Shown here one piece after another: positions 1-64,000 of a DNA stretch of 64,000 bases. Numbering within the stretch: the first letter of the stretch is position 1; the number at the start of each line of letters is the position of its first letter. The stretch covers positions 2,679,700-2,743,699 of the forward strand of contig CACVBU010000738.1 of the NCBI GenBank assembly GCA_902728285.1, in the 5' to 3' direction. This stretch comes from Clytia hemisphaerica (Eukaryota; Cnidaria; Hydrozoa; Leptothecata; Clytiidae). The position numbers and the translations under genes were made by a program. The notes beneath the pieces are model-generated. The model searched no databases and was not told where the DNA came from. It saw only the letters and a list, made by a program, of their open reading frames with translations.

Positions 1-204
1 CAAACATGACATACATATATAATTTTCCTTAAAAAATACAAAGCTTAAATATTTATAATAAAGTGTCAAATCTAAAAACAAACTCCTTTGATTCTAAAAT
101 AAGATGCACTTTTCCAAAATGAAATATTCATGATATCCTTTATTTACCATGAAATGTCCAGATTCGCAAAATATCCTAAAGGGTTCTTGCGAAAAAAAGC
201 TCTT

Positions 205-324
205 CCCAGGTGGTAGTAAACGTTGTTTTAACGTACATTTAACGTCATATTTAAGATGTTATGAAAGTTAGATCGACGTTAGATTGACGTGTTGTTTGAC
301 TGTTTGTGTCAGCGAGCCGGGATC
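205..324. repeat. AACGTT palindromic MITE, degenerate copy
   Basis: This is a decayed member of a short palindromic family whose better copies are at 2891-2986, 7627-7693 and 16160-16257. It starts with a degenerate form of the CCCAGCTGGCACACAACGTT end and has the internal ACGTT/AACGT motifs. The right end is poorly preserved. No protein is encoded. Confidence 0.5.
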
Positions 325-351
325 TCTTATATTTTATTCATGGATTTATTT

Positions 352-900
352 TCATCTTTTCTTTCTCATAAATATTTGAAATGTTTTTGTGCATACCATA
401 CCGAGACTGTTCCCAGGGTAAAGTCCCATACATTCCCCTGGTGGACGAATCCCATTAGCCTTGCTATGGGGAAACATACTTCCACAAGCATTGTACCAAA
501 ACCCTCCTTGTCTATTTAATGCACAGAATGCACCTGCTTTATCTTTGCCCACTTCATGTGCTGAAAATTGCATACTATCTGATATTGCTAGTGTATTAGT
601 GCCTTCTCTGAAATCACCAATACTTAATCGATAGAAATCTGCTTCGTCAGATACACTAAATTGACCATACCAACCATGATATGTGGTGGGAGTATCTCTA
701 GCATCAGTTAAATAATAAAGTTCGTATTCTCCTGATTTGGTAAGCTGATGGAGGTTTTCGTTACCAAGATAATAGTCTTCGGGTGGTTTCCCGAAGCCTT
801 CTTTATATTTTTCGAAAAAACGAACAAACGTTTTTACCCCGTCCATACGGTAGGTGAAAGCCATTCATCCTCCCCCTTGAAAATCCAATTACAAAAGACA
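352..900 (-). pseudogene. Fibrinogen-related domain (FReD) pseudogene, 5'-truncated
   Basis: The minus-strand frame from 864 to 352 encodes about 170 residues of a fibrinogen C-terminal domain, from GG-W-MAF to the end (QIFMRKKR). Aligned with the intact copy at 1754-2701, the conserved GGGWMAF tryptophan codon is TGA (867-865). One base is also missing just upstream, between VFCN and the DFQ motif, so the frame is broken twice. Homology stops near 900, leaving no signal peptide, PAN region or FReD N-terminus. The calcium-site segment (DVDKDGNND in the intact copy) reads EVGKDKAG, so acidic ligands are lost. A central patch of about 185 bp (roughly 603-788) is almost identical to 2008-2193 of the intact gene while the flanks are strongly diverged, suggesting gene conversion. 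I call it a pseudogene. A short secreted fragment starting at 864 cannot be excluded but lacks a signal peptide. Confidence 0.75.
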
Positions 901-1199
901 TTGGTTTTCGCTATTTGCGAAGTTACAGCCTCAAAGAAAATCTACCTACACATTTAATGTTCGAATTAAGTAAATAATTTGTCTAGAAAAGAACAAAAAC
1001 TTTTTATGAATTAAATAACAAAAGCTTCGATTCACAAAATTAAAAATACATAACTTAAAGATAAGGATAAATAACTTTTATAATAATTTAAGAAACTGTT
1101 TTCGAATTAGGGAAGATTCGAATCATAATTGTTACATTAGCGAAAGAAGAAAATCGAGTCACATTCTGATCTTTGCTACCCCTTTTTATCATTTCATAA

Positions 1200-1436
1200 A
1201 AACACATCAGTAACACCTCTGAAAGCTCCAATGCTTAGCAATCTCCTTTGAATCTCCTTCGACACACAATCTAATTTTGCTGACCATACAATGCCAAGTC
1301 TATTCTTATTGGTAGAGCTATTTTGAATTTTTTTTTCACATACTGAAAATGCCGAATCTCAATCGATATCAATCTGATCCGTCAGATACAGTAAGATACA
1401 GTAAGTTGGCAATACCAATAGTGAGGTAGTTCATTG
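1200..1436 (-). pseudogene. Old FReD relic downstream of the FReD gene
   Basis: Two short stretches are recognisable decayed FReD coding sequence on the minus strand. 1204-1250 matches the codons around SIGDFREGTDVF, and 1341-1436 matches the codons around GWYGQF-VSDEADFYRLSIGDF. Stops and indels interrupt both. The same relic occurs in the other arm at 15003-15295, so it predates the inverted duplication. It implies at least one more FReD copy once lay in tandem here. Confidence 0.6.
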
Positions 1437-1753
1437 ATTAAGGTATAGCTGTTGTTTTACCTGAGACACATACTTCAAGTATGCAGCTTAGTCATTTTGT
1501 TGAGATGTTCGTTCGTTAAGATGAAAGTCTGTTTTACATTTCCTCAACAATAATAACAACTCGATATACATTCGCTCGCTATCTGGATAAGGCCGTGTCT
1601 CAATAACATTCTGCCGATTGATAGTGTGACAATTTCGATCACAGACTTTCACCACAATAGACTGTGTTCAATTTAAATCCCAAGCACATCCAGGCAGGGT
1701 GTTAGGGAAATATGGTGATAGACTCTCTACCTTCACTCAAATAATAACAATGT

Positions 1754-2701
1754 TTAGAAATTTCTCCTCAAAAAGATTTGAAAATTTTTACAACAAACTT
1801 TTAGACCATCTTGAGCTGGTTGAAGTCCAATACATAATGCAGGTTTGTGGAGGTTGCCAAATTTACTATGAGGGTATACACGGCCACAATTAACGTACCA
1901 GAATCCACCTTTTTTCATACTAGCGCAATTCCTATCGTTGTTACCATCCTTGTCTACATCTTTGGCAGTAAACTGTTTGCCATTGCCTGTAAAAAACACA
2001 TCAGTACCTTCTCTGAAATCACCAATACTTAATCGATAGAAATCTGCTTCGTCAGATACACTAAATTGACCATACCAACCATGATATGTGGTGGGAGTAT
2101 CTCTAGCATCAGTTAAATAATAAAGTTCGTATTCTCCTGATTTGGTAAGCTGATGAAGGTTTTCGTTACCAAGATAATAATCTTCGGGTGCTCTTCCGAA
2201 TCCGTTTTTGTATTTGTCAAATTTTGTGTCCCACCAACCGCCACCGTGAATTCGGTAAGTGAAAGCCATCCATCCTCCCCCTTGAAAATCCATATTACAG
2301 AAGACATCACGCTCACCTTTGCCAAGAAGATTGACTGAATAGAAACCAGAAGCTTTTGAACCACGATCGTAAACATCTTGGCAATCTCGAATATCTGTGA
2401 ACAATTTTGAACCTGTAGAAGTTTGAAAATCACCTGTTACTTTTGTTGTTGTGGTGTTATAAAAACTACATTTGATTGGATTGATGTTTGATGTAGGTTC
2501 GATGAGAAACGATGCACATTTGATCATGTAATGACATTTCGAGATGCAATGTTGCTCGAATTTGACATGTGTTGAGCTGAAGGGGAGTTTACTTGGGGCT
2601 AAATTCTCTACAACTAGTTCGTATCGAACTGCTGCTATATGCACAAGCTGCGTTTCAAAAAGCAGAACGCAGGCAACAAACATTTCTTGAGTTTTCATCA
2701 T
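1754..2701 (-). CDS. Secreted PAN/apple-like plus fibrinogen-related domain lectin, copy A
   Basis: This intronless gene encodes about 315 aa from the paired Met codons at 2701-2696. An in-frame upstream ATG at 2779 would add 26 residues, but only the inner start gives a clean signal peptide (hydrophobic MFVACVLLFETQLVHIAA). Residues 25-95 form a small cysteine-containing module (CISKC, IKCASF, KCSFY), best read as PAN/apple-like. From DCQDVYDRGS to the C-terminus is a fibrinogen C-terminal domain with GFYSV, VFCNMDFQGGGW, DGNNDRNCA (calcium site plus Cys) and GGFWYVNCG. In ficolins, tachylectins and FREPs such domains bind acetylated sugars or other microbial ligands outside the cell. There is no collagen region, so ficolin-style docking to MASPs is not expected from sequence. 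It lies 2.7 kb beyond the 3' end of the MASP-like gene and is a near-duplicate of 13747-14682. Strong family call; ligand unknown. Confidence 0.88.
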   Translation of the reverse strand: MMKTQEMFVACVLLFETQLVHIAAVRYELVVENLAPSKLPFSSTHVKFEQHCISKCHYMIKCASFLIEPTSNINPIKCSFYNTTTTKVTGDFQTSTGSKLFTDIRDCQDVYDRGSKASGFYSVNLLGKGERDVFCNMDFQGGGWMAFTYRIHGGGWWDTKFDKYKNGFGRAPEDYYLGNENLHQLTKSGEYELYYLTDARDTPTTYHGWYGQFSVSDEADFYRLSIGDFREGTDVFFTGNGKQFTAKDVDKDGNNDRNCASMKKGGFWYVNCGRVYPHSKFGNLHKPALCIGLQPAQDGLKVCCKNFQIFLRRNF

Positions 2702-2890
2702 TTTTACCAACAAGCAATCACCTTCGAATAAAACTTTTTGAATTTTGATCAGTTTCAACCTAAAACTTATGTCACTCAAAATATTGGGTAATCAGAAATT
2801 TTCAATGCACAAATTTTTTTATTAGAACAATTTTTATTAGAAAATGATGCTGAAAAACGAATGGGTGAATCTCAAGAAGAGTAACATAAC

Positions 2891-2986
2891 TCAGCTGACA
2901 CACAGCGTTGTTTCAACGTTTATCAAATGTTCATAAAGTCCATATAACGTTAGATGAACGTTGAGACAACGTTGTGTGCTAGCTGG
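2891..2986. repeat. AACGTT palindromic MITE
   Basis: The ends are inverted (CAGCTGACACACAGCGTTG left, CAACGTTGTGTGCTAGCTG right), with internal AACGTT motifs spaced 10-20 bp apart. It lies just upstream of FReD copy A. No coding capacity. Confidence 0.8.
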
Positions 2987-2989
2987 AAA

Positions 2990-4000
2990 GCATAAACTAC
3001 CCAAATTTTGACCTTGAATAAAAAACACCGGTCTGTTAGCGACTTAAAATGATACAAGCTGAGCCTCGACAAAGAAAAGTTTACTAAGTGCTTACGAGTG
3101 CTTACAAAAAGTGTACCTGACTTGAAATCATCACCCTATTGAAGATTTTGGATCAAAACACTTTCCATATATCCATTAAAATTTGATAAATAAATATCTC
3201 GATTTGGCATGCCTAAATCAATCGCTTTCCAAATCTAATGGCAAAAGGACATTTGAATTGAAAGTAACGTCAAAACATCTATGGGGCTTCCATATCTGTC
3301 AAATGTCATTCCTATTGTTCAAACTTATGGAGAATCTCAAACAAAAATAAATAAATTTTATTATTAGATTCTATATTTGAGCTGTTTTTTGACAATGCCA
3401 GAGCTCGCCTTGAGACTGTTCAGTATTTAATAAAATCATTGGTCATGAAAATTTATTTTATAAAAATGTACATCTTACGAACAGGGGTACTCCATTGACT
3501 CCATTTAAGATTAAAGCAGTCCTCTCATTTTCATTTGTAATGAAAAAATTCATTGGAAAGATAATTTTGAGTGAATGTATCGTTGAAATTTCGAAAATAA
3601 AGACGAAAAAAGAGAAAAATTTAAAGGCTTTCTGAAATTTTCAATGTAGTGAAAAATTTAAACTTCTCTAATTTTAAATTTTTTAAAGCTTTTAAATGGT
3701 ATGATCTTTTGTTATGGGCTTTTTTCAGATCAAGAATCACATAATCACATGTTTTAAATTACAAAAGATAGGCAAAATGAAGTTTTTTTTAATACCTCAA
3801 AATATCGACTCAATACCTTAAAATTTATATTTTTTTTGAAAAATATTTTATCATTAAAAGAAACTTTTTTATAATTTATTTACAATTTTTATAAAAATAA
3901 GACAAACCCGTAAAACAAAAAATTTAACAATGCTATGTATAAAATAAAAGTACAAAATAATTTGAGAGGGATACTAAAAAAAACACTTTTAAATATACAG
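2990..4000. other. AT-rich intergenic stretch, nothing recognised
   Basis: Very AT-rich sequence with homopolymer runs. No open frame of note, RNA gene or clear repeat was seen. Confidence 0.5.
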
Positions 4001-4258
4001 GCCCTTATTTTATAAGAACAATTTATACGAAAACGAGGCTGAAAATTGGCCAAAACCTAAAAACTAATTTAAAGAAATCTGACCCTCAAATTTCAAAAAT
4101 TATTGATTTTATCAGACTTTAAACCTATTTTAAGTTTTCAAGTAAAGAAACTAAGCGTATTAAGAACATTGTAAGAATAATAAAATCCAGGCCTAAAGAT
4201 TAAGAACAACTCAGCTCAGGCCAATATTTACTGGTACTTATAAAAAAAAAGCGTGTAT
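4001..4258. repeat. Degenerate ACACGTTTTTTATAAGAAC-family element
   Basis: Internal ATAAGAACA and TAAGAACAT motifs and an end resembling CTTATAAAAAAAAAGCGTGTA identify an old copy of the family best seen at 18187-18443. The left end is eroded. Confidence 0.45.
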
Positions 4259-4922
4259 TCATTTTTTTGGTATAGTTCTGGTTCAGACCTAAGCTACGTC
4301 ATATCTTCCTTTGTTTCGAGTGTAAAACTCCTACTCCTACAAGAGTAAGACCTAAAAGCCTGGAGCTTGTATATTGTGTAGACTAGTTCAGACCCTCAAG
4401 CTCTGTATAATGTTCGAAAAATAATGACTTTGAAAAAACGAAGGGTAGAAAGATTTTGAACAAGTTTTCGTAGAGAAGGATGACACCAATAGAATGAAAA
4501 AGTTTTACATCTACAATGTGGCAATTTCTTGAAGAATCCCTCCCCCCTAATATCAGTGTTGATGTGAGCTTTTTCTGAGCTTGGTGGCAGTCTTTCAACC
4601 AATCGACATTGATACTAGGGGGGGGGAATTCTTGCCACAATACTTAGTCACAGGTAGCAAAATTTTAGAAAAAGAAAAAACAAATAAAACTTGTTGAAAA
4701 TATAATATGAAAAAGGGGGATGTTATAAAAACAATTTTATTTTACAATACAATGGTAATATTAACAGTTATAAAGAAATAGGGAGTGTCTGTCAGTGACA
4801 AATATTCCCTGGTTATAAATAGAAGTGAATTGTGGAGCAAGATACCGGAAAATTTTCATGATGTCTCTTTTTGATTGTATTGTATTGTATTTTTCGACCA
4901 ATGCGAAAGGACAATCATCAAC
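4259..4922. other. Intergenic stretch without a supported gene
   Basis: Short overlapping minus-strand frames occur at 4383-4640, but none has a recognisable domain, splice context or codon pattern. A GGGGGGG run lies near 4620. Confidence 0.4.
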
Positions 4923-5038
4923 ACAGTCGAGTCTCCGTAACTCGAACACGAAGGGGTGGGGTTGGTTAGTGATCGGTTTATAGAGTGTTCAAGAGAAGAT
5001 TTGAGCTATTGGAGTTCGAGCTAAGGAGAGTTGACTGT
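4923..5038. repeat. pogo/Tigger-like MITE
   Basis: The ends are inverted (ACAGTCGAGTCTCCGTAACT left, AGGAGAGTTGACTGT right) with internal TTCGAG/CTCGAA motifs. ACAGTYGACTCTC-type ends are typical of pogo/Tigger-related elements. Related copies are at 21629-21730, 27711-27849, 29412-29579, 41341-41447, 48070-48256 and 58397-58570. Confidence 0.7.
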
Positions 5039-5413
5039 GAAAATTCAATATTTGTCGACGTCGCAGCATTCGAAAAGCAACGCCAATCATTGTCATAATG
5101 TTGAAACAACATCATGTTGCAACTGCCATTATTAATGAGTTCTGGTTTGAAATTTCCCCTCCTCGTGTATTTTGGGTAGGATTATTAATCGTGGTTTCAG
5201 TTAGAACCAACTGTTTTTATCTCTCTGTTTAATTTTGCATGTGGCATGTATTTCTTTCATAATTGCCTTTTGAAAATATGTTACCGATTGGGAATCGATT
5301 TTCTCTTCATGAATCTTACCAAAGCTATCCACAAACTACCACATGGATACATTTTGCATTTTCAGAACACAACATGATTGTTGAATTTCACAGGCTAAAA
5401 TAAATGATTATTT

Positions 5414-5894
5414 TTAACTATGCTTTCGCCTCTTGCTAGCCCGTAAATCTTTTTCATCTGGATAACGTAAATTCACTTTCGTTACCATTCGGATCCATTT
5501 TATATGTTTATCAATTTTAGTAAACATGTCATAACTGGTCATATGTTTTTTACATGTATTCAAATCTTTATGTCCCCAACTCAAAATACCACCCAAATAC
5601 CATTTCCTCTTATTAGGGTCAAAAGTTACTAGGGCACTTCCGGCAAGAATTTTACACCGGTCATTCGTACCGACGGTAGCTTCCGTACACATAAGTTCAG
5701 TAGGGACTATATGTTTTCGTCCGTTTGATGATCCCCAGACGTCGCGTTGTATATTACTGTGCGTTGCTTGAACGTATTTTTGACACGTAGCTTGATCGAC
5801 GACTTTGACGCAACGGTCGGTTAAATGACGGTCACCGTTACTATACCAACCAATCGTGGCGACGTTTGTGACGTTATTAAATATATGACGATAT
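5414..5894 (-). CDS. MASP-like exon 11: C-terminal protease-like lobe, Ser replaced by Ala
   Basis: It encodes VATIGWYSNG, CVKVVDQATC, ELMCTEATVG and NDRCKILAGSALVTF, then GGILSWGHKD, NTCKKH and FTKIDKHIKWI. Aligned on Cys191, GDSGGP becomes ILAGSA: Gly193, Asp194 and Ser195 are all replaced. Asp189 appears retained (NDRC). A basic tail (ASKRRKHS) precedes TAA at 5416-5414. Confidence 0.9.
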
Positions 5895-8800
5895 CTGAAA
5901 AGAACAGAGATATAATTGCTATAAAACTGTAAGCTTTCTGTAAGCCTTTAACTGCCCGTCGCTTTTTTTTAGGTTCGATTTATTTGCTGAGGTAAAAAAT
6001 AAAGGTTCAACCTATTTGCCGATGTCGGCAAACGCTGACATAGACAAAAAGTAGCGATTTTCACTTCATTTCTGAATAATATGGAGTATCAGCCAAGGAC
6101 TATAATTTTAAGTTGAACATTGTAGAATAGTTATTTTTCAACATAGAAAAGTTTGTAACTATTCATTTTTTCATTTCAAACCACTTAATATAAAAATCTT
6201 ATAAATTTCGGGCAAATAGGTCGAAATTTCACATGTCAGCAAATCCCGACAATGGCAAGGAAATCAAAAATGCTCATGTCGGCATATGCCGACATAGGCA
6301 CGGAAAGGGGTAAGAAGAAAGAGCAGCTTACACTATAGCAATACATTGCCAAAGATTAAATTGTCGAGTATAATGGATATAGAGAAAAAACTCTTTGTGT
6401 CGATTAGGGTCGATCTAGATACGATGATCAAAGGTAAATCTTTCTACAAACTTTTTTAATCAAGGTATACTCACTTTTTCCCAAAAGGTAAGCATACAGG
6501 TTGAACATAAATGAAATCTGTTTTGACAGGTCGATCCATTTGCACTAACACGATATCACTATGTAAGCCGTAATCATATTTACGGCGAAAAACAATCTTT
6601 TTGATCTATGGTAAAAAAACATGAATGCTTTACTTGCTTACTGATCAATCCATACATTATTGAATCTTGTCAGTGTAGGTGCTCCATCATATGATTATAG
6701 AATAATGAGATTTAAATTTTACACAAATGACTATATTAAGTAAGAGTTTTATCTAGTTTTACTGAGCCCGGAATTTCACCGGCCAAAGACACAAAAAATT
6801 TTCCGTATCAACGGCCTGAGAACATTTTAATGATATTAACTCGGTGATTTTGCCAAAAGTTTGCACAGAAGGCTTCGAATTCGCCGGATTTAATTTGTCT
6901 GTCTGTCGACATACACCAAAAACAATAAATACAATAAACAATTAAGCTTACCCTTCTAATCGCAGTTTCTTGATGAGGTTTATCCCATTCAAAGTTACCA
7001 AGAATAATTTCCAAATATCCTTTTTGACCATGTCTCTCTTTGGTGAACGCTACGCAGTTAGCAACTAAGAAGGAAAATGGAAATAATATGTGTTCACCAC
7101 AAGTATTTAACGAAGCTTTTTTGCTGCAAGAATTCGTCTCTCAAAAATTGCAAAGATTCCAGTCAACCGTGCTTAAAAGATCGAAAAACTAAACTCTTGT
7201 CAAAAATATCTGATCAATTCGCTACTAAATCATGGTTATGCGTTGCAGCAATATAAGAGATACTTTGGGAAAATATGTAGTATGATTGGACCAATCAAAT
7301 CGAAAATCAAATTTCCCATTTAATCCAAATGCTAAATTCAAAACTTAGATCGCTTAAATTTATACCTGTTATAAACCACTCCTGATTAATTAAAACACCA
7401 GAGCAAATAATTTTTGGACTCGATCCAGGCTTCTTTTCAACAATAGCCACCATCCATGGTTGAGAATTCTTTCGTGTTATAGTTCGATGTTTCCCGGCAG
7501 AACATTTCTCGATTGTCGGATGTCGACGAAACGCCATACCACACGCTGTGGAATAAATAGAATGCTATTTTTTAAGTCGGATAAAAACATTACTGTAATT
7601 GTAAGAAAAAATTCTCGCTGATCTCACCCAGCTGGCACATGACGTTGTTTTAACGTTCATTTAACGTTATATGAACGTTGTGTGCCAGTTGGGTAAGAGC
7701 GATTCTCATAGTTCATATAGTTCCCTTTAGCGTATCTCTAAAAAAAATAATCGCAAAAATCAATTACCATTAGGGTACCATATTTAAAAAAACTACGATT
7801 GAAGATTTTGACTAGCCGGTATTGAAAAACTGCTTCCAGAGTCAATGATTACACCCCCTTCTCACAGACCAAATGGAACTCCTTCCCACTGGAAAAGTTG
7901 GGCAAAAAACCGTCCCTGGTGGAAAATTATTTTTGTCCCCACTGAAAATAATCAAATAAACCAATCCTCACTGCAAAATATTATGCTATTTTCCCATCCA
8001 TACTGAATTATCTCACTTAAAAACAAAAGAATTGACATCCCAAGCCAAAATCCTACCGAGTCCGTGAGAAGGGGGTGTGTAAAGCTCTTTAGAAAAAGTT
8101 GATAGACGCACTTTTCAAACAATAAGTATCTGTGTTAGACCATGTTCTGTTTCTTTGGCAAACCATTGTATCTGAACCAATTCTTTCGTAGAACAAAGAA
8201 CAAATGACTTTGACCGTTACATTAACGTGATGTATTATGTTACTGTTGGAGGCGATTGTCGTCTTGTAGTTTCGGTTCCGTGGGAATGGACAAATAATTT
8301 CTGGAAATATTGGAGAAATAATTGATTTATTTAGAAAATGATGTTACATACTGTGAAATAAAGAGAATAACAAAGTGCTCAAGAAAATTCGAAACAATAT
8401 CGAGAGCAAATTATCAAGAAATAAAGAACTAAAGATTGCACCAGCATAAAATAATGTGTAGTAATAGTAAGCTTTGTTTAGTAATTAAAGCTTTGCCGCA
8501 TTTAATTAACGTTTTATAACTTTAAACAACACATAAGGAGTATAGCCAAAAAGCCAATAATTCCCAAAAACGCGAAATTTAATCACGCTAAATATAATTC
8601 GATTTAAAGTGAACATATTGCTGCCAAAAACGAGATAGTCAAGAGCTTTCTACGAAATTAGTACTCACGGTTACAACGGCCCGTTTTCCCGGTCCATGTT
8701 CCATCAGCTTGGCACGTACGTTCTGCAGTACCATCGATGTATTCAAAGCCCGGTTCACACGTAAAACGTAACGTTTCTTTAAACGTGAAATTCTTTGAGC

Positions 8801-11800
8801 CCGTCATGACCCCAAATTCCGGTGGAATCAATTCTGTACATTTCTTTGCTAAAAGAAAAGAGAAATATTTATTTCACGTTTGCCAGAAGGACGAAAATAT
8901 TAGACAATCGCCAGAGAACAACCAGTAAAAAGAAGAAATATGTAAAATATAATTAAGATCTAAATACTAGCTGATCATCCTATCCTCCTGTGAGATCCAG
9001 AACTTCAAACAGATTAGAGCAAAAAGCAAATCTTTAACAATGCAAAGATTCTCTGCTCTAAAACTCCTTTACAGAGTTCAACAGTGTTTTTTATAGACTT
9101 TCTCTAGCGAAAAGAGCTTAGGAAGTATACTATAGAGAACTGCGATTCAGACTATGTTTTTTTACAAAATGTTCTAAAAGCAAAAAGTAGCCTATCAGAG
9201 GTCAATCAATCGGAGTGGTTGCAAGATAGAAAGAAAAAGTATGATAGATGCGATAGTACAAAAGCAGACTATAGTCTAATAAGGGTCTACGAAATACAAG
9301 AGTAACATACGTTCTAACCAATATTTTGCTTGGAATCCTTTGGCTTGTTGTGAATTATCACTTTTGAATTCAACAATCAACCAATTAGACATTGACCGGT
9401 ATGGTGCTGGTGGTTGTTTTCCGCAAAACGGTCCTTTTTTAGAATGTTCATCTTGGATTTCCAGTTTATCGAACGGGCATAAAGAATCATGATGGTCTTC
9501 TATGTGGAACTGAAACATAAAGCCGTGAATTTAATTTTAGGACTCTATGAAAGATTATGATAACATACAAATATGTAGGCTATATACAAAATAAAGTTTC
9601 CTTTATTTTTTTTTTCTGAAAAGAAAATTCTTTCTTCAATAAGCATACTACAAAAATTAATAACCCGTTTTACATGCCAGGGTGGTGATCTGCAAAGAAA
9701 AATTAAGAGGTTTCCGGAACTCTCATTTGAAAAAATATGCCCTATTTTATAATCGCTAGAAAAATGCGCGAGATATCGTCATATTCCGAGATTTTCTGTA
9801 ACAGCGGATCCAAGTGGGTTCAAAATGAAAGAGATCATTTCTTCTAGCTATAATCCTTATAAAAATGAAGACTCATCTGTCATAAATTTGAACCCCTCCC
9901 CTTAGCTTCCTTACCACTCTTCACTGGCGGATTTAAAGCAATAGAGCGGATGAGCTAGAGTTTTTACAAGATGCTTAACTGATTGGTTATTTTTAAACAA
10001 TAGGGATGACGCGTTCTTTAGAAAAAGTAATAAAATCGTTTGTCTCAACATTTAACGACCAACAGAGTCATCAAAGAACTTGTAAAAACTCCAGCTTGAC
10101 CCCAATAGAGCAAGTACGTCGAAGGAGAGCAACGTTTGTTAAAGACAATGAAATTACAATTACAAATCTCCTCCTCTGATAAATTCGACGTGGTCTAAAA
10201 CGTGCTTTTTCTTTGCAAACTATCGAGTAATGTGAAGTGAAATATCCAAGAAGTGTTGAGTTAAGACGTAGAAAAACTTACATCGATGAACTGTAAATTG
10301 ATATAATATCCATTGGTGGTATGAATTGACCAATCACAATCTGCTTCTGGTGGGTAATCCAGGGGGTATTCGGGTGATTTGATGATACCACGCATTTGAT
10401 CTAAGTGAATACCTGAACATTTGACTGAAAATATAAGAGAAAAATAAAAATTCAAAAGATACGATAGACGCTTCAACTTATGATTACCATCACTCAAAGA
10501 TTTCATTGAAAATGATAATCGAGTTAAAATTTGTCAAAGTTATGAGGCCATTTAAGTGACGCGTATAAATAAATAAATAAATAAGAAAATCTAAGCACGG
10601 AAGACGATTCAATTTATAATTAACAACACCCCTGTCCCACAGCCCCGGTGAAAATTGTGGCCGAATCTTCCATCGGGGCGGGGTTTAATTGGATAAAAAC
10701 TGTCAGTCCTAACTACTCAGGTGAGTTAAGGAAAGTCTAAAACATATTTTGCGTGACGCCGACCGCTTCCCATTGTTCCTTAACTCTCGCATATAGCTCA
10801 GCAGAAGCGTTTTAACGAGAAGGTTATTGAAAGTGCTGGGTCAAAAATTTAAATTTATCGGCAATAAACTGATTTTGACGTTATGAAATTCGTCGAAAAA
10901 ATACGTCATCGGTAAGATTCAAATGACGTCATTTATGGAAAACGGCGATAACTTCAAATCTATTAATGCAATCAATACCTGAGTAAGTGATTCTAACCCG
11001 AAAGCCAAAATAATGCGGCGGCACAACAACGAGGTTTGATAGCGCTGCGAAACTATGCAAAATCCCACACACCTCCGAATGGGGCGGGTTTCACATCCCC
11101 TGAAAATCTTAAACAGAAACAGGTATACCTACCTATACACGTTTTCTTATCGGGACCCAATTGGTATCCAATCTTACACGAGCAATAATATCCACCAATG
11201 AAATTATGACAAAAATGATTACATCCGCCATTATTAAATAAACATTCGTCCATGTCTATTGCAGCGAAATGAGCCTCGAATCCATGTACTTCTACCTAGT
11301 AAGAAGATTGAGGTATTTGTACTGATCACAACACAGATTTTAATACTGCACCCAGGCTGTTTTGAAATGTACAGGACATCCCCGACTTTCAGGTAGACAG
11401 CTATTAAAATAAAGAGAGCCTTCAAAGTTGATTGCAGTTGCAAATTTACGTTTTGAAAAGTTTCCTACCTCTGGTTCGGCTTTACCTTTTGATTTTCGTC
11501 TTTTATTTCGGTAAAATGGAAAAGATATTTTTATTGCCAATAATCAGCCTAAAACATCAAAAACAAACAAAGAGCTTACCTCATTTGAAAAATCTGTGTG
11601 GAAATTCACTTGAATGTTGGAATCATAAATGAACAAAGGGTCACGTGGTGCTGCTAAAGATTTGATCTCGTTGCGTTGACCACAAAACTTCCCAAACGTT
11701 CCATTCTAAAAAAGAGAGAGGGTTATGAAAATATTGATGATTTGCTTTTTTGATACGTTCTAAACTACATAAAGGTGCCCAAAAACTAGAGGCTGCTAAT

Positions 11801-14800
11801 TCATCGGATTATAGTACCCTTTACCCTTTCAGCATCTTGGGGAGGGCCGAGGCCCACTTAAAATCTCAAGATTAACAAGTGCTACGACCTTGAAATTTTG
11901 ATCAGTTGTAGACCTATCCCATTAGTATTTGTTACATTGCAGGCTGGTCTGTAAAACGCCACCTGTCGGAACTATAGACCGGTCCGTATTTTACCCAAAA
12001 TGCTCACTTTCAGCATAACCACTGGTTTGATTTCGCTGAAATTTGGTTCTCTTTGCGTCATGCATCGTTTTGACCTCAAAACCACGTTTGCACGTGACAG
12101 TTCCGTTTCGTTCCGAAACGAAATGAAGCCATTCTATTGGCTAGAAGTGACGTAAAACTTGAATGTAACCAATAGAATGGCTTCATTTTGTTTCGGAGCG
12201 GAACGGAATTGTAACATCTGAACATGATTCAAAACTATTATTGTTGTGGCCTTAAAGGGCTCCAATACGTACCTTGCTCTTTACAGTGACGTAATCATAT
12301 TCACACTTTTCTCCCCATTCCAATTCAAATTGGGTGAAATTTAACATCAGATGATAGCCGAGTGGTACCGAAATGTTCCATTTGCATTGACAATTGTTCG
12401 GATATGCTTTTGGGTATTTTGGGGATGAAAATTGTCCGTGTAGTTGGGATGTGATGATCTTGTCTTTGCAATTACCTAAATTGAAGAAGAAGACTTTGAT
12501 TTTACAACCTGTGTATTCGAAACGTCTTTGTCGGCTGTCTAGATGGGGACATTAATGAATAAAATTTAAATGTATCCTATCATTTTGAATAAACACACAT
12601 TCGAATAAACGCACATTCGAATAAACACCCCTTTCAAATAAACACTTTCTTTTGATAAAGGTATCCCCTCTAGGTGAGGGTACCTTTAAGGGAGAATCAA
12701 AAAAAGGGAAAACTTGGATATGTGTGTTAATAATTGTGTTGTTTCAGTTCTCAAACTAATTTTGACTCGTTTCTATATCTCTAAAATTAAAATTGAAATT
12801 ATTATTGCACATCCAATAAATGATATAAAATAATATTGAAATATCGAATAAATGCCCCTCTTAAAGGGACATAAAAGTACTGACGAAATTTGTAAACAAA
12901 CCGTATACAGCGGGATACAAAATCAAAACAAATATGGCTGATTTTGATTGTTTCAATTGTTTTACAAGTCTTTTTGGGACACTTGATTTTAATTGTTCTC
13001 TTTAATGACACGTGGTTCGCACAATGTTTACATTTTATTAATTTTATGTCCCTTTAAATCACAAAAAAATTAAAAAACTCCCCAGGGATTATATTGGTGA
13101 ATTTATGTATTTGCACTTCTGAGGAGAGCGGAATGACTGAAGCGATTTGGATAACCTGCAGTTTTGACCAACAAAATCGAAAAAGTGCTTGTTTACCGTC
13201 GACCCCGGTTGACCAGGATTCAGGCAAATCGGAAGGTGACGCATACAAAAACTCGCTATTAATACCGAGTTTATGTATGTGTATTTTTCAGCGACGGAGA
13301 CGGTAAGGTTCTAATTTGACTAGATCATGACCAGCTGAGGACGACGGTAAATCAGCACTTTTACCGTCCTCAATTTTGCGGGTCAGAACTGCAGGTCATT
13401 CCAAATCGCTTCAGTCACTTTACCGTCCTCAAAAGCGCAAATACATAACCTCACCATTAATAACAATACGGTGACGGTATGTCAAAAGACAATGTCAATA
13501 TTCAAAATTTAAACAAAAATTAAAAAATCAAGGAGTCTGTAACAATAATATCATTTATTAATATCATAGTGATAAGTATGAAAAGAATTGAGAAAAAAAT
13601 GGATCTGATTGGTTCAAAAATTCATGAAAATTGAAGAAATTATTGATTGAATCGAAGGAGTAATCAGAGTAATCTAGAAAATAAATTTCGTAAATATCTT
13701 TATGAAAATAATATTAGTAAACAGGGAAGGAGAGAACGTGTTTTTTATGACAATGCTGTGTTTGATCATTCTTTCATATTTGTTGGACAGCCAAGTTATA
13801 ATAGCAGCTCGATATGAGTTGGCTTTTATGAACTTAAAGCCAAGTAAACTCCCCTACAGCTCAACAGATGTCAAATTCGAACAACATTGTATCTCGAAAT
13901 GTCATTATATGATCAAATGTGCATCGTTTCTCATCGAACTTACATCAAACATAAATCCAATCAAATGTAGTTTTTATAACACCACAACAACAAAAGTAAC
14001 AGGTGATTTTCAAACTTCTACAGATTCAAAATTGTTCACAGATATTCGAGATTGTCAAGATGTTTACGATCGTGGTTCAAAAGCTTCTGGTTTCTATTCA
14101 GTCAATCTTCTTGGCAAAGGTGAGCGTGATGTCTTCTGTAATATGGATTTTCAAGGGGGAGGATGGATGGCTTTCACTTACCGAATTCGCGGTGGCGTTT
14201 GGTGGGACACAAAATTTGACAAATACAAAAACGGATTCGGAAGAGCACCCAAAGATTATTATCTTGGTAACGAAAACCTTCATCAGCTTACCAAATCAGG
14301 AGAATACGAACTTTATTATTTAACTGATGCTAGAGATACTCCCACCATATATCATGGTTGGTATGGTCAATTTATTGTATCTGACGAAGCAGATTTCTAT
14401 CGATTAAGCATTGGTGATTTCAGAGAAGGTACTGATGTGTTTTTTACAGGTAATGGCAAACAGTTTACTGCCAAAGATGTAGACAAGGATGGTAACAACG
14501 ATGGGAATTGCGCTATTATCAAAAAAGGTGGATTCTGGTACGCTAATTGTGGCCGTGTACAACCTCATAGTAAATTTGGCAACCTCCATGAACCTGCACT
14601 ATGTATTGGACTTAAACCAGTTCAAGATGGTCCGAAAGTTTGTTGTAAAAATTTTCAAATCTTTTTGAGAAGAAATTTCTAAACATTGTTATTATTTGAG
14701 TGAAGGTAGAGAGTCTATCACCATATTTCCCTAACACCCTGCCTGGATGTGCTTGGAATTCGAACACAGTCTATTGTGATGCAAGTCTGCAATCAAAACC

Positions 14801-16916
14801 TTCACACTACCAATCGACAGAATATTCGTGAGATATGGCCTTATCCAGATGGCGAGTGAATGTATATCGAGTTGTTATTATTGTTGAGGAAATGTAAAAC
14901 AGACTTTCATCTTAACGAACGAACATCTCAACAAAATGAATGACCAAGCTGCATACTTGAAATATGTGTCTCAGTTAAAACAATAGCTATACCTTAATCA
15001 ATGAACTACCTCACTATTGGTATTCCCAACTTACTGTATCTTACTGTATCTGACGGATCAGATTGATATCGATTGAGATTCGGCAATTTCAGTATGTGAA
15101 AAATATTTTCAAAATAGCTCTACCAATAAAAATAAACTAATAAGCACAAAACCATGAAATACAACATAAGAATAGACTTGGCACTGTATGGTCAGCAAAA
15201 TTAGATTGTGTGTCAAAAGAGCTTCAAAGGAGATTGCTAAGCATTGGAGCTTTCAGAGGTGTTACTGATGTGTTTTTATGAAATGGTAAAAAGGGGTAGC
15301 AAAGATCAGAATGTAACTCCATTTTCTTCTTTCGCTAATGTAACAATTATGATTCGAATCTTCCCTAATTCGAAAACAGTTTCTTAAATTATTATAAAAA
15401 TTATTTGGCTTCATCTTTAAGTTATGTATTTTTAATTTTGTGAATCAAAGCTTTTGTTATTTAATTCGTAAAAAGTTTTTGTTCTTTTTCAGACAAATTA
15501 TTTACTTAATTCGAACATTAAATGTGTAGGTAGATTTTCTTTGAGGCCGTAACTTCGCAAATAGCCCACGAAAACCCACGTCATAGCTTATAGACAAAGT
15601 ACGTCTAATGACGTTGATTTCTGATAACAAGGATATTTCTAGGAAGACTTTATGATACCGTATCGGTTCTTTTTACACCGGCCCTTATTGGCCTTATTTT
15701 TAGGCTCTTGGCATAATAAGGGCCGGCGTTAAAAAGGCCGAAATGAAAGGGCCAAAATTTTGCAAATTTTACTTACAAGTAGCGTTAATTTTTTACTATT
15801 TTTCTCAATTTAAAGGATTTTGGATATATGATTCGAAAATAAAAAATTATCCATTGTTATACTCCATATCTAAAACTTCGCAAAAATCAGTGATTTTCAA
15901 TGGAATTTTCAACAGTTTACTACTGAAAAATGATATTTTAATGTAAATTGAAGCATAAAAAGCCATTCTAACATATTTTGGCGTTATTTACAGCCCTAAT
16001 TGGCGTAAGCCCAAAATCAAGCTGTGGCGTAAAAGGGGCCGGCGTTAAATTAGGAAAGGTGTAAAAAGGGCCGATAAGGTACATAAAGATCTTGAGAAAG
16101 GAAGGAACTAGACTAGACTGACTAGAGATTGGTATAAGGACTCCTTACACTACAGCAAACCCAGCTGGCACACAACGTTGTTTCAACGTTAACCTAACGT
16201 TAAATGGACGTTGTGAACGTTAGATAAACGTTGAAACAACGTTGTGTGCCAGCTGGGATATATTTTCCACGAATATAGTTCTGAGATGCATAAGTGTAAG
16301 CAAGTGCCCCATCAACCATACAGATTTTGACGGCCGACTGGGACGTGCCGCTAGAGTTTGACAAGTGGACCCTGTCAGATATGAATGTTTGGTAAATTTG
16401 GGACCCTGTCAGAACGAAAAATCGAAAAACTTTCCGATTTTCACGCTGAAAAGTTGCAAAAATGACTAAAAGTAGACGAAAAATTGAAAGATTTTCTAAT
16501 TTCCACCCTGAAAATTGTCAACAAAACCAGAAGTCGACCCTGTCAGATACAAATCTTGAAAAATAGTAAGTTTTTGGAACCTGTCAGATCTCTCCAGAGC
16601 CTAAATAGGGACCCTGACCAGCGGCACGTCCCCGTACCAAATTTTGCCTAAGTTCCCCCGGGCAATCGTGAGATATTAAAAAATGTAATGTTGCTCGAAA
16701 TTAATTATAGGCACGATTTACACTTACTTTATTGATGTGCAAATAAATATATCAATAAGTATTGCTGCAGGTTAAGTATGCTTTAGAAATAAATGCTATG
16801 ACAGTACATAAAGAAATTATATTAAATTTCATACCTTTCGTTTGGCTAGACATGACCAAAGTGAACATTGCCAAGATTAAGAGGATCCAAACCAAAATGA
16901 CATGATTTAACATCAT
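5414..16916 (-). CDS. MASP-like CUB-EGF-CUB-CCP serine-protease homologue, catalytically dead
   Basis: Eleven coding exons join in phase: 16916-16835, 12475-12273, 11705-11580, 11295-11133, 10424-10282, 9509-9311, 8848-8669, 7545-7366, 7064-6952, 6605-6475, 5894-5414. The product is about 640 aa: signal peptide, CUB1, EGF, CUB2, one CCP, and an S1 chymotrypsin-fold domain. This is the MASP/C1r/C1s layout, but with one CCP where vertebrate members have two. Family members cleave complement components when bound to collectins or ficolins. Here the triad is broken: TAAHC is TVANC (His to Asn), GDSGGP is ILAGSA (Ser to Ala, zymogen Asp194 to Leu), and the R-IVGG activation end reads HR-TITR. Asp102 (HSDIVL), SWG and most cysteines remain. 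No stop or frameshift was found, so it looks like a conserved pseudoprotease, comparable to haptoglobin, rather than a decayed gene. The protease domain spans four exons, as in MASP-1 rather than MASP-2. Intron 1 hosts an antisense FReD gene. A missed second CCP exon or start exon is possible. Confidence 0.9.
6475..6605 (-). CDS. MASP-like exon 10: Asp102 region retained
   Basis: It encodes IKKIVFRRKYDYGLHSDIVL, VQMDRPV and VQPVCLPFGK. The DIVLV motif retains the third triad residue, Asp102, and VCLP is the usual inter-lobe cysteine. The donor is AA|GTGAGT. Confidence 0.88.
6952..7064 (-). CDS. MASP-like exon 9: active-site His region, His replaced by Asn
   Basis: With the preceding base it reads (T)VANCVAF where catalytic proteases have TAAHC. 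The codon is AAC, so His57 is Asn while the partner Cys58 is kept. It continues to LEIILGNFEWDKP and ends at AIRR|GTAAGC. Confidence 0.9.
7366..7545 (-). CDS. MASP-like exon 8: linker and start of the protease-like domain
   Basis: It encodes the linker (PCGMAFRRHPTIEKCSAG) and HR-TITRKNSQPWMVAIVEKK, where an active protease would have R-IVGG...PW.V. The C42-region strand (IICSGVLINQEWFIT) is intact. It ends one base into the Val of TVANC. The missing IVGG end argues against trypsin-type activation. Confidence 0.9.
7627..7693. repeat. AACGTT palindromic MITE in a MASP-like intron
   Basis: A near-perfect short palindrome begins CCCAGCTGGCACATGACGTT and ends with ACGTTGTGTGCCAGTTGGG. It sits between exons 7 and 8. 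Confidence 0.85.
7851..8080. repeat. ACACCCCCTTCTCACAGAC-family MITE
   Basis: The ends are inverted: ACACCCCCTTCTCACAGACC left, GTCCGTGAGAAGGGGGTGT right. The internal sequence (CCCACTGGAAAA, GTCCCCACTG) is shared with 34870-35132, 43868-44160, 46908-47213 and 52183-52663. Confidence 0.8.
8669..8848 (-). CDS. MASP-like exon 7: CCP/sushi domain
   Basis: It encodes one complete CCP module of about 58 residues with four cysteines (KKCTEL, LRFTCEPGF, ERTCQADGTW, GRCN) and the invariant GTW tryptophan. The acceptor is TTTTAG and the donor C|GTGAGT. No second CCP exon was seen between this exon and 7545. Confidence 0.9.
9311..9509 (-). CDS. MASP-like exon 6: CUB2, second part
   Basis: It encodes CPFDKLEI (the CUB C-x-D-x-L/V-x-I strand), GPFCGKQPP, VEFKSDNSQQAKGFQAKY, and ends with one base over. 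The acceptor is ATGTTTCAG and the donor C|GTATGT. Confidence 0.9.
10282..10424 (-). CDS. MASP-like exon 5: CUB2, first part
   Basis: The acceptor is TTTTCAG and the donor GAT|GTAAGT. It encodes VKCSGIHLDQMRGIIKSPEY, PLDYPPEADCDW and INLQFID, the usual CUB start. Entry in phase 1, exit in phase 0. Confidence 0.9.
11133..11295 (-). CDS. MASP-like exon 4: CUB1 end and calcium-binding EGF
   Basis: It completes CUB1 (GFEAHFAAIDM), then encodes an EGF module with DECLFNNGGCNHFCHN and GGYYCSC. The leading D-DEC is the usual calcium-binding EGF start, which in MASPs stabilises CUB1-EGF dimers. It ends at KTCI plus one base. Confidence 0.9.
11580..11705 (-). CDS. MASP-like exon 3: CUB1, second part
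   Basis: Exactly 42 codons lie between TTTTTTAG and GAG|GTAAGC. The motifs GKFCGQR and VNFHTDFSNE correspond to the CUB FCG segment and the terminal F-SD-SNE strand. Phase 0 at both ends. Confidence 0.9.
12103..12213. repeat. GAAACGAAATGAAGCC palindromic element
   Basis: The left arm (TTCCGAAACGAAATGAAGCC, ATTCTATTGGC) is repeated inverted on the right (CCAATAGAATGGCTTCATTT). It lies in the MASP-like intron 1 next to exon 2. A related degraded copy is at 20388-20480. Confidence 0.75.
12273..12475 (-). CDS. MASP-like exon 2: CUB1, first part
   Basis: The acceptor is TTTAG and the donor AAG|GTACGT. It encodes a typical CUB start: GQFSSPKYPKAYPNNCQCKW, then a hydrophobic strand (LMLNFTQFEL) and CEYDYV. 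The pair of closely spaced cysteines is CQC. It ends in phase 0. Confidence 0.9.
12580..12645. repeat. Short tandem repeat, unit about 17 bp
   Basis: The motif CATTCGAATAAACACAC recurs three times with small changes, followed by TTTCAAATAAACAC. The tract lies within MASP-like intron 1. Confidence 0.6.
13093..13456. repeat. Palindromic TIR element in MASP-like intron 1
   Basis: The left arm (GTATTTGCACTTCTGAGGA, TGACTGAAGCGATTTGGATA, CTGCAGTTTTGACC) recurs inverted at 13380-13456 (GGTCAGAACTGCAGGTCATT, CAAATCGCTTCAGTCA). It lies just upstream of FReD copy B. No transposase. Confidence 0.75.
13747..14682 (+). CDS. Secreted PAN/apple-like plus fibrinogen-related domain lectin, copy B
   Basis: This intronless frame encodes about 311 aa from the Met at 13747 (MTMLCLIILSYLLDSQVIIA, a signal peptide). 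An upstream in-frame ATG at 13702 adds 15 residues, but 13747 aligns with the start of copy A. The module order is the same: a cysteine-bearing PAN-like region (CISKC, IKCASF, KCSFY) and then a fibrinogen domain with GFYSV, FQGGGWMAF, the calcium-site acidic run DVDKDGNND, NCA and GGFWYANCG. The fibrinogen body is nearly identical to copy A, while the signal and PAN start differ clearly. The gene lies antisense inside intron 1 of the MASP-like gene. The intact frame and retained calcium and Cys motifs suggest a functional extracellular lectin. Antisense transcription could interfere with the host gene, which is inference. Confidence 0.88.
   Translation: MTMLCLIILSYLLDSQVIIAARYELAFMNLKPSKLPYSSTDVKFEQHCISKCHYMIKCASFLIELTSNINPIKCSFYNTTTTKVTGDFQTSTDSKLFTDIRDCQDVYDRGSKASGFYSVNLLGKGERDVFCNMDFQGGGWMAFTYRIRGGVWWDTKFDKYKNGFGRAPKDYYLGNENLHQLTKSGEYELYYLTDARDTPTIYHGWYGQFIVSDEADFYRLSIGDFREGTDVFFTGNGKQFTAKDVDKDGNNDGNCAIIKKGGFWYANCGRVQPHSKFGNLHEPALCIGLKPVQDGPKVCCKNFQIFLRRNF
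15003..15295 (+). pseudogene. Old FReD relic downstream of copy B
   Basis: 15010-15095 is a decayed match to the codons for GWYGQF through SIGDF (for example GTATCTGACGGATCAGATTG against the intact GTATCTGACGAAGCAGATTT). 15236-15295 matches SIGDFREGTDVFF with an in-frame TGA. It corresponds to 1200-1436 of the other arm. Confidence 0.6.
15568..16159. other. Intron 1 stretch with short inverted motifs
   Basis: Around 15670-15735 and 16020-16080 the motif pairs GGCCCTTATTGGCC / AGGGGCCGGCGTTAAA and AAAAGGGCCGATAAGG recur in opposite senses, suggesting a degraded TIR element. No exon was recognised. Confidence 0.4.
16160..16257. repeat. AACGTT palindromic MITE, well-preserved copy
   Basis: This is the cleanest family member: CCCAGCTGGCACACAACGTT at the left and AACGTTGTGTGCCAGCTGGG at the right, a perfect 20-bp inverted pair, with four further internal AACGTT-like motifs. 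It lies in MASP-like intron 1. Confidence 0.9.
16258..16834. other. Intron 1 remainder with GACCCTGTCAGA repeats
   Basis: The phrase GACCCTGTCAGA (or a one-base variant) recurs four to five times between 16367 and 16615, spaced 40-80 bp apart. No exon or RNA gene was recognised. Confidence 0.45.
16835..16916 (-). CDS. MASP-like exon 1: signal peptide
   Basis: It starts with two adjacent ATG codons and encodes a hydrophobic signal peptide (VILVWILLILAMFTLVM) followed by SSQTK. The donor is G|GTATGA. It ends in phase 1, matching the acceptor of exon 2, 4.36 kb away. Confidence 0.85.
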
Positions 16917-18186
16917 TTTTGTAAACTTTGATAAAGGTTGAGTTGTTCTATAAAATTCTGCGATTCAGCGAAAGAGATTCAATAGAATAGCGATCGTCAA
17001 ATCTTCACTTGAAAATCTCAGCTGAATTTCAATTTATGTAAAAGATCTACCACGCGCGTGCCAGTTAGATTTTATTGATCAATTTTCCACTAAACTATTG
17101 ATCCATCAACATTCAATGATGTCCTCCTTGTTATTCAAATTCAAGACAAAGTATTGTAAATGTAGAAATTGTCAATTTTTTGACACGTTTTGACCTTTTC
17201 TTTATTTTGGTAATATCCAGTCAAAATCCAAATAAAGATCTTTCACTCATAAACGTGTGAGGTATTTTTATTTGGACGATTGTTGTCTGGAAGCCTCTTT
17301 CTCAATTCATAATCCAATTTCAGAGGAGACGTTTAAGGTTAAGATTCTCATATAATAACCGTCTTCTTTGGCGATTTTTGAGATGAGTTTGTGTTAATGT
17401 TTGTGTTTATCTTTGTTTTCTTTGTCTTCTATTTTTTGTTGTTGTTGTTGTGTTTGTATTGCTAAGGTAAAAAGAAAATGAAATGATTAGATGTCTTTTT
17501 TCAGCCTGATTTAAAATATCAAACTCACGCGGGAAGTAAACGTTGGAATCATTAATAATTTAATTTCACAATTTGAGGATTTGAGCTATTTCACGTTCAA
17601 TTGAAACTATGTAACCAAGCATGCTAACAAAATTCCATCACCCAGTCGAGTATCCCCTACAAAACAGGTTGCTCACCCTTGCTCGCCCTTGCAAGGTCGT
17701 ATTGGTTTTACACGGAAGGGTTCTTCAATTTTGGCAGCCTATTTTTGTGACTTTGACCTCTTAAAATTGTAGGTAAGTTATAATATTTCTAAAATCTTTT
17801 TTACACTGCAATAATTTCTACTTTTCTTGTGGTAGAGCAAAAAAAAAACTCCCCGACAGCATATCATGACTATCTAGTCAGACTCAAAACAGGTTGAAGC
17901 TATATATCGCAACACTATGGAACATTGACTATTACGTTTTTTTTCATCATGTCAATCCAGCATAAAGTTAACTGTACAGACACTGATTCTCTGGCTGGCA
18001 TTACTTCTACCTTTCGATGGTGAAGCTAGTCAGACTCAAAGATATCGCTTCTGACAGCTATTATTCTCTCTCCTTTAATAAATCAATTAGAATTGAAATA
18101 ATTCAGTGACCTAAAGTTTGTCAACAAAGCTCTCTCTCTCTCCTTGAACACAAGCAAACAAATCACTACACTCTAGAAACACACAT
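16917..18186. other. 5' flank of the MASP-like gene; no gene seen
   Basis: This contains the presumed promoter side of the MASP-like gene, but no TATA or initiator could be assigned with confidence. A GT-rich tract with GTTGTTGTTGTT lies near 17435-17450 and TCTCTCTC runs near 18135. Confidence 0.4.
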
Positions 18187-18443
18187 ACACGTTTTTTTTT
18201 TTTATAAGAACAAACTATATAAGAACATAAGGCTTCGAGGCCCAAAAATCTAAGAACATTCTAAGAACATACTAAGGCTTTGGAGACTTAAAAACATGCA
18301 ATTTCTTAAGAAATTACATCAAAATGCTCAAAAAATGCTGAAAATAAGAACATTTTAAGAACATTTTTAGGCATCAAATCCAAAAAACTAAGAACATCCG
18401 AAGGCTTCGAAAATTTTTGATGTTCTTATAAAAAAAACGTGTA
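18187..18443. repeat. ACACGTTTTTT...ATAAGAAC hairpin element (type copy)
   Basis: The ends are inverted: ACACGTTTTTT plus T-run and ATAAGAAC left, GTTCTTATAAAAAAAACGTG right. The body is a string of TAAGAACAT motifs, most followed by AAGGCTT or TAGGC. Copies occur at 23521-23776, 32090-32328, 35797-36034 and 54709-54901, with motif-variant copies at 57936-58218 and 62539-62803. Confidence 0.85.
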
Positions 18444-18499
18444 GTATCTTTTATCAAACAAAGGTGTATAGTGTTAAATTTCACAGATCAAATCTCTCT

Positions 18500-19128
18500 C
18501 ACTCTCTCTCTTAACAGAGTATAGTAAAATGTAGTAGAGTATAAAAATAAATTGACCCTTCATTCAAGTTTTAGTTTGACAATGTCACACTTAGCCAAGT
18601 CACAGAGAGTGTACTATGAAAATATAACAACTTACACTCGAAATCTACGAGAATTTACTGTTGTGATCTGTGATCTATTACTTTTAGTTTTTTCAGGCTT
18701 GCATATCTCTGTTTATCTCCGTTCTACAGTGTGCTCCAGTAAAAAAAGTAATTTTCCACTTTTCCAAAGAGCTCTTTACATCAAATACCTAGAGATATTT
18801 TCGTCACTTTCCCCCGACCAAAATTTCAAATTCGTCGCTTTTCCCCGAAAATTTAGATTTTAATTTTGGTTGGGGTTTAGAAAATCGGGTCAAAGTTATG
18901 GTCGGGTGATAAAATATAGGGGGGGGGGGAAATTTCATCACCCCCTCAAAATTTTCGTCACTTTCCCCCGACATTTTTTCCCTGATAAGGTATATTGTTC
19001 ATTAATAAATTGTTAAATATTATTCGAATAAGAAATAATTGTAAATGCTTCAAAAATGAATGTGTTTTGATGATCAAACATTTACACTGAACTGTAAATA
19101 TTCCAACAATACTAAACAGACAATGATA
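18500..19128. other. TTTCCCCGAC-rich stretch; no supported gene
   Basis: The motif TCACTTTCCCCCGAC or a close variant recurs at 18806, 18837 and 18958 together with AAAATTT. A similar string is in the XKR-like gene's intron at 61655-61735. A 103-codon frame at 18552-18863 crosses this and has no recognisable domain. Confidence 0.4.
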
Positions 19129-19265
19129 TACAGTGTGTCCCTCTAAAATCCTCATTATTCATGCCAAATTTTATGACTTGTACAGTATACGAGCCCAGTT
19201 TAGATAATGAGTTTTGAGGATTTTACTTTAAGTAAAAATTTGTCCATTTTTTGGGATACACTGTA
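19129..19265. repeat. mariner-type MITE (TACAGTGTGTCCC ends)
   Basis: The ends TACAGTGTGTCCC and GGGATACACTGTA are inverted and flanked by TA. The inner arms ATCCTCATTATTCATG and ATAATGAGTTTTGAGGAT also pair. The termini and TA target are typical of Tc1/mariner-derived elements. Confidence 0.75.
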
Positions 19266-19940
19266 TTATGAAGCTTTAAAGTTTTTATTCTATTTTCTTC
19301 TTAAACTTATAAAAAAAAGTTAGTAGTAACAATCTTACCACTACGCAGCAAACCAACGATCTATCAACCCTCATAATCAATCAAGGATGATTCAAATTCA
19401 AATACAAATTTGATTTGAATTGAGAGGGGAGGATAAAAGAAGAGGATAGAGTATGTAATTCTAAACCCTTGTTTATTTAATTTAGCAATAAACAGAACAT
19501 TAAAAAAACGTTTTTATACACACTCAACCAATCACAATAAAAAAAATCATAAAATTTTGGCACCTAGAACGTACTGTTTCGATCTCTACTCTCATAACAG
19601 TAGCGTGGTGATGTTTTCTGGGGGGGGCGCCGAAACGAAATGGGCGCCAAGATGTTATTCATATTACTAATTTTGACTCCCCTTTTCTTATTCACTCCAC
19701 AAACAGCAGTTCTTTAGCCTTTAGAAAGAAGAAATACCCATTAATATTCGGCGCTCGCTTCCATCGCGTATCTTTTAGAACAAAAACTTTCCTTTCCTAA
19801 ATAAGTATAAATACATAATTGAGATGAGATGAAAATAAAATCATTATAATTCTTTTAATTAACAATACAGTGTGTCTTGAAAAAAACGTGGCAGATTTTA
19901 TTAAAAGAAAAATCTTTAAAACCCACTTTAAAAACCACTT

Positions 19941-20077
19941 CAGGCCCGGCTGACGCAGGGAGACTGGGGAGACTTCAGCCTCCACACTTTTTAATGAATG
20001 AGATTTCTTTTTCTCGAATTCCTATCGAATTTTGAACCTTCAGTCTCCCCACTTTTACGGTTGTTGCGGCGGGCCTG
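19941..20077. repeat. CAGGCCCGGCNGA-family TIR element
   Basis: The left end is CAGGCCCGGCTGACGCAGGG and the right end GTTGCGGCGGGCCTG. The inner GACTGGGGAGACTTCAGCCT pairs with CAGTCTCCCCACTTTT. A second copy is at 21263-21396, and a larger related element frames 30126-31722. Confidence 0.75.
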
Positions 20078-21262
20078 GTTTTTAACAAAATGAAAATAAT
20101 TTCTTTGTCCAAATCAATTATTAATCAACTTCCAAAGTAGTGCTGTAGTCTAAAATAAGACTTAAGACTAGTGACTGCCAAACATCACAGCATCAATATT
20201 AATAAAAGAAACTGTCAATATCGTCACAGAAAAAGCAAATCTTTTGTCAATAATTTTGAAATGCCTCATTGCCAATTCATATGTTCTTAAGTTTAAGTTT
20301 TACATCAACTCTAATCTAAGTATATTTAATTGCCAAATACCTCTTTGTATACATCTAAAACAGCTTTGACATTCAAGCAAGGATATTGACTTTTCGAAAC
20401 GAACAGAAATCATCCTATTGGTCGGAAACGAGGCAAGTTCCTAAATTAACCAATAGAATAGCTTCATTTTATTTCCAAACCCCCCTGACTGTATCTATTA
20501 CTTCTCTAAATCCAAACTTAGTTTCGCACATTGACCTTTACAGTAAATAACCCTGGACCAAGTTTCTCTATCTCGGTCAAGCAAAATCTTTGATCGGAGT
20601 TTTTTTGAAAAATTCTTAATAGCGGTGTAAATACATTGAGAGCACTAGATCTACTTTTCCTTGGATACTTTTGATGATGTAGCGCCGTTTGCAGTTAATT
20701 TTTATCAACCCACCGGGTACCTTTTTCAAAAAACTCAGATCAAAGATGGCAGATATAGCTTTGCCCAGCGTTTATAAAGGTCAGTGGTTTCGTGTCTTTC
20801 CCAAAATCGACCATCTTAACGGCTTCATTTTGTTTCAAAACTATCTGATACTATTTTTTTGAAATCTAAACTTTAGTTCCACATCATTAGAATCTACTTC
20901 TTTCTTCAACGCCACATACAGTAGAAAATGAATGAATAAGCGCTTACGATTTCTTTCATCATATTAAAATAACAAGACATAGGTCTGAGAAGAGAGTTAA
21001 AAAAGGAAAGAAGAAAATTTGTATCAATCGAATGACATCACTCGGTAAGTCAGACTATCAAAATTTTAAGCCCACTCCTTTCAAATTAGTAATGTTGTGA
21101 ACATATATCTCGAAGGGAGACTTTTCTATGGATAGTTTATTTCTGCCCTATAAATTAGAATCAAGTTAAGGTTCAACTTCTCACCAATTCAAGTAGAAAA
21201 AAGTTTCGAAACTTTCTACCGTTTGAAGCAGATCGTTCAGTTCCTGCTACACTCTCGCTCCA
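20078..21262. other. Intergenic, no gene seen; partial GAAACG element at 20388-20480
   Basis: AT-rich DNA. A decayed relative of the 12103-12213 palindrome is visible (ATCCTATTGGTC ... CCAATAGAATAGCTTCATTT), plus an isolated GGCTTCATTTTGTTTC at 20821. No exon recognised. Confidence 0.45.
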
Positions 21263-21396
21263 CAGGCCCGGCGGAAGCGGGGAGGCTGGGGAGACTTCAG
21301 CCTCCCCACTTTTGAGCAAAATATACTTTTTTCTCCAATTCATGGCTAATTCTTTCTCATTTACATCCCACTTTTATGGTTGTTCCACCAGGCCTG
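21263..21396. repeat. CAGGCCCGGCNGA-family TIR element, second copy
   Basis: The left end is CAGGCCCGGCGGAAGCGGGG, the right end TGTTCCACCAGGCCTG, with inner GACTTCAGCCTCCCCACTTT. Same family as 19941-20077. Confidence 0.75.
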
Positions 21397-21628
21397 CTCC
21401 ATACATGGCAATCAGCATTTTCCATTAAAGCCAAGGTAAGGGCGGTATATGTTATCAATACATTCGTAAGTGTTGTTTGAATATTTAAAGTAACGTTTCA
21501 ATGGTTAAATTTTTTAATTTTACACTTCAAACATCCACCAATAAAATATTGTTACATTTACGTAATTCTTTTACAATATATCGGTGATGTCCAAGTAGCC
21601 CTTAAATAAGGAGAAGGCTTATTTTTAC

Positions 21629-21730
21629 ACAGCTGACGCTCTCTAATTCGATTTTCAAGGGGAATCTTATTTTCATCGAATAAGGGAGCGTTTCAAATAG
21701 TAGAACGTCAAATTAGAGAGCGTCAATTGT
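21629..21730. repeat. pogo/Tigger-like MITE
   Basis: ACAGCTGACGCTCTCTAATT at the left pairs with AATTAGAGAGCGTCAATTGT at the right. Inner GATTTTCAAGGGG and CGAATAAGGGAGCG recall the copy at 48070-48256. Confidence 0.7.
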
Positions 21731-23045
21731 ATTGTTTTCACGAAAAAAAAGGTACCATCAAAATATTTGACGGAAGAGACGCACATCATTTCTTTCATCA
21801 AATTTTTTTTTAAATTGACAATCCGTCGGTCATCAAATTGACATACTGAAGGAAAACAACAATGAACAAACGCCTACTCGCGGGAAAATTCCGTTTGGAT
21901 TTCAATATTTGCATTTGTATACAGAATAAATATAAGTAAATCTAGACGGTTTTATATTGTAAAGCATACAGTGTTATTTGAACCTTAAAAGTGCGATTGA
22001 GATTTACTGCGAATAACCACTCGAATAACTGAAAAAGCAACGTCAAAACAACGTTATACGCCAGCTGAATGGAATGTTGTATTCCCGGCAAATATTTTGA
22101 CATAAAAGTCCCGTCTACTGGCTTTGACATCTCTCACACAATCATAAAAGTCAATTTTTCCTGTTTTCTTCCGATGACGTCATTCCTTTGATAATTTCCC
22201 CTAGCCTCTCCCTAGAATGTTGTTACGTCAAATCTAAGTTGACTACGTATCGTCCGATAAAGCTGATTAAAAGATGTCAAAATTTAGCGACCGATTTAAA
22301 AAGTATTCGTAGCCGAAAATAGTTCAAATAAAGCCTCTGCGTATCTGGCTTTTTCAAAATAAGTTCTATTTCACCATAGGAAACCAGATTTAAAATATCT
22401 CGATTAAGAATGCGGAAAAAATCATTTATGACATTATATATCCGCTATGTGACTTCCAAAGGTTTCGTACTAACAATTCTCTTTCTTTCAACCTTGAGGG
22501 CGCTTTACATACCCTTACTTTACAAACCCATTTTTCAACATCAACATAATCTAAAATCTAAATCTCTGAGTTAAAAAAAGCTTCTTTAACTCTCAGCTAC
22601 GGATTTGGGGTTTGAACAATACAAATATGAGGGGGAGAAAGTACCTACTTCGCAACATCAAGAAAGAACGACAAATTTCCAAAAGAACGACAAATTTCAC
22701 CATCCACAAGCCCGACCGAAAGCGACTGTACAACCCCTACGTATTCATTACTCTTTGTTTATCACGGAATTAACTACATATGGTGTAAATTACGCATGCG
22801 TACACCTTCTCTATGTGATATACAACAAATTATTAACTGTAACTGATAAAATGAATACACAAGTAACGATTACGTGGGAAATTGTTAAACTTCACAAGTG
22901 TTTAGAGCAGTACAAAAAATCCACTATATGTACTCTAAAGACCGTTAGAACATTTATCAGATAACCAATTATCCATTAATCTTTCACAAGAATCTTCTCA
23001 AATTTGACCAAATTCCTTCCCCAACTGAAGTTCATCTCACTAATA
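21731..23045. other. Intergenic, no gene supported
   Basis: A 119-codon plus-strand frame at 22605-22964 has no domain, signal peptide or splice context, and I do not regard it as a gene. A fragment of the AACGTT MITE (AACAACGTTATACGCCAGCTG) is at 22048-22068. Confidence 0.4.
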
Positions 23046-23246
23046 GGCCTTTTCAGAAATTACGTCAAGCACATCACTTGCCTCGTTTTCAAATAATTAC
23101 CATGGTGATTATGTCCGTTGAGACATGAAATGATTTTTTTATGAATGGAAAAGTAGTTGTAATAAAATCCACTGGGAGTTAATCACCATGGCAATAATTC
23201 CAAAACGAGGCAAACGATGTTCGTAACGTAATTTATGAAAAGGTTA
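23046..23246. repeat. Palindromic MITE, CTTTTCAGAAATTACGT ends
   Basis: Outer arms TTTTCAGAAATTACGT and ACGTAATTTATGAAAAG pair. So do the inner GCCTCGTTTTCAAATAATTA / TAATTCCAAAACGAGGC and ACCATGGTGATT / AATCACCATGG. Confidence 0.8.
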
Positions 23247-23520
23247 AGTTCAGTTTAAAGTTCATTTCACTTATAGAAAAAATTGTAAACTTTCAAAAGT
23301 TCCAGGTAGTATAAACATTACAAACTTCAAAATATCACCTCAGACTTGTTTTCAGCTTCTTGAAGTATGATAAATTGTTATAAGCTGGTGGAATCACAGA
23401 GCTTAAAAACGCGAGAAAAACTGAAACTCACGTGACTTGAGGTTCTCTCGCAGGACAGACCGCAGGAAGGTAAAAAAACAAAAAAACGCCATAAAAGTGT
23501 GTTCCAGGATTCCTTAAAAT

Positions 23521-23776
23521 ACACGTTTTTTTTTATAAGAACGTCAAAAATTTTCGAAGCCTTCGGATGTTCTTAGTTTTTTGGATTTGAAGTCTAAAAA
23601 TGTTCTTAAAATGTTCTTATTTTCAGCATTTTTTGAGCATTTTGATGAAATTTCTTAAGAAATTGCATGTTTTTAAGTCTCCTGTTTTTAAGTATGTTCT
23701 TAGAATGTTCTTAAATTTTTGGGCCTCGAAGCCTTATGTTCTTATATAGTTTGTTCTTATAAAAAAAAAACGTGTA
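23521..23776. repeat. ACACGTTTTTT...ATAAGAAC hairpin element
   Basis: This is an inverted-orientation near-copy of 18187-18443: ACACGTTTTTTTTTATAAGA at the left, ATGTTCTTA motifs with GAAGCCTT partners inside, and CTTATAAAAAAAAAACGTGT at the right. Confidence 0.85.
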
Positions 23777-26016
23777 CCTAAGACCAATGACCTCCCATGA
23801 CCAGTGAAAGCGTTCGACTTTTGGAGAGTCAATGTCTTTTTTAAGGGACTTAAACAAAATAAAACCAAATTTTTTGGAGTAAAAAAATATATATAAACAA
23901 CCCTATCAAAATACTTTTAAAAAGTTTACGCGTCACGTCATACTAGTAGTACCGTTAAGTTGTTAAAACCTTTTAAGTAGATTAGAGTAGATTAAAAAAG
24001 CTATCTTTACGAAATCTGTTGATTTTGTCAAACCTAAGGAGCGCTAATCCAAATAAAAGTGTAAAAATAACTTCGGAAGGAATTTTCGTTAATTTTGGGA
24101 AACTGGCATGGGTCGACGGTAATCGGCCATTTACACATTTTTCACACACGCAACACAAACATTTTAGAGCATTTTAAATGTTCCTCCCACAAATTCTTTA
24201 ATATTAGACTCGCAAATATCTATATAACGATTATAATCCAAAACATGAGATAAAAACCGTTAACAAAATATACTAATACGCTAATCTCTTAACACCAAAC
24301 TACTGGTTGGTAACCTTATTTCAGGTTTGTCTTCGAAAGAATAAGTTTCAATGGTTAGAATAGTAATAGTAAAAGTAAAAGTACAAGAACATAAGGCAAA
24401 AAATCACTAGGCTTTGCAGAAATTTTTACTAAAATGCTTTCAAAATGCTGAAAATAAGAACATGTTAAGAACATTTTTAGACTTAAAACTCAAAAAGTTA
24501 AGAACACTCGAAGGCTCCAAACAATTTTGATGCTCTTGTGTGTATCTCAAAAGAAAAGAAATTAAGAACAGTCAAGCCTCGATAAAAATTTACCGGTTTA
24601 TCAAATAGAGTAGTGTACCTCCTTTCATTACAAAATATACACTTTCTCTAGTGGACCAGTCAGTCAGCTACACAATTTTTCCTCTCAATTTACACAACTG
24701 ACCGAATAGTGATGTTCCAAATGAAAATATAACTTACTCCAAAAGTTGGAAAAAATGACGCAATCAAATTAACAAATTTCGTGAAAAAAAAAATCACATC
24801 AACGATAGAGTGTCTAAATAACACAAATTTGGAAGAATTTTGCTTAGAAAAAGCACTCCATTCTAGAGGTCTGGCTTTAAAAATCGTACGATTGATGATG
24901 TCATGCTAGTTAGTTTTGTCGCTTCATTTTTATTCTCCCATTGAATAGAACTTTTCATTAAATTTTGATTGATTGCAACTATTAGAGTAATCTAAAGTAA
25001 TGAGTCATAAACCACGAGAAAAAACCTCCCGTCCTTTAACTGATTTCCTTTCTAATTATGTGGACGATGTATCATATTTTGAACCGTTATTAACTAACAT
25101 TGAGTTTAAGGCCCAAAAGAGGGAAGAGTCATTGAGTTTCAAACCCAAAGGGCTATAGGAGAGACTCCTGGATGGGAAATGAAACCACTTATCTCCCATC
25201 CAGAACGCCCGCGCGTAGCTTTTACACAAATGCCGGATTGAAACTAAAATCTATGGCCAGATTTCAAAAAATGTAGTCCTCCAAAACAAAGGAACCGCTA
25301 GATACAATCCGTTGTATTGATTACAGCGCGTTCTACGCGCGTTTTTTTGTGGGAAATAAGCAGCTTCAATTTCTCTTGCCTAAGAAGGGTTAAAGTTTCA
25401 CCTCTAGACCTTCGGGCTTAAAACGCAATGGCAATTAGCCTGGAAATCAAAATAAATTATCTTTTTATTTTATTATTTCTTCTATTTACAACTTGGTCTA
25501 CCTACACGCTTGAAAGCCCACCTTTGGCATTTTTTAAACTCGCACAATATTTGAATTGACAAAGTACGTAAGCGCTGTCTTCTAATATTGTAATGCAAAT
25601 AGGAAGACCAGGCGATAAACCAGAAACATGAAAAGTAAGAAAGAAATTTACAACCTGGACATCCAGACAAGACTTGAATGTTTAACCTTTCTCAAACAAG
25701 AAAAGGGAGGCTTTACGATTTGCGTCGCTTTTGAGATGACGGATTGAGTGTAGCGCTTTCTTCGTTTTCACAAGGTACATTTTTCGAAACCAGGCGATAG
25801 AGTTTATTTTCAATCCGGCGTCAATGAAAACTTCGCAGGTCATGCGCGTTAGGGTTAGGGTTAGATGGGAAATAAGTTCATTTCCTATTCAATACATGCA
25901 TAGGTTGCTTACGTCAGAGATAGGGGAAAACAGAGGGCTATGGTTTAATAAGGATTAATTCAATATATTTATTGGGACTCGACTGTTCTTAATTGTCAAA
26001 TTCTAAAAAGCATTAA
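23777..26016. other. Intergenic, no gene seen; eroded hairpin element at 24371-24540
   Basis: 24371-24540 keeps AAGAACATAAGGC, TAAGAACATTTTTAGAC and TAAGAACACTCGAAGGCT motifs of the ATAAGAAC family, but its ends are lost. Two tandem TTAGGG units near 25850-25868 are too short to be telomeric. No exon recognised. Confidence 0.45.
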
Positions 26017-26751
26017 TAACCCTATTAGCCCCAGGGGGGGGGTAGAATCTACCACGCTGGAGTTCTTTTGTTTATATCTCGGAGAAAAATTTTTCAAACG
26101 ACTTGAAACTTTCTGATTTTTAATAAAATCTTATTAAGAGTACTTGTACAAAATTTTAGGGTCATAGGTTGTCCAGATCAGGTTTTATGACTTTATTGTG
26201 AAACATGACATAAAACCCAGCTAAAATCCTTAAAACTCAAAATTTTAAAGTGCTGATAACTTACTATTTATTCAATCATTTTCAAATTTTGACACGTGAT
26301 AGGCATTGATAATACAAATTTAGAAAATCTAAAGAAAATTTTTGAAAATGATATTTTGAAAATTTTACTCATCTTCAGCATAGATTAAAAAAAAAAAATC
26401 TTCATGATAATTGCAAAACCGGCAATTATGTTAAAGAACAGTCTTTTACCTTTCAGAATCTTCAAACAGAATCGAAATATCTTTATTGGTTCGACTGTAA
26501 TAGACATTTTTGTAAACCATATATTTGGGCTTTTTTCCGACAGGTGGAAATTTTGTGATGACGTCATCAGTTTTTGAATGACGTCATCAATTTTTTTTTT
26601 TCCTGGAAAATTGTATCATGATGGAGAACATATGTACCAAATTTCATGGCCATTAGCTCTTCTAGATCGAAAATAATCGAGGGTGGTAGATTCTACCCCC
26701 CCCCCCCCCCTGGGGATACAAAAGTCAAAAAAGCTTGGGGCTAATAGGTTA
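26017..26751. repeat. TIR element with G/C-run ends and paired CRE-like motifs
   Basis: The ends are inverted: AACCCTATTAGCCCCAGGGG left, CTTGGGGCTAATAGGTT right, each beside a long G or C run and a TAGAATCTACCACGCT / GGGTGGTAGATTCTAC pair. Near the right end two TGACGTCATCA motifs lie about 20 bp apart (26559-26590). A diverged copy is at 53405-54110. No protein seen. Confidence 0.7.
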
Positions 26752-27710
26752 AACATCTAAAGATTACCTCTGAACATAAAATGGTCGACATTCTTAGTGT
26801 CGAAAAAGCACAAAATAGTAAAAAAATATTTTAATTTTGAACCAGTATAATCGAGGGACATGGATTGACCTTTTTTATTTTCCCGAGAAAAATTCCATTA
26901 CTGTATTGCTACAACTGACTCTGTAACGAAAGATTAGGTGTAGAGTTGAACAGAAATGGGGTTCTCAATTGGGTGAAATCAATTCGAGGAACTAGAGTCC
27001 ATACCTCCTTAGAGGCGTAATTTAAAAAAGTCCCATCACATCACCACGCAAACCGCTTGGGGGCCTCCTAAAGCCCTTCCTTACCCAAGGTTATAGCTTC
27101 GCAATGAATGTTGCCTCTCTTGTGAACACATAAGCACACTGTCCTCCCTCTTTACGTACTAAGCTCTTGAAACTTAATCATCTTAAATTTGATTCCTTTT
27201 TTTTTGGAATCCCTATTGTTTCATAAAAACGTGCAAACTTGACCTAGAACTTATTTGAACGAAATTTTTAACACACTGTTGTTAAATATTTCATTAGATT
27301 TCCATATGTACTATCTATTTCAACTCGCGTGAGGTCGGCAAATCATGAAAAATCACAGCAAAAATTAAAAACTATTCTTACACTCACACTACACTGAATT
27401 ATCTTGAATTTGAAAGAATAGCAAAAGGGCTCAAAAACAAGAACAATTTAAGAGCAACGCTACATTGAACCTTGAATTACTGAATTTTGAGAATCAAGTG
27501 TCAAATTATCATAAAATCTTTTCATAATATCTTATCTCAATTTTGTCAACAAATAAGACACATAATAAAGACAATCTTTGCCTCAAAGTGCCAAATAATA
27601 AGAACTGCCGAGCCTCGACAAAAGACTGGATATTACTACAATAAAAGTGAACTCGTGTAACGGTACGGAAATCCACAATCCAATTCTCACATATGTCTTT
27701 CCATTTAAAT
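26752..27710. other. Intergenic, no gene seen
   Basis: AT-rich. A phrase CACGCAAACCGCTTGGGGGCC near 27050 recurs at 40640-40665 inside the Merlin element region, suggesting dispersed repeat debris. Confidence 0.4.
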
Positions 27711-27849
27711 ACATTCGACTCTCTCTAATTCGATATTCATCGGACCAAAAATTTTCTTCGAAACCACTTCCCAGCTGAGGGGACCAATATATAGTTCGAA
27801 TTAAAGAGAGATCCGGATAATAGAAGTTCGAATTAGAGAGAGTTGACTG
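27711..27849. repeat. pogo/Tigger-like MITE
   Basis: Left CGACTCTCTCTAATTCGATA pairs with right TTCGAATTAGAGAGAGTTGA. An inner ATATAGTTCGAATTAAAGAG forms a partial third arm. Confidence 0.7.
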
Positions 27850-28191
27850 ACATTTATAGTCTTAAAGAACTACGAGTCAAAACTGCCTGTTAAAGGTAAT
27901 TTTGCTATAATAAAAATGAAACAATCTTTTCATAGAGATTGACCTGCGAAATATATTGCTATAAAATAAAAAATAAAAAATAAATAAATAAATAAAATCT
28001 ATCCTGCATTTTAAGCTTTAGATAAAAAAATCTTATCCCGTTTAGTCACAAGACTTATGATGTCATAGTTTAGAACTCATATCCGTTGATAATAACCTGT
28101 TAAAACTAACTCCTCGTTTTAAAGGGACCGTTCTTTTTCGCAACTCGTTTCCTAAAGGGACAATCAGTAATCCTCATTGCAGACACTATCG

Positions 28192-28540
28192 CAATACATT
28201 TTTTTTTATAATAACATAATTTTTGAAACACACTTCGCTTTCTCTATTGCACTATTCTTATCAGTGGTGCACTTAGTCTTTAGTTGACTACAGAACACAA
28301 CATTTTTAACATTTATAACATTATTGTACGTATATTTAAAATCAAAGAAAATGCTTCTTTGAAACCTATTCTGATGTACTAAAACTTTTCGAATTTCAAG
28401 CCCTTAAAATGTTCTCATGTTCTTAATTTCACCTTTTTGTAAGTATCTTTGTGTAATTTCCTAATGAAGCGGGTGCTTTAGAATCCATATAGTATAAAGG
28501 TGTTCTCATGAAGTTTGTTCTTATAAAAAAGGTGTATTGT
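28192..28540. repeat. Degenerate ATAAGAAC-family element
   Basis: The left end is CAATACATTTTTTTTTATAA and the right end GTTCTTATAAAAAAGGTGTA. Inside, AATGTTCTCATGTTCTTAAT and similar remain. It is an older copy than 18187-18443. Confidence 0.5.
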
Positions 28541-28783
28541 AAATTTAACATTACTGAGCTTTGCCAAATAATGACAGATTAAGCAATAATCTAGCCTTCA
28601 TCGCAATGGGCGACCGGGCTCAATTTCAAAGTCTTTCTTTTCAGATTCGATGAAAATTATAAATTGATTCTCAAAATCGTCGTTTTACATGCCAACTTTT
28701 GGAGAAATAATATGATAATATCGTGGAAGAAATCTCCCAAAACACAATACGCCATAAAACAATGTTAACTAATATCAAAAGTT

Positions 28784-29332
28784 ATACGGTGTGTCCCAAA
28801 AGCTTGTATGTACACAGACACAGTACCTACGGCTGCTTTCAAAATTCATTAACGTAGAATGTCTACTGTCATTGTTTTTTCTCATTTGAGATTTTTCAAA
28901 CCGACTGCTCCGATGGAGTTGTTGATGAGAGAGGGGAGACGACGAGAGAAGTGTTGCTATTTATAAATAATAATTCATCGAAGAGGTCTCCGTACGGGAA
29001 TGTTTTTATCAAACAGACAATGCGCACAGGGTGTACTACGAAGCGATAAACGTGAGATACGCCCTGCTACAGAGTACCCCAAAGGGGACAAATTTTTATA
29101 AAAAGTAAAATCCTCATAACTCATCACTGTATCTAAACTGGGCTTAAAACAATTGAAATAAGATTACAATTCTCTGTTAAATCAATAGATACTAAATTCC
29201 CAAGATGATTGAAAAGGTTTTGGAGTTTGAAATATTAAGTATACAAGTCATAAAATTTGGCATAAATAATGAGAATTTTACTTTATATAAAAATGTATCC
29301 ACTTTTTTCGGTACACACTGTATTTCAACTTC
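28784..29332. repeat. Composite mariner-type remnant
   Basis: It begins TACGGTGTGTCCCAAAAGC and ends GGTACACACTGTAT. Inner AAAATCCTCATAACTCAT and CATAAATAATGAGAATTTTA recall the MITE at 19129-19265. The phrase CTACGGCTGCTTTCAAAATT recurs as a close variant at 63195. No intact transposase frame. Confidence 0.6.
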
Positions 29333-29411
29333 CACTTTCCCACCAGTCACAAGAAAGACCCACGGAATGCCAAAATTTGATATCACAACCCCCTTTAAAT
29401 CAGAAACCATC

Positions 29412-29579
29412 TACTGTCAACTCTCTAATTCAAACCTCCGTAAAATTCAAATCTTTCTGTGATTCAAACTGAAACATTGGTTCTCTCAACTGGAAAGTGG
29501 TGCAAAATTTCTCCTACAATTCGAATCCTTTTCTAATTCGAAGAAATATCTCTTGAATATCGAACTAGAAAGAGCCTAC
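29412..29579. repeat. pogo/Tigger-like MITE, diverged
   Basis: Left TACTGTCAACTCTCTAATTC and right CGAACTAGAAAGAGCC are imperfect inverted ends. Inner TTCGAATCC and AATTCGAAG are typical of the family. Confidence 0.6.
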
Positions 29580-30125
29580 TATGCTATAGTAGTTCCATGT
29601 TGATTTATACATTAGACTTTAAAACATTTCCGTAATTTTTCTACTTCTTACTACGTACGATTTGATGAGAAAAATGTCATTGACAAAAAACAACTATCTA
29701 AAACGTATGTTTAACTTGAAACGTGAAAGAATAATATTGAAATTTTATTCAAAGCAAAATGGAGGCGTTAAGAAAAATATTAACTCTAAAAATATTACAT
29801 AAAAATCTACTACAACCACTGTAGATCATTCATAAAATTCTCAATGTCATTCTCTACCCTTTACTAAGTCTACAATCATGGTCGAAATATATTGAGATTT
29901 TAGTGTTTCAGAATTTAATGTTCGGGCGAGAATTGCTATCTTAGCACTTCCACTTTCTTTCATTGAGTATTTCGATTTTGGAGGGGTTCGGTGGATTAGG
30001 CAAATTTGTGGCCGATTCGCTAATTTTTTAGCTCGTGAAATAGCATCTCCCGAAATAAAAAATTAACCCGGTTAAAGTAGGGCGTCAAAAGCCGCCAATC
30101 CTGTTTTACAAGATTTGCCCGCCCT
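29580..30125. other. Intergenic, no gene seen
   Basis: AT-rich DNA with no recognised coding or repeat structure. Confidence 0.4.
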
Positions 30126-30599
30126 GTCAGGGCCGGCGAAACCGGGGGGGCTAGGGGGGCTGTAGCCCCCCACTTTTTTGCAAAAAAAAAAAAGAGTGAG
30201 AGAGAGAAAGAGAGGGTGAGAAAAAAGACTTGGCTACGTTCAACAATGAAGCCAAAACGGTTAAACAATCTTTCTTTGCTCCATATCCATATAAAAATCT
30301 AACGGATAAACTTGATTTAGATGAGGTTGGTAGAGATTTGTGTGGACTCGAGAGCGTCATTTTAATTGCTTAGGAAAATTTTAATTTTTATTACTGTATA
30401 CTTACTGTTAAAACTCTCAATCTACTTTTACTTATGAATTTTGAACATGTAAACGTCCGCTTTATTTACTTAAAGGGGCTTAAAGGGTTTCATTTTGTTA
30501 TTATATAGTAGTATATTCTTTGGTGATTATCAGTATAGTCGAACGTGCGCAACGCACTGGGCTCAACTTCAGTGCCTTCAAACTATTGATAGGCCCAAT

Positions 30600-31480
30600 T
30601 GTAGAACCCCAGATATTCACCCAAGGAACAAGTGTGCAAAATTTCAGCCAAATCGAACAATTTTTGAAGTCTCCAGGCTGCCCTAAAGTTTTAGCCTCGT
30701 TTTGGCGAAATCTCGTCCCCGGGCCCCAAAAATCAAAACTTTTGAAAAATAAAAGAAACACGTCCTCAGATAATCACCCAAGGAACAAATGTGCCAAATT
30801 TCAGCCAAATCCGACCATTTTTGAAGTCTCCAGGCTGCCCCAAAGTTTTAGCCTCGTTTTGGAGAAAAACTCGTCCTTAGGCCCCAAAAATCAAAATTTT
30901 CAAAAAATGAAAAAAACATTCCCAGATATTCACCCAAGGAACAAGTGTGCCAAATTTCAGCCAAATCCGACCATTTTTGAAGTCTCCAGGCTGCCCCAAA
31001 GTTTTAGCCTCGTTTTGGAGAAAAACTCGTCCCCAGGTCCCAAAAATCAAAATTTTCAAATAAATGAAAAAAATATCCCCAGATATTCACCCAAGGAACA
31101 AGTGTGCCAAATTTCAGCCGAATCCGACCATTTTTGAAGTCTCCAGGCTGTCCCAAAGTTTTAGCCTCGTTTTGACGAAAAACTCGCCCTTAGGCCCCAA
31201 AAATCAAACTTTTCAAAAAATGAAAAAAATACCCCCAGATATTCACCCAAGGAACAAGTGTGCCAAATTTCAGCCAAATCCGACCATTTTTGAAGTCTCA
31301 AGGCTGCCCCAAAGTTTTAGCCTCGTTTTGACGAAAAACTCGCCCCTAGGCCCCAAAAATCAAACTTTTCAAAAAATGAAAAAAACACCCCAGATATTCA
31401 CCCAAGGAACAAGTGTGCCAAATTTCAGCCAAATCCAAGCATTTTTGAAGTCTCCAGGCTGCCCTAAAGTTTTTGTGACA
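30600..31480. repeat. Tandem array, about 156-bp unit, roughly 5.5 copies
   Basis: The unit starts near AGATATTCACCCAAGGAACA. It includes TTTCAGCCAAATCCGACC, TGAAGTCTCCAGGCTGCCC, AAGTTTTAGCCTCGTTTTG and CCCCAAAAATCAAA. Repeat starts lie near 30611, 30768, 30925, 31080, 31236 and 31392. Because 156 is a multiple of three, a 52-codon repeated frame stays open across units on the plus strand. I see no evidence that it is translated. Confidence 0.85.
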
Positions 31481-31512
31481 GACAGACACACACACAGACA
31501 GACAGACATTGT
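31478..31512. repeat. (GACA)n / (CA)n microsatellite
   Basis: GACAGACAGACACACACACA followed by GACAGACAGACA directly closes the 156-bp array. Confidence 0.85.
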
Positions 31513-32089
31513 CAGATTGTAGCTCAACTGAAGTTGAGAATAAAAAAACGCCTAACTTTTTTGATTTTTTCATTCCAATAACTTCACAAAAATTAAATTT
31601 AGACCACTTCTAGGCCAAATTTCAAAAATTTTCCGGCCCGTCGGCCCCAACCATGGTGGGACCTCCTTAGTCACTATATCATTTAGCCCCCTCACTTTTA
31701 AAACCAATTCGCCGGCCCTGTGTAATGAACCAGTTTTGACCTTATCATCGGGCAGCCCTAAGTCGATCCACTACTTTGACGGTTTCAAAACCCCTCACAT
31801 ACCAACATCTGAAATCAAATAGGTGTTATTTTGAGCAAATCAACATTTCTGTCAAGCACATGTCAATCAAAATTTCAATCACTTTCAAACAGTACAACTT
31901 TTGACAATTGACATGCACATGTTTGAATTAACACGAAAGTTCAAGAATTTAAATGATATTTAGCTTTAGGATTAGATTCTTCAACTTTCAAAGGTAGCTA
32001 TGGACGTACTATCACTTTCCCGTGCCGCACAACTGGTGGGATACTAACAAATTCTCAACTCTGCAGGTGTTTTTGCAAAATCCTAGATA

Positions 32090-32328
32090 TACGTTTTTTT
32101 ATAAGAACGAGCTATATAAGAACATAAGGCTTCGATGGCCAAAATCTTAAGAACAAGTTAAGAACATTCTGAGGCTTTGCGGACTCTAAAACACCCAATT
32201 TCTTAGGAGAATGGATCAAAATACTCACAAAATGGTGAAATTAAGAACATTTTTAGGCTTAAAATCCAAAAAATTAAGAACATCCAAAAGCTTCAAAAAT
32301 TTTGGATGTTCTTATAAAAAAACGTGTA
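32090..32328. repeat. ACACGTTTTTT...ATAAGAAC hairpin element
   Basis: Left TACGTTTTTTTATAAGAAC, right GTTCTTATAAAAAAACGTGT, with internal TAAGAACAT / AAGGCTTCGA motif pairs. Confidence 0.8.
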
Positions 32329-32729
32329 GTAGGATAGCTCTCTACTGAACAAATTTGATCAAAAGATTGTCCTTGGTTAGGACAACACCCTGTTGAGAAA
32401 TTGAATTCCAATCAGAAAACTTGCTGATATTACCCTATTGGGAAAGGAACTAGAATTTTGAATATCGCCACTATATCATTGAGCTGTTGTAAGCCATGAA
32501 AATCAAAATTCTAAGAAGCTTCTCCAACGACCAATGGGTATTAAACTATATTTTATCCCTCTAATCTATATTAATTGGCAAAAAAAGTTCAACATGGTCA
32601 CAAAGAGAGTGGAAATATACTAGAGTCTTCTGACTGAACTAAACTGCGCCTTCTTTTTTATGACAGTCAAGTAGACTAGAGGATATCGCCATATCTTGAA
32701 TCTTTTTTACTTTCATTTGATATGTAATA

Positions 32730-32886
32730 GTTATCAGACAGTTGCGAGTACAATACAAGAAATATTTTACGAGTGCCGAGATTTTTTTGCATAATATTTT
32801 CCGAGCCTTCAGGCGAGGAAAATAGTTAAAAAAATTCGGAAAGAGTAAAATATTTCTGTATTGTACGAGCTTGCGTCTGATAACTA
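32730..32886. repeat. Palindromic MITE, GTTATCAGAC ends
   Basis: Left GTTATCAGACAGTTGCGAGT plus ACAATACAAGAAATATTTTA pairs with right TAAAATATTTCTGTATTGTA plus CGAGCTTGCGTCTGATAAC. A wider, weaker pair (ATCGGTGATC at 32891, GATCGCCGAT at 33077) may mark an enclosing element. Confidence 0.75.
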
Positions 32887-33089
32887 GTTTATCGGTGATC
32901 TACAAAATGCACTTTCTTGTTGGAAAAAAGCGCAGGGCACTCTTGTAGAAAAGTGACGTTAGATTGCTGCTACCGCTACAATGCAACAACATCTTTTCGT
33001 CAATTTATATTTTTACATGTAAAATACAAGATATATTGTACTCTTTTTAACCAATCAGATTGGAGATATTTTTTGGATCGCCGATAAAT

Positions 33090-34869
33090 GAAAACAGCAA
33101 AACATTAAAATATATTTCAAAACCTCATTAAAATGTATGAAAATTTAGCAAAAAACACTCAAGTACCTCCAAATTCGGAAAATAATTAGTTAGGATTTTT
33201 TGCCCGCGAAAAAAACAACAAAAGAGACTTGATCTAGTGGTATTGCTTTGCTGCGTACTCAAGCGAAAACATAGAATGAGTCTACCATATTACACTGGGT
33301 CATTTATCTGTTAGTGTGTGCCAACAGCATATCATGATCTCGGATCTTTACCGAAACAACCGGCCAAAACGCACATTTGATGGCCCTTGACCAAAGAACT
33401 AATGATGTTAAGGAATTTCGAATTGCGCAACTTTTGCTTTTTGCGTGTCGCGAATTTGACACCCAGGAATTTTGACGAGTGTGATCATTAAAATCTTTTA
33501 CAATCATTTCGCATGGCTATGTATTTATTGCATACTGCTAAAATCTCATGCTATACTTTGTCCAAATAAGAATGATTGACTGCTTTCATCGATTGATTTT
33601 TTTATTCGCGAGTAGTAGAGAACCACGCAATTCTTATTTTCGGACAAACTAACCTTCCCACCAACGTAAACCTGCATGATGGGCACAAGCAAACCTCCCC
33701 ACACAGACCCACGTATGGTTTAACACATTAACAAATGATTGGCTCGTTCTTTACCTCTATCTGACTCCTACAAACTACAGTACTATATTTAATTACAAAA
33801 TACAAAAATTTATTTTTCGAAAAAGTCAAATTGGATATGAAAACGTCATAAATTAATTGTGAAATGATAAAATATTAATTCCACAATTTATTTAATCGTC
33901 TATCAGGAGATTGGGGACGGCATTTTTATTGCAGTGTAAGTAGCACTTTAGGTAAACCCAAAAAAACCAAGTGATATGACTATTATAAACTGCCATCGTT
34001 AGTTTTTTAAGCGGGTTTAAAACTATGAGACTACCAAGAGGTCACGTGTCACGTGTCCTACTCCATATAAGTAAGTAGACACTTTGCTAAATTTGGAATT
34101 CAATCAAAAATTTCAAGTGCAAATTGAATCCAGCACACTTTTACTTGAAGAGATCTTTCTTCCATATACTAATTATTTAAAGGATCTCACTGTAGGAAAG
34201 ATTTATAATAATCCTGCAGTTTCAACATTTGATAAATAGGTTTAGTAAAACACGCAACGCTTACTCCCCTGATTCATATTTAGTCTTAGAAAATTAGCTC
34301 AAAAAAGGCACTCAAGGTAAATGACTTACCAGACGTGCGGCAGGGTTGTTTTTCAAGGTTCAGCTAGTGCACCGTAAGGGTATGTTTTGATCAGTGCTGC
34401 ACTGGAAGGGTATGTTTTTACCTGTGCTGTAAGGGTAGCAAATTACCTTGTTCTTATGAAATTTTCAAATGAAATGAATTCTTCCTTCGTAAGGAAGGAA
34501 ATTAAACTAAACTATTCAATAGCGTGCTGCTCGTGCTCTTGTACATGTATATATTTCCTATCTGTATGTCTCTAAAATTACCTTTTCAAAAGGGAGGTAT
34601 TGAGCCGAACGTATGGTCGTTTTCAGAACGAGTGCCCTCCCCCCTGGAAAAGGCCCTAACCTTGAAATAAATCAATATTTCTGAAATTTGACACAGAACT
34701 TGTCTTTATGAGTCAACGAAGCAACAAAACAGTTCGCAGTTGAATGGAGTTCAAGTTTGGACCCTGTTTGAGGTATTTTATTATTAATCTACTTTTCATG
34801 TTCCGAGAAGAAGAGTTTTTTTCAGAATCTTATTTGCTGAAGTTTGATCTGGAAATTAATGTCGAATAG
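33090..34869. other. Intergenic, no gene seen
   Basis: AT-rich, with no recognised exon or element. Two adjacent CACGTG (E-box) motifs lie at 34051-34064, of unknown relevance. Confidence 0.4.
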
Positions 34870-35132
34870 AACACCCGTATCAGACTCGCTGGGACCGTAG
34901 CCCCACTGGAAAATTTGGCAAAGATTTCGTCCCCAGTAGGAAATACCCTGGAATTTCAGGCCCGCTAGGAAATTGACTTAGATTTTATCCCCACTCGAAA
35001 TTAAATGTTTAAAAATTGCACTCCAAAACCATTCCCACTGGATTAACAATAGAATTCTATTCCCATTGGGTTTTCAATAGGAATTTTTATCCCAACTGAG
35101 GAGTTCAACCGGCGCTGTGAGACAGGGGTGTA
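34870..35132. repeat. ACACCCC-family MITE, diverged copy
   Basis: The interior phrases CCCACTGGAAAATTTGGC, CCCCACTCGAAATT and the right end GGCGCTGTGAGACAGGGGTG match the family at 7851-8080. The left end is eroded. Confidence 0.6.
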
Positions 35133-35796
35133 AAAGAAAAAAAAATACTTAACTGATTCAAGATTGCTAAATTCTTTAAAAAAATGATCAGCCATTTCAT
35201 ACACCACGTTACACACACAGAAATCACTAGCTAGAGAGTGTGTACGTTAGCGTAAAAAAAAAACACTTCGAAAATCATTCAACTGACACTTCAACACACA
35301 AAACACTTATAAGTGCTCCTTTTGTACTCTATGAATAAGGGATAACAATACCTTCACTTCTACAAAAAGGGTATAGTTACAAGAACACCAGAAATGCATT
35401 TATTTCAGTATATTGTCGCCAGCATTTACACAATCCTTATGGCCGGCATGTTATGATTCAAACAATAAAGTCTAGAAAAGTTTATCGAAAGTTGTTAGGT
35501 ATCTGTAGTATAGAATAGAAAAAAGATTTTATTTCTCTTTTCACCAGAAGTAACAAGTAAAATCTTGAATAAGATTTAACCTTGACAACCTTCCATCATT
35601 TTTTTAGAGATTTTACAATTCTTACAATAAAAGGATCCTTTTATAAAAACGCGATAAAGTAATTGTATATAAACAATAAACACACACTTGACAATAAACT
35701 TTATCATTGAAATTTAAACGCATCTCCATTGATACTCAGTGAAATTCGACACCAGTCCTCTAGGAAAACTAGACACCGATACCAAGGGTGACGGAT

Positions 35797-36034
35797 TCAC
35801 GTCTTTTGTAAGAACATTCAAGTTTTTGAAGCCTACGGATGTTCTTAACTTTTTGAGTTTCAAGCCTAAAAATGTTCTTAACATGTTCTTAATTTCACCA
35901 TTTTGTGAGTATTTTTGCTAATTTTCCTAAGAAATTGGGTGTTTTAGAGTCCATAAAACCTTAAAATGTTCTTAGCTTGTTCTTAACAATTAGCCTTATG
36001 TTCTTATATAGTTTGTTCTTATAAAAAAACGTGT
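35797..36034. repeat. ACACGTTTTTT...ATAAGAAC hairpin element
   Basis: Left CACGTCTTTTGTAAGAACAT and right GTTCTTATAAAAAAACGTGT. The internal motifs are mostly ATGTTCTTA (reverse sense). Confidence 0.75.
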
Positions 36035-36374
36035 ATCCCTTTTGTCACCAACATTTATTCCACCACAAGTGCACAAATAGCTCCTAAGATCGTCACCTGG
36101 GGGAATTAGCTACATGGACGATTTTCGTGTTTTTTTTTGGACATATACAATTTCTGGTCAGAAGGCGAGCATGCACCACTCGATTGCATCCCTCCCCGCA
36201 TTTGATCAAAATATTTTTCAAAATCAACTCTCTACGCCAAAAGTGCTCGATGAAAGCTTTGAGCTGTTTAACATTGGAAAAATTATTAAGAAAAAAGCCT
36301 AGTGTATATGAGCGTCCTTATGAACGAAAATCTCCAGCCAAAGAGAACTTTTCGAGGAACTATTTGCATCAGAA

Positions 36375-36624
36375 TACTCTCGGGTACCGGCGGGGGGTTT
36401 GGAATAAGCGGAGGGGGGGGGGGTTGGAATAAAAATGTCCTGGGTGGAAAATTTTCGAAAAGGAAGCTAATACAGCAGACTTAGGGCAAAAGAGGGAGCT
36501 TTCAAAATCATTTTCCCAAAAATCAATAATTGGGGGGGGGAGGGGGTTGGAATAAGAATGTCCTGGGTGGAAAATTTTCGAAAAATTAATTAGCGGTCCC
36601 CCGGCTATTAGGTAGCCCAGAGTA
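36375..36624. repeat. G-run TIR element, TACTCTCGGGTACC ends
   Basis: Left TACTCTCGGGTACCGGCGGG and right CGGCTATTAGGTAGCCCAGA. Two internal GGGGGGTTGGAATAA blocks each lead into ATGTCCTGGGTGGAAAATTT. A longer copy is at 49409-49693. Confidence 0.75.
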
Positions 36625-37194
36625 CCACATTATAACAACCACATCATCCTTCTCCACTACAGCTTAGACACATGGCGAGGTAAACAAGCAACACAACATT
36701 AAGACTGTCAAAATTGATTGATTGATACCCTTCTTCGAAAGATCCGACCCCTTTCAGTTCATAAATGGAAAGTGTTAATGTGCTTTGACGTCAATGGAAT
36801 GGTATACTTGATAGGAATCAGTTTACAATGGTGAATTTTTTCGAATTCGATTCCATCTTTATATAAACACTACTGCATTGTGATTTGAATGACTTTGGTT
36901 GCCAAAATTGCCAATCGAAAAGTCTACTAACGTCGTTTTTTATAGGTTTTCCATTTTCGCATTAAGATTCTTGTCACTTTTCCGCAATCTTTCCACTATT
37001 TTTCCCGGGATAACCGGCATTAGATTAGAAAGGGTTTGTTTCTAATGCTACGGAAAATCTTGTGTTTACTCACGAAACTGCCTAACTTTCCGAAGCTCAT
37101 TTTTCAACTACCCGAAGTCCTGGTATTTTTCCGGGATCAGGTCGGGTTAGCGTGAGGCATGGCCACGAACTGAATTGATATTTTCACTGTTCAG

Positions 37195-38700
37195 TTGGTA
37201 GCCAGGAATTGAATATGATAAAAATACAGACCGACAACTGCTCCTCCTACTTTCACTGTTCAGTTCCTGGCCAAGATTCCACCCATGATCAGTTCAGCTC
37301 GTAGCCAGAACCCCACCCAAGATCAGTTCATTTCGTAGCCAGAACCCCACCTATGATCAGTTCAGTTCGTAGCCAGAACCCCACCCATGATCAGTTCAGT
37401 TCGTAGCCAGAACCCCACACAGGAGCAGTTCAGCTCGTAGCCAGAACCCCACCCCTGATCAGTTCAGTTCGTAGCCAGAACCCCACACAGGAGCAGTTCA
37501 GCTCGTAGCCAGAACCCCACCCAAGATCAGTTCAGTTCGTAGCCAGAACCCCACCCATGATCAGTTCAGTTCGTAGCCAGAACTCCACCCATGATCAGTT
37601 CAGCTCGTAGCCAGAACCTCAACTGAGATCAGTTCAGCTCGTAGCCAGAACCCCACCCATGATCAGTTCAGCTCGTAGCCAGGACGCTACCCAATATCAG
37701 TTCAGCTCGTGCCAGGACGCTACCCAAGATCAGTTCAGCTCGTGCCAGATCCCCGCCCATGATCAGTTCAGTTCGTAGCCAGAACCCCAACCAAGATCAG
37801 TTCAGTTCGTAGCCAGAACCCCACCCATGATCAGTTCAGTTCGTAGCCACAACTTCACCCATGATCAGTTCAGCTCCTAACCAGGGTGCTACCCAAGATC
37901 AGTTCAGCTCGTAGCCAGTACCTCAACTGAGATCAGTTCAGCTCGTAGCCAGAACCCCACCCATGATCAGTTAAGTTCGTAGCCACAACTCCACCCATGA
38001 TCAGTTCAGTTCGTAGCCACAACTCCACCCATGTTCAGTTCAGCTCGTAGCCACAACTCCACCCAAGATCATTTCAACCCCACACAGGATCAGTTCAGCT
38101 CGTAGCCAGTACCTCAACTGAGATCAGTTCAGCTCGTAGCCAGAACCCCACCCATGATCAGTTAAGTTCGTAGCCACAACTCCACCCATGATCAGTTCAG
38201 TTCGTAGCCACAACTCCACCCATGTTCAGTTCAGCTCGTAGCCACAACTCCACCCAAGATCATTTCAACCCCACACAGGATCAGTTCAATTCGCAGCAAG
38301 AACCCCACACAGGACCAGTCCAGTTCGTAACCAGGTCCCACCCATGATCAGTTCAGCTCGTAGCCAGAACCCACCCATGATCATTTCAGCTCGTAGCGAG
38401 TGCGCTACCCAAGATCAGTTCAGCTCGTGGCCAGAACCTACCCATGATCAGTTCAGCTCGTAGCCAGAACCTCAACTTAGATCAGTTCAGCTCGTAGCAA
38501 GAACCCTACCCAAGATCAATTAATTTTGTCGTCAGTAAGCCACCCATCATCAGTTCACTTTGTAGCCAGGACCTCACCCAAGATCAGTTCATTTCATAGC
38601 CAGAACTCTGTCTATGATCATTGCAGTTTGTGACTAGGAAAGACCCCACCCATGATCAGTTCAGTGTGTGGCAGGGTTTCAAACCATGATAATTTGCATT
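37195..38700. repeat. Left minisatellite array of the Merlin element, about 34-bp unit
   Basis: More than 35 copies of a unit like GATCAGTTCAGCTCGTAGCC AGAACCCCACCCAT, with variants (GTTCGTAGCC, CCACACAGGA, CCTCAACTGA). An approximately 180-bp multi-unit block is repeated at 37912-38100 and 38105-38290, showing higher-order duplication. The right-hand array is its inverted counterpart. Confidence 0.9.
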
Positions 38701-38759
38701 CGTGAACCAGAACAAAATTCTTAATTTTTGACTTCGTAATAAAAGCCAGGACCCATATC

Positions 38760-39075
38760 CCCTTTCCTCAGGTCGGGTTGGCGTGAGGCACGGGTACAAA
38801 CTGTACTTGTGAATAAAGTCACACGTATACATTGTACCCAAAACTATTTTTATTGATCGAATTCACTAGTATAGTTTATACCCGCTTCAAATATATTTTA
38901 CACCCGTGATCAAATATACTTTGTACCCGTGATCTAGTATACTTTATACCCGTGATCAAATATACTTTATACCCATGATCTAGTATACTTTGTACCCTTG
39001 ATCAAATATACTTTACACCCGTATTCATGTATACTTTACACCCCTGGTCAGGTATACATTGTACCCGTGACTGAA
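38760..39075. repeat. Second minisatellite, about 23-24-bp unit
   Basis: About eight copies of a unit like GATCAAATATACTTTGTACC CGT. It is preceded by GGTCGGGTTGGCGTGAGGCA at 38771, a variant of the header that also precedes the 34-bp array at 37137. Confidence 0.85.
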
Positions 39076-39335
39076 ACAGATTTGTTTAATTTTGTATTAA
39101 ATTTCTCTGATCTTCACATTCGCCGGACCCTTTAGAGCAAAGCGTGGTCCTTGTAGAATGGACTATCTGTTATGAAATAATTTTGGATTAAAGTTAACGC
39201 CAAATGAATAGTTTAGATTCAAGCAAAGGGAATGTAAATTGAGACAAGGAAAATTTTGAGAACCTGATTGCTTTTATTTTTAATAGTCTTTATAAAAATG
39301 AACGATAAAAAGATGTTCGATTGTATAATCATCAT

Positions 39336-39596
39336 TAGGGCTACATACACTACACAATATATTGTCAGGCAATATATTGATGATATATTGCTGAATGTCG
39401 GCAATATATTGAAAAGGTGTCCGCAATATATTGTCAGCTCGATTTGCAATATTCCAACAATAAAGGGGGATTGTTTACAGAAAGAAAATTCCTTTTTATA
39501 ATAGAGTACCTGTTGTTTACTTCGTACATTACGGTCCGCAAACCATATTGTCGAATATTGTTCGTCAATATATTGTGTAGTCTAAGTAGCCCTTAA
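39336..39596. repeat. Palindromic element with GCAATATATTG repeats
   Basis: The ends AGGGCTACATACACTACACA and GTGTAGTCTAAGTAGCCCT pair. The motif CAATATATTG occurs five or six times inside. It lies within the Merlin element, 3' of the transposase. Confidence 0.7.
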
Positions 39597-39599
39597 AGT

Positions 39600-39905
39600 C
39601 TGTCTCGAAATAATTTGCAGCTGGAGAAAAAAATGGCTGTAACTTTTGATAGAATTCGAATCAAGTTGCGATTTTGTGCTCGTTAAAAAGATATTCGTGA
39701 GTGGAACATTATCAAGTAAAAAAATTGAGAAAAAAAAGGAAAATGAAAATGAAAAATGAAGAAGAAAAAAATCAACTTTTTGTAGAAATGTGGTATAATT
39801 ACCATTTTCACAGGAGTGACTCTTCAATCTTAGATCATCATCAATGTGAAAAAATTTTTCAAAAATTTCATTCAATCAAAAGATATGAAACAAAGTTTAT
39901 TGCTG
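39600..39905. repeat. GAAGAAAAAAATGAA element fragment related to 59467-60147
   Basis: TAACTTTTGATAGAATTC, AAAGATATTCGTGAGTGGAA and AATGAAGAAGAAAAAAATCA match, with changes, one arm of the palindrome next to the XKR-like gene. The outer ends were not found here. Confidence 0.5.
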
Positions 39906-40030
39906 GTTGATCGACAAAAGGCTGTTTTTTTGTCGTTTTTTACCAGTTTTTACTAATTTAACGAAAGTCAAATAACTATTTGGTTGAATATTACATAAAG
40001 ATTAAAGCACATATGGTTCATTTTGGTCCA

Positions 40031-41980
40031 TCATTGTGGATAATAGATATTGACTGCAGTTATGATGTTATCAAATGGTCGATCCAGTCCATACCAATCT
40101 CTTAAAAAGAAAATATACCTATGTTAGATAAAGAAAGTGTCTTTTGCTAAAAAGAAGCCTTAGATTTACGTTCTTAGATTGTAAAAAAACATGCAAGATT
40201 ATCATGAAAGTGAAAAATAACGGAAACATAAGCTCGATTCGAGTTTAGCTTTTAAGTTTTGTATAGTTATGGTAGTTATAATAAGTTATATTAAGTGCTT
40301 TCATACCTCCACATGAAAATATTGTAGTTCGATTCCTTTCATTGCTTTCAATTTAAGCTTGAAGCGATTCCAATATGATTCAATATGCTAATGAAAGAAA
40401 AAGAAACATTATTGCATAAGTTATATTTTGTAGGAGGAGCCCCCCCCCCTGCGGCACCCCTTATCACGCCATCAAGCAAAATTTTTTCTCTATCACGCAT
40501 CACGAAAATCGCTGGAGTTTTGTCATCACGCAAAAAATAGCGAAAAATAGCCCAAATCACGCATCACGCCAAAATCTTGATCACGCCGACAAAAATCTCT
40601 AATCACGCTATCACGTAAGAAAAAATCCCCAATCACGCCATCACGCAAACCGCTGGGGGCCTCTAGCAGAGCAAGAAAAGAACTAGGAAACCTTGTTAGT
40701 ATTGGTAAGTTACAGAGAAATATGTCTTCGAAAACTAAAAGACCTTTCCTTTCGGAAGCAGATCGTAATATTGTACATTGAAATAATTTTACAAATAATG
40801 ACCATTGAAAATATAATTGGGTAAGCAAGTTATAACAGGAAAACGAAAAGAAAGTAGATATATACACCCTCTTTAGAGCTATTAGACTTACCTGCGTGTG
40901 AGCACCTGTAACAGGGTCAACAAAATGATACGTATGATTCACGGTGTTGTGCTGAATGCAGTTTGGCACAAACTGTTGTAAACGATTGTAGGCGCGCCAT
41001 TCATCACTATGAATAACACTGTTAGGATTTAAAACTCGATTAATGATACCAACCAAAGTCGGACGGTTTCTCCTATTGACGATTTCCATATATCCTTTTG
41101 CTGGAGTAAATCTTGTATCTACTAGCCCAAAAACCCAAACTGGTTGTGCCCGTCTTCCTCGACCTCCCTGTAAAAAAAAGCTAAAGCTACTCACTAACCA
41201 TTCTCCTAAATCAAAGAGCGATTTAAAATATGCATCACATTCTATGCCTCTTTTTAGAACATTGAGGTAGTAAATTTGAATTAGCAAATAGTAAATGAGA
41301 TCATCAAGAGCTTTCTAAAATCTAGGAAACGTATTTATAGTACAGTTGAATCCCGATAAGTAGTAGCTTAACTGGGCCGAGAAAAAGGTGGTACTACTTA
41401 GCTGAGTACTACTTATCCGTGGTACTACTTATCGGGATTCAACTGTATTTATAATCCAGCTAAAATCAACATACTCTTTGAGCATGTTGGAATTGACTTT
41501 CGTCAATCTGTACAACAAAGTTTATATCACCACCACCAAGAGTAATTGGGTTTCTTTGCAGCTCCCGAGTGCATATTCCTCTTAATTTCTGAAACATTTT
41601 GATCACATGCTCTTTTAGGATACCGACTATATTTGTAGTTTTGGTCATTGATATCTTACTCGCCCACAGATAAATAACAAAGAATAGATCTGGCAGCGAA
41701 ACTCTTGTCCGAACCCCCCCTTAGGAAATTTATTTGAAATTTTAGACCCACCTTAAGGTGAGGACGTATGAGGTCTTGAATTTTAATAACTCCGCCAACT
41801 TTATTTATAATTACTACCATCCCATAAAACCTTCCAAGTATCGAAAGCTGAAAGAAAAATGACTCACCATCGATATCCATCACAGCATCCGTCGTTTCGT
41901 TCCAATCGCATTGGTAATTGACAACCAGGGCAAGCTTTAATAACATTGATAAGTCCTTGCCCTTGTAAGAAGTGTATCAT
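40031..41980 (-). CDS. Merlin-type transposase (IS1016/ISXO2-like DDE), five exons
   Basis: Exons: 41980-41868, 41719-41475, 41167-40892, 40387-40307, 40118-40031. Total coding length is about 267 codons, close to Merlin transposases. Exon 1 starts MIHFLQGQGLINVIKACPGC and carries a zinc-ribbon-like CPGC and DGYRW. Exon 2 has FFVIYLWASK, LRGICTRELQ and the first catalytic Asp in VQIDESQF. Exon 3 has RRAQPVWVFGLVDT, the second Asp in IHSDEWRAYN, and NHTYHFVDP, GAHTQ. Exon 4 supplies the third acidic residue in HIESYWNRFK. Exon 5 ends WYGLDRPFDNIITAVNIYYP, then TGA. The enzyme would cut and paste its own element using the outer inverted repeats. Joins 2-3 and 3-4 are in phase. Joins 1-2 and 4-5 are out by one base with the best splice sites (a G-run of seven lies at 1-2), so the copy may be inactivated or a site misplaced. 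Confidence 0.8.
40450..40670. repeat. ATCACGC-rich tract in a Merlin intron
   Basis: ATCACGC or CATCACGC recurs about ten times (for example AATCACGCCATCACGCAAAC). A similar but weaker run is at 42280-42400 and a phrase at 27044. It lies in the intron between exons 3 and 4. Confidence 0.65.
41341..41447. repeat. pogo-type MITE nested in a Merlin intron
   Basis: A perfect 20-bp inverted pair, TACAGTTGAATCCCGATAAG and CTTATCGGGATTCAACTGTA, with internal TAGTAC/GTACTA motifs. The whole element lies inside the 41168-41474 intron, so it landed after the transposon acquired its gene structure. Confidence 0.85.
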
Positions 41981-42403
41981 GGACTATGAGCCCCGATAAT
42001 CAGCCGGATTCTTTTCATACTGTAATATTGTCTTATTCTAAAGGCGTGATTTTTTTCGGGGATACGGTAATTTTCAGATCGGATCTTTGCTGTGATGGGT
42101 CTTCATTTTTGTCAAAGACTTTCTTCAAATCAAATAAAAGGTAAATAACGATCAACGTGCAAAAATTTGTTTAGAAGACAAGGCATTTTTCACGGTCTTT
42201 TTTTATCACTTCGCAAGAATATTCTACTTTAGAAATCTAGACATCCAAATGAGAGCCCCCTCCCAGCGGACCTAAAATTCGCGCCATAACGCCAATTTTC
42301 TTTCAGATTTCACGCCGTCACGCTTGAAAAATTCCATTTCACGATCACGCCAATTCTTTTACCATTTCGCGCCTCCATGCCTGTAAAATTTCTTTCATTC
42401 CAG

Positions 42404-43650
42404 TCCTGACTACGAACTGAACTTATCATGGGTGGGGTCCTGTACGGTCTGACTTGATCTAGGTTGGGGTTCTGGCTACGAACTGAACTGATCCTGTGTG
42501 GGGTTCTGGCTACGAAATGAACTGATCATGGGTGGGGTTCTGGCTACGAGCTGAACTGATCTTGTGTGCGGTTCAGGCTACGTACTGAACTGATCATGGG
42601 TGGGGTTGTGGCTACGAACTGAACTGATCTTGGGTGGGGTTCTGGCTACGAGCTGAACTGATCCTGTGTGGGGTTCTGGCTACGAACTGAACTGATCATG
42701 GGTGGGGTTCTGGCTACGAACCGAACTAATCTTGGATGGGGTTCTGGCTACGAACTGAACTGATCCTGTGTGGGGTTCTGGCTACGAACTAAACTGATCA
42801 TGGGTGGGGTTCTGACTACGAACTGAACTGATCATGGGTGGGTTTCTGGCTACGAACTGAACTGATCTTGGGTGGGGTTCTGGCTACGAACTGAACTGAT
42901 CATGGGTGGGGTTCTGGCTACGAACTGAACTGATCCTGTGAGGGGTTCTGGCTACGAACTGAACTGATCATGGGTGGGGTTCTGGCTACGAACTGAACTG
43001 ATCCTGTGAGGGGTTCTGGCTACGAAATGAACTGATCCTGTGTGGGGTTCTGACTACGAAATGAACTGATCATGGGTGGGGTTCTGGCTACGAGCTGAAC
43101 TGATCCTGTGTGGGGTTCAGGCTACGTACTGAACTGATCATGGGTGGAGCTGTGGCTACGAACTGAACTGATCTTGGGTGGGGTTCTGGCTACGAGCTGA
43201 ACTGATCCTGTGTGGGGTTCTGGCTACGAACTGAACTGATCATGGGTGGGTTTCTGGCTACGAGCTGAACTGATCCTGTGAGGGGTTCTGGCCACGAAAT
43301 GAACTGATCATGGGTGGGTTCTGGCTACGAGCTGAACTGATCTTGTGTGGGGTCCAGGCTACGTACTGAACTGATCATGGGTGGGGTTGTGGCTACGAAC
43401 TGAACTGATCTTGGGTGGGGTTCTGGCTACGAGCTGAACTGATCCTGTGTGGGGTTCTGGCTACGAACTGAACTGATCATGGGTGGGGTTCTGGCTACGA
43501 ACTGAACTGATCCTGTGTGGGGTTCTGGCTACGAACTGAACTGATCATGGGTGGGGTTCTGGCTACGAACTGAACTGATCTTAGGTGGGGTTCTGGCTAC
43601 GAGCTGAACTGATCATGGGTGGAATCCTGGCCAGAAACTGAACAGTGAAA
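42404..43650. repeat. Right minisatellite array of the Merlin element, inverted, about 34-bp unit
   Basis: More than 33 copies of a unit like CTACGAACTGAACTGATCAT GGGTGGGGTTCTGG, the reverse complement of the left array. Variants (CTACGAGCTG, ATCCTGTGTG, ATCTTGGGTG) recur in higher-order groups. Confidence 0.9.
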
Positions 43651-43867
43651 GTAGGAGGAGCAGTTCTCGGTCTGTATTTTTATCATATTCGATTCCTGGC
43701 TACCAACTGAACAGTGAAAATATCAGTTCAGTTCGTGGCCATGCCTCACGCTAACCCGACCTGATCCTTTTTCCGCTAGTAAAGTGGTAAAGGAATCTTA
43801 GTGCGGAAATGGGAAACTTATAAAAAAACTCATTTCTTTACGCTTGGGTTATTTTACTGTGAGCATC

Positions 43868-44160
43868 ACATCCCCTCCTCACAGACCCACTGGGAGCCCT
43901 TCGCACAGGGAACATTGGCCAAAATATCGTTGGAAAATACCGGTGGAAAATTATACACTAATTTTTGTCCCTGCTGAAAATGATCAGATCAGCAAATCCT
44001 CACTGCAAAATATTGTGCTATTTTTTCCATCCCCACTGAATTTTCAGGGTAGAAAACAATGGAATTAAAATCCCCAGCCATAACAAAAAGATGGGAAGAA
44101 AAATCCTTAATAAAACTGGCTAATAAAATCCCACCGGGTCTGTGAGAAGGGGCTGTAACA
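43868..44160. repeat. ACACCCC-family MITE
   Basis: Left CATCCCCTCCTCACAGACCC and right GGGTCTGTGAGAAGGGGCTG, with interior CCTCACTGCAAAATATTGTG as in 7851-8080. It lies 40 bp outside the Merlin right end. Confidence 0.75.
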
Positions 44161-44454
44161 TCACACGTTGGCTTTCTCTAAAATGCAACATGTGAGGACG
44201 AATTTTTACAATTATCACACATATCTCAATCACTTTACCAATCATAAAGAATCAAAGATGGAGAGCACATCTATAGTTTATAAAGTATTACTATATATCC
44301 ATTTTTTTCTTCATTACTACACATCCATTATTCACTTATGGCTTTTTGATAAACTGGACGGCGGGAAACCCTGCATTATATGGTAGTTCTCAAATCTTGA
44401 GCTTTGCTAAGATGGACTGTAAAACAGTAGTTTTGGACCCTTTTAGGGGCGTTT

Positions 44455-44710
44455 TATAAGTAAGTCTGAGACCGCAGTCGGAGGCGACCCAAAAGCTCCT
44501 CTTCGATAGCTGTCTACCCGAAGGTAGGATTAGGAGAGGGCGCCACTCTTTCTCCCTGGATTTCTCCACTTACCCTTGATCCTTTTCTTAATTACTGAGC
44601 ATCAAGCAGAGAGGCATCGAGTACCATCTTGAGAATCTTTGGTATGACCCGACTGGGGGATGAAACCACAACCTTCACTACGGTAGCGTTTTATGATGGC
44701 GTCGACTTTC
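44455..44710 (-). repeat. SINE-like sequence, copy 1
   Basis: On the minus strand it reads GTCGACGCCATCATAAAACG, then GTGGTTTCATCCCC (box-B-like), GGTACTCGATGCCTCTCTGC and GCTCAGTAATTAAG, a layout like tRNA-headed SINEs. Related sequence is at 45700-45960 and, partly, at 52675-52805. Confidence 0.5.
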
Positions 44711-45699
44711 AGTATAAAAGCCCGTAGAGAATATTTTTAAAAATAAATTGGATTATTTATCTGAATGAACTTAAAAGAAAACAATGAAAAATAGGATCTT
44801 TTTCAAAACTTCGTCAAAACTACCTCTAAAATAATACGAATCGGCCCAAAAAATACGCTGAATTACCAAGAGACGTCAGCAGCTACCCACGTTTTCAAAC
44901 CAGGCTTTAAACATGCGCATTGAAACGTATTAATTTAAAAAAGGTACGTTTTATTTTATAGGGATTTGATATTTAGATCACGAGATTTTTGTGTTTTAAG
45001 ATCAAAGGTTTTGCTGAGCCAGCACATTTTACGATATTTTTGGGTCTAATTAGAAGTTTTTGAAAAATACGATATCTAGGATTATCTATATTCCATCCTA
45101 TCTAAACATTTGAGCAAAGATTAATGAAGACATCATCTAATAAAAAAGTGGGATGGGTCTATTTGTGTGTTAAAAATATTTTTGACAAATTAAGTACCCC
45201 TTTGACTTAAGTAAGGTTTTATTTTGTTTGTTTTTCGCGAGCTCTATTGGACATTTTGCCAACCCCCTTTCTTGAGAATGTTGACATATTTTATGTTCGA
45301 TGGGTGATGGGTGACACATTCTTGCATACTGGTAGGGGTTGTTTACACGCTATCTCGTTAGAAAGAATCAGAAGCTTCTCTTAACTTATCCAAAAAATTA
45401 TTACTACATATCCATTTTTTTCTTCATTACTACACATCCATTATTCACTTATGGCTTTTTGATAAACTGGACGGCGGGAAACCCTGCATTATATGGTAGT
45501 TCTCAAATCTTGAGCTTTGCTAAGATGGACTGTAAAACAGTAGCTTTGGACCCTTTTAAGGGCGTTTTATAAGTAAGTCTTTTTGATAAACTGGACGGCG
45601 GGAAACCCTGCATTATATGGTAGTTCTCAAATCTTGAGCTTTGCTAAGATGGACTGTAAAACAGTAGTTTTGGACCCTTTTAGGGGCGTTTTATAAGTA

Positions 45700-45960
45700 A
45701 GTCTGAGACCGCAGTCGGAGGCGACCCAAAAGCTCCTCTTCGATAGCTGTCTACCCGAAGGTAGGAGAGGGCGCCACTCTTTCTCCCTGGATTTCTCCAC
45801 ATACCCTTGATCCTTCTCTTAATTACTGAGCATCAAGCAGAGAGGCATCGAGTACCATCTTGAGAATCTTTGGTATAAACCCGACTAGGGGATGAACCCA
45901 CAACCTTCACTACGGTAGCGTTTTATGATGGCGTCGACTTTCAGTATAAAAGCCTGCAGA
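45700..45960 (-). repeat. SINE-like sequence, copy 2
   Basis: Duplicate of 44455-44710 carried by the tandem duplication, with a 6-bp difference near GAAGGTAGGAGAGGGCGCC and small substitutions. Confidence 0.5.
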
Positions 45961-46674
45961 GAATATTTTTAAAAATAAATTGGATTATTTATCTGAATGA
46001 ACTTAAAAGAAAACAATGAAAAATAGGATCTTTTTCAAAACTTCGTCAAAACTACCTCTAAAATAATGCGAATCGGCCCAAAAAGTACGCTGAATTACCA
46101 AGAGACGTCAGCAGTTACCTACGTTTTCAAACCCGGCTTTAAACATGGGCATTGAAACGTATTAATTTAAAAAAGGTACGTTTTATTTTATAGGGATTTG
46201 ATATTTAGATCACGAGATTTTTGTGTTTTAAGATCAAAGGTTTTGCTGAGCCAGCACATTTTACGATATTTTTGGGTCTAATTAGAAGTTTTTGAAAAAT
46301 ACGATATCTAGGATTATCTATATTCCATCCTATCTAAGCATTTGAGCAAAGATTAATGAAGACATCATCTAACAAAAAAGTGGGATGGATCTATTTTGTG
46401 TGTTAAAAATATTTTTGACAAATTAAGTACCTCTTTAGCTTAAGTAAGGTCGTATTTTGTTTGTTTTTCGCGAGCTCTATTGGACATTTTGCCAACCCCC
46501 TTTCTTGAGAATGTTGACACATTTTATGTTCGATGGGTGATGGGTAACACACTCTTGCATAGTGGTAGGGGTTGTTTACACGCTATCTCGTTAGAAAGAA
46601 TCAGAAGCTTCTAGCTCTTAACTTATCCAAAAAATATTGAGAGTCCGTAGTTTATTAAACATTGGGCGGAGAGG

Positions 46675-46800
46675 GGGGGGCTTAAAATTTAGAAAAAGAC
46701 ATAATAAACGTTTTTGGCCGAATAAAAATATCTTCAATTTTATCTCGTTCAATTTTATCTTGTTCAATTTTATCTTCTTCATTTTTTTTTTTTTTCAAAT
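46675..46800. repeat. Short tandem TTTTATCTTGTTCAA repeats and T-run
   Basis: CAATTTTATCTCGTT, CAATTTTATCTTGTT and CAATTTTATCTTCTT follow one another, then a run of T. Confidence 0.6.
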
Positions 46801-46907
46801 TTCCTTGTAATGATACAAAGCTTAAACCAAGCCATTTAAAATTATCTTTTCAACTCGAGGTATATTTTACAGTTATTTGAATAAGTACGAACTGTCAATT
46901 ATTTTGA

Positions 46908-47213
46908 CACCCCCTTCTCACAGACCTGGTAAGGTTTTTTTTCAGCCAGTGGGGATAAAAATACCAGACTGAAACTCGATGGGGATTGATATTCCCATAT
47001 TTTTTATGGCTGGGGATTTCAATTCTTTTGTTATCAAGTCAGAAAATTCAGTGGGATGGGAAAAAAGCATCATATTTTGCATTGAGGATTAGTTTATTAG
47101 GAGATTATTTTCAGTGGGGACGAAATCGTAGGATAATTTTCCACCGGGGACGATATTTTGGACAATTTTCACAGTGGGAAGGGTCCCCAGTTGGCCTATG
47201 TGAAGGGGGTGTA
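46908..47213. repeat. ACACCCCCTTCTCACAGAC-family MITE
   Basis: Left ACACCCCCTTCTCACAGACC, right GGCCTATGTGAAGGGGGTGT, with interior TTCAGTGGGGACGAAAT and GGGATTTCAATTCTTTTG. It is the same family as 7851-8080, in the opposite internal sense. Confidence 0.8.
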
Positions 47214-48069
47214 TTTTGGAACAGACATTATAGTATTATACAGCTCTCTTAAAACTTAGATAAAGTAAGAATGAACATATTATTTTGTTACAAAATATCC
47301 GAAAATGCTAATTGGCAACGAATTGAAATAGGTACCTTAAAAATATTGCTGATTTGTAACTTTTCAAAATAAAGAATTCAGAAGTAGCTTAGTTCTTATA
47401 TAAAAAGTAAAAGATTTTATTGGAATTTTTGGTATTTTTCACTTTCGTAATACTAGATCCTCAGATTAATAGATACTTGAAAAATCCCCTAGAACATGAA
47501 TCTTCATGACCAAGCCACCACATCAACGCACATGGCAGCGTCTCAATAATTTTATTCTTAATTTGGACCCGTTTAGTACTGGGAACTAAATGTATGTATT
47601 TTAAGTTTTTTATGATCGTTTAAAACTTAAGATGTTTAAAAAAATACTAAGACGACCTTTTTTACGAGTGAGCGAGAGGGACGGAAAATAAACGAGTTTA
47701 AATTCAATGCAGGGTGCATTACTTTTAAAATCCTAAAAACTTTGGATATATAGATAGATGGATATGAGCCTTCCGAATGCATTCGGGATGGGTCCTACTT
47801 CCGAAGGAGTTGGAATCACGGTGCTGACAGACACTGCGACTTGACAGACGCGAGCTGCCAAGCAATGGCGTAAAAACTTCGGAACTTTAATTTTCTTACA
47901 ACAAAAAGCCTTATAAGAAAGACAATGGTTTATCAACAGGGTCCTCATTAAGGAGAGACTTAGTTGAAGTATGTTTATTTTTACAACTACAAACTGTGGT
48001 TTACCGCAAAAAGAATATTTTTGCGATGACAACGGATAGGATCGATCGTACGTACTTAAACTTCAAATA
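47214..48069. other. Intergenic, no gene supported
   Basis: A 99-codon minus-strand frame at 47733-48032 has no recognisable domain. Nothing else stands out. Confidence 0.4.
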
Positions 48070-48256
48070 TACAGTTAACGTTCCTCAATTAGACGTTCTA
48101 CTATTCGATATGCTCCATTACTTATTTATTATTGGATAATATCAAAAAGTTACCGTCAACAGATACTTTCATAAACGACATTCTACGATTCAATACGCTC
48201 CCTTATTCGATGAAAATCCAATCCCATTGAAATCAAATTAGAGAGCATCAACTGTA
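48070..48256. repeat. pogo/Tigger-like MITE
   Basis: Left ACAGTTAACGTTCCTCAATT and right AAATTAGAGAGCATCAACTG. Internal TATTCGAT motifs (CTATTCGATATGCTCC, CTTATTCGATGAAAAT) match 21629-21730. Confidence 0.65.
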
Positions 48257-49408
48257 TTTAAATTTCAAATAAAAGATTTTAAAAGTGAAAATATGAACTG
48301 TTCTTACTCACCAATACACTTCAAATGTGCAAAGAGTCTCAAGCATAACATAGCCAGAGCGGCAATACATTTTGAAATTTCCAATTTCTAATTTTCTGTT
48401 TACAGACAGTTCAAAGTGGGATTCTAATTGTCAACTTGTATTCGATAGCAAAATTTTCATCAATACTGAAATACCGGCCAGAACGTTACAGTACAATCGA
48501 ATAACTTGAAAAAACCCTTGCGATGAAAGTATTTCAAAAACTAAAGTTCTTTCTCTGCTACCGCTTGATTTTAGACTCATTTAATTATTAGACAATTGGA
48601 CAGCTTATAATTTACAATCCCAGCCCCATTGTAGTTAATATCCAAGAGATGAAAAATTATAGTACCAAAACAGGGTGCAATCACATTAAAAAGGATAATT
48701 ACCTGGATATTTTCAGTTGCTTAAATCTGTGGTTAGATCGGCTTGATTTGGATGTTTGAAACCATAGCATCTAATTGGCTATTCAAAACAAAAGAAAGAA
48801 TATTCAGTGATTCTAAGTCTGTATAAAGTATGTGGATATTTTCTCATCATTTTTCAGCAAAAATTAAATGCTAGCAAAAAAAGCTATATTCACCATTAGA
48901 TAACCTGAGATAAGATTGTGATTGTTTTATGCACACCACGCTGAAGCTCTAAAGGGATGTGTGAAAACAAACAATCTGACGAATATACGAGCTCAAAATC
49001 GTAAGGACCGCGTTCGTCTAAAAGGACTAGACATGACAACAAAGTTGCGTGATTGTGTTTATGAATAGGGCGCCGTATCAGTTTTTGACTTTCCGGCGCA
49101 CAACAAGATTCTTGTTGTAGAATTTTCCGCAAGAGGACTATTTTCCTCAGAGGTTTACCGTGCGCATAAGAAAATTATGAACAGCTGTTATCAGGTTACC
49201 ATTGGAAAGATATACACATTCGAGACAGATAGTATAGAAATCAATACACAAGTTGCAAAATTAAAAATAGTCCGAAGACAAATCACGCTTTTACTCGAAA
49301 TTTTTATGCGCTTGTTACATGACCTTCATTTGTTGTTTGTAATTTATCAGCACTAATAAAGTTATTAACTGTAAGTTGTAAAACAAGTAATATGGGAATG
49401 AAATCACG
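48257..49408. other. Intergenic, no gene seen
   Basis: No exon, RNA gene or clear repeat recognised. Confidence 0.4.
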
Positions 49409-49693
49409 TACTCTCGGGTACCTAATAGCCGGGGGGTTTGGAATAAGCGGGGGGGGGGGGGGTTGGAAAAAATCTCAAAACTTAATAAGCGGGGGGGTTG
49501 GAATAAAAATGTCCTGGGCGGAAAACTTTTGAAAAGGAGGCTAATACAGCAGAATTAGGACAAAAGAAGGAACTTTCAAAAACATTTTCCCAAAAATTAA
49601 TAAGCGGGGGGGTTGGAATAAGAATGTCCTGGGTGGAAAATTTTTCGAAAAATTAATTAGCGGGGGGGGACGGCTATTAGGTACCCGACAGTA
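49409..49693. repeat. G-run TIR element, TACTCTCGGGTACCTAATAG ends
   Basis: Left TACTCTCGGGTACCTAATAG and right CTATTAGGTACCCGACAGTA. Four blocks of GCGGGGGGG(G)TTGGAA separated by TAATAAG or ATTAG spacers give strong G-quadruplex potential. Confidence 0.8.
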
Positions 49694-51139
49694 AATTCTT
49701 TCGAGTAATCACATGTTTTGACTGCATTGATATAATTTTGCAACTCGTATTTGTATGTTTCTAGTAGAGTAAATCTCAAGTAAATCTCAGCCAGCCATTT
49801 AAATATGGTGACAAACATCAAACAAATTTAACCATAGGCGTAGCGAGATACCATGCAAAATTTATGGGTGAGAGCGGTTTTTACAACACTGTAATTATTG
49901 GCTTTGTTTTATCAAAAAGATAATGAATATGTCATAAACGTCTGCACTCCCTCGTGAATTTTGCAGGGTATCTCGCTAAGCCTATGAGTATAACGTCTAA
50001 TTGAGTCAACATATTTTAGGAGCGATAGTTAAGTAGTCAAGTTGTCAATACCTCAAACCAGAGATTCACCTGTTCCAAGCCGAGTCAGAGACCCCGTAAA
50101 AACAATCGAAAGACTGTCTAAAAGTCCTAGATAAGTGGACCATCCACGTAAAACATGACTTTACTATTCTAAAACCTTAGAACTTACCGAAAACAAAACT
50201 TATTATTGCGGAAAGAAAATAGCCATTAATGGCTATTATAAGCTAACACGGAATTTTTCTCGACTTTCAGAGTTTCAGTACGTCAAAAGAGTATTTCTGT
50301 ACCGGGTGCCAAATATCACGAATCTGACTATTCACATGTGTGAGTAAGGAAGTGTAAGTTCTATTTTCGTTCAATATTGTCTTTTATTTATGGATACATC
50401 CAAGTTTTCCTTTATGATTCAGACCGTTATCAGAGCTATATGCCAAATATCTTTTCATCCGACAAAAAATTATTTAGCTTTTTCAGGAAATAATAGTCTT
50501 GTCACAAATCAGTCGCTGTATGATAGAGGTAGCATTTGTACCATTTATGGAAATCTTTTCGCGATGGCGCCTTTATGATGTCTCCCAGATTAATATTGCG
50601 GAATCCTGTTTGAATACTTTCATAGTATGAAAGCTTTCTGCTTACTCTAACAATTAGAATAGGCAGGGAAGAAAGTCGGCCGTCTAAACTAGAGCTATCA
50701 TTTCCACTGTAGACTAAATTTTGGGCAAATTTTCCAGTGGCAGTGTGACACAAGCGTGTCTAAATAGAATCATGATCTGTCCTCACAGTGTAATATTCAT
50801 TCATTGCAATATTCACGGTGAGGAAAAAATATATTACGTATGAGAAAAAGTAAAAGTAAAATTGACTGAGTAAATAATTTCTTTGGCAAACAGAGGCGCA
50901 ATGTTTTCTGTTTCAAAAATAGTAAAATCAATAGAGAAGGACTACGTGACTGAAATATAATCCATCTTTTCCATATGGTATACGAAACGTTGTTTTAAAA
51001 TTCATATAGAGTTATACTATAACTCGCGCAATCGCGGACTTTTCGAAATTCTAGAAATTAGATTTCTTGCATTGTATACAATGTAGGTTTGCTACTTCGG
51101 ATACTCCCATTTTCAAGAAATTTTTGGTTGATTCACGAA
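49694..51139. other. Intergenic, no gene supported
   Basis: 49835-49990 has the inverted pair AGGCGTAGCGAGATACCATG / GGTATCTCGCTAAGCCTAT, a likely small TIR element. No coding exon recognised. Confidence 0.45.
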
Positions 51140-51428
51140 ATTTAGTAGTAGTAGTAGTAGTAGTAGTAGTAAGTAAGTATATTCATCTATGGTGGCTGTC
51201 GGCGGAGTGGGGAGTGAGGGAGTCTATCCCCTTTTCTATTTGCGATAGACCTGGAAGATCGAATGCTGAGGTGGAGCGCCACACCTACTCTCAGCTCCCA
51301 GTAACTTACCGCCTAGATTAGATTACCCTCTCTAAGCTACTCATCCGCTGAGTTGGCGGTGGCCGGGGATCGAACCCACAATCCTTGGATTGTAAGGCAA
51401 ATGCTCTACCGACTGAGCTACTCGGCCT
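51140..51428 (-). repeat. tRNA-derived SINE with (TAC)n tail
   Basis: On the minus strand the head reads GGCCGAGTAGCTCAGTCGGT AGAGC (box A), then GGTTCGATCCCC (box B), with an anticodon-loop-like CTTACAA. The acceptor stem and part of the anticodon stem do not pair, so it is not a functional tRNA gene. The body continues to about 51180 and ends in a TAC/GTA microsatellite of eight units at 51144-51168. Confidence 0.8.
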
Positions 51429-51523
51429 CCGAAATTTAATCCAAGCGAAATTTTTTATAACGCTGATAGGGACTCGAATATCTATTGATTGAGTAAAAAA
51501 TTGAATTATATTTCAGTTATCTT

Positions 51524-51842
51524 AAGGCCTCCACTTGCGCGCGCTGCGATCGCACTTTGCTTGGAAAAAAAGATTACGTCATAAAAAAGTAGCGCGCGCT
51601 CGAAAAAAAAAGTTGAATACATTTCAACTTTTTTCAACCATTACTCTAGCCTATCTCTATCCCAACACGCGATTTTTTGATCACTCTGTTGGTCTATCAC
51701 TTGTTACTACTTTCGCGTCTACGATGGATACGGTGTCGAGGAAAAAGCCGTGGTCGTCTGGTACAGGCTACCATTACGTCAGATCGTGTGGAAGCTTTGC
51801 TCAAAAAAGGTGCGATCGAAGCGCGAGCAAGTGGAGACCGGA
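51524..51842. repeat. TIR element with GC-rich ends, CTCCACTTGCGCGCGC
   Basis: Left CCTCCACTTGCGCGCGCTGC plus GATCGCAC and right GTGCGATCGAAGCGCGAGCA plus AGTGGAGACC are inverted. A 121-codon plus-strand frame at 51535-51900 crosses the whole element and both ends, so I treat it as non-coding. Confidence 0.7.
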
Positions 51843-52182
51843 CTTTAAACTGAGTGATCAAGTGAGTACCAAGGATCTTGTATTGACTGCTCTAATCTAA
51901 TAAAATCGCAAAAGCGACACACGACTTTTCCGAAAATTTATTCCCATGTATCAAACCATCATCAAGTTCTTTGTTAAGTGCTTAACCTATTCACGGGTAA
52001 TCAAAAGTCTCTCAAATGTCCAAAAAAATGACAAGCCTTCCCACATCTGTAACGGGATGATTGAGCTAGAGGTCTTAAAACTTATGAGAGAGCATACATA
52101 TCCTTAAGTATTTTTCTCATTCATAAAAGATTTGTACTATTGCAACTTTAGAGCCCCTCCAAGATCTCACGAAATATTTAAT

Positions 52183-52663
52183 ACCCCTGTGTTACAGGCC
52201 CGGTGGCTAAAATTTCGGACTCCCAGATCCCAGCTAAAAATGCTATCCCCACGAAAAATTACACTTATTCGAGGAACAAAACAAAAATTCTTACAGTATA
52301 ATAATAAAAAGGAGAAAAAGTTTAGTATAGTAAAAGAATTATTTACAGAATGTGAAATTTAGAAAAAATTATAATTGAATTAGAAAAAAGAAAACACTAA
52401 CATTAACTTTTAACAAAACACCAAAAATCCCACCTAAGAAATTAATCCCCACCTCAACTTGTTTCTCCCACCTAAAACCTGAAAATTTCCAGAACACCAC
52501 TATTCTGGGGGGTGCACACTATGGTCCCCAATGGGAAAAACAATACAATTTCAGCCCCTCTGGCATTTGACTTTGTTTTCAAATCCATTTGAAAATTCAT
52601 TGGAAAAAATTCATCTCCACTGCGGGAAGAAGTTTCACGGGGGCTGTGAGACATGGGTTTTAT
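52183..52663. repeat. ACACCCC-family MITE, long diverged copy
   Basis: Left AATACCCCTGTGTTACAGGC and right ACGGGGGCTGTGAGACATGG. Interior phrases such as ATTTCAGCCCCTC and GAAAAATTACAC loosely match the family. Confidence 0.55.
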
Positions 52664-52674
52664 TTAATACCTTT

Positions 52675-52805
52675 TAAGTCAGAGACGACCCAAAAGCTTG
52701 TCTTTCGATGGCCATCTACTCGAAGAAAAGGCAAAGGCACCACTCTTTCTCTATGGATTGCTCAAGTTAGCCTTGATTGTTCAATTAATTACTGAGCATC
52801 GAATA
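52675..52805 (-). repeat. SINE-like fragment
   Basis: AAGTCAGAGACGACCCAAAA, TTCGATGGCCATCTACTCGA, CACCACTCTTTCTCTATGGA and AATTACTGAGCATCGA match 44455-44710 with about 20 percent change, and the tRNA-like end is missing. Confidence 0.5.
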
Positions 52806-53404
52806 CTCAACCTTTATGCTATATCGAGTCCTCGCACTTAGTCACATTTATGAAAGCATGTCAACAATGCCAATCAAAAAAGAGCTAGTATTAGTAGCCA
52901 TCAAAATGTTATAGAGGATGATGACCTTTTAACATACTTTTCACTACATTTTCACTAAATGAAGGCTGGTTGATTGAAACGATGACATTTTCTGTCAATC
53001 TTTTAATATTCACAAATCAAACACATACTTGTGAAGATCCATTATTTAATGAGTTGATAAAAAATGTGCTGGTTAACTTTAATTAGCTATCAATCTTAAA
53101 ATGTTCTAATCTCAAAGCTTTCAAAATTATCCTACTTTTAAATATCACATTGAGACTTGGCCCTTCCAGAGGGGGTTAGCGACAGCTCGCGGGTTCCATT
53201 TTTTAACAATAGTTTTGCACAATCTGATTTTGGTGCAATTTGGCGGACTTTATTTTGGCGATTTAATAAAATTAATTTTGGCGAACGACCCAATATTTTA
53301 GCTGAAAAAAGAGGAAGCGTTTTTAGGAGAAATAGAGACTAAATTGAAAGACAATTAAAATTGGCGAGAGAATTCATTTTGGTGAATGAAATTTCTTCCC
53401 TTAA

Positions 53405-54110
53405 CCCTATTTTTATCAGGGGGGGGGGTGTTTTCCACCAGGCTGGCACTCTTTTGCTAATAGCTCATTGAAAAATTTTTTTAACACTGTGAAAGTTTTT
53501 GACTTTTAATATAATCCTAGTAGCAGCATGTATACCAAATTTTACAAATATACACCGACCAGATCAGGTTTTATGACTTTTTTGTGCAGGCATATCATAA
53601 AATCCAGCTAAAACCCTGTAAAATCCCAAAATCTTAAATTTAGCATAACTTTTGATCTAAGCATCCAATTGACTTCAAATTTTGACAGGTTTTAGGTATC
53701 AATAATAAATTTTCAAAAATATTTTAAAAATTTTCAAAAACTGCTGACGTCATCATAAATGACGTCATTGTTTTTTGAAAAAATTTACTCATTTTCTGCA
53801 TGGATTTTAAGCCTCGATTTTATTAGTATATTAAAAACCGGCAAATATGTTAAAGGTATTCTATTTGGCTTTTAGAAATTCAAAACAGAATTGAAAAATC
53901 TCCATTCATTCAACTTTAATTGCTATTTTATTGAATAGTACTTTTTAATTGGTCAGCAATAATTGTGAAACTTTGTGATGACGTCATCACCTTTATGATG
54001 ACGTCATCAACCCAAATTTTTTTCTATGAACTCCTTTTATGGTAGAGAACATTTGTGACAAATTTCAAGTCCATACCTTTTCTAGATCAAAAGTTATGCA
54101 ATCAACTATC
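53405..54110. repeat. Second copy of the CRE-bearing element, diverged
   Basis: It shares with 26017-26751 the G-run, GATCAGGTTTTATGACTTT, AAATCCAGCTAAAACCCTG and a right part with GATGACGTCATCA twice (53978-54008). An extra TGACGTCATCATAAATGACG pair lies at 53744-53767. The outer TIRs are eroded. Confidence 0.65.
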
Positions 54111-54534
54111 TGTCAATCAAATGTCTTACACATTACCATGTGAAAATCTTTTTGATGACTTGATAAGATATTGTTTGTTAATTGTGGGAAAATAATATCC
54201 ATGAAGAAATTGTATACTCGCGTGATATGGTGATGTTCTAGCCGTGACATTGACCGATTCTCATTCTCTCAACGCGTACACATTTTTTTTATAAGCAACT
54301 TTTTCGGGTCAGGGCTTAGGTTGCTTAACATTCTTGCTCATTTTCACAAACTATGGCCTCCCAGCGACCGATATTTTGGGGGCATCGAAAGGAAAGAGGC
54401 AGAAAAAGGCGTCTTTGATTACTAATTGCTTTTTTTACACCTCAAAATTAGCAGTTTTCAGCCAAAAAGACTTTATTCTAAAAGAGGCGCCAAAATCCCC
54501 TTTTTCGAATATTGCATCCGTCTCCATTGGTCGA

Positions 54535-54625
54535 CCCACCATGCTGGTGTAAACCGCTGGATATTATGGGCATCCCACTGGGCTATATCCAACGGCCTCA
54601 TAGTTAGAGTTGCAGCTGCATGCAC
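54535..54625 (-). repeat. Possible tRNA-like SINE head
   Basis: The minus strand has TATAGCCCAGTGGGATG (box-A-like) followed about 35 bases later by GGTGGGTCGACCA (box-B-like). Evidence is weak and no folding was computed. Confidence 0.3.
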
Positions 54626-54708
54626 AGCATCATGATGCAGAAGATGAGTTCTGGTCAAATAGTTAACTGACTCAGTAAAGAAAACTGTGGAAATGTTCAG
54701 ATGAATTG

Positions 54709-54901
54709 TACACGTTTTTTATAAGAACAAATTTACGAGAGTTTTTGAAGCTTTCGGATATTCTTAACATGTTCTTATTTTCACAATTTTGTGGGCATTT
54801 TTGTTCAATCCTAAGAAATCAGGTGTTTTGAGTCTGCAAAGGGGGCCCCCCTGCAAAGCCTTAAAATGTTCTTAACTTGTTCTTACAAAAAAACGTGTAC
54901 A
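54709..54901. repeat. ACACGTTTTTT...ATAAGAAC hairpin element, short copy
   Basis: Left TACACGTTTTTTATAAGAAC and right TTCTTACAAAAAAACGTGTA. Part of the motif body is missing, and a GGGGGCCCCCC palindrome sits near 54841. Confidence 0.8.
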
Positions 54902-56276
54902 CAATAGACAGCTCCAGACATTTACTCGACGAGTAGGAGTGTTACGCCCAGAGCGTGGGAAGATATGACGTAGCCTACAACATACCATGTACTGTACTGA
55001 GAAAAAAAGACCAGAGGCCGGACAATTCAAGACGTACACTGTATTATACAGAAAAAACTTTTCCAAACCATATGGGTTCAGTCGCTAATATACAATTATG
55101 CTGAGCTCTTGAAGCTGTTTACTAAAACGTTGGGCAGAAAATCGTAGTACACAAACTTTCAAAACAAATGAAGCAAACCGAACTAGATTTTTTTGTTGAA
55201 AAATATGATGAAAATTTGAGTAAAGAAGTTCTACGAGAAAAGTTTTTTAAGAGAGCGGTTTATGAGATTTTTTTTGAGAGAGCACGCGTTTTGAAGTGAA
55301 AATATTGATTTATTGAAGAATTTATACAAAGAGGATCGAAGATTTGAAGAAAATTTTTATTACTTTGGAGAGAACTGAACGAAAATATTTTTGAAACACG
55401 TGGTTTAAAGATGAAAAGATTTAAATGAAACTCGCAAAAAGCAGCAACTTTAATTTTTAAGGTATGGTTTTATTATCTTTTCAAAATTATATTAACTCTT
55501 CAACTCCTTGAAGGTTCTCATAGCAGGCCGTTCCTGTGTCGAAAGCCAAAATTATCTAAATTTTGAAACTTTCAAAAACCAGTGTGTTTTCTGAAAGGAA
55601 AAAGTTCATTTTTATCAGAAGTAAAAGACCGCTTTTTCAAAGAATTTGTTAAAAATCGTTTAAAAATATTTCAAAATAGGAATATGTTTTTGATTTTAAA
55701 TCAAATTGTTCTTCCTGAGGCAGGAACTACTGTTTTTGACACACCAGGATTAAAATCATTCACGATTTTTTTTTTCATGGACGCTTTTAAAAATTTGAAG
55801 AACTGCATCCTAGGCATACATCGTACTGTGAAAAACTACAAGGTTAAGCTGCAAGCTTGCTGTTAGCGTGAGCGATTAAAATTTTGAAAACAAATTTACG
55901 AATATTTTTAAAAACAAATTAAAGATTTCACAAATAAATTTATAAAAAATAAAAAGAATTTCGTAAATAAATTGTTTTAACGTTTGCTAAATAGTTCTTT
56001 AAGAGCTAGGTTTGATGTGGAGTTCATTCATTTACAAATGTGTCATGAAGCAGGCTGGATGGCTGGAGAAGATGATTTGTTTTAATTCGATTAGGTTTTG
56101 AGAATACAGTAGGCTGATTGCATCCCCAAAATTGATTTTGATATAGGGGATGTACATGTTTTTTTCTATAAGCATAATAACAATGGCTCTATTATTTAAG
56201 TACAATAGAATGCTAAGCATAAAACGAGCCTGATATTGGGGAAGACACTTGTTTATAAAAAAACATGTATATACAT
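54902..56276. other. Intergenic, no gene supported
   Basis: A 94-codon plus-strand frame at 55582-55866 lacks any convincing domain. The surrounding DNA is strongly A/T biased. Confidence 0.4.
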
Positions 56277-56433
56277 TGCCGTCCAAGAGTTTTCCCCGTC
56301 TTTGTGTTTTTGAGGTCTTTACTCGAAAAACGAAGTTGAATCGTATCAATATCATCAAATTTGTTTATAAGCAAAGAAAACTCTATAACTTGAAACAGGT
56401 TACCCCAAATTTGGGCTAACTCTCGGACGGGAA
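56277..56433. repeat. Small TIR element, CCGTCCAAGAGTT ends
   Basis: Left GCCGTCCAAGAGTTTTCCCC and right TTGGGCTAACTCTCGGACGG are imperfect inverted ends about 155 bp apart. Confidence 0.5.
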
Positions 56434-56840
56434 TTTTCTAAACAATACGCATCCCCTATACATAGCCCCAGCGAGCCATTTTGAGTGGGGGGCCAATATT
56501 TTGGAAAAAATAACCATGGTGGGCGACGAAGAAAATTTTTCACTTTTTACACCCTCAAAACACCTTAAAACGTGTTCTAATTGGGGAGAATAATAGTTTT
56601 TATGGCTTAAAATAGTATCTTTTAAAAAATTATGGCATGGTCTGCAAAAAAAGACGGCCTCGGTTGACGAGGGCCCATGCTATATCAAAACATATTAGAG
56701 GGTATGCGTGCATCCTAAGAGTACAAGGCCACCTAGAGATTACCAGTATACTCAGCTGATTATTTTTGTTTTCCACTTTCTATCTAAAAGAAGAGCCCTG
56801 CAATAAAACTTCTTTCGAAAATTTCAATTTTTAGCATATT

Positions 56841-57682
56841 TTGATTGTGAAGCAAAAAACAATGGCTTGGTATTTTACCCTACAAGCCAGTCTACCAATC
56901 CTGGTTCTTCTGTTAAATGATTGGATAATCGCAGTAGATGGATTCGAATGTCGAAAATACAGTCATGGACAATTTGACCAAAGAAACCATGTTTGTAAAG
57001 GTAGGTCTAAATCAAATTTATTCCAGAAATCTTTTACACTATTTTTGTTATAACAGTAGCGTGCGGCCGCCTCCTTAGTTTAGCTTTATATATGTCTATG
57101 AGTGTGGTCTCTCCTTGTCAAATCCTGTAGGTTGTCAAGCAAAATAGAAAGCAAAATGGCGGACTAGTTAGTTCAAAAGCCTGTGTCACACTTCCTTTTA
57201 TATTGGAAGCTCGATCCAGTCAAGTAGTTAGAGATCAGCGGTCTCGCATGAAACTTAATTCACATTGAAAGCTGATTCGTTCCCATGGGGATTTGGTACT
57301 TTGCAGACGGGTCTGTAAAATACACGTTGACCACATGTCGGAACTCAGGAACTACCGGAGCTTTTGAATTGAAGTTCAACACCTGGCCTCAAAGTTCATT
57401 GTTTTACTTTTGTTTTCAGATAATCCATTCTTGACCTCAATATGTCACGTGACGAAACGAAATGGAATTGCCGAATCCGGTTGCCTAATGGAAGGTAGTA
57501 AATCCGAATGCAATACGCGCTACGAAAGAAAAGGAGATACGTACGCCGTCTGCTGTTGCGAGACCGACCAATGTAATGATCGAAAGTTTATTGAAAAGTG
57601 TGCATCTACGGGGCGATCTGTTAAAAGTTGTGGTGTTATAATTGTGATATTGACATTATTTGGGGCTTTATTTTCTTTTTAA
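56841..57682 (+). CDS. Ly6/uPAR-like (three-finger) GPI-anchored protein, two exons
   Basis: Exon 1 (56841-57000) encodes a signal peptide; the in-frame MAWYFTLQASLPILVLLL start at 56862 is an alternative. It then encodes the mature start GFECRKYSHGQFDQ and ends VCK plus one base at G|GTAGGT. Exon 2 (57420-57682, acceptor TTTTCAG) continues in phase with SICHVTKRNG, SGCLMEG, SECNTRYERKG and the family signature CCCETDQCND, then a hydrophobic tail (CGVIIVILTLFGALFSF) suited to GPI attachment. Total about 140 aa. Three-finger Ly6 proteins sit on the outer cell surface and act as receptors, co-receptors or ion-channel modulators; the specific role here is unknown. The N-terminal C-x-x-C pair of most members is reduced to one Cys (FECRKY). 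A polyadenylation signal AATAAA lies at 57818. Confidence 0.85.
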
Positions 57683-57817
57683 TTTGGTGCTTGAGTATTA
57701 ATTTTTATATTTAATGATTTTGAAATTGATGTGTAGAGATTTAGTTCCTGTTTAGTTCCCAGTTCTTGAGGCAAAAGGTTGCTGGCATCCTCTTACGAAT
57801 TCTTGCTTCTAATTTCT

Positions 57818-57823
57818 AATAAA
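57818..57823 (+). promoter_or_regulatory. Polyadenylation signal of the Ly6-like gene
   Basis: AATAAA lies 136 bases after the stop codon at 57682, a normal 3' UTR length. No closer signal was seen. Confidence 0.55.
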
Positions 57824-57935
57824 CTTCCGGGATGGATTAAGCGTACCGCGATAATGTATGGAAAGTTTTCTGTAGTGGTATAAATCTGTATATTATAATT
57901 TTTTTTTGGACAATTAACATTTATTTCGCAACTGT

Positions 57936-58218
57936 ACACGTTTTTTTTTTTTTAAGAAACACACTTTTAAGAAACATGAGGCTCAGAATGCTTAAAAACT
58001 AAGAAACATCTAAGAAACATGGTGAGGCTGAGATTGAGAAAGTAACATTTTTAACTCGGTTTTTTTTAGAACCTTCCATTCTTTGCATGAAAAATAGGCT
58101 GATTATGTCAAAAAGTTTAGAAACATGTAAGAAACATTTAAGGCTCAAAAGGCCGATTTCTTAAGAAACATTGAGGCTGCTTGGTAAAACTAGTTTCTTA
58201 AAAAAAAAAAAACGTGTA
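57936..58218. repeat. Hairpin element, AAGAAACAT motif variant
   Basis: The ends are ACACGTTTTTT plus T-run and TTAAGAAAC, inverted to GTTTCTTAAAAAAAAAAAAC plus GTGT. Throughout the body the family motif TAAGAACAT is replaced by TAAGAAACAT and its partner AAGGCTT by GAGGCT or AAGGCTC. Confidence 0.8.
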
Positions 58219-58339
58219 TGCAATTCATGTATATTTTTAACCATTGTATTCAGTTTTTGTAGTAAAGTATAAATAGAAAAATAAATTTTCATGTATGTAC
58301 ATATCTCGAGTCGTCTAATCTCATTTACTTTGTATGAGA

Positions 58340-58396
58340 ATAAATTTGTGCACCGACTACGGTTTGCAAGGTTGTGGGTTCAGCCCCGGTTGGGTT
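58340..58396 (+). repeat. tRNA-like box-B fragment
   Basis: GCAAGGTTGTGGGTTCAGCC CC resembles the TpsiC part of a tRNA-derived SINE. The rest is missing, so this is a fragment at best. Confidence 0.3.
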
Positions 58397-58570
58397 ATAA
58401 GGTGGAGCCTCTTTAACTCGAACCTCTATGACTCGAATGCTCCCTTAACTTTAACAATGGTTCCTTCAGTAAACAATACATTATTAACCTTACTCTATAA
58501 CTCGAAAGTTCCTTAACTCGAACTAATTTGCGTTCCCTGTGCGTGTTCGAGTTTTAAGGCTCCACTGTAC
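58397..58570. repeat. pogo/Tigger-like MITE
   Basis: Left AGGTGGAGCCTCTTTAACTC and right GAGTTTTAAGGCTCCACTGT. Inner AACTCGAA motifs occur four times. Confidence 0.65.
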
Positions 58571-59466
58571 CAAATATTCACAAAATAGATCTTGATGTCT
58601 CTCTGCTTGATGCTCAACAGATAAAGAAAAGAATTAGTGAAGTAAAAAAGGAGAGAAGTGAAGAAAAGAGGAGTATTCGGGTCATCCTCGACCACGTTCG
58701 TAGACTGTAGGACGTCCTTTTTTTCGTACTCGCAAATTGGGGAAATAAGACAGTCGAAGCGGATATAATGATAACGATCGGGGAGCCGTTAGTTGGAAAA
58801 CTATGTGAAGCGAAGTTAACAGTCTAGGTGACAAACTTACATACTTATTTGCTGAGCTACGACTAGTGTCCGCTAGTGTCCGTAGCTGAGCTACGACTAG
58901 TTTTTTTTATAAGAACAAGTATATCTTTGATGAGGATCAGGTGTTGTTTTTTTGGCTCTTGAGAATTGAAGTATAAATTGTCAAAAGCTGAAGTATGTTA
59001 TACTCAATAACTTTAAATCTACTAATCTAAATTTGCTCAAAATGTACCAGTTCAGTCTCTTATGTTTCGGCAATTTGAGCCAAGTTTTTTTTAAGATTCT
59101 CGAGTTCAGATTTTGCGGAACCCAAATAGGTACCAACCGTGAGTATCACAGCGTATGAGTATTACACATCACGCGCTATAAAGACAAATCCCAATTTCAG
59201 AGAAAACGAAGCTGTAGCAGTGTCAGTTTTAAAACAACCCTGGTGAGACTACCTTAATATCTTTTTTTTTTAAGTCCTAAATAATATTGGCAAGAAATAC
59301 TTTATTTGGCAAATAAATAGATTCTTTCGTAAAATTAAAATTATATTTTATTTACATTAAAAATATAACAGCTGATCTGCAACAGCGAATATATACAAGT
59401 TCTTTAGGACGCAAAAATTACTGGTTTTAAGGTTTTAGTATATATATAGTATATTACCAAATACTT
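58571..59466. other. Intergenic between Ly6-like and XKR-like genes, no gene seen
   Basis: 58850-58900 has a short direct repeat (GTCCGCTAGTGTCCG, GAGCTACGACTAG twice). A half ATAAGAAC element end follows at 58900-58920. No exon recognised. Confidence 0.45.
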
Positions 59467-60145
59467 AAAGTCTATTCACGATAAGTGTGCACTCTTTTTT
59501 CTTTTACTTATAACTTTTGAAGGAATTCCTCAATCTTTTTAAATTTGGCATCATTGGAAAGATATTAGTGAGTGGAACAATTTGAAATAAAAAAAACTTT
59601 AAAAAGATCATAAAAATGAAGATGAAAATGAAGAAGAAAAAAATGAAGATCTTGTAGAAAAATGCTATAGCTATCATTTTCACTGAAGTGAATTCTTAAT
59701 CATCGAATGTCATTACTGTGAAAAAAATTCTCAAAAATAATCATTCAGTCAAAAAATATCAAACAATGTTATAAGCTGATTGACGTCTAAAAACGCTGTT
59801 TTCTGCAGTTTTTTGCTGTTTTTAGGGGTCAATCACTTATTAACTTTGTATTATAACTTTATATTGAATAAATATTTTAATGAAATCTCTTCACAGTGAT
59901 GATCTCCTAAGATCAAGGAATCTCTCCAGTGAAAATGAAAGTCATAGCACTTTTCTACAAGATCTTCATTTTTTTCTTCTTCATTTTCATCTTCATTTTT
60001 ATGATCTTTTTAAGGTTTTTTTTATTTCAAATTGTTCCACTCACAAATATCTTTCCAATGATACCAAATTTAAAAAGATTGAAGAATTCCTTCAAAAGTT
60101 ATAAGTAAAAGAAAAAAGAGTGCACACTTATCGTGAATAGACTTT
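59467..60145. repeat. 680-bp palindromic element with TA target, abutting the XKR stop codon
   Basis: The ends AAGTCTATTCACGATAAGTG and CACTTATCGTGAATAGACTT are inverted and flanked by TA on both sides (59466-59467 and 60145-60146). Pairing continues inward for over 200 bp per arm (AAAATGAAGATGAAAATGAA against TTCATTTTCATCTTCATTTT). The TA target suggests a Tc1/mariner-type MITE. A minus-strand AATAAA inside the right arm (60026-60021) lies 118 bases beyond the XKR stop. Confidence 0.85.
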
Positions 60146-62487
60146 AGTTCTGACTATTCTTACGGCTTACAGTAATATCCATATGAAGTCTTATATCAGC
60201 TTGGCTACATGTTGGTGTTTGCGTCACTGATACACTTTCAATGTTGATATCCTTAACAGTGACTGAAAGACTGGGCGACGAAGCCCCCGGCTCGCTCCGA
60301 TTCCTAGTATTATTTTGACTGAATATATTGTTTGTAGATGATGAATGTTTATCACTGAGACGGGGGTGAACAAACGGTTTTGGTGAATCTAATGTTTGAT
60401 TCTTCGCTCTTGACAAAGAAGACTGGTCAGTGGAGATTGCCAGAAGTGATGGTTGATGAAATTCTTTGTCAACGCAGGGTGATGCTCTGTTCATGTACGG
60501 CGAGGGCTCCGGTGTCATTCGGGTATTGTATTCGGTAGCTTCTGAACAAGTAGCTGTAACCCTACCTTCAGCTTTACTTAGCTGTTTTGCAGCACCAAGC
60601 TTGGAGACCATGGCGTCTTCGGCGATGATTTTTCGTTGCCGTAGAATCACAATAATCACGAGCTGAATGAAAGCAAATACGGTGACACCGACGGCTAGCC
60701 AAGATGTGATTCTTGATTTAATCCAAGTATTATACGGTACTGTACAGTGAACTTTATACTTCCAGTGAGGAGTATCAACACAATAACCTGCTGTTCTATT
60801 GAGCAAATCGCCATAGTTCAATCTATGATGTTTATATTCCATTTGATTGTTAATGAAATGCTCCAGAGGACGTTGAACTGTCCCGAATCGCATTCCAAGA
60901 ATGACACATAGAATATTCTCAAAAAACAATACAACAGCTAACCAGAATTGATATTTGCATGTCGTTGGAGTAGCCGTGTTACTACCGGCGTAAATACCAG
61001 CGTAAAATGCATCGGTGATGATTAATTCAAATCGGTTACTGCCTCGTTTTTTACGGAATGGCTTAAAGTTGTTTTGCCAGAACCATAACGGAAACATTAA
61101 GAGAAAATGACCGAGGATCATGATGAATGGTGCTGATTTATGGATACTTGCTAACATCGTGGTCGCCGCAGCTCTGGATGCAAACCAAAACAGATTCATT
61201 TCGAACGTCAATAATTTCCATTTTATACCGTCAAATTGAGACTGTATACCCCAGGCTGCCGATAACCATGACGACACAAAACAAATTAATTGGATTGCAT
61301 TAAAATCACCATTATAAAGCACGATTATATACATCTGAAGGAATAATTGTGGAAGTGCGTGTGTGAAAGTCTCGGCATAACTTGTAATATCTCGAAACGC
61401 CCATAACGCCTTACGTACGCCCAGTAAAGGGATTCTTTCGACGAGTACAGTCAACCACATCAGACATCGAGCTACGTGTCCATGTAATATTAGGCATAAA
61501 CTGTATACCAAGGGTTTTGAGAAGTGAATTTTCATGAGGAATTTTCCGTTTGATTTGTTGTGTAGAATAAAAGTGTACAAACTGATGAAGAAGGAGGTCA
61601 GCTAAAAGAAAAAGAAGAAAAATGTCACTTCTTTTTTTATCATCATGCCTTATCTTTTTTCCCGACGAATATTTTTCCCCGACGAAAATTTCCCCTGACG
61701 AAGTTTTCCCCGATAAGATATTAAATGTCACTGACATAATTAGACATCACAAGACTTCTAATGGTCCAGTACGGGAAGTCTAGCCTGTGCGAAACTCATT
61801 TTGTTACTGTGCTGCACGATTTCGGGTCTGAGACATTTTTCACAACTCTTTTGTAGCAATGAGCTCAACTAAGTAACGCTACTTTACCCACTTCAATGCA
61901 ATGGTATCTTTTGTTTTTCAAAAAAGCATTCCACAGACTTTTCGGTAAGATTTTTCAAAAAAACGAAAATTGGGCTACATTTTGATATCAGGATATGCGC
62001 CATTGCAATGTCTTCTGATCTTCATCACGGACCTAACAGCTGATTGGTTGTAAGTGACGTAAAAGCAGTCAATATGTCACTTGCAACCGATCAGTTGTTG
62101 GGTTTTTAGCCAATCAGAGTTTGTTTTACTTGATATTTTTAATGTAAATTACATGGAATCAACGAAAGGAATTTTCGCAGAAAAATGATAGGGAATCAAA
62201 GAAGGTTATAAATTTGAAAACCGCGTATAGAAAAAAGCGGTCAAAACTCACCAAAACAGGGGTTAAAGTCCATCCACCAAAAAAGACATCGTTGTTTTCG
62301 AAATAATAGTACGCGACAGCATAATCGGTATACATATTCAACAAATTGAGTACGATTGAGAAGACAGTGAGTGCAATTCCAGCTTTTCCTGTCGTAAAAT
62401 GTTTTGGTGCATTTTCAACGTTGACTAATTTATCGGAGACGCGCTTCATCATTCGTTGGGTTGCCAGTGCACTATCATTGACAATGT
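60144..62487 (-). CDS. XK-related (XKR) family membrane protein, last two coding exons
   Basis: Exon 62487-62252 (acceptor TTATAG, donor TTG|GTGAGT) joins in phase to 61601-60144. The likely start is the paired ATG at 62452, giving about 552 aa; the open frame reaches the acceptor, so an upstream coding exon is possible. Hydrophobic helices include GIALTVFSIVLNLLNMYTDY, WTLTPVL-LTSFFISLYTFI, the FTHALPQLFLQMYIIVLY region, FIMILGHFLLMFPLWFW, FWLAVVLFFENILCVIL and SWLAVGVTVFAFIQLVIIVI. The ALPQLFLQ motif and the repeated helix layout are characteristic of XK/XKR proteins, some of which are caspase-activated phospholipid scramblases in the plasma membrane. The last 130-140 residues are Ser/Thr-rich and probably disordered. 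No clear DEVD-type caspase site was seen, so apoptotic activation is not supported. The stop TAA (60146-60144) spans the boundary with a palindromic element. Confidence 0.85.
61655..61740. repeat. TTTTCCCCGACGAA short tandem repeats in the XKR intron
   Basis: Four imperfect units (TTTTTCCCGACGAATA, TTTTCCCCGACGAAAATT, TCCCCTGACGAAG, TTTTCCCCGATAAG). Similar wording is at 18800-18985. Confidence 0.6.
62022..62110. repeat. Short palindrome in the XKR intron
   Basis: ACAGCTGATTGGTTGTAAGT GACG pairs with GTCACTTGCAACCGATCAGT TGT around a centre near 62067. Confidence 0.65.
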
Positions 62488-62538
62488 CTATAAGAAAAGA
62501 AGAGTTTATTGTCGACAATGTCGGCCAAGAAAAATGGT

Positions 62539-62803
62539 ACACGCTTTTTTCATAAGAATATACTTTATAAGAATATTCATGAAAAAATAGGTCAAAAATT
62601 AACAATGTGCTAAAAATACTACCATCATTGAATTTGGAAACTGAACCTAAAGGATGCCATTTTCAGAGAAATTTGGGTTTTGAGAGTTTGGTTTCTAACC
62701 TAAGAGCACTGTAAGAATATTTTAGGGCGATTTTCCCCCAAAATTTTACGAATATCCATGAAATGGCAAAATAGTCTAGTATTTTTATAAAAAAGAGCAT
62801 GTA
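62539..62803. repeat. Hairpin element, AAGAATAT motif variant
   Basis: The left end is TACACGCTTTTTTCATAAGA, the right end TTTATAAAAAAGAGCATGTA. The body carries ATAAGAATAT, TAAGAATATTCATG and TAAGAATATTTTAGGGC where the type family has AAGAACAT and TTTTTAGGC. It lies just upstream of the XKR exon at 62487. Confidence 0.6.
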
Positions 62804-64000
62804 ATAACACTCTTTGACCCTTAACTTGTTGAAATTTTAGCCATTCCAAGATCAGCTCATTGTTCTTAAATTTTTCTTTTTTTCAAGGCATTTTTGGCCC
62901 TCGTTATTCTTATAAATTTGTTTTTATAAAATAGGGTGTAAGGAGTATCGTTTAATTATTGTCTTGGTTTCTTGGTAAAGAAAATGTAACTTTTAAAGCC
63001 ATCGCAATATTCCTAACCAACACGTCCTCACACTTATTTCTACTATATGTGTAGGTATTTAAACATCGGTAAATCTACTATTGGTATTTATGGTAAATAC
63101 TTTATCTACCATTACAGTATGAATAAAACTTCTACGGTTTTAGTAGAATTTCCAGCCCATCCAAATAGTAGTCTGTACACAAACCCGATATCTACGGCTA
63201 ATTTCAAAATTCATTGCCGTACTACGCTACGATAATCGTGAGATACACTCTGGTACAGAGTATCCAAATAGTGACTTATACGCATGCTTGATTTATCGTT
63301 CTTTTAACCGCTAGTCGTTAAATAGCGTAAAGTACAAAAAGTAATGAATATGTAGGGGTGGTAGTCACTGAGCAAAGGTCGGGGTTTGTTGATAGTCAGG
63401 GTTAGGATTTGAAATATGTCGTTTTTTGATAGTTAGGGTTAGGGCTTGTTGTTAGTTTGTTTTTTCTTGCACCAACTGAAATTGTCGATTGAGTAATTAT
63501 AAGAAACCGGTTGTCGATTGAGTATCAAATCATGAAGCGTTTTTGTAACAAGAAAACATTTAAGGGTAAATGAAACTGATGAGATATCTGGATATACCTA
63601 AATACCTATAAAATCTCGTTGTGGGGCTACGTATATACACAATTTCGAATTTCAAACTTACTTTTTAAACGTAAGGATCGAGGAGATTGGGTCGAACCAA
63701 TACTCTCGCTGAGCCAATGCCACTGAATTCCCATTTTATAAGTACTACTGCTTTAGAATATTCTTAACTCTCCACATCAAAACGAACTATTGGAGTCGAA
63801 AAATTGAATTATAAATAAAAACATAGATTCATCAAGCATGAATCAGTATTTAGGACCCACGTCTATTTGCCTACACGCATTATTGAAAATGTATTAAAAT
63901 AATCGTCAGACATCAAATTTTTATAAAGTTATTCAATGCTGGAATTAATGTTTGAATTGTAGCGTGAATGACATCAATAGAAACGGTTGTCAAAAATCAT
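62804..64000. other. 5' side of the XKR-like gene; mariner-type debris, no firm exon
   Basis: 63150-63265 carries CTACGGCTAATTTCAAAATT, TACGATAATCGTGAGATACA and TACAGAGTATCC, shared with 28790-29090. A minus-strand donor AAAAA|GTAAGTTTG near 63663 could close a 5' UTR exon of the XKR-like gene, but this is speculative. Confidence 0.4.

Follow-up and report, generated by a model that had tools for sequence, protein, structure and literature searches.

A full-length MASP-like gene of Clytia hemisphaerica that may encode a secreted pseudoprotease adaptor

The present analysis indicated that the window, i.e., the whole stretch of 64,000 nucleotides of Clytia hemisphaerica DNA under study, contains a full-length MASP-like gene in which the protease active site is changed at several positions. 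Judging from its sequence, this gene probably encodes a secreted pseudoprotease adaptor derived from a MASP, with a calcium-binding CUB docking end, a dead protease serving as a binding head and a bridging or scaffolding role, a reading that we favour with modest confidence. Pseudoproteases and MAps are kinds of protein that are already known, and non-catalytic MAps occur in vertebrates (PMC10855846, partial text). A full-length MASP gene of classical domain order whose protease active site is altered at several positions is, as far as our searches show, new within the literature searched; indeed, no description of a protease-dead full-length MASP was found in the open-licence PMC literature, at the level of titles and the beginnings of abstracts.

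The gene runs along the minus strand from its ATG at 16916 to its stop codon at 5414, as the initial annotation had placed it. The count of eleven exons and ten junctions given there had to be corrected, since joining gives 12 exons and 11 introns, all 11 of which are bordered by GT-AG. The joined exons amount to 2190 coding bases and 729 amino acids, with a single terminal stop; the view that the exons join in phase without stops thus holds, the 729 codons being open and free of frameshift. When the bases of the protease exons were shuffled, the mean number of stops was 21.6 and none of the 2000 shuffles was stop-free. The exons are as follows.

16835..16916, minus strand, exon 1: start codon and hydrophobic leader, a signal peptide by eye
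12273..12475, minus strand, exon 2: first part of CUB1, with the calcium ligands equivalent to MASP-1 E49 and D57
11580..11705, minus strand, exon 3: second part of CUB1, with the ligands equivalent to D102, S104 and N105
11133..11295, minus strand, exon 4: end of CUB1 and calcium-binding EGF
10282..10424, minus strand, exon 5: first part of CUB2
9311..9509, minus strand, exon 6: second part of CUB2, with the ligands equivalent to E216, D226, D263 and S265; H218 kept, Y225 replaced by F
8669..8848, minus strand, exon 7: CCP1 (Sushi)
8112..8300, minus strand, exon 8: CCP2, diverged, without Pfam match; four Cys and one Trp in CCP spacing, by eye
7366..7545, minus strand, exon 9: start of the protease domain, activation segment without IVGG, Cys42
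6952..7064, minus strand, exon 10: Asn in place of His57, Cys58
6475..6605, minus strand, exon 11: Asp102, Cys122
5414..5894, minus strand, exon 12: D189-R-C-K-I-L-A195-G-S-A, SWG, D226, stop

The domain order of the encoded protein, CUB-EGF-CUB-CCP-CCP-protease, is that of the MASP, C1r and C1s proteases. Pfam recognised two CUB domains, EGF_CA, one Sushi and Trypsin, the second CCP falling below its threshold and being recognised by eye from its four cysteines and its tryptophan. The best PDB relatives of the whole protein were MASP-1 (264.8 bits) and MASP-3 (234.8 bits), both as N-terminal pieces, and the best solved-structure relative of the protease part alone was MASP-2 (62.2 bits). MASP-1 shares the domain order and is the closest by sequence in the CUB-EGF-CUB part, where identity reached 39.8% (107/269), versus 52.2% between MASP-1 and MASP-2. 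In the protease domain, identity to MASP-1 was 24.8%, versus 35.7% between MASP-1 and MASP-2, and this domain stands roughly equally far from all references, with identities of 19.0 to 25.7% (24.6% for chymotrypsin). As far as sequence comparison can tell, this contrast fits a platform that has been kept and a protease that has been set free; the extra divergence of the protease domain is equally expected from decay. Two scans of viral_contigs for relatives of the protein found none, and a pattern search of genome_contigs gave six matches, none of them confirmed.

The loss of catalytic residues was clearly borne out. In a 9-sequence MAFFT alignment with chymotrypsin numbering, the changes H57N, G193I, D194L and S195A named in the initial annotation were all recovered, so that the catalytic triad and the oxyanion hole of MASP, C1r and C1s proteases are absent. 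A profile of the eight reference domains, built with the window protein left out, matched at 124.6 bits and likewise placed Asn at 57 and Ile-Leu-Ala at 193-195. Further changes came to light, namely G197S, G226D in the S1 pocket and Phe in place of Y228, and position 190 is Arg, where chymotrypsin has Ser and MASP-1 has Ala. The codon of Ala195, read from the sequence, is GCC, one step from the serine codon TCC. An activation site of the R/K|IVGG type is also lacking. The initial annotation was right that IVGG is absent, but its placement of TITR at that point is unsupported: MAFFT sets K|CSAG at 15|16-19, followed by a 3-residue insertion, in a segment that aligns poorly, and the site thus reads K|CSAG or R|TITR according to the alignment, never IVGG. 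With both D194 and the Ile16 end lost, the established mechanism of serine proteases predicts that cleavage would not activate the protein even if the triad were present.

Other features of the domain were retained. Asp102 and SWG are present, as had been claimed, and D102, D189, G196 and S214-W215-G216 are all as in MASP-1. Overall, among 15 catalytic, oxyanion, activation and S1 positions compared (16, 17, 19, 57, 102, 189, 193-197, 214-216 and 226), seven match MASP-1 (19, 102, 189, 196, 214, 215 and 216), position 19 being alignment-dependent. The statement that most structural cysteines remain was correct but too modest, since all eight canonical ones are kept (C1, C42, C58, C122, C168, C182, C191 and C220). 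That they all persist at 24% identity speaks for a maintained fold, in a suggestive manner that falls short of proof. Structure prediction of the last exon alone gave a mean pLDDT of 32.4, too low to interpret. The protease domain is split by introns and carries C42 and C58, the histidine-loop pair, in line with MASP-1; we take both to be features of MASP-1 and not of MASP-2, MASP-3, C1r or C1s.

At the other end of the protein, the docking surface appears, by its residues, to be intact. In MASP-1, calcium is bound by Glu49, Asp57, Asp102, Ser104 and Asn105 in CUB1 and by Glu216, Asp226, Asp263 and Ser265 in CUB2, and the essential collagen lysine of MBL touches calcium-binding residues (PMC5300068, partial text). 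All nine of these published ligands are kept in the MASP-like protein, in both CUB1 and CUB2. Tyr56, His218 and Tyr225 of MASP-1 are presumably contact residues as well, and the first two are kept, the third being replaced by Phe. Calcium sites of the same kind are also found in CUB proteins without lectin-binding activity; retention of these sites is therefore not specific to lectin docking and does not name the partner.

Taken with the open frame and the loss of catalysis at several sites, these retained cysteines and ligands make the initial proposal of a pseudoprotease kept for binding the best reading of the gene. The protein would be secreted, and its CUB1-EGF-CUB2 end would fold around calcium and probably dimerise. 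The CUB domains may then attach to a soluble recognition protein, by way of its lysine-bearing (collagen-like) stem, or to a similar partner, and the CCP-CCP-dead-protease end would form a binding head with no enzymatic output. Such a protein might bridge a recognition protein to a cell, to the matrix or to another protein. It would act in the mode of MAp44, i.e., as a MASP without protease, with the ruined protease domain kept as a cap. MAp44 (MAP-1) and MAp19 indeed combine a docking end with the absence of an enzyme, as proposed here; they are, however, splice products without protease domain, whereas the present gene is full-length with a ruined one, and would thus be a full-length genomic counterpart of the splice-made vertebrate MAps.

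In and beside the gene, three fibrinogen-domain frames were found by Pfam.

13678..14682, plus strand: open frame of a fibrinogen-domain gene, lying antisense within intron 1 of the MASP-like gene
1757-2791, minus strand: fibrinogen-domain gene
355-864, minus strand: fibrinogen-domain frame, a third, diverged copy

The first two form an inverted duplication, 91.8% alike over 1791 bases, with dN of 0.098 and dS of 0.182 over 330 aligned codons that include poorly aligned upstream ones. Pfam found the fibrinogen domain only, and no collagen, in the three frames. In amphioxus, a collagen-less ficolin interacts with MASP1/3 (PMC11312191, partial text). By analogy, a link between these neighbours and the MASP-like protein is possible.

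The 417-Mb genome was also searched, with exons matched separately and the best candidates scored. A search with the CUB-EGF-CUB protein, in which 139 of 247 candidates were scored, gave 94 matches, of which five are the MASP-like gene itself; the next best had an E-value of 5.5e-14 and 39% identity. Clustering with 12-kb gaps covered 78 of the 94, the others being the five of the MASP-like gene and 11 on C247, an EGF array contig, and gave five CUB-only clusters and three with both CUB and EGF matches (C552, C654 and C649), for none of which was a trypsin match present among the matches listed. C654 is the nearest in layout, with CUB-EGF-EGF-CUB matches. No second MASP-like CUB-EGF-CUB locus was thus seen among the scored candidates, which is not proof of absence.

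Proteases were searched for in a similar manner. The trypsin-family search gave 156 matches (150 of 383 candidates scored), and the protease query, for which all 25 candidates were scored, gave five other loci with E-values of 1e-3 or lower. Three of these, C431, C805 and C480, carry GDSGGP, and their contigs gave no match with CUB-EGF-CUB; for C911 and C566, the reading covered only the stretch before the Ser195 region. The top trypsin-family match among the matches listed, on C419, lies 4.1 kb from a CUB pair whose exons are not separated by any EGF match. This locus (L049, G000:C419:2530866-2531387, minus strand) has SAHC in the preceding frame, but reads GDGGAP, i.e., Gly in place of Ser195, and it is therefore a second candidate for a CUB-protease pseudoprotease, of another architecture. 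On C340, a CUB match and a protease match are 1.9 kb apart. Closer to the gene, tblastn with the eight reference domains (E 0.001) found no other MASP or protease exon within 100 kb on either side, and the idea of a tandem MASP paralogue in that range was dropped. Motif scans of this surrounding sequence revealed no active-serine motif either.

The search for thioester proteins (TED_complement) gave ten matches at only two loci, with nine of nine candidates scored and 4 of 14 controls giving a signal.

G000:C416:444-448 kb: A2M-like thioester-domain locus
C462:194-199 kb: CD109-like thioester-domain locus

The A2M-like thioester exon scored 109.3 bits with A2M versus 30.6 with cobra venom factor, the best complement-family chain, and 22.8 with C3, and the CD109-like exon scored 68.5 bits with CD109 versus 25.1 with C3. 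A C3-type thioester protein was thus not found by an exon-by-exon genome search that recovered two of its relatives, which is not proof of loss. A search for anaphylatoxin domains (ANATO) found nothing and, its controls being silent too, carries no weight.

The MASP-like gene is thus apparently the sole MASP-like CUB-EGF-CUB locus of a genome in which no C3 was found. In Hydra, likewise, a MASP gene is present and neither C3 nor factor B was found, and the function of the MASP there was said to warrant investigation (PMC4840205, partial text); the source animal of the window may be a similar case. Lophotrochozoan MASP-related molecules, or MASPLs, are also invertebrate relatives of MASPs, but are described as lacking both CCPs, in some cases with Ig domains in their place, whereas the present gene has the classical order (PMC11312191 and PMC9835746, both partial text). 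An active-site-dead MASP where no C3 is found would offer one direct answer to the Hydra puzzle, namely that the enzyme is not needed. The role of a MASP without C3 thereby becomes testable, through the active sites of MASPs across C3-less animals and through binding assays. A more specific scenario, which we put forward tentatively and regard as rather unlikely, is that this lineage has lost both complement C3 and the enzymatic function of MASP, and that its sole MASP gene survives by encoding a full-length docking protein without enzyme activity. A core of the lectin pathway would then have outlived complement and act by binding alone, perhaps for the linked fibrinogen-domain proteins.

These results also bear on the lectin-pathway decoy that had been proposed initially. 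As a dominant-negative decoy, the protein would compete or heterodimerise with an active MASP missed by our searches and damp the lectin pathway as MAp44 and MAp19 do, which we consider improbable. The anatomy fits, as the docking end is intact to all appearance and the active site is changed, and MAp44 displaces MASPs from recognition molecules (PMC10855846, partial text). Trypsin domains are numerous in the genome, as noted above, and on both C419 and C340 a CUB match occurs within a few kb of a protease match. However, neither a C3-type protein nor another MASP-like CUB-EGF-CUB locus was found; C654 shows no trypsin among the matches listed, and C419 shows no intervening EGF match and lacks Ser195. 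There is thus perhaps no cascade to decoy. A decoy would depend on an active MASP and on a C3-like target, both of which the searches did not find, and a bridge would do without either, which makes bridging or scaffolding more likely than the inhibition of a C3-cleaving cascade.

Next in rank, and improbable as well, comes the possibility that the gene is a relic in decay, a MASP left jobless after the loss of C3, its protease end drifting and its frame open by chance. The very long branch, the identity of approximately 24% to every reference including chymotrypsin, and a CCP2 below Pfam detection are in line with drift. By contrast, no stop or frameshift occurs in the 729 codons, approximately 5% of single substitutions in the protease exons would be nonsense, and the eight structural cysteines and nine CUB ligands have all been kept.

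It is still less probable that exons 9-12 are rarely used and that the main product of the locus is either short and MAp44-like or built with a different protease exon. Vertebrate MASP1 does yield MASP-1, MASP-3 and MAp44 by alternative splicing (PMC10855846, partial text). Here, however, exons 9-12 are present, in phase and open, with GT-AG borders, which is not the structure of a MAp44- or MAp19-type product without protease domain. Scans of the window and of 264 kb for the active-protease motifs G-D/N-S-G-G and S/T-A/G-A/G-H-C, which miss a motif that is split by an intron or lacks Cys, gave a single match, beside a stop and without protease context. A hidden active protease exon was accordingly set aside for the window and the 264 kb on the strength of these scans and of the tblastn search, which gave no other protease exon within 100 kb on either side.

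Finally, a haptoglobin-like haemoprotein binder reached independently is highly improbable. Haptoglobin is also a protease-dead relative, and the Ala195-Gly-Ser-Ala string is common to both proteins in the alignment, but the likeness suggested initially extends to little else, as haptoglobin retains Gly193, Asp194 and an ILGG end, all three of which the MASP-like protein lacks. Haptoglobin is devoid of CUB and EGF domains, being made of one or more CCPs and a dead serine protease domain, whereas Pfam finds two CUB domains and an EGF here. In the protease-domain tree, haptoglobin groups with C1r/C1s (94/92, a branch that was not starred). Grouping of the window domain with haptoglobin was at the edge of rejection (p-AU 0.055), that with MASP-1 gave p-AU 0.447, and a clade of MASPs, C1r, C1s and haptoglobin without the window domain was not rejected either (p-AU 0.279); with no starred branch, an extremely long window row and several clades unrejected, the tree places the window domain nowhere. 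In a human docking model, F129-K130-F131 of haptoglobin are haemoglobin contacts and F131 is a docking hot spot; the residues aligned with them here are R-H-L, thus Leu at F131, in a weakly aligned loop where pig haptoglobin also varies, with Leu and Asn at 129-130 (PMC3637213, partial text), which makes the comparison a weak one. Haptoglobin homology was rejected as the main reading on both alignment and tree, and the AGSA string, which needs few changes and may thus easily arise by chance, is likely a matter of convergence or chance.

Several minor observations concern the rest of the locus. Short inverted repeats that look by eye like MITEs, their ends resembling ccagctggcacacaacgtt, lie in introns of the MASP-like gene at 7640-7720 and at 16180-16250. 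Elsewhere in the window, a 156-bp tandem repeat (92% alike) occupies 30607-31473, with a long open frame at 30484-31137. A 34-bp tandem repeat forms two large opposed arrays, at 37258-38665 and 42403-43643, approximately 4 kb apart, and an ISXO2-like transposase frame (40529-41314, minus strand) lies between them. An XK-related membrane protein frame was found at 60147-61601 (minus strand), with a second piece at 62162-62662 (minus strand) below the Pfam cut-off; a similar frame was seen by eye approximately 38 kb further on, at about 98730-99764 in window coordinates (minus strand), suggesting a possible tandem family.
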